Shown: in pieces, positions 1 through 27,204 of the stretch
Position numbering within the stretch: the stretch's first letter is position 1
Layout: the number at the start of each line of letters is the position of its first letter
Virus record (IMG/VR): IMGVR_UViG_3300027782_000302
Span: 1-27,204 of that record
Source of the DNA: a virus
Length of the DNA: 27,204 nucleotides
Strand: one strand, 5' to 3'
Notes under the pieces: model-generated
Databases searched by the model: none
Seen by the model: the letters and a program-made list of their open reading frames with translations, nothing else
What the model was told of the DNA's origin: nothing
Translations under genes and position numbers: made by a program

Positions 1-1684
1 TTGAAAATGTAACAGCGCCAGTTGCTGAAAGCGTATTTGAAAATGTTACGGCACCAGTTGCTGAAAGCGTATTTGAAAGAGTAGTAGCACCAGTTACTGC
101 TAGTGTATTAGCAAGAGTAGTAGCACCAGTTACTGCTAGTGTATTAGCAAGAGTAGTTGTATCTAATACCCTAAGTTTATCGCTAATATAAGTGTATGCA
201 TTAATGTTTGTATTTGTACCAGTAATATTTGTATTTGATTTGATATAAATGTCAGTAGAATTTATATTTGCTGAAGTGCTTTGAGTATAGATGTTAGAAT
301 TTATAGTCGTATTGGTTGTCGAAACAACAAGATTGGTGCTGTTGATATATGTGTTTGTTGAACCGATATTTGAAGTGGCTCCAGTAATAGTAACATTACT
401 GGCGATAGTAGTATTGGACCCAGTAATATTAACGTTCGATATAATATTAGTATTTGAAGTTGTTACTACAAGATTACCGCCAGTGATATATGTGTTTGCA
501 TTTATATTCGCAAATCCGCCAGTAGTTTGGATAGTTACATTAGAAAGAATAACAGTATTTGTGCCAACGAATTTAGTATTCGAGGCAACGTTTACAGAAG
601 CTGCATTAACCTGTACTGTATTAGTAGATGCGTCAATATTTAAAACTGTGTAAGGACCGCTTTCTGGTCCATCTGTCGCAGAAGAATTTACATACAGATT
701 GCCAGTTATAACGTTATTATTTGAAGTAACGTATAAATTTTTACCTGTTGTTATGAAAGTATTTACTGTTGTACTTACTACTAAATTATTTGAATTGATT
801 GTAGTATTAGAAATAGAATTTATAATTAAGAAATTACCATTAACCAAAGCGTTAGCTGACTGTACAGTAAGCGTGTTAGAAACGATACCAGCATTCGAAG
901 TAGTTGTAATTAATAAATTACCAGATATAATTGAAGTGTTTGTTGTTGTAGTTGTTGTAAGATAATTAGTGGTTAAAATCGTATTAGCTGTTGTGGTAAT
1001 TGTTAAATTACCAGAATTTATAGCAGCGTTTACTGATTGAACAGTTAATGTATTAGAAACAACACTAGCATTAGAAATCGTAGAAACGTTTAAGTTATTA
1101 GAATTTATAGCTGTATTTGATATGGTGTTAACCCATAAGAAATTCGAATTAACCAATGCATTAGCTGATTGGACTGTGAGCGTATTAGAAACGATTCCGG
1201 CATTTGAGGTTGTAGTAATTAACAGATTGTTTGAAGTACAATATGTGTTCTTAACTGTGTTAATAATTAAATTACCAGAGTTAATATAAGCATTCGAAGT
1301 TGAATTTACAATCGTAGTATTAACATAAATGTGAACATTTGTTCTATCGCCGAGAACTGGATCCGAGTTAGCAAAAATCATAACTAGATTAGCAGGACCA
1401 GTTACCAAAGAACCTGATGAATTTGTATAATTAAATGTAGTGTTCGTTGTTACAGTAAGCGTGTTAGAAGCCGTTACGTTACCGCCACGAAGGTTGTTAA
1501 TTGCAAATAATGTATTGGCTCCAAAATATCCATTTACAGTACCGTTTCCATTCGTAAATCCACCTATAACTGTATTATCAGTAGTTACGGCATTTGTTGA
1601 TAAAACAGCAATAGTGTGGTTCGTTCTTGATAACCAAGTACCGAACGTTTGAGAATTAGCTACCTGTGAAATGTAAACTGACAT
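1..1684 (-). CDS. Repetitive tail-fibre-like protein (C-terminus outside window)
   Basis: An open frame starts at ATG 1684 directly after the TAA of the upstream gene and stays open for 561 codons to the left edge, so the C-terminus is missing. I checked every in-frame triplet by eye and found no stop. The N-terminus (MSVYISQVANSQTFGTWLSR) looks like a compact anchor of about 100 residues. The rest is almost entirely Asn, Thr, Ser, Ile, Val and Leu, in short alternating beta-type repeats such as SNTLTVQSANA, INSNNL and SGNLTITTT. It ends in a 12-residue tandem repeat (TLANTLAVTGAT and variants). This composition is typical of trimeric phage fibre shafts. A GGAAAAG sequence about 9 bases upstream can serve as ribosome binding site. 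The position after the baseplate genes suggests a baseplate-attached receptor-binding or structural fibre. The tip and receptor specificity cannot be judged. Apparent plus-strand frames across it are artefacts of the repeats. Confidence 0.85.
   Translation of the reverse strand, partial: MSVYISQVANSQTFGTWLSRTNHTIAVLSTNAVTTDNTVIGGFTNGNGTVNGYFGANTLFAINNLRGGNVTASNTLTVTTNTTFNYTNSSGSLVTGPANLVMIFANSDPVLGDRTNVHIYVNTTIVNSTSNAYINSGNLIINTVKNTYCTSNNLLITTTSNAGIVSNTLTVQSANALVNSNFLWVNTISNTAINSNNLNVSTISNASVVSNTLTVQSVNAAINSGNLTITTTANTILTTNYLTTTTTTNTSIISGNLLITTTSNAGIVSNTLTVQSANALVNGNFLIINSISNTTINSNNLVVSTTVNTFITTGKNLYVTSNNNVITGNLYVNSSATDGPESGPYTVLNIDASTNTVQVNAASVNVASNTKFVGTNTVILSNVTIQTTGGFANINANTYITGGNLVVTTSNTNIISNVNITGSNTTIASNVTITGATSNIGSTNTYINSTNLVVSTTNTTINSNIYTQSTSANINSTDIYIKSNTNITGTNTNINAYTYISDKLRVLDTTTLANTLAVTGATTLANTLAVTGATTLSNTLSATGAVTFSNTLSATGAVTFS
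2..163 (-). repeat. 36-base in-frame tandem repeats in the fibre gene
   Basis: Four consecutive 36-base units (2-37, 38-73, 74-109, 110-145) and a half unit (146-163) encode 12-residue fibre repeats of the form T-x-NTL-x-x-TGA. The neighbouring units at about 79-114 and 115-150 are identical over 36 bases, and the two leftmost units differ from each other at only a few positions. The array may continue beyond the window. Confidence 0.9.
771..919 (-). repeat. Fibre-internal long repeat, copy 2
   Basis: This segment encodes NLLITTTSNAGIVSNTLTVQ and following residues. The protein is nearly identical to the copy at 1079-1228, offset by 309 bases (103 codons). The DNA differs at many third codon positions, so the repeat is conserved at protein level. 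Confidence 0.8.
1079..1228 (-). repeat. Fibre-internal long repeat, copy 1
   Basis: This is the partner of the copy at 771-919. Both encode the same run of about 30 residues around SNAGIVSNTLTVQSANALVN, then diverge slightly (SNFLWVNTISN here, GNFLIINSISN in the other). A related, more diverged unit (SNASVVSNTLTVQSVNAAIN) lies between them. Confidence 0.8.
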
Positions 1685-1915
1685 TTATTTCTTTTCCATT
1701 AATTGCATTAACATTTGTTTGATTTCACTTAAATCATTTTTAGTTGATTGTAATTCCTCTTTAAGGATCTCATAGCCATCAATAGCTTTTTTGATCTTTA
1801 ATTTTTCTTCTTTTTCTCTTTTGTATTTATTTAATGCTTCTGTGTTCACATTTAATATAGCTTTAGAATTCGAATCACGAACCAAATTTGGCTCATCTGT
1901 AACTTTATAATACAT
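1685..1915 (-). CDS. Small predicted coiled-coil protein
   Basis: This is a 76-residue protein. Residues 1-25 (MYYKVTDEPNLVRDSNSKAI) form a distinct N-terminal segment. From about residue 26 to the end it is rich in Lys, Glu, Leu and Ile with heptad-like spacing (EILKEELQSTKNDLSEIKQM), consistent with one long coiled coil. Its ATG overlaps the TAA of the 2075-residue upstream gene by one base (TAATG), and its own TAA is directly followed by the ATG of the fibre gene, so it is probably translationally coupled to both. I have the impression that short proteins with a similar N-terminus occur in T4-like cyanophage structural regions, but I cannot confirm this. A role in fibre assembly, bridging or trimerisation is possible from its location. 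No function can be assigned from the sequence. Confidence 0.75.
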   Translation of the reverse strand: MYYKVTDEPNLVRDSNSKAILNVNTEALNKYKREKEEKLKIKKAIDGYEILKEELQSTKNDLSEIKQMLMQLMEKK

Positions 1916-4900
1916 TATACATTTCCGTCACTTAATGCAATTGCTCTATAATCTTGGATTCTAGGTACAATACTAGAATCAGAAGAAAGAAGAACAATTT
2001 TTATTGAAAATGATTTATATTCAGTAAACAAACTTCCATCACGATTTTTATAAGTTAATATTCCACTATCAAGATATGCTGTATAATCATAAGGATCCGT
2101 GGTTTGAGTTAATCTGTATTCGTATTCAATAAAATCATTAATATTGGCTTTACTGCTTACAAGAGCATTATCTGTTTGAAGCTGCGTCCAATGTTTACTG
2201 TCGAATAATTCTGGATCAGCCCCATTCCAAAATTTTGCGAATACAAACATATCGGTTCCTGCGGGCTTATATGCAGCAACATATACTTTAATATCCTGCG
2301 CCTCGTTACCATCAGCCAATACTACTTTCTTTGAAGTATATCGAGCCTTTGCGGTTCCTTGACCTGGAGTTTTTTCAGTTGCAAGAATAGTCAATGAAGT
2401 ATTAACATACTGTATATTTGCTTCAGAACCACTAGAAACACTAACATTTGCACCAGCAATAAAGACCGAAGGATCAACAGAAGTCTCGCCTCCGAGATAA
2501 TTGATTATTATGGTACCATGTGTAGTATTAGATGCATATGAATAAACAACATTACCTGTTTGCGATTCGCTTGGAGTTCCAGTTGTCTTTAATCTTACAG
2601 TTTGCCCAACATTAAATGTACCTGTTGAGCCATCATACTGTATTATTACTGCTTTATTTTTATCGGTGTTATAATCATAATTTACAATATTATGAGTTGT
2701 AATAATACCGCATTTAATTAAGTCGATTATTGGGCTTAATTTCCTTTCTGTTGTGCTAAATGTAGCGTTAATTGTTAAAGATTTGGCACCAGTGTTATAA
2801 CGATATTCATCGCTTTTACTTAGAACAACACGTTCTTTATCATAAAATGGAGCTTCTTGTGCATAAACTAAATTATAAAATTTATTATCTGCTCCGTAAG
2901 TATTAGAAAGACCCTTCAATGAGAAAGTCAAATCCGTAAGAGGAGCTGAAGAAATTGCAAATTTAGGCATTACTACATTATATTTTACAGTATTAATCGT
3001 TGAGATAGTAGCAGAAGCTTGCGATGTAGCAGCTAGTATTTTATGCGATTCAGTCAAATGAACACCAGAATTGGCTGTTGAATTGCCAATCATTATATAA
3101 CCATTTGAGTAATTTATGTTTTTAACATACCCATAAAAATCACCATTGCCACTTAACTTACCAATAGTAGAAACAGAATCGCTAAATGTTGGTAATCCTT
3201 CAACAGTAATTGTTTTGGCTACAGTATCCCTTCCGGATACTTTTCTTATTATGGTATTTGACCCAGTGCTGTTTCTTATATAGATCATATCATTAACTAA
3301 AATAGACGATGCGCTTGCAACATTTGTCATAGTTGTTGAAGTGCTAACAACTACTACTTGCGTATCAATAGTATTATTTGAAAAATAAACTTTTTCATTT
3401 GTTTCAAAAGTACCAATTAAATCATTAGCCGAAAGATATTCAGTATCGTCGTTTTCCAAATTTACATTTACTGGATTATTAAGTCTAGGACTGAAGTCAC
3501 AAATATTTAATCCAAATTTAATATCTTCTTTTTGATAAGGCGTCCAAGTTTTATTATCAGAAGATGTAAACATGACACCGACATCACTATTATTGAAAAT
3601 AGGAGTGTTACTGAAAATATCTACACCACCCTGTTCGGCAACCCAAATAGCATAATCTGGGCTTGCGCCATCGGGTAAAACACAAATCGCATAATCTTTT
3701 TTATTCTCAACGAAAACAGGAGCATCGAATACGAAAGTTGTTCTTTTATCAGGCGATGCATTTGAAGAAATATTAACCGAAGAAGGTTTAAGGTAAGAAG
3801 AAGAAAAAGGTAAAACTTTAAATCCTGGGAACCCGTTAAACATTTCTCTTATTTCTACACGAATACCACGCACTGCATCTTTTTTGAAGAACCAAAGATC
3901 AAGAGATTTTAAAAATATTCCTGCAATATTGTCAGGCTCGTTTACTTTAAAAGACTGAATAATAGGATCAGGGTTTGGGTTATCAGTTGTTATTGTAAAA
4001 TTTCTAGTTACTTCATTTGTCATTATAACTGATTTTTTAGCAATACCTCTAGTAACAGATAACTGTCCAGAGGTTGTATTTAAAGTTACATTTTCTTTAG
4101 TGTAAGATAAATTGGTACCAAAGAATGTAGAAGAAGCTTCAGATTGTATAAAATCTGTTCCTTGATCTAAATTAATAACATCCACAAGCCTGAATAATCT
4201 CTCACCTGCATAAAAAGTTTTTGCAGGAAGATCAAAATATCCATAAATTTCACCAGTCGCGTCGGCTTGTAAAACTGAAGTTGTTTCAAGAGTTTGGCCA
4301 AAATTTACAAACTTCTTACAGTACTGTGTTATATCTGTTTCGTCAAAGAATGCATATAAAATAGAATTAGGTTTCATACCTGTTGCGTGAAACTGGATTT
4401 TTTGATCGTTAATAAATGGCTGAAGGGCAACAGACTGTACAATATCGCCAAAATCATACTTAGTGTTTTTTGACTCTGATAGAGATAGTTTTTTTGTTCC
4501 TGCTTCTTGTTTAGATTCTGACGTTACTGTCTGTTTAGTAGTGTAATCTGTATCTGTTGTACCCCAACCTGCTCCAACTCCTTCTCCGGCTCTTTGACCA
4601 GTTACTGTAGTAATAGGATTGGTGGTATTGAGAATTACCTTGTCTACTTCTACATATGTACCGATAACTGTACCTAATGCATCAGCAATAGCAGCAAAAT
4701 TAGAATAAAGGTCAAGATTAATATTTAAACCTGGATTATCTTTAAAGGTTGGAGTCCAATCACCTTCTGGGAATAATTTAATATGTCCATTATAAACATA
4801 TGTAACGTCTTGCGAACAGTTTCTATACTTACTTGCAAAAGGTTGTGAAATATAATTAATAGTAGATAAGTCAGGGTAATCTAGGGAAATTAAACGACCG

Positions 4901-7900
4901 TTAGTTGATAATCTTGTACCAGTTGTTGTTTTATAATTTAAATCTACTCTAATTTCTTGAACCATAGGTCTTGCTTCAGTAGCACTATAATCTATAGCAA
5001 TTCTATATTGAGGATCTGTAACGTTACCGATATCATGACCTCTCATAGGATCTACTAGAAGACCATACTGAAATCTATTCCCGCCAGTTCCGTTATCAAT
5101 TAATAGAGTTTTTGTTGATAGTTCTAGAGTATTTAATGTTGTATAATACTCAAGATTTTCAATTCTCTTATCAAGAGCTGAAATATCTCTCATAGTATAT
5201 CTTCTGTTCTTATAGTAAGTTATATCTGAAGATAAATCGGCTCTTCCGCTTGATAGAGCTTCAGAAGGAGGTAGAGATGGGTAAGGCGGAACTTTAATCA
5301 TAGCTAAAGTCATCATCGTTGCGATATCGCCAGGCGGTATTGGGTTTTCGTCAGGTGAACCCTCAACAACTTTTACGTTACCAAATGAATCTAAACCAAC
5401 TTTATCATATCTACCAACATAATATTCTAAATCTGCTTCGAAAGAAGAATCAGGAACCGGAACATATTTAAGAAGAGGTCCATCAAATACTAAAGCAGTA
5501 TTGGTTGCTGGATTTGTTGTTGCGAATGAAATACTAGTATTATAGACGGCTGTATTAGCCATTTGTACTCTAAAATCGATTGTATTTCTTAAGTCATATT
5601 GACCAGATGTAGACGAATTATATAATGGTATATCTTGAGTAAGAATTGTATTTGCAGTTATCCCTGTATCGTCGATAGGATATGAGTCTACAGAAAAATA
5701 CCCAGCGCCTGTTGTAAAATCAGCCAAAAATGCATCAAATTGTACTACTATTTTTCTACTAGCAGGAATAGTAACTCCTGTTTTTTTACTAATATAAGAT
5801 AGACCATAAAATGCATCATTTTGACCATTATCTAAAATAAATGAAGAAGTTTGGTCTGTCATGTTTGCAACATCATAACCAGAGTCTGTACCTACGTATA
5901 CTTTTTTAACTCTATATACATCAGGAATACCAAGGCACCATGGGCCAATATTCTTTTTTGTTGCGGTTGATGTATCAATTTTAACTAATAAATCTTTAAA
6001 TAACTTTTTCTTTAAAGGAACTGCTTTTGATCTTCTAACATTATAAATCGCTTCTGCAGTAAAACTATCACTAAAGCTTCTATTTAAAGTTAAATTTGCT
6101 GACTTTTGATTTTCAGAAATAGTAATAGTCGCATTAGGTAGAACAGAAGAACCAATTTGCTCACCAGCAACAATATATAATGCTAAAAAAGTCCCAGTTC
6201 CGGTTTGGGTGCTACCAAGAGTTGTAGTTAAGGTTATTTGTGTATCTGAATTTACCTCTAAAATTCTTTTATATATAGGGGTATTAGAAACATTAGCAAT
6301 TCTTATCAAATTACCATTTGCAAATTCAGTTGTAAAAAATGTACCTGTTCCGGTTATAACTGCTGATCCTGAACTACCAGTTATATAACCAGCTACATTA
6401 GCAGCACTTACTCCTGCAGAATCATTAGTACAAGTGATTATAAAATCTCTTTCTTGTATATTATTGAGATCTCTATTTGCGGTATACGGTAAAAAATTAT
6501 TACCGCCCGTAGTATCCTGAACAGGGATAGAAGCTTTGCCAATATTTGATATTTCAATTGCAGTTTTAGCTTTAAAATCAAATTGATTTTTATTTAAATT
6601 TGTAAAACTGAATAGAGTTTTAATAGCTTTTTGAGCATATGGGAAAGTTAATGTTTGTAAAGTTGTATCCTTAAGAACACATTTACCAAATTCAAGAGCA
6701 GGATCCGCATAACCTTCTTTAGTCGAACCATTTGTTGCATAAATGCTTTTTACTGATGAAAAATTAGAACAAATAATATTTGTGAGATACATTCTATAAA
6801 TGCAACTTGCAGTTCCTGGAACTCCAGAATCGTATTCTATACCAATAATATTGGCAGTACCAATTTCCGAACCTCCTGGGCTTAAATCTCTTGTTCTATC
6901 CCCTGGTGTTCTACCGCTTATTGAAGTCGTTACTGCGCTTCTTAATGAAACTTTTTGAAAAGAAGTTGGGTCGAAAATACCAGAAAATTCATTAACAAAA
7001 ATATAACTACCCATCGAAGCAGTAGTAGTTTGTGTATCGATAGTTTTAGTATCTGTACCACGGCGAATAGAACTGATTAATTTACCAATAGTTTCAACTC
7101 TATAACCATTTACATAGGCTAATCCTTTTTCTATTTCTAGTTTTAATTCATCAGCAACAATATCACCGTTTGTATCATATTTTGTCGCCAAACGAACAAA
7201 AAATGGATCAATTATATAATTGCCACTTTCGTCGAATGTACGTTTTGCTAATTGTTTTCCTAAATTAGAATAAGAAGGGTCTGTTCTAACAATAGAAGGC
7301 TGACCTTCTGCAAAGTCGGCGATTGCAAAAAAGCTTGTACTTGTAGTGGTGTCAAATGTTTCTCTTGAAGTAAGAACTGGAGTAAGTTTTAATCTATGTG
7401 CACCTGGAGCTGAGTAATTCGGAGCTCCAGAAGCATTATCAAGAAGTGCTGTGTTTGATTCTGGGGTATCTATAGTTTCGATAGTCGTATAACCGATAGA
7501 AACTTTATCTGGGAAAGAATCGTATTTAGAAAGAATATAACTCTGCGGTTCCGCTCTAGTGAAGAACCCCTTTTGGAAAATTACACCCTCTTGAGCATGA
7601 ACAATATATCCGACCCCAGTTGGCGCAGAAACGCCACTTATAGTTGTATTCGCAATAACAACGTTACCAACTGGGTTACCAGAAACAGTATAAAGAGTTA
7701 GTTGCTCTCCTGCAACAAAGAATTTTTCACCATTATCGCCAGCCTGGGTATATCTAATGTATAACGTGTTTAGGTCAGGGGCTTTAGCATTACTACCTGG
7801 ATACGTATTAAGAATAATTGCTGAAATATTAGCAGAGTTAATTACTGTTAATCCAAGAAACTCATTGACATTTCCGAAAACTGAACCATTAGCATATTCG

Positions 7901-8142
7901 TCAATAATTTTTACATATGGAATATTACTTTCGAAAGAAAGCTGACACCCCTCTACAACAGAACCTTCAGTAAATATTTGACGACCAAATTTCGCAATCT
8001 GATCCTGCTGAATAGATTGTAACTCATTAAGTTCTCTTGTTTGAACAGCTACGGCTGGTCTAAAGAGAATTTGATGATACCCACTATCTGTGTTAAAAGT
8101 ATCAAAGTACGGACTACGAGATAGGTTGGTATCTAAAGCCAT
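1915..8142 (-). CDS. Giant DUF4815-type baseplate/tail structural protein
   Basis: This is a 2075-residue protein. Residues about 5-65 carry the N-terminal signature of the DUF4815 phage tail family: RSPYFDTFN, then ILFRPAVAVQTRELNELQSI and FGRQIF. Further typical segments lie near residue 1255 (KPNSILYAFFDETDITQYC) and near 1395-1530 (QSFKVNEPDNIAGIFLKSLD, then WFFKKD, VLPFSSSYL and AIWVAEQGG), a beta-rich stretch seen in large marine phage tail proteins. Residues about 1560-1728 hold a module also present in the gp7-like protein. A strong ribosome binding site (AGAGGAAATAATG) lies in the 8-base gap after the gp8-like gene. DUF4815 proteins occur in virion structural clusters. A peripheral baseplate or fibre-network role is inferred from the neighbours. 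There is no clear T4 counterpart, and no transmembrane segment or catalytic motif was seen. Confidence 0.85.
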   Translation of the reverse strand: MALDTNLSRSPYFDTFNTDSGYHQILFRPAVAVQTRELNELQSIQQDQIAKFGRQIFTEGSVVEGCQLSFESNIPYVKIIDEYANGSVFGNVNEFLGLTVINSANISAIILNTYPGSNAKAPDLNTLYIRYTQAGDNGEKFFVAGEQLTLYTVSGNPVGNVVIANTTISGVSAPTGVGYIVHAQEGVIFQKGFFTRAEPQSYILSKYDSFPDKVSIGYTTIETIDTPESNTALLDNASGAPNYSAPGAHRLKLTPVLTSRETFDTTTSTSFFAIADFAEGQPSIVRTDPSYSNLGKQLAKRTFDESGNYIIDPFFVRLATKYDTNGDIVADELKLEIEKGLAYVNGYRVETIGKLISSIRRGTDTKTIDTQTTTASMGSYIFVNEFSGIFDPTSFQKVSLRSAVTTSISGRTPGDRTRDLSPGGSEIGTANIIGIEYDSGVPGTASCIYRMYLTNIICSNFSSVKSIYATNGSTKEGYADPALEFGKCVLKDTTLQTLTFPYAQKAIKTLFSFTNLNKNQFDFKAKTAIEISNIGKASIPVQDTTGGNNFLPYTANRDLNNIQERDFIITCTNDSAGVSAANVAGYITGSSGSAVITGTGTFFTTEFANGNLIRIANVSNTPIYKRILEVNSDTQITLTTTLGSTQTGTGTFLALYIVAGEQIGSSVLPNATITISENQKSANLTLNRSFSDSFTAEAIYNVRRSKAVPLKKKLFKDLLVKIDTSTATKKNIGPWCLGIPDVYRVKKVYVGTDSGYDVANMTDQTSSFILDNGQNDAFYGLSYISKKTGVTIPASRKIVVQFDAFLADFTTGAGYFSVDSYPIDDTGITANTILTQDIPLYNSSTSGQYDLRNTIDFRVQMANTAVYNTSISFATTNPATNTALVFDGPLLKYVPVPDSSFEADLEYYVGRYDKVGLDSFGNVKVVEGSPDENPIPPGDIATMMTLAMIKVPPYPSLPPSEALSSGRADLSSDITYYKNRRYTMRDISALDKRIENLEYYTTLNTLELSTKTLLIDNGTGGNRFQYGLLVDPMRGHDIGNVTDPQYRIAIDYSATEARPMVQEIRVDLNYKTTTGTRLSTNGRLISLDYPDLSTINYISQPFASKYRNCSQDVTYVYNGHIKLFPEGDWTPTFKDNPGLNINLDLYSNFAAIADALGTVIGTYVEVDKVILNTTNPITTVTGQRAGEGVGAGWGTTDTDYTTKQTVTSESKQEAGTKKLSLSESKNTKYDFGDIVQSVALQPFINDQKIQFHATGMKPNSILYAFFDETDITQYCKKFVNFGQTLETTSVLQADATGEIYGYFDLPAKTFYAGERLFRLVDVINLDQGTDFIQSEASSTFFGTNLSYTKENVTLNTTSGQLSVTRGIAKKSVIMTNEVTRNFTITTDNPNPDPIIQSFKVNEPDNIAGIFLKSLDLWFFKKDAVRGIRVEIREMFNGFPGFKVLPFSSSYLKPSSVNISSNASPDKRTTFVFDAPVFVENKKDYAICVLPDGASPDYAIWVAEQGGVDIFSNTPIFNNSDVGVMFTSSDNKTWTPYQKEDIKFGLNICDFSPRLNNPVNVNLENDDTEYLSANDLIGTFETNEKVYFSNNTIDTQVVVVSTSTTMTNVASASSILVNDMIYIRNSTGSNTIIRKVSGRDTVAKTITVEGLPTFSDSVSTIGKLSGNGDFYGYVKNINYSNGYIMIGNSTANSGVHLTESHKILAATSQASATISTINTVKYNVVMPKFAISSAPLTDLTFSLKGLSNTYGADNKFYNLVYAQEAPFYDKERVVLSKSDEYRYNTGAKSLTINATFSTTERKLSPIIDLIKCGIITTHNIVNYDYNTDKNKAVIIQYDGSTGTFNVGQTVRLKTTGTPSESQTGNVVYSYASNTTHGTIIINYLGGETSVDPSVFIAGANVSVSSGSEANIQYVNTSLTILATEKTPGQGTAKARYTSKKVVLADGNEAQDIKVYVAAYKPAGTDMFVFAKFWNGADPELFDSKHWTQLQTDNALVSSKANINDFIEYEYRLTQTTDPYDYTAYLDSGILTYKNRDGSLFTEYKSFSIKIVLLSSDSSIVPRIQDYRAIALSDGNV
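2959..3468 (-). repeat. Shared module, copy in DUF4815 protein
   Basis: This stretch, about 170 residues, starts near VNLENDDTEYLSANDLIGTF and ends near VKYNVVMPKF. It aligns by eye with a segment of the gp7-like protein (17325-18158). Matching landmarks are EKVYFSNN, IYIRN, GNSTANSGVH, SHKILAATSQASATIS and VKYNVVMPKF. Confidence 0.7.
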
Positions 8143-8150
8143 TATTTCCT

Positions 8151-11100
8151 CTAAAATTTAATAATTAATTTAAGCTGTTCATTAGACGAAGGATCTTTGT
8201 CGAATTTACTTATATTATCATGATAAAGCACCTTACCGCTATATTTAACCAAATCTGGATACACAATAGAATCAGGTAAAGAAGTATTACCGTATGTACC
8301 AGAAGTAACCCCCCACAAAACGTTGTTTCCTATTCTAAATTTACCAAGATAAGGGGTGGTATCGTTATTGTTTATATGGTCTACGTCTGCTAATACTAAT
8401 ACAGGATATACATTATTTATCACAGTTGATTTAGTTCCTGTTGAATTTTCTATAGTATCAGAAGGATTAAATGCTTTATTTGTAAAATCATCAAATCCTT
8501 CAATAGTAACAGATGTAAGTTTTATCATTTTATTTGCTGTATTCACCGAAGTAATCAAAGCAGTAGCATTTGTATCAAGGTTAATTATCTTTTCACCAGC
8601 AATAAAGTTTACTTCTGTTAGATATTCAATATCCAATTCATCATTTGTACTGATAATTTGACCAGTTGCATATGTATCAGATTGATATACATATTCATAC
8701 TTTTGATATGGGTCAGAATTACCAGAAAGAGTTATTCTGGCAGTTTGATTAAACTTTTTACCAAATGAAAGAGAAGAATCTTTTTCGCCATTTGCTGTTA
8801 AAATTTTAGTAATTTGAGCATGAGATTCTGTTCTTGGTTCGTAAATAAAATCACCGACCGAGAAAGAACCAAGTACGTCTGTAAGTCTAATCTTAGTATT
8901 CTTTGCATTTAAATTTGTAACATTCAATTTAAGCTGATGAACTTGTGGCGTAATAAAAATAGAATGTTCTTCTGCGGGGTTAGTTACTCTTGTATCTACT
9001 ATATTAACATTTGCTCCACCGATTGTTTTAGAAAGAGCAAAACCAGAAAGAGTATAGATGTAATGTACTTCGCCTTCTGTTTCAATAACTTCATCTATAT
9101 TGACGTTTGCACCACCCTTTGTTTCTGAAAGAGCAAAAGATGTTGAATCGACGTAAGAAACATAATAATAAGTGTCTGATGTAAGACCACCAATAGGTGT
9201 TTGAAGAGGAGCTACACTATAATAAATTTTATCATTTAAATCTAATTTATCATCAGCGTTACTTAACATTATTGTATTTGCTGCGGAGTCAACAAACTCA
9301 GTATTTGCAACTACTGGGTATCTATTTGAATTATTAGCATGAGAAACATAATAATATGTTGATCCTGTTAGACCATCTATTGCTGTATTATTGGTCGGAA
9401 CTGTATAATAAACAATATCACCAATATCAAATTTAGCTGAAATGTTATCCAAATAAATTAAATCTTTTGAAGAATCGAATCCATCTGTATTTGCATAAAT
9501 TGTAAATGTGCTTGGTGTTGTAATTTTTGATTCTGTAATTGGTATAATTGCGCCTTCTAACGTAGCAGAGAGAGCAATTGAAGACGAATTAACAAACGCT
9601 ACATAATAATCAAAATTATTTACTAGACCATCAATAGCAGTGCCGCCAGCAGGAACAATGTAATTTACAATATCATTAACTTTATATATTGTATTCGCTA
9701 ACTCCATCTTAATAGTATCAAAATTATTATCAAGATTAATTTTATTGTTATTAACATATCTTAGATAATGATCTTCTTGTTCTGGTGATTCAGATGGATA
9801 AATGTTTATAAGCGCCCCACCCTGTTCTTCTGAAAGATCAAATCCAGAAGAGTTAGCAGTACGAATATAATAGAAACTATTATTACTTAACCCACTAATA
9901 GCGCCAAAACTATCTACTGGTGTATAGTAAAGAACTTTATCGCCTACGCTAAAATAAATATTAGCATTTTGAATTTCAATACGAGCAGTTTCTGGATCTA
10001 TAGAAGAAGCATCAAAAGTTCTGGCGGTATCAATACCAATAGGATTTTGAGAAGAATATGTATTTGCAACTATATTTCTATAGATTACAACTTCTCCGGT
10101 GTCCATGAATACCTGATTAATTTTTCCAGTTCCTCCTGGAATTTCTTCAGATACATTTTCTAAATCGGAAGCTAATGTAAAATATTTGATTTGAGTATTT
10201 GTAGCTTGTGCATTTGCACCTGAAAGCCAACCATAAATTGTAGCTTCTTGATTTTCTAAATCATCTGGATCTGCTACAAATGTTCCTCTAACGCTCTTCA
10301 ATTCAATAGTTGTAGTATTTGAGGAAACAATAATACCTGCGGAATTGGTTCCGGGCTGGACTAAAATTTCGTTATCGGCAAAATAAATTGAATTCCAGTC
10401 ATCGTACTTTAATGTAACTCTATCAAAATTATCAACTTCGAAAATAGCGTCATTTATAAATGGGTTTTTAATAATACCTATTTTTCTATAAGAACCATAT
10501 GTTGGGAAAAAGAACGATTCGTTAATTGTTGTATCGAATTTCTTTGAAACACCAGAATAAAATGCTCCTAGTTCAGAATACGCATCAAAACCATGTCCTC
10601 TAATTGGGGAAACAGAAGCTTCAAAAGACGCACCATGACCATATAGAGTATTGCTAGAAACTGAAACATTTGCTCTTGTATAATTTTGACCATGATTAAT
10701 TAATTCAACGGCAGTGATTTTTCTTGTTGGGTTTCTATCGCTAAGATCAATAGTGCAAAAAGCGAGAGCGCCATTACCATCACCATCAATATTAACCCTT
10801 GGGCCAATTACATATTCAGTTGCATCATTTGGAGAAGAGTATTTTGAAATAATTTTTCCGTTTGCTGTTGGTACACCATCAGCAGTTGTAACAAAAATAG
10901 TACCACCAGCCGAGAACCCACCATATTGTGTTTGTACGGTTATATTTGGATTCGTATCAAGGGAAACAATTCTAGCTTTAATCTTAGAAGTTGTTCCATA
11001 AAGAAAAGATGGGCGAGAATTTTCATTAACTGGGATAAAATTACTTCCTAGTACATCAGAAAGAATTACAGTAAAATTATTTGTGAAAGAAACTGTACCA

Positions 11101-13559
11101 TTTGTAAATAGATTGTTGTTAGCATTATCAACAACAGATAAACTTTCTCCAACTAGGAAACTCTGGTCAACAGGATGAATATCGGCGAATGTTACGACTG
11201 CCGAGTTTAAGTTTACATAAGTTATTGATCCGAGCGAACTACTTCTATTATAAGAATCAATAGAAATAGCTGTTGGGATAGAATAAATTTTCTTATTGTC
11301 GATACCTTGTTCGAAAGGAGCGTTAACAAACATATATGGAAAAACGGTTAATGTGTGATCATTTTGAGTAAACTGTACTGTGTGAACTTCACCCGCCCCT
11401 GTTCTATCTTCTGTTAAATTTATATTTGCGCCATTATAACTTGAAGAAAGAGCAAATGAAGAAGAATTAACAAAAGAAATATAATATGTACTACCATTAA
11501 CGAGTTGCCCAGATGGGGTTGTTTTTATAGCAGTTCCTCCATCTGTTGAGTAAATAACCTTATAGTTTTTCTCATAAAAAGTATTAGCATTTGTTAATTG
11601 TATAACATTATTTGTAACGTCAACGCCAGTCGTATTCGCTGTAATATTTTTAACAGTATGAACGTCTCCATTTAATCTTCTATCTTCTAAAGATATATTA
11701 GCAGATAATCCTGCTTCTAAACTATCAGTTTCAGCAAGCGCAAAAGCTGTTGTATTAGCATACGAAACATAATAATAAGAATTACCTACCAAACTTCCTA
11801 ATGGTATACTATTTGTTGGTACAGTATAATAAACTTTATCATGAACGCTGAACATTGTATTTGCTCGAGCCATCAAGAAAACATTTGCGTCTGCATTTGC
11901 ACCAATCGTATTAGCAAAAACGTTTCTATTTACGACTGTATACTTGAGAGTGTGCGCCTCACCAGGAGTTTCTCTATCTTCTGTTAAGTTTATATTTGCG
12001 CCATTATATGTTGTTGAGATGGCGATATGAGTAGAATCAACATATGAAACATAGAAAGATGCATTATTAGCTAGTCTTGTTCTAACGACGCCATTAGGGT
12101 CTGTATATGAAGCCTTTATTGCGGTGTTATTAGTAGGAACTATGTACTTTACATAATCGTTCAAACGAAAATATGTATTAGCGTTTGAAATTTTAATTTT
12201 ATTGTTTATAACATCAACACCAAAAGTGTTTGCAGTAGCGGCTCTTAGAAAATAATTAGGATCGGCAATTCTTGTAATTCTGCGAATATTTTTATAGTCT
12301 TCATTACCTACTTGAATAAAAGAACCAACACTAAAATCGTCTTGGAATTTAGTTACGAATCCAGTAAATTCTTGTGAAAAATCAGTAGTTTTTGACCAAC
12401 CACTATTGGCTATTATTTCATATGTAAGTCTGCCTGTATACTCAATGGCTTTATTAGAATCATCAATAACGTCTACCAATCCGTTTTTTTGAACTGGAGA
12501 AGAAACAGTATCAATTAGTGGGTAATCAACATTAAAATCAATTTCTGCATTAGTTTCTAGTCTCAATACAGATGTATTTGATGTGACGATTGTACCAGAT
12601 GCACCCGTATCTGATTGTATTAGTGTATCGCCAACATTATAAAAACCAACATCGTAAATGTATTTGATATTGTATATGTATTGTGTTACAAGATCGCCAA
12701 TGGTAAAAACGCCGTTTAGATCTTTAAGCTTTAAATTTTCATAATAATTGAATGGGGGGCTAACAGAAACTGTTTTGTATATACCGCTTGATGTAGTAAT
12801 TTCTCTAACTTGACCGCCACCAAAACCAGCCTTCAAATAAATTGAAGAATCTTTATAATGATCATCATGTGGAGAAGCACTATATGCCAACTGGACTACT
12901 TGAGAGCTAATGAAATTATTAAGAAACCCAGTTTCGAAAACTTGATAATTTTCACCGCCATTTATAAGTGTTATAGAATCAATTGTACCATTTACAGAGT
13001 TTGTAATAACATCGTTATTTGGCGTTACTGGTATATAATCTTTTGTTTGAAATTTATTGTACTGACTTGGATCGCAAGTATACATATATTTCCAAACATA
13101 ATTATCATATGTTCTGAATGTACCGCTTGTTTGGGTAATAGTTGGTTTCACAACTGATGGTACACCGAATGGGTAGTTTGGAGTACGACCGTTATCAATA
13201 CATTTATATACTTCGTTTGTGTCGGTAACAACGTAAAAATTCTTACTGTAAATATCAGGGTCGTTATTATTGTAGCGAGCGTAAATCGTATTATTCGCCC
13301 AGTTATATCTTTTTACCATTGATGTTACGTCAGAAGACTCTATCAATTTACCATATACTAAATCTTTATATGTGCTTTGCTCAACTTGTGCAAGCGAGTT
13401 ATTTGCAACAGGTACTTGAGTTTCGTCAACGTTTCCGTCCCCGTCTCTCCATGGCTCCGCCTTACCAACAAAAAAATAGTAAGAATTCTCGCTATCCTTG
13501 ATTGAATTAATAAAGTTATTAACCTGATCAAGCTTTTGATTTATTGTTAAAACTGCCAT
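8151..13559 (-). CDS. Baseplate wedge protein gp8-like, with very large insert
   Basis: This is an 1802-residue protein, against about 334 in T4 gp8. Both ends match T4 gp8 as I remember it. Residues 27-37 read YYFFVGKAEPW (T4: FITFGRSEPW), 82-87 VKRYNW (T4: PRRDW), 118-124 VYKCIDN (T4: VYRCLD) and 152-160 DNYVWKYMY (T4: DGYVWEYLF). The last 32 residues (YSGKVLYHDN to LKLIIKF) match T4 HSGEMIYMEN to INILFTF. About 1500 residues are inserted between these parts, including two arrays of a 90-100-residue repeat (residues about 440-738 and 1172-1541). gp8 is a wedge component that binds gp7, gp10 and gp6 in T4. A late promoter lies 30 bases upstream. The ribosome binding site is modest (AAGAG). 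No nearby downstream start preserves the gp8 N-terminus. Confidence 0.85.
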   Translation of the reverse strand: MAVLTINQKLDQVNNFINSIKDSENSYYFFVGKAEPWRDGDGNVDETQVPVANNSLAQVEQSTYKDLVYGKLIESSDVTSMVKRYNWANNTIYARYNNNDPDIYSKNFYVVTDTNEVYKCIDNGRTPNYPFGVPSVVKPTITQTSGTFRTYDNYVWKYMYTCDPSQYNKFQTKDYIPVTPNNDVITNSVNGTIDSITLINGGENYQVFETGFLNNFISSQVVQLAYSASPHDDHYKDSSIYLKAGFGGGQVREITTSSGIYKTVSVSPPFNYYENLKLKDLNGVFTIGDLVTQYIYNIKYIYDVGFYNVGDTLIQSDTGASGTIVTSNTSVLRLETNAEIDFNVDYPLIDTVSSPVQKNGLVDVIDDSNKAIEYTGRLTYEIIANSGWSKTTDFSQEFTGFVTKFQDDFSVGSFIQVGNEDYKNIRRITRIADPNYFLRAATANTFGVDVINNKIKISNANTYFRLNDYVKYIVPTNNTAIKASYTDPNGVVRTRLANNASFYVSYVDSTHIAISTTYNGANINLTEDRETPGEAHTLKYTVVNRNVFANTIGANADANVFLMARANTMFSVHDKVYYTVPTNSIPLGSLVGNSYYYVSYANTTAFALAETDSLEAGLSANISLEDRRLNGDVHTVKNITANTTGVDVTNNVIQLTNANTFYEKNYKVIYSTDGGTAIKTTPSGQLVNGSTYYISFVNSSSFALSSSYNGANINLTEDRTGAGEVHTVQFTQNDHTLTVFPYMFVNAPFEQGIDNKKIYSIPTAISIDSYNRSSSLGSITYVNLNSAVVTFADIHPVDQSFLVGESLSVVDNANNNLFTNGTVSFTNNFTVILSDVLGSNFIPVNENSRPSFLYGTTSKIKARIVSLDTNPNITVQTQYGGFSAGGTIFVTTADGVPTANGKIISKYSSPNDATEYVIGPRVNIDGDGNGALAFCTIDLSDRNPTRKITAVELINHGQNYTRANVSVSSNTLYGHGASFEASVSPIRGHGFDAYSELGAFYSGVSKKFDTTINESFFFPTYGSYRKIGIIKNPFINDAIFEVDNFDRVTLKYDDWNSIYFADNEILVQPGTNSAGIIVSSNTTTIELKSVRGTFVADPDDLENQEATIYGWLSGANAQATNTQIKYFTLASDLENVSEEIPGGTGKINQVFMDTGEVVIYRNIVANTYSSQNPIGIDTARTFDASSIDPETARIEIQNANIYFSVGDKVLYYTPVDSFGAISGLSNNSFYYIRTANSSGFDLSEEQGGALINIYPSESPEQEDHYLRYVNNNKINLDNNFDTIKMELANTIYKVNDIVNYIVPAGGTAIDGLVNNFDYYVAFVNSSSIALSATLEGAIIPITESKITTPSTFTIYANTDGFDSSKDLIYLDNISAKFDIGDIVYYTVPTNNTAIDGLTGSTYYYVSHANNSNRYPVVANTEFVDSAANTIMLSNADDKLDLNDKIYYSVAPLQTPIGGLTSDTYYYVSYVDSTSFALSETKGGANVNIDEVIETEGEVHYIYTLSGFALSKTIGGANVNIVDTRVTNPAEEHSIFITPQVHQLKLNVTNLNAKNTKIRLTDVLGSFSVGDFIYEPRTESHAQITKILTANGEKDSSLSFGKKFNQTARITLSGNSDPYQKYEYVYQSDTYATGQIISTNDELDIEYLTEVNFIAGEKIINLDTNATALITSVNTANKMIKLTSVTIEGFDDFTNKAFNPSDTIENSTGTKSTVINNVYPVLVLADVDHINNNDTTPYLGKFRIGNNVLWGVTSGTYGNTSLPDSIVYPDLVKYSGKVLYHDNISKFDKDPSSNEQLKLIIKF
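8950..10044 (-). repeat. Second array of the 90-100-residue repeat in gp8-like protein
   Basis: Units start near 10044, 9755, 9497 (truncated), 9312 and 9052 (partial). The consensus is a hydrophobic strand, then NAN.., a GDKVYY-type strand, P.NNTAI.GL, S.YYYVSYV.S, FALS.T.GGANVNI and E.H. The unit starting at 9497 stops at SHANNSNRYPVV and lacks its second half. The last partial unit repeats only the second half (GFALSKTIGGANVNI), 93 bases after the same motif in the preceding unit. Confidence 0.85.
11365..12236 (-). repeat. First array of the 90-100-residue repeat in gp8-like protein
   Basis: Three consecutive units start near 12236, 11935 and 11650. The outer two both contain GANINLTEDR and share almost identical DNA over about 36 bases (11402-11438 and 11972-12008). 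The middle unit is more diverged (SANISLEDRRLNGDVHTV). Confidence 0.85.
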
Positions 13560-13589
13560 TTATTTGCTCTTATTCCCGATACTTTTTTG

Positions 13590-13604
13590 TATTTATATGA
13601 AAAT
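13590..13604 (-). promoter_or_regulatory. T4-type late promoter upstream of gp8-like gene
   Basis: On the minus strand this reads ATTTTCATATAAATA, containing the exact T4 late promoter box TATAAATA (13590-13597). It is in the 44-base gap between the gp10-like fibre gene and the gp8-like gene, with the box ending 30 bases before the ATG at 13559. The same 15 bases occur upstream of the gp48-like gene. In T4 this box is read by host polymerase with the gp55 sigma-like factor. Confidence 0.8.
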
Positions 13605-14593
13605 TAGAAAACACCGCCCGTAAGTGCGACACGTTTCCAAGTATTTGTAGCAGTGCAAATATAGATATAATTTGCGTCCCAAGATATATTTCCAGCCACT
13701 CCAGTCGATGTGGACGTTTTTGTTTGCTGAGGAGAGCGCAATAAACCTTTATTATCAATAGTAAAAACAGTTTGTGAATTATTACTAAACTCGGCAACAA
13801 TTCCAGTATTTGAAAAAACTTTTAATCCTACTCCAGTATTTGAATAAAACTCGCCGCCGCTGCTGCTATTTGAAACACCTCTAATAGCAGTAGATGTATT
13901 AGAAACCCCTAAAATTGCGTTCGCACTATGGTTATTAACATGAAGTTTAGCCTGGGGAGTTGATATACCGATACCTAAGTTACCGTTGGCAACGTGATAT
14001 GCGGCTGTACCAATAGTAAAGGTGTTAGCGCGAGAACCAGTAGAATACGTAGAGTCATCAACTGAAATACCCCAAGCCCCAGAAGCACCAGCACCTGTTA
14101 AAGTTGGCGCATAAGTATTAAAATTATTTACTGTAATTGCCTTATAACCTTTAATATTTAAATCTGCAGCTGGTAAAACATACGAACCGTCTTGAAAACC
14201 AATATATTTCGTTCCACCATCAAAATATAATTTACCAGAAGTGTTCATATCACCATTAACATCTAATGGGAAAGTTGGTGAATTTTTACCAATACCAACA
14301 TAACCATCTTTGTTAACAATAAATGAAGTTACATCTGGGTTTTCACTATCCTCAACAACAAGAGAGTTTCCTGTTCCAGTTTGTGTAATTCTAACCGCAT
14401 CGTATGATAGATCAGAAACAACATTTAATCTAGCAGAAGGCGTGGGTGTACCAATACCGACATTTTTCCCTAATGGAACAATAGCGTTATAAAATTCAGT
14501 AAAATTAGAATTTATTTTATCCATAGAGGTACGGAGAGGATCACCTGTACCATCATCTGGTTCAATTCCAATATTAATTGTTTGTTTAGACAT
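13604..14593 (-). CDS. Short fibre with T4 gp10-like N-terminal anchor
   Basis: This is a 329-residue protein. Residues 5-35 (TINIGIEPDDGTGDPLR, then DKINSNFTEFY) closely match the N-terminus of T4 gp10 as remembered (NINIGNVVDDGTGDYLR, then KINENFDELY). In T4 this part trimerises and docks on gp7. Three motifs of the form GIGxxxPxxxLxV follow at residues 45-58, 99-112 and 206-219, which is typical of phage fibre and adhesin shafts. The C-terminus (NISWDANYIYICTATNTWKR) is a small domain common at the ends of fibre-like proteins. There is no intramolecular chaperone. The gene follows the gp7-like gene with two bases between stop and start and a GGGGAAAT ribosome binding site. The likely role is a trimeric peripheral baseplate fibre replacing T4 gp10 and gp12 functions. 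The anchor is well supported and the rest is inferred. Confidence 0.75.
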   Translation of the reverse strand: MSKQTINIGIEPDDGTGDPLRTSMDKINSNFTEFYNAIVPLGKNVGIGTPTPSARLNVVSDLSYDAVRITQTGTGNSLVVEDSENPDVTSFIVNKDGYVGIGKNSPTFPLDVNGDMNTSGKLYFDGGTKYIGFQDGSYVLPAADLNIKGYKAITVNNFNTYAPTLTGAGASGAWGISVDDSTYSTGSRANTFTIGTAAYHVANGNLGIGISTPQAKLHVNNHSANAILGVSNTSTAIRGVSNSSSGGEFYSNTGVGLKVFSNTGIVAEFSNNSQTVFTIDNKGLLRSPQQTKTSTSTGVAGNISWDANYIYICTATNTWKRVALTGGVF

Positions 14594-14595
14594 TT

Positions 14596-17500
14596 TTAAA
14601 TTTCCCCGTTAATTAAAGCTTTTTTATCTGTGTCTGAAGTTATTGTTGTTCTACTTGAAATAACCTTCGAATTGTCTACTGTTAAGTATTTGTAGACTGG
14701 GGGTTGTATTTCGGTTGTAACAAAAATTTCCTTATTTAAGCTACTGAAAATAACTTCTGCATTTTCTTGTTCTAATTCGTTCTTATTTACAAATCTTCCG
14801 AATAACTTCATTCCAGAAGGGTGTACTAAATCTTTTACATATTTTTCATACGTATTTAACATTCTAGAAGCAATGATCTCGTATGAAAATTTCTGGTAAT
14901 AGTAACTATCTTCAAGATAAATCTGATCGCTCAAAAATCCTTTATTATCTTTCCAGTAGCCTTTACTCTTACCGCCAAGGTCAACTACTGTTGTCCCGAT
15001 AATACCATATGGATTATTTTCGTTTGTAAGAGCTACTTGTTGGTCTCTTTCGTAACCATAGCCACTATCAACGATTTCAATAGCAGTAACAATACCGCCA
15101 GCGTAACCAGCCTTGGCTGAAACGTTCGCATTGAAACCTTTATACCCTCCATTTTTACCAACTTCTCTTAGTTCGTAAATTAATGGTTCGATAATTATAA
15201 CTTTAGGATCTTCTCCATAACCTTCACCTGTATTAATATTTTTGAGTCTGGCGATATCGCCTACTTCCTTATCAACATAAGTTAATGCATTTTCAATAGT
15301 TGTATCAAGGTTTTCTCTATCGTTATACGGAGCTACTGTAACTTTGGGGAAATCATAATGAGTCAATCTATTAGTCTTTTCAATTATTCCCTGTGCTTTA
15401 TCAAAGTAAATTTCATATTTGGTTCCAGGATGATAAGGGTCTGACCCATCATAAGGTAAAACTGCATAATCTGCAATATGTTCTGGGTCGTATTCAATAC
15501 CACAACCAATAAGAGGTGTTTTTCTAAAGCTTTGGTAAATGTTACCTGTTCCAGTTAAATTCAAATAATTTGAAGAACTTGCTGAAGCTAATGCAGGAGA
15601 CATAGCAAGTTTAAAATAATTATCATCAACACGAATAACACCGTATGGCGGATCAATCAATGGAAAAAGCGCATCGCCCTTTTCGTCTTCTAGTTCGTGT
15701 TCTGTACCATCATTGTAAGTAATCTTTCCTGTAACTATTTGATCGACTTCACTTTTACTTACATAATGAATAGTATCGCCTGTTATGTACCCATGATTTG
15801 GCATATGTATTGTATTGTCGGTAATGTTTACATTAGCAGGGTTTAAAAATACAGATGGTGTTTCGGATAAATGAATTTGATGTTGTAAAAGAACTTCTTC
15901 GAAAGTATCTACGAATTTAGTATAATAAATTTTATTTGTGTCAGTGTCAGGGTCGATTTCTAATAAGCCATATGGTAAAGACGGAATTGGATATTCTTGA
16001 TTATCATATACTCTAAAATAAACTGGGGTATTGATCGGTGGAACAGAAAAAGCTGGCAAATAAACTATTGTAGGAGTTCCAATTGCTATTCCTAATCCGT
16101 CATTAGGCGATTCAGGATTATATTGTACGAATCTATGACCAATTGATTTTAAGGTTTCGCCAACAATAGGATACCCAATAACAGTTGGTGAAACTTCTAT
16201 TTCTTGAATTTCAATTATATTTCCGATGACCGATGTACATTCACCGCCAGATAAACTGATAACTTTATCATCAAGAATAGCATCAATATGATAAGATGAA
16301 CCTGCTGAAAATTCGTTTCCGGAACTAGTTAAAGAAGTTCCAGGAAAAAGATAGCGTGATAAATTTTCTTGTCTGAAAGTTTGTAAATCATTACCAGAAT
16401 CAATTAGGGTGAAAGTAACCCCATAGATAGCATTATCTTTTGATATAGCAAGTTTAATATTACTAATATCCACTACATTAGCATAATACACACCATCTAA
16501 TAGATATCCATATTCATCAGTTCTATAATTTACTTCATCGATTTGTATTGGAGTTCCACCATTAGCTTTATAATATATTGGGTCGCCAGAAAGATAACCA
16601 TGGTTTAATATATAAATTTCACTTGTGCCAGGATCAATATCAACATCAAGTTCGGCGACTGTTACTGGGACTGGTCCCGACAATAAAGGATGATTAATTC
16701 CGTTGTCTAAAATTAAAGGGTCTGTCGACGTAACTTCTATATATGTGCCATCAGTGTTTATTACTGTTAAATTATTAATTGATAAACTTGTATTAAACAT
16801 TAATTCAGTATTAGTCATTAATGTTTCTACTGTTGTTATTCCTGCATCAAGTTGCTTGACGCCTACAACATTTTCCATAACTAATATGTCGCCAGAACTA
16901 AAAGTTCCAACTACATCAGAAACATAAATCTCGAACCCGCCGCCTACTTGAGCATCGCTTTCCATTTTTTCGTTAGCATAATCATCAATATGGTCTGTAT
17001 TGAGTCTGAAAATTTCTTTATTTACAATACTACCAACTTTAAACGTAGCTCCAGTACCGCCTGGATTTTGATAAGAATAGCCAGAATTAGTAATGTAATA
17101 TAAAACAGGATTATCAATAACAGGAACTTGCGAATCTGCTGTTGTGTTTAAATCAAGATCATAATCAGTAAATAGTTCAAAAGCATAAGAGTTTACAATT
17201 TTTACATGGTATCCATAATTTTCGATATTAAGATTTTCAACACCTTGTATATAATCCAATCTTACGGTGTCTCTGTTTTCTAAATTATGCCCTTTTTCAG
17301 AAACAATTATATTAGAACTATTTTTTACAAAAACAGGTTTTACAGTAATAGCATATCTAACATCATCAGAAGAGACAATTACCGTCGAAGCTTGAGAAAT
17401 AGAAGCAATTATTTTATGATCTGTTGTTAGGTAATCTATTGGGAGCGTTACAACTTCTGGGATCACGCCAACTGCAGGAACAACTACTTTATGAACAGAA

Positions 17501-19029
17501 GAATTAGAAATAACAACGTTGCCAGTTATGTAATCAAAATCTCTAATAACTCCAGTACCTGTTATGATACCAGAACTAGCATTGGCGCTAGACCAAGAAG
17601 GTTTCTCGGTAAGAACAAAAGAATTATCATTGTCAACAGAACTAACAGTTCTAACTATCACATTAGAATTTAAATTTGTATTCTTAAAAATTTGATCTTC
17701 GTTACCAGGATTAGTCAGATTTAAAGCTGTACCAATTGTAGCATCATCTTTTGTCAATGCAAGTTTTATGTTATCAGGATCAATAACTATAGCATAATAT
17801 GGCTCATTATCAACTAAATCGTTTGTTCCAGATGTTGACAAATATTCTATTGACGGACTACCGATACCCAAATAGTATATTTTGTCCTCATTTGAATAAT
17901 TATGATTTTCAATATTAATTTGATTGGTAGTAATGTTTACCAAGCTATTTGAAACAGATACCTGATTATTACTTTCAAAATAAACTAAATCTCCTGCTGT
18001 TACGGTAATACTAAAAGTACTATTACCAGTAACTGTATTACTTGCAAGGTCAAGAACTGCGCCAGATATTTTATTATTAGCAATCAAATTATTCGAAAAA
18101 TAAATTGGTTCATAAAGACTAAAAGTACCCTCAGTTTTTTCAAGATCTACATGAACAAAACTATTGAGAGTTATAGAATCTATTTCTCTTGTTTCGCCAA
18201 CAACGTTTACGACAGCATCGAGAGAAAACCCAGAACCACCATCTAATAGTGTAAACTGAACTTGACCATTTCTATCAGTTGTAGAAACGACTCTTGCAAC
18301 ACCACCAGCACCACTATTATTAACGTTTACTAAATCGCCAACATTATAATTAATACCACCATCAGTAATACCAATAGAAGAAAGAGACCCAATAATAATT
18401 GGTCCATTTTCAATAGTAATTTCTGGAACAGCTTCGCAAAGTATCTTCTCACCAAATTTAAAATTCCCTTTAACATCATTTAAGATCAAAACATTAATAT
18501 ATTTGTTGTTTACAACTTTTATGAAATAATTATCAACTACAGCTGACGCAAAAGTCCCAGTAGAATAAATTTTATGACCGATTGTATTTACAAAATAAGG
18601 GCAATCTGTAAGTTCGATATATTTCGGAACAACCCAATCGCCATCTGAAAGTTTAAATATATCTTTACCTGGGGTGTATATTTCGATATCTTCATTAAAC
18701 AATATCTTAAACAATAAAGCATAAGAACGATCCGAACCCTTAGAACGATATAGATCTAAAATATGCTTTATCAATAAAGGTTTATCTGCAAGTATATTTT
18801 CTGGAATTGAATTGATATATTTGTTTTTAAAATATACTAAGAAGTTATTTAACGTAGTATCAAGATCTCTATACTCTAAAAGCGAGCGACTTTCGTGTAA
18901 TATCTCGCCTTGAGATTCTAACCAAGAATAATACGCCTTAACGAATTCGATAAACTGTGGACCCTCTTCTTGGTAAAACTGAGGGAACTGTGATTCGATA
19001 AATGGAGAAATTAATTTTTCTATTGACAT
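14596..19029 (-). CDS. Baseplate wedge protein gp7-like, with very large insert
   Basis: This is a 1477-residue protein. Residues about 20-125 (PQFIEFVKAYYSWLES, then LDLYRSKGSDRSYALLFKIL and FNEDIEIYTPG) match the later part of T4 gp7 as remembered (FCEAYIQYLSDG, FYSTKGIEASYKFLFKVLYN). Residues about 1370-1420 (SYYYQKFSYEI, LVHPSGMKLFGRFV) match a T4 gp7 segment (SYYVMKI, FVHPVGFGFI) that follows soon after in T4. More than 1200 residues lie between, including three clear repeat domains and one module shared with the DUF4815 protein. The long N-terminal region of T4 gp7 is absent. The start overlaps the gp6 stop by one base (TAATG) and the ribosome binding site is weak, suggesting translational coupling. 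gp7 is a central wedge organiser contacting gp6, gp8, gp10, gp25 and gp53 in T4. Confidence 0.8.
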   Translation of the reverse strand: MSIEKLISPFIESQFPQFYQEEGPQFIEFVKAYYSWLESQGEILHESRSLLEYRDLDTTLNNFLVYFKNKYINSIPENILADKPLLIKHILDLYRSKGSDRSYALLFKILFNEDIEIYTPGKDIFKLSDGDWVVPKYIELTDCPYFVNTIGHKIYSTGTFASAVVDNYFIKVVNNKYINVLILNDVKGNFKFGEKILCEAVPEITIENGPIIIGSLSSIGITDGGINYNVGDLVNVNNSGAGGVARVVSTTDRNGQVQFTLLDGGSGFSLDAVVNVVGETREIDSITLNSFVHVDLEKTEGTFSLYEPIYFSNNLIANNKISGAVLDLASNTVTGNSTFSITVTAGDLVYFESNNQVSVSNSLVNITTNQINIENHNYSNEDKIYYLGIGSPSIEYLSTSGTNDLVDNEPYYAIVIDPDNIKLALTKDDATIGTALNLTNPGNEDQIFKNTNLNSNVIVRTVSSVDNDNSFVLTEKPSWSSANASSGIITGTGVIRDFDYITGNVVISNSSVHKVVVPAVGVIPEVVTLPIDYLTTDHKIIASISQASTVIVSSDDVRYAITVKPVFVKNSSNIIVSEKGHNLENRDTVRLDYIQGVENLNIENYGYHVKIVNSYAFELFTDYDLDLNTTADSQVPVIDNPVLYYITNSGYSYQNPGGTGATFKVGSIVNKEIFRLNTDHIDDYANEKMESDAQVGGGFEIYVSDVVGTFSSGDILVMENVVGVKQLDAGITTVETLMTNTELMFNTSLSINNLTVINTDGTYIEVTSTDPLILDNGINHPLLSGPVPVTVAELDVDIDPGTSEIYILNHGYLSGDPIYYKANGGTPIQIDEVNYRTDEYGYLLDGVYYANVVDISNIKLAISKDNAIYGVTFTLIDSGNDLQTFRQENLSRYLFPGTSLTSSGNEFSAGSSYHIDAILDDKVISLSGGECTSVIGNIIEIQEIEVSPTVIGYPIVGETLKSIGHRFVQYNPESPNDGLGIAIGTPTIVYLPAFSVPPINTPVYFRVYDNQEYPIPSLPYGLLEIDPDTDTNKIYYTKFVDTFEEVLLQHQIHLSETPSVFLNPANVNITDNTIHMPNHGYITGDTIHYVSKSEVDQIVTGKITYNDGTEHELEDEKGDALFPLIDPPYGVIRVDDNYFKLAMSPALASASSSNYLNLTGTGNIYQSFRKTPLIGCGIEYDPEHIADYAVLPYDGSDPYHPGTKYEIYFDKAQGIIEKTNRLTHYDFPKVTVAPYNDRENLDTTIENALTYVDKEVGDIARLKNINTGEGYGEDPKVIIIEPLIYELREVGKNGGYKGFNANVSAKAGYAGGIVTAIEIVDSGYGYERDQQVALTNENNPYGIIGTTVVDLGGKSKGYWKDNKGFLSDQIYLEDSYYYQKFSYEIIASRMLNTYEKYVKDLVHPSGMKLFGRFVNKNELEQENAEVIFSSLNKEIFVTTEIQPPVYKYLTVDNSKVISSRTTITSDTDKKALINGEI
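15508..15846 (-). repeat. Repeat domain, third copy in gp7-like protein
   Basis: This encodes NPANVNITDNTIHMPNHGYI, then TGDTIHYV, FKLAMS and a closing QSFRKTPLIG. It has the same order of landmarks as the copies at 16350-16656 and 17670-17955. Confidence 0.75.
16350..16656 (-). repeat. Repeat domain, second copy in gp7-like protein
   Basis: Landmarks in order are SEIYILNHGYLSGDPIYYK, LLDGVYYANVVDISNIKLAI, SKDNAIYG and a closing QTFRQENLSRY. Confidence 0.75.
17325..18158 (-). repeat. Shared module, copy in gp7-like protein, interrupted by a repeat domain
   Basis: The module starts near VDLEKTEGTFSLYEPIYFSN and ends near VRYAITVKPVF. It matches the DUF4815 protein segment at 2959-3468 through YFSNN, SNSSVH, DHKIIASISQASTVIVSS and VRYAITVKPVF. 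The repeat domain at 17670-17955 lies inside it. A diverged copy of the repeat domain seems to follow at about 17145-17325 (EKGHNLENRDTVRLDYI, then AFELFTDYD). Confidence 0.7.
17670..17955 (-). repeat. Repeat domain, first copy in gp7-like protein
   Basis: Landmarks in order are INIENHNYSNEDKIYYLG, LVDNEPYYAIVIDPDNIKLA, LTKDDATIG and a closing QIFKNTNLNSN. It resembles the repeat unit of the gp8-like protein (strand, GDKVYY, YYYVSYV, FALS). Confidence 0.75.
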
Positions 19030-20798
19030 TATTCGTTTACTGTTGTAAGAGATAAACCTGAAATTGTATCGATTTCAATTATACTATTACCTTTACAGTA
19101 TATATCTTTATTTTTAGAAGTTGCAAATATTTTCAAACCGCCAAAAATATTGAAATAGTCAAGAGAATTGATATAGATTATTCCTGTAGTATAGTCTATG
19201 GTCCCAACTTCTGAATAAATTTTAATAGGGTTATTTTCTTGTTCATATTGATAAAGCACCCCATTGCCTGTAGTTACCCCTTCAATATAATCCGTAAATA
19301 CATAATTTTTACCGCCAGTAATAAATTTAGAACTTATAACAGAACCCTTTTCAATAGGATTGTTTAAATTACAGGTTATTATTGCTGATTCGTGGAATGT
19401 TGGGGAAAAAATTCTATACAATTTCGTTGTAGTTTCATTACTAAGAATACCAATATCTGCTTCGTTTATTTTCTGTTCTAAACGAGACAATCTGAATGCA
19501 GTGTTAAAATTTTGAAGATTATCGATATTGTAGGCTTTGATAGCGTTTGTAACTTTGTTAATAATAGCAGTAGGGCTAGAAGTCGTGCTTGCTAGATTAG
19601 TGTGTATAACTGAATTAACGGTAACGTAAAGGTAATCAGGATCAATAATTTTAACCCTTATACCAATAGGAGAGAGTTTATTTACGAACGCTACAATATC
19701 TGCTTTTCTAGTATCTCTTAATACGTTGCCAGAAAATGTGCTTGGTGAGATAAACACTGTTCCAAAATTTACTTCGGTATTAGTTATTTCGCCACCGTAA
19801 ACATTTACATATTGTATTTCTGGGTAATTCTGTAATAGTAAAACTGCATAATCATTATCAGTTACACAACGACCCTGTGTTTGATAGTGTCTAGGTGCAT
19901 TAAAACGAATTGATTCAATTCCTTCAGAGTTAGCGCCACTTAATGCTCCTGAAACTGTAACTGCTTCATCATTGGTCGCATAACCATCGTTTACTGGCCC
20001 AAGATCGGAATCCAAAGTAAAAGAAGTAATACCATTTCCATCCGAACCACTTGTGATTCGATAATTAACAGTTATGATAGCGCCGTTTTTCGGTCTTCTA
20101 CCAAAAATATCATCCCCAAAAACAATTTCATACTGCTTATTAGAAGTAGCCTGTAAGAAGTATACGTTGCTAGTATAATCTAAATTATAAAGGTTTTCGG
20201 CAAAAGCGAAAGTAGTATTTACGCTGTTTTCGGATACCGTTATTTCAAGGCTATTTGTATCTATTTCAAAATTAGATATAATGAATTTTTGAGTTTCACT
20301 CGTATAGTCCATGGTGAAAGAATCTTGCATATAAGATCCTTCGTATATTTCTAAATTGCTGATTCTATAAACTCTATCGGAAGATAGGTAGTATTGTTCT
20401 CTATCTGTAACGAAATTGAAGAACCCGTTAGAATTTGTACCGCTGAAAACTGTTCCTTTCGGCAAAACGAAAGGATTATTTATACCAGTAGTATTAATGT
20501 TGATATCAATGACGGCTTTTGCAGAACGGTTAGATCTTGGTAGATAATTTAATTCTTTAGCATGCGAAATAACAGAATCAAGTTTTTGAGCTGTATCAAG
20601 AAACATTTCAGAGGCAACCATATTCAAATAAAACGAATTCAAATAAGAGTTATATGACATTACATCTAAAAGAACATTAATATTCGAACCCTCAAAATCG
20701 TAGTCCTTTAGAACCGATTGAGAAATTAGATAATTTTTAAAATTCTGTTTTAGAGTATCAAAATCTAATGAACTGATGTTAAGCGAACTATTAGCCAT
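19029..20798 (-). CDS. 6: Baseplate wedge protein gp6
   Basis: This is a 589-residue protein, close to T4 gp6 at 660. gp6 dimers form the continuous ring linking six wedges around the hub, and the family includes the baseplate J proteins. The N-terminus shows the typical pattern: FDTLKQNFKNYLISQ, YDFEGSNINVLLDVMSYNSY and EMFLDTAQKLDSVISHAKEL, then LNYLPR. Around residues 300-340 the baseplate-J segment GRCVTDNDYAVLL with VNVYGG is visible. The gene starts immediately after the gp25 stop and overlaps the gp7-like start by one base. A GAG-containing ribosome binding site sits about 8 bases upstream of the ATG. The gene order gp25-gp6-gp7 supports the assignment. Confidence 0.92.
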   Translation of the reverse strand: MANSSLNISSLDFDTLKQNFKNYLISQSVLKDYDFEGSNINVLLDVMSYNSYLNSFYLNMVASEMFLDTAQKLDSVISHAKELNYLPRSNRSAKAVIDININTTGINNPFVLPKGTVFSGTNSNGFFNFVTDREQYYLSSDRVYRISNLEIYEGSYMQDSFTMDYTSETQKFIISNFEIDTNSLEITVSENSVNTTFAFAENLYNLDYTSNVYFLQATSNKQYEIVFGDDIFGRRPKNGAIITVNYRITSGSDGNGITSFTLDSDLGPVNDGYATNDEAVTVSGALSGANSEGIESIRFNAPRHYQTQGRCVTDNDYAVLLLQNYPEIQYVNVYGGEITNTEVNFGTVFISPSTFSGNVLRDTRKADIVAFVNKLSPIGIRVKIIDPDYLYVTVNSVIHTNLASTTSSPTAIINKVTNAIKAYNIDNLQNFNTAFRLSRLEQKINEADIGILSNETTTKLYRIFSPTFHESAIITCNLNNPIEKGSVISSKFITGGKNYVFTDYIEGVTTGNGVLYQYEQENNPIKIYSEVGTIDYTTGIIYINSLDYFNIFGGLKIFATSKNKDIYCKGNSIIEIDTISGLSLTTVNE

Positions 20799-21224
20799 TT
20801 ATCTCGCTCTTTTTAAGAGAAAACTGAAACTTACAGGTGTTGGATTATTTATTAAATTATAAACGATAGTTATTTGAATTTGGTGGTCGTCTGCCGTAGA
20901 AAGTGCTTCTATTTTCAAAGGATTAACTCTGGGTTCATAATTTTTAATAGCGTTTTCAATATAAAATTCTAATGTAGATAAACTGGGTTGGTCGTTCATT
21001 TCGAAAAGAGAAGCCCAAACATTCGAACCGACAGTTGGTTGAAATAATCTTTCTCCAATGTTAGTGAATATTAGGTTTCTCAAAGATTGGTTTACTGCTT
21101 GTTCGTTTGTTACTCTACCAAGCTGGTTACCGTATGGTGTTTTCGCAAAACTGTTAACAAAATCAGAGAAAAACTCTGTTTTCTTTTTAACACCATTTAA
21201 TGTTTCTGCTCTTGTTAATGCCAT
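20799..21224 (-). CDS. 25: Baseplate wedge protein gp25
   Basis: This is a 141-residue protein (T4 gp25 is 132) of the family related to TssE and lysozyme-like folds but without catalytic activity. Residues 46-75 (QSLRNLIFTNIGERLFQPTV, then GSNVWASLFE) match the T4 stretch with RPFDPEFG and LFE. Residues 95-99 are the invariant NYEPR motif, which in T4 helps hold the gp6-gp7 core bundle and sheath initiation. The segment NNPTPVSFSF near the end matches DNPDDIEQIKL in T4. The ribosome binding site AGGGGC lies about 8 bases before the ATG, two bases after the PAAR stop. The following gp6 gene starts at the next base. Confidence 0.95.
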   Translation of the reverse strand: MALTRAETLNGVKKKTEFFSDFVNSFAKTPYGNQLGRVTNEQAVNQSLRNLIFTNIGERLFQPTVGSNVWASLFEMNDQPSLSTLEFYIENAIKNYEPRVNPLKIEALSTADDHQIQITIVYNLINNPTPVSFSFLLKRAR

Positions 21225-21225
21225 T

Positions 21226-21534
21226 TTACGCCCCTATAAAAACGTCTGATGAACCGCTAGTGATTTCATGCGCCGCATACAAACTACCTTTAAATGCAGC
21301 TTTTTTACTATTTACAAATACTGTTCCTGAACAATTAGTATCCATCGTGGGCGCATGAGGAACACAAGAAGGACCTACTGGATAAGTATGAGATGCAACT
21401 GCGTCCCCAAAACGAACCACTCCATCACCATTAACTATTACATCAGGTGAACATGCGTCAGTTACAGTAGTTGCATCGCAACCATGACCTGTATTTACTG
21501 AATCTGTACCATTTCCCCTAGCTGCTTCTGGCAT
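21226..21534 (-). CDS. PAAR-type spike tip protein (gp5.4-like)
   Basis: This is a 102-residue protein of the PAAR family, a small cone capping the membrane-piercing spike in contractile tails and type VI secretion. The N-terminus MPEAARGNGTDSVNTGHGC has the characteristic PxAARxGD-like and HGC pattern. Candidate metal ligands are His17, Cys19, His49, Cys57, His60 and Cys68, matching the family habit of His/Cys zinc coordination. A repeated GD element (VNGDGVVRFGD) and the closing SSDVFIGA are also typical. The gene lies directly after the beta-helix spike gene, where the T4 gp5.4 partner would be expected. The ribosome binding site AGGAATTAAAATG is clear. The protein has no C-terminal effector extension. 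Confidence 0.92.
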   Translation of the reverse strand: MPEAARGNGTDSVNTGHGCDATTVTDACSPDVIVNGDGVVRFGDAVASHTYPVGPSCVPHAPTMDTNCSGTVFVNSKKAAFKGSLYAAHEITSGSSDVFIGA

Positions 21535-21542
21535 TTTAATTC

Positions 21543-22280
21543 CTATGGGTTAAGATCAATTTTTGCAGAAACCATAGTAATAACAGAAGGTTCTATAACA
21601 ATCGTGGACCCACCAACCTTCAAAGTTATTTTAGTTTTTGCTTCTATTAAAATATCTTCTGCTTCTGCACTAATTCTTATGTGACCGCTATCGGATTGCA
21701 TATCTATTCCGCCGCCATCTTGAACAAAAAGTCCAAAATCCCCTTTTACCATTTCAAAATTTTGACCAGTTATAGAACGAACAACATCGCCTTCAATATT
21801 TGTATGATGACTACCTACAAATTTTTCAACAATATCACCAGTAGTCGTTGTATAGCTTTTACCTCCTGGGACAATTTGATATGTTCCTTCCTCTGAACCT
21901 CCAATTTCTTTTGTAGACCCTACATAAAAAGTTCCGCCAGCAGCAGAGCCAGAATCGCCCATTACATTTGAATTTTTTGTACCCTGTGCACTCTCATCAA
22001 CTGGACCATCGTTATTTCTACTAGAACTACCAGCATTATGTCTTTCGTGATGCGTGTGGGAAGTTACCATACCACCAAACGAATCTGACACTTCTTCTGT
22101 TTCAAAACTACCATCATGGTTTACTTTAGAAGTAAACGAATCATTTGGCTTACTAGGATTAGCATGCTTAGTGGTCGCACGCCCAAGAACATCAACATCC
22201 ATGTAAAGAAAAACTGGATGTTCGACTGATTTTTCTTGAGCAGCCGATTCTGGGATTTTTTTATTCGGGGGTTCTGCCAT
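21543..22280 (-). CDS. Baseplate central spike beta-helix protein (gp5C-like)
   Basis: This is a 245-residue protein. Residues 1-70 are polar and probably mostly extended. Residues 75-81 form a His-rich patch (HTHHERH). From about residue 150 to the end there are short repeated strands (VEKFVGSHHTNIEGDVVRSI, GHIRISAEAEDILIEAKTKI, TLKVGGSTIVIEPSVITM) ending in KIDLNP. This matches the triple-stranded beta-helix needle of T4 gp5C and VgrG proteins, including the usual TLKVGGSTIVI segment before the blunt end that receives PAAR. There is no OB-fold and no lysozyme domain in this gene. The OB-fold is coded separately at 23893-24192. The ATG overlaps the upstream stop (TAATG) with an AGGT site before it. 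Trimeric assembly on gp27 via the OB protein is inferred. Confidence 0.88.
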   Translation of the reverse strand: MAEPPNKKIPESAAQEKSVEHPVFLYMDVDVLGRATTKHANPSKPNDSFTSKVNHDGSFETEEVSDSFGGMVTSHTHHERHNAGSSSRNNDGPVDESAQGTKNSNVMGDSGSAAGGTFYVGSTKEIGGSEEGTYQIVPGGKSYTTTTGDIVEKFVGSHHTNIEGDVVRSITGQNFEMVKGDFGLFVQDGGGIDMQSDSGHIRISAEAEDILIEAKTKITLKVGGSTIVIEPSVITMVSAKIDLNP

Positions 22281-23890
22281 TATACACCTATATTTTTCAA
22301 TAAACTAGAAGTTGCAACAACGGCTACTGATGTAACCCCAGCTATTTTAAGAGCATTAGATATATTAGATCTAGAAGCACTTGATCCCATAGCCAAAGAT
22401 GCTATAGACGGTATCGTCATACCAGCAGTTTGTAAAACTGAACTTAGACCATTCACGGCTCCCAGAGCAGAGGTCAACCCTCCGATTGAACCAAGAGAAG
22501 AAGTTAAATTTGTAACAGCAGAAATACCACCAAGAGATGGAATCAACGAAGGAATCGATATTCCTAAATTATTTAAAGTTCCTGCTAATCCAGCTACCGC
22601 TGCTAAACTCGCAAGCCCAGGAATTTGTAATCCTGGTAATCCAGGAGGTTTGAACGCAGTTTTAGATTTATTGGTCATCACAGTTAACATCGCCATATTT
22701 TTAGAAAACCCTTCTAATGATTTAGATACGTTACCAGTATTTAAAACAGATTTAGGTAAGAAATTACCTTTTGCTAAATTAACTGCAACTCCTGCAGCGC
22801 CCAATAAAGCTGGTAAATTAGACATTAAAGAAGAGCTACTTCCTTTACCAACAGCGCGATCCATACCATTATTTGTATGAAGAATTTTATGTTTATCAAG
22901 AATAGTGTTCAATATAGTCGGAGTTAATTTAAATTGAGTAACATTTATGACCTGAGCAGCGAAATAGTATTCGGGATATTTGAAGTATATATCTAAATCT
23001 TCTGCTATTCCCTTTTCGGCTAAAGCAAGACACTCGTCATCTACAGAAGTGTATGGATAATCTTTTGTTGTTCTTCTAATATAAACTTTCGTTTGATCTT
23101 CTTTTATATATTCTATGTATCCTTGATATGGATCATTATCAGACGTATAATATTGTTTTACTGATAAAGGAGGAACTAAATTGAAATCGGCGACTAATAG
23201 ATTAGCTGGAGGAACCTTTTTCCCATAAATTACAGGCGGAGTTGGCTTAACTGGGATATTTGTTTCTCCAAAAATAATTGCCTTCTCTAATAGTTTCGAA
23301 ATTGCGCCCTTTACAGTGTCCTGATATATAGGACTTATCTGATAGAAACTATTATTTTCAAAAACTTTATCTAAAATTTGTATAACGGTTTTGTACGTAT
23401 ATTTTTTACACAAAATACAAAGAGCTTCTGAAAAAGCATCGGTTACAACATTAGCCTGCGTAGTTGTTAAAGGAGCGCCCGAAGGTGAAGCATTTGCTAT
23501 GTTCATTATAGATTTAACAGCGGCGAATTGCTTAACCATATTAGCGAAAGCCTGAGCCTTACCAGATGGATCCACCTGAGCTATTTGCTTGGCGAGATCT
23601 AATCCTGGTTTCGCAGAAGCTGTCGTTGGTAAATCTGCCTTCGGAGCGTTTTTACTACGTGTTGTTTCTAGAGCTTTTGGGCCAGTTCCATTTGGTACAC
23701 TTTTACCTTCTGCAAATTTAGCATCTTTACTTTCGGTTCTTTTTACTTCTTTACCGTCTAGACCAGCTTTATTATTTGCAAGGTTCTTATGTTGATCTTT
23801 GCCAGGAGCACCTGCTGGACTATCGATACCATACTCTATTTTTTTTAACTTATCAAACGATTCGTCTGAATTTTCTTTACTTACTGCCAT
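22280..23890 (-). CDS. Unrecognised 536-residue protein between the spike pieces
   Basis: I do not recognise this protein. Residues 1-110 are charged and low in hydrophobics (Lys, Ala, Gly, Asp), probably a flexible region. Residues about 110-345 look folded, with helical stretches, a CILC pair at 158-161 and a mixed segment with YYTSDNDPYQGYIEYI and VYIRRTTKDYPYTSVDDE. Residues about 350-536 are rich in Ala, Gly, Ser and Leu with quasi-repeats such as SLGSIGGLTSALGAVNGL and could be membrane-seeking or a helical bundle. The gene has a strong site (GGAGGCTAATAATG), lies two bases after the OB-fold gene and overlaps the spike gene. It occupies the place of the lysozyme part of T4 gp5, but I see no lysozyme or other hydrolase motif. 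A hub or spike-associated virion protein is the best inference from context. Confidence 0.8.
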   Translation of the reverse strand: MAVSKENSDESFDKLKKIEYGIDSPAGAPGKDQHKNLANNKAGLDGKEVKRTESKDAKFAEGKSVPNGTGPKALETTRSKNAPKADLPTTASAKPGLDLAKQIAQVDPSGKAQAFANMVKQFAAVKSIMNIANASPSGAPLTTTQANVVTDAFSEALCILCKKYTYKTVIQILDKVFENNSFYQISPIYQDTVKGAISKLLEKAIIFGETNIPVKPTPPVIYGKKVPPANLLVADFNLVPPLSVKQYYTSDNDPYQGYIEYIKEDQTKVYIRRTTKDYPYTSVDDECLALAEKGIAEDLDIYFKYPEYYFAAQVINVTQFKLTPTILNTILDKHKILHTNNGMDRAVGKGSSSSLMSNLPALLGAAGVAVNLAKGNFLPKSVLNTGNVSKSLEGFSKNMAMLTVMTNKSKTAFKPPGLPGLQIPGLASLAAVAGLAGTLNNLGISIPSLIPSLGGISAVTNLTSSLGSIGGLTSALGAVNGLSSVLQTAGMTIPSIASLAMGSSASRSNISNALKIAGVTSVAVVATSSLLKNIGV

Positions 23891-23892
23891 TA

Positions 23893-24192
23893 TTAGCCTC
23901 CAGAATCTAAAGCGCCACGAGCAAACGACCCAAAAATAATTGGGTATTGCTCTGAAGTGTCGTTTTCAGCAAATGATATAATAACCCTGGAGCCAACTAT
24001 CAAACCATGCGGTGTTGCTCCAACCTTTTCAGTCGCAGCTGATGTAACAGGCTGTAGAGGTAACGCCCAAGGTAAATTATCGTCTTTCATATTTTGTTCA
24101 TCATTTTGATAACCGTATTTTCTAACTTTTACTCTACCAGATCCAAGAGGATCCATTATATCTCTTACTTCAGCGAAATAAAAATTACCCAT
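23893..24192 (-). CDS. Spike OB-fold protein, equivalent to gp5 N-terminal domain
   Basis: This is a 99-residue protein from the ATG at 24192. It matches the T4 gp5 N-terminal OB-fold as remembered: residues 8-27 contain EVRDIMDPLGSGRVKVRKYG (T4: VVEDRMDPLKLGRVRVRVVG), and residues 39-53 contain NLPWALPLQPVTSAA (T4: KLPWMSVIQPITSAA). In T4 this domain joins the spike to the gp27 hub. Here it is a stand-alone gene. An alternative GTG start at 24204 adds MGTE, but the ATG is preferred because GTG lacks a well-placed site of its own and T4-like starts here are otherwise ATG. The reading frame overlaps the end of the gp27-like gene by 8 bases (ATGGGTAA), so translation is probably coupled. It ends with a Gly-rich tail (ALDSGG). 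Confidence 0.9.
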   Translation of the reverse strand: MGNFYFAEVRDIMDPLGSGRVKVRKYGYQNDEQNMKDDNLPWALPLQPVTSAATEKVGATPHGLIVGSRVIISFAENDTSEQYPIIFGSFARGALDSGG

Positions 24193-25420
24193 TTCCGTCC
24201 CCACCTTCTTTAAATCCGCCCTTAATAACTCCTAATAGCATAGTATATCTTGGAGATTGTCCTACAGGTTTAATTTTATGTTTAATTGAAACTACCAGAG
24301 CTTCTGCGTTAAATTGAGTTTCACCAGCTGCATTTTCAAAACTTGCCTTTTTAGGTATTTCTAATTTTACGATACTTCCTAGTGTTATTGCTGGATTACC
24401 TACTACTTCTAAAGTAGCATGGTTTTGAGTAAGGTGTGACATAAAATCGAGTCTATTTTTTCTAGCTTCTGCAACACCAGTAGATGTTTTATCATTTGCG
24501 GAATCTTTTACTGTATGAACAGGAACAGAAGTAGCATTTGTTGGTGGTGTTTTGTAAGTTGGAGTTCCGGCAACAGTATACGTTTTAGGTTTTTGAGCTA
24601 CTTGATCCGCTTTCCCAGTTGTAGGATTATAAGAATATTGTTCAGCCTTACTAAATTGCCTTGTTGGAGTAAAAAACGAATCAGACACATTAAATGACAA
24701 TATCGCATTTTGTTTTTCGTTTTCGGAGCTACCATTATCTAAAGTTGTTATCTGTTTTAAAGTTGCAACTGGAGACTGTTTGAAAAGATGCTCAAATGTA
24801 GCAAATATGTATTTTTGAGTTCCGTTTTCTGATCTTTGGAAGCAAACAAATGCAGAAGATTTATTTTGTTGTGAAACATGTTCATTATTTAAGATTTGAA
24901 GACACTTAAGAGGGTGTTGATTTTTAAATTCAAAACGTCTTTGACCTTTTGTTTGCTCTTGCATATCCACTTGTTTATCTGTTTTATATCCCTTTTTTAA
25001 AATTTGTTCTACCATTTTACTTGTTGGCTCTGTAGCACTGTATTTGAAATGGTTTCCTTGAGCACTAAGGAATTCTGAACAAACTCCTCTAACATCATAA
25101 ATTTTATTTTTTAAAGAACCTTCGTGACTATCAGCAGAATCTTTTAAGTTTTTTGGGGTTAAAAATTTGAATTTAAATCCTGCTTGCTTACCACTGTCTA
25201 AAGTTGAAAAAACGATTTCAATATCTTTATCGAAAGAACCATTCATTTTAGTTTTACCCATAGCATCGCTATGATCTATAACTTGTATTTCGCATGCAGC
25301 GCCATAAGTATTAAGTATATCTTCTATTATATTAATTTCGCCATAGGTAGCCTGATTGAAATCTGTTAGATCAATATCTCCTACTTTAAGTTTGGATATC
25401 TTTATATCACCAACTGGCAT
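24185..25420 (-). CDS. Baseplate hub protein gp27-like
   Basis: This is a 411-residue protein, close to T4 gp27 (391). gp27 trimers form the hub cylinder that joins the spike to the tail tube. The N-terminal part (YGEINIIEDILNTYGAACEI, then QVIDHSDAM) and the segment FEFKNQHPLKCLQILNNEHV resemble hub/late-control-D type proteins. The C-terminal part, residues about 335-405 (VGNPAITLGSIVKLEIPKKA, then EALVVSIKHKI and YTMLLGVIKGGF), is typical of the closing barrel in this fold. Its position directly before the OB-fold spike gene fits strongly. A Pro/Thr/Ser-rich stretch around residues 270-310 is probably a loop. The AAGG ribosome binding site lies inside the last codons of the gp53-like gene, with one base between stop and start. 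Confidence 0.8.
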   Translation of the reverse strand: MPVGDIKISKLKVGDIDLTDFNQATYGEINIIEDILNTYGAACEIQVIDHSDAMGKTKMNGSFDKDIEIVFSTLDSGKQAGFKFKFLTPKNLKDSADSHEGSLKNKIYDVRGVCSEFLSAQGNHFKYSATEPTSKMVEQILKKGYKTDKQVDMQEQTKGQRRFEFKNQHPLKCLQILNNEHVSQQNKSSAFVCFQRSENGTQKYIFATFEHLFKQSPVATLKQITTLDNGSSENEKQNAILSFNVSDSFFTPTRQFSKAEQYSYNPTTGKADQVAQKPKTYTVAGTPTYKTPPTNATSVPVHTVKDSANDKTSTGVAEARKNRLDFMSHLTQNHATLEVVGNPAITLGSIVKLEIPKKASFENAAGETQFNAEALVVSIKHKIKPVGQSPRYTMLLGVIKGGFKEGGDGNG

Positions 25421-25421
25421 T

Positions 25422-26300
25422 TTATACCTTCATCAAATCTTTTAGATTATCAGATGCTTGTTGAGCAAAAGCAGCATCAACTACCTGAACTGTTTTATTA
25501 AATTCATTTTTACCATATTCATATTCAAAATATGTTACTGGAGACCAATATGCTTCTTCATCAGCGGGTATATTATTAACTAGAATTTCAATAGCAGATG
25601 GAGAAGCATAAGCTTCACTTTCTGTACCTTGTATGTAGCACGAAGACGGATCTATAATTTCATTATAATAACCAGAAACGTGTTGAAGATGTAATTCATT
25701 ACCTGAAATAAACAATACTTGACCGAATCCAAATATATTATTAGTAAAAACTATATTACAAATTTCGTCTTTGATGAATTTATTAGCAGTATCTTCTAAT
25801 GGTGTAATAGTGTATTTTACGATTTTATTAGTATTCATAATCCAATCTTTTTGCTTTCTCTTGTAAGAAGCAATAATGTTATTATACCCAAGAACGGGTT
25901 CCCAGTATTTTCGTTCCCCAATTGATAGAGAATTAAACCTAGAAACGCTAATATATTCTTCACTGTTCCAATCGTTCTTGTAGTGTTTTACTTTTCTTTG
26001 TGTAGTAAAATAAGAACCATATTTTTTAGTAATAAATTCATTAAATTCTTTTTCATGAAGATACCATTCATAATATGGGTCTACGATTTTATTAGAAAAA
26101 TATATTAACCAGCTCTGATATTGGTCATTATAATATCTGTAGCTTAACTGATCTGCTCTTTCTTCTGAAGATATCGTATATGGATAATACACAAGAGGAT
26201 TATTATACACTTTTTCTAAAAGGACAGCACGTTTCGTAATATCAACTACCGTTGTATTAGCGTATTGAATTGTTGGAAATTTTTCGAAATATTTTTCCAT
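25422..26300 (-). CDS. 53: Baseplate wedge protein gp53-like
   Basis: This is a 292-residue protein, longer than T4 gp53 (196). In T4, gp53 completes the wedge and clamps gp6 neighbours into the ring. The N-terminus (MEKYFEKFPTIQY, DITKRAVLLEKV) and the central block at residues 47-95 (ERADQLSYRYYNDQYQSWLI, NKIVDPYYEWYLHEKEFNEF) are the usual signature of gp53 in T4-like phages. The block is rich in Tyr and Trp. Residues about 95-292 contain a Lys/Tyr-rich linker and a beta-rich C-terminal part of unknown role. The ribosome binding site TAGGTTATAAAAATG lies in the two-base intergenic region and the end of the gp48-like gene. The neighbours gp48 and gp27 support the call. Confidence 0.88.
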   Translation of the reverse strand: MEKYFEKFPTIQYANTTVVDITKRAVLLEKVYNNPLVYYPYTISSEERADQLSYRYYNDQYQSWLIYFSNKIVDPYYEWYLHEKEFNEFITKKYGSYFTTQRKVKHYKNDWNSEEYISVSRFNSLSIGERKYWEPVLGYNNIIASYKRKQKDWIMNTNKIVKYTITPLEDTANKFIKDEICNIVFTNNIFGFGQVLFISGNELHLQHVSGYYNEIIDPSSCYIQGTESEAYASPSAIEILVNNIPADEEAYWSPVTYFEYEYGKNEFNKTVQVVDAAFAQQASDNLKDLMKV

Positions 26301-26302
26301 TT

Positions 26303-27139
26303 TTATAACCTACCCAAACCTTCGCGAATAGCATCGCGGATTGTTGTTCTTGCGGTTTCTATAGTTTCGGATATGCCATCTAAAGTAGGCGCTATTCCTC
26401 GTTTACCTTGATAATTAGTTTGATCCCAAAGTTGAATTTCTTGTAATTGTAGGTTCAGGTTAACTACCGTCGGCGCACCATTTTTAAAGAATGAAGGTAC
26501 ACCAGCTCCATTATAATCTACGCTTACACCTAGAACTGCACAAGGTCTAAATCTCATTGTAAATGTATCATCTGGAAAAAGTTTTACCATTAATATATTT
26601 GGATATGCATATGCGGCTCCATATGCAATTTGTTTTGGTAAAGAATTAAATTTTAAATAATTTATGATATCAACTAGCGTATTTGATTCTTGTTCCGTGC
26701 TAGGTGTAAAAGACCAAGATAAATTATGCTCTTTATAATTTGGTTTTTGGAAAGTCATAAAAAGAAGAGGATTAACTGATATTCCTGCAACTGCGCCACC
26801 TACAGTAGCTGCAGCAGTTGCGATTCTTGCAGCTCCTGGTGATATTAAATTTCCTAAAATACCAGCAGCAGCTGAAGTTGCACTTTCAGGCGACCAAACT
26901 AAAGTTTGAACATCGTTTAATTTTTTAGGAATAGGTAATCGTATACCTCCGCCTACTGGTATTGTTAAGGCAGTTGATGTCATCTGTTGTTCTATATTAT
27001 ATGATACAAAAGTCAATTCAGTATAAAAATTTTTATTTTTATCAGTAGATCTCATCAAATCATTTGGAAAAGTTCTAAAAGAAAATGACTTTCTTGGGGG
27101 AAGTGGATAATTATACCCAAATGAACCGAATATTGACAT
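26303..27139 (-). CDS. 48: Baseplate tail-tube cap protein gp48-like
   Basis: This is a 278-residue protein; T4 gp48 is 364. gp48 sits on the hub and, with gp54, starts tail-tube polymerisation. Residues 138-165 (HNLSWSFTPSTEQESNTLVD, then IINYLKF) match T4 gp48 KVFTWDLTPRSTEDLMAIIN and QYFNYF as remembered. Residues 180-237 (PNILMVKLFPDD, RPCAVLGVSVDYNG, VVNLNLQLQEIQLW) match WMVKNF, GPCQIQSIRFDKTPNG and TFTLEITMREIITL. Residues about 85-122 are Ala/Gly-rich and probably form a loop or helix. The ATG has an AAGG site 9 bases upstream and a late promoter box 38 bases upstream, so this is the first gene of its transcription unit. No gp54 gene is in the window. Confidence 0.85.
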   Translation of the reverse strand: MSIFGSFGYNYPLPPRKSFSFRTFPNDLMRSTDKNKNFYTELTFVSYNIEQQMTSTALTIPVGGGIRLPIPKKLNDVQTLVWSPESATSAAAGILGNLISPGAARIATAAATVGGAVAGISVNPLLFMTFQKPNYKEHNLSWSFTPSTEQESNTLVDIINYLKFNSLPKQIAYGAAYAYPNILMVKLFPDDTFTMRFRPCAVLGVSVDYNGAGVPSFFKNGAPTVVNLNLQLQEIQLWDQTNYQGKRGIAPTLDGISETIETARTTIRDAIREGLGRL

Positions 27140-27177
27140 TTGAAAACCTTGTTATATAAACTAAATACCTTAAATTC

Positions 27178-27192
27178 TATTTATATGAAAAT
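27178..27192 (-). promoter_or_regulatory. T4-type late promoter upstream of gp48-like gene
   Basis: The minus strand reads ATTTTCATATAAATA with the exact late box TATAAATA at 27178-27185. The box ends 38 bases before the ATG at 27139, in the only non-coding stretch at the right edge (27140-27204). The 15-base core equals the promoter at 13590-13604. The remaining 65 bases of edge sequence show no gene. Confidence 0.8.
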
Positions 27193-27204
27193 CATGGCAA
27201 AATA

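Follow-up and report, generated by a model that had tools for sequence, protein, structure and literature searches.

Domain arrays inserted at two positions of the gp8 baseplate wedge protein in a freshwater-type relative of phage T4

The baseplate protein gp8 is usually regarded as a conserved structural component of the wedge, which raises the question of how an open reading frame (ORF) whose two ends resemble gp8 of phage T4 (334 aa) comes to encode 1802 aa, and what the additional sequence may do. The ORF lies in the window, the stretch of 27,204 nucleotides analysed here (positions 1 to 27,204 of IMG/VR virus record IMGVR_UViG_3300027782_000302), the source of which is a freshwater-type relative of phage T4.

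8151..13559, minus strand: gp8-type baseplate wedge protein, whole ORF, 1802 aa (phrog_438, E 2.5e-76)

Read on the minus strand, the interval 8151–13559 forms a single uninterrupted frame of 1802 codons, whereas its plus strand is full of stops. The PHROG search matched the protein to phrog_438 (baseplate wedge subunit, gp8). To avoid circularity, an independent gp8 profile was limited to 33 complete gp8s of at most 700 aa each, T4 included. This profile matched the 1802-aa protein in three collinear blocks, namely residues 2–271 (profile 3–273, 224 bits), residues 908–1133 (profile 274–465, 119 bits, E 3.5e-37), and residues 1752–1802 (profile 535–582, about 30–32 bits, E 7e-11 to 2.7e-10), and it had no match at E up to 10 in the reversed sequence or in 20 shuffles. 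In the middle block, T4 'FKAYLDSVYF...GFRQISIITNPL' aligned with 'HGFDAYSELGAFYSG...YRKIGIIKNPF' of the 1802-aa protein. An AlphaFold2 model of the unaltered residues 1–1100 (pLDDT 71.8, with both core blocks mostly at 70–95) matched T4 gp8 (1n7z) in Foldseek (E 5.6e-5, prob 1.00) and was superposed on it with Z 13.9 over 220 residues (rmsd 3.7, 22% identity, model range 1–1039), the first non-gp8 row being at Z 7.5. The C-terminal 41 residues lie outside this model and are assigned to gp8 by sequence. The likeness of both termini to T4 gp8, which the original prediction had drawn by eye, was thus borne out by profile (phrog_438; 224 bits with the short-gp8 profile at the N-terminus and 32 bits over the final 53 residues), alignment, and predicted fold, and the roughly fivefold enlargement relative to T4 was upheld. 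The 1802-aa ORF encodes a bona fide gp8 wedge protein of the baseplate that is intact and whose three-part core retains the T4 gp8 fold.

Several weaker likenesses were also recorded. PF25691 (BW3TFN baseplate wedge 3 component) matched only the C-terminal 54 residues, at 15.4 bits and below its cut-off of 27, suggesting distant kinship only. The 176-aa baseplate protein 9euf_b of Staphylococcus phage phi812 superposed on the model of residues 1–1100 with Z 6.4 (132 residues, 20% identity), a model-based hint that it may be a minimal gp8 relative outside the T4-type phages. Foldseek gave no trustworthy whole-chain match of a second gp8 model to the PDB (TM-scores <0.2).

The position of the conserved blocks decides where the additional sequence lies. 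A single insert of about 1500 residues between residues 230 and 1740 had been predicted; this reading is ruled out by the middle core block at residues 908–1133, and because this block survives between them, there are two insertion sites and a core in three pieces. By the block profiles, insert 1 comprises 703 aa and insert 2 comprises 701 aa, against 16 and 6 aa in the same two intervals of T4 gp8, where the insertion positions fall at residues ~226–243 and ~289–296. The domain arrays are inserted at two positions of the conserved gp8 core, as follows.

12924..13559, minus strand: gp8 core block 1, residues 1–212 (profile match reaching 271; fold match 1n7z)
12267..12923, minus strand: insert 1, proximal beta domains, residues 213–431, common to relatives of ~1100 aa (query residues 1–431 aligned to L057 1–400)
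11316..12266, minus strand: repeat block A, residues 432–748, missing in L062 (empty site; L062 residues 421/435 flank the gap)
10818..11315, minus strand: insert 1, distal part, residues 749–914, common to relatives
10374..10817, minus strand: gp8 core block 2 (middle), residues 915–1062 (profile match 908–1133, 119 bits)
10119..10373, minus strand: insert 2, proximal part, residues 1063–1147 (from alignment to relatives)
8892..10118, minus strand: repeat block B, residues 1148–1556, missing in L062 (828/845) and L057 (889/892), empty site
8277..8891, minus strand: insert 2, distal part, residues 1557–1761, common to relatives
8154..8276, minus strand: gp8 core block 3, the C-terminal 41 residues (30 bits, E 2.7e-10)

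Interval lengths measured across 63 complete gp8s indicated that both intervals grow at the same two places. The lengths of gp8 fell into grades of 334 (T4), 412–685, 1024–1340, and 1802–1847 aa. The two intervals measured about 0–145 and 30–240 aa in gp8s of 412–685 aa, roughly 360–680 and 270–330 aa in most gp8s of 1024–1340 aa, and 703–739 and 701–711 aa in the window and in its diverged full-length relative L043 (1847 aa). In the surrounding clade, a gp8 of about 1100–1300 aa is already standard, and the sampled isolates have 494–676 aa, compared to 334 aa in T4. The enlargement supposed in the original prediction is thus real but no one-off, the 1802-aa protein being one end of a graded size series (412–1847 aa among the relatives). 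The 1091-aa gp8 of L062 aligns on both sides of residues 432–748 and 1148–1556 and has only 13 and 16 residues there; it thus has empty sites for both repeat blocks. Single-protein searches with block A and block B recovered the closest relatives only; among 50,697 phage records, a nucleotide search with the gene gave no match and a protein search with repeat block B gave no match at E 1e-3, and the N-terminal core had no relative among 84,980 prokaryote genomes. The graded series suggests that plug-in domains serve to build the outer baseplate and to vary it between phages.

Part of each insert consists of homologous beta-rich units of ~90 aa, which stand atop an already enlarged gp8 of ~1090 aa. 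Where at least seven repeats had been predicted, self-comparison identified seven units, three in insert 1 and four in insert 2, with a best self-match of 1.6e-24.

11940..12245, minus strand: repeat unit A1, residues 439–540 (pLDDT 68–93 in most of the unit)
11649..11927, minus strand: repeat unit A2, residues 545–637 (poorly modelled, pLDDT <40; self-match to 638)
11370..11648, minus strand: repeat unit A3, residues 638–730 (poorly modelled, pLDDT about 50–66; self-match from 637)
9756..10028, minus strand: repeat unit B1, residues 1178–1268 (self-comparison)
9501..9755, minus strand: repeat unit B2, residues 1269–1353 (self-comparison)
9327..9500, minus strand: first half (B3) of unit B3/B5, residues 1354–1411
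9051..9320, minus strand: repeat unit B4, residues 1414–1503, nested within unit B3/B5
8940..9047, minus strand: second half (B5) of unit B3/B5, residues 1505–1540

When joined, B3 and B5 scored as a single unit with 85.8 bits, higher than any of 200 controls (best 79.2), indicating that B4 sits inside a split unit; the same nested layout was present in L043 and in L005, a relative with a diverged intact gp8. In the unit tree, which has few alignment columns and does not resolve the deep order, A1, A2, A3, and B1–B4 each clustered with their L005 and L043 counterparts. This unit-by-unit orthology implies that the arrays predate the split of the window phage, L005, and L043.

The kinship of the unit was sought in sequence and in structure. 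Among the six complete units, no Pfam family was matched at its curated cut-off, PF12195 (endosialidase beta-barrel) was not matched, and PF16190 (E1_FCCH) was not matched at E up to 10. A repeat unit had a weak match to the Ig-like family Kre9_KNH (E 0.09, 14 bits against a cut-off of 24.6), the fold rows for the unit favoured barrels in comparison with the Ig fold, and the repeat profile had only chance-level matches among PDB sequences. The predicted model of unit B4 was superposed on the beta-barrels of the phage endosialidases of phi92 (4hiz, Z 7.2) and K1F (1v0e, Z 6.3) over 71–73 residues, and EF-Tu-type domains reached Z 5–7. As all of these lie below Z 8, the level separating kinship from a common fold, the modelled barrel likeness of B4 may reflect no more than a shared fold. 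Endosialidase kinship was rejected at the sequence level, since hhalign gave the repeat unit and the K1F barrel a probability of 0.4%, with no sequence support, and PF12195 was not matched.

The repeats are under purifying selection and change several-fold faster than the core does. Identity to L043 was 48–72% in the repeats and 88–93% in the core blocks. The dN/dS ratios of the window against L043, rough estimates in that some dS exceed 1, were 0.06–0.09 in the three core blocks, 0.11–0.19 in the non-repeat insert, 0.13–0.27 in the A units, and 0.39–0.48 in B1–B4; against L005, the repeats were again faster, with the exception of A1. Across the whole gp8, dN/dS was 0.04–0.48 and everywhere <1, and purifying selection in all parts implies that all parts are translated and kept. 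On the whole, the repeats are the least constrained part of gp8.

The ~90-aa unit is not confined to the arrays. One or two copies were present in the gp8s of L007, L044, L050, L053, L055, and L061, and the gp7-like proteins of L020 and L069 carry the unit while their gp8s lack it. In L005, one copy interrupts a stretch of DUF4815 that is continuous in the window protein. A further copy occupies the C-terminal end of a fibre-like protein of 1019 aa (L120); others lie in a protein of 182 aa (L121, 1960–2514) between genes read by eye as portal- and prohead-protease-like, and, one copy each, in proteins of 279 and 316 aa (L122, 2632–3489; L123, 2416–3414). No copy was found in the genomes of T4, Cr30, and P-SSM7. 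Since proteins of the gp7-like, DUF4815, and fibre types and of the head region contain the unit in these relatives, it is a mobile domain. As separate observations, the L122 and L123 proteins have a common C-terminal motif, HAGWVLRTxGTGGRAGRxQYETLVAMGS, and the DUF4815 frame of L005 is broken by a frameshift, either real or an error of assembly, near 9862–9886 (within 9780–9960).

The nesting of one copy in another and the presence or absence of the unit in DUF4815 suggest insertion into loops, and the unit probably spreads since it can occupy a loop of another domain without breaking that domain. That it tolerates gp8 loops, DUF4815, and another unit as sites suggests closely spaced ends, which would account for the spread. 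A broader reading, which we put forward only tentatively, is that T4-type aquatic phages possess in this unit a hitherto undescribed mobile beta domain, which inserts into loops and spreads among wedge proteins (gp7, gp8, and DUF4815), fibres, head-region proteins, and even copies of itself, and that it would make gp8 a polyvalent host-adhesion ring.

The neighbouring genes follow the T4-type operon order of tube cap, gp53-like protein, hub protein, gp5 OB-fold ORF, two ORFs without a PHROG match, PAAR, gp25, and gp6, and thereafter the gp7-like protein (1477 aa), a gp9/10 N-terminal-type protein (329 aa), gp8, DUF4815 (2075 aa), and a fibre-like gene; gp8 starts 44 bases past the end of its upstream neighbour. 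Two of these genes are compared here with gp8.

14596..19029, minus strand: gp7-like wedge protein, 1477 aa (phrog_17744, E 2.8e-125)
1915..8142, minus strand: DUF4815 structural protein, 2075 aa, downstream neighbour of gp8, without the repeat copy of its L005 orthologue

Compared to a sister clade with gp8 of ~1200 aa, the gp7-like protein has 1477 aa in the window against 677–747 aa in most of the clade, and DUF4815 has 2075 aa against ~1500–1610 aa where it is complete in most of the clade; gp6, with 589 aa against ~606, is not enlarged. The enlargement hits the outer wedge and spares gp6. The gp7-like protein (14596–19029, minus strand) had a sub-threshold E1_FCCH match (17.7 bits against 29.5) and faint matches to the gp8 repeat profile. 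The gp9/gp10 N-terminal-type connector (13604–14593, minus strand, 329 aa) has a 1063-aa counterpart in L043 (3272–6460) and was not found at the corresponding place in most of the sister clade. The fibre-like gene (2–1684, minus strand), cut by the window end, is Asn/Thr-rich with tandem repeats of the 'TLANTLAVTGATT' type and had no PHROG match. The equivalent of T4 gp5 (21543–24204, minus strand) is apparently split.

23893–24204, minus strand: OB-fold ORF, 103 aa (phrog_430), matching the hub/lysozyme profile over its first ~100 positions only
22280–23890, minus strand: ORF without a PHROG match, 536 aa
21543–22280, minus strand: spike-like ORF without a PHROG match, 245 aa

In T4, gp8 is a dimer with two copies per wedge and twelve per baseplate, and it forms the upper part of the dome, touching gp10, gp7, and gp6, plus gp9 in the star state (PMC3004832). 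We infer, as a somewhat probable reading, that the domain arrays carried at two sites by the gp8 core project from it as an accessory host-contact layer. As T4 gp8 does, the core would dock in the wedge on gp7 and gp6, with twelve copies per baseplate, and each copy would thereby add ~1400 residues around the baseplate. The arrays would form a ring of small beta domains, the many weak glycan-type or surface contacts of which may hold the virion before the fibres commit. This reading is favoured because the repeats are the fastest part, because the unit also lies in a fibre, because the early changes that recurred in cyanophage S-PM2d during 500 days of co-culture with its host included a non-synonymous mutation in gp8 (PMC9910659), and, weakly, because of the modelled likeness of B4 to a barrel that in the K1F endosialidase has a polysialic-acid binding site (PMC12632334). 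However, relaxed constraint explains the speed of the repeats as well as host selection does, since dN/dS is <1 everywhere, and T4 gp8 sits slightly inwards (PMC3004832), which makes it uncertain that the inserts face outwards.

The arrays may instead be structural rather than adhesive, with gp7, gp8, and DUF4815 having grown together towards a larger or stiffer baseplate, or one docking extra fibres, and with the repeats as spacers or braces. The enlargement of the gp7-like protein and DUF4815 in the same lineage at constant gp6, the one-by-one orthology of the array units in three phages, as for a fixed architecture, and weak fold matches of the C-terminal part of gp8 to gp7 (Z 7.5) are consistent with this, but it is unusual for packed interfaces to be the least conserved part of a protein, as the repeats are in gp8, and the unit is also carried by fibre and head-region proteins that have no partner in common; we regard this reading as rather unlikely. 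Still less likely is near-neutral accretion, in which mobile beta domains enter loops in tolerant virion proteins through recombination and are kept because they do little harm, a course of events discussed for promiscuous Ig-like domains, with no specific function in gp8: although single units are present or absent in DUF4815, gp7-like proteins, and gp8, gp8 lengths are graded, and dN/dS is raised in the repeats, every unit is under purifying selection, all units are retained in three diverged phages, and the two repeat blocks cost about 2.2 kb of coding sequence per genome. Mis-assembly, or termini and insert as different proteins, is prompted by the very large size beside T4 and, although the product may be cleaved after translation, is highly improbable, being rejected on the same-length ORF in L004, the last 1025 codons in L006, the intact diverged copies in L043 and L005, the lack of internal stops, and the purifying selection across all parts.

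The graded series, the empty sites, and the reused unit allow testing of baseplate enlargement and of the wedge as a host-contact surface. They may also aid annotation, as the same modular domain is present in parts of other uncharacterised large proteins of aquatic phages.

Compared to known systems, T4 gp8 (1n7z, 5iv5; phrog_438) shares all three core blocks, the fold (Z 13.9), and the gene order gp6–gp7–gp8, but differs in length (334 versus 1802 aa), in having 16 and 6 residues at the insertion sites, and in lacking repeats. The gp8s of cyanophages, Caulobacter phage Cr30, and rhizobiophages (about 440–680 aa) share the core and the insertion sites, whereas their inserts are short (~0–145 and ~50–240 aa). 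Uncultured gp8s of 1024–1340 aa (L007, L009, L012, and L062) have much of the non-repeat insert sequence in common with the window but lack the block B array, and block A is missing or reduced to one or two units, as at the block A site of L007 and L061. The best predicted-structure matches of residues 900–1802 were BFVD A0A6J7WSY4 (889 aa, 'Baseplate wedge subunit') and A0A6J5M6G5 (1216 aa). The endosialidase beta-barrel (phi92 4hiz, K1F 1v0e) resembles the barrel in the predicted B4 model, although it has no sequence relation to the unit and the Z-scores are within the range of common arrangements. Promiscuous domains (e.g., Ig-like) of phage virion proteins and domain shuffling in tail proteins have been described (PMC10684548); the present unit is likewise a modular beta domain that recurs in several virion proteins and that one phage may have and a close relative lack, but it has no curated Pfam match and is arrayed inside a wedge core protein. 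Some neighbours of gp8 in cyanophages exceed even these sizes, as the 'baseplate wedge initiator' of ACG-2014f spans about 12.7 kb, and giant wedge proteins as such are thus not new. Already known, then, are gp8, large baseplate proteins of aquatic phages, and the predicted viral structures of 889 and 1216 aa; within the reach of our searches, what is new is the arrangement of inserts at two sites, the size series that includes empty sites, the nesting of one unit in another, and the recurrence of this unit in different virion proteins.
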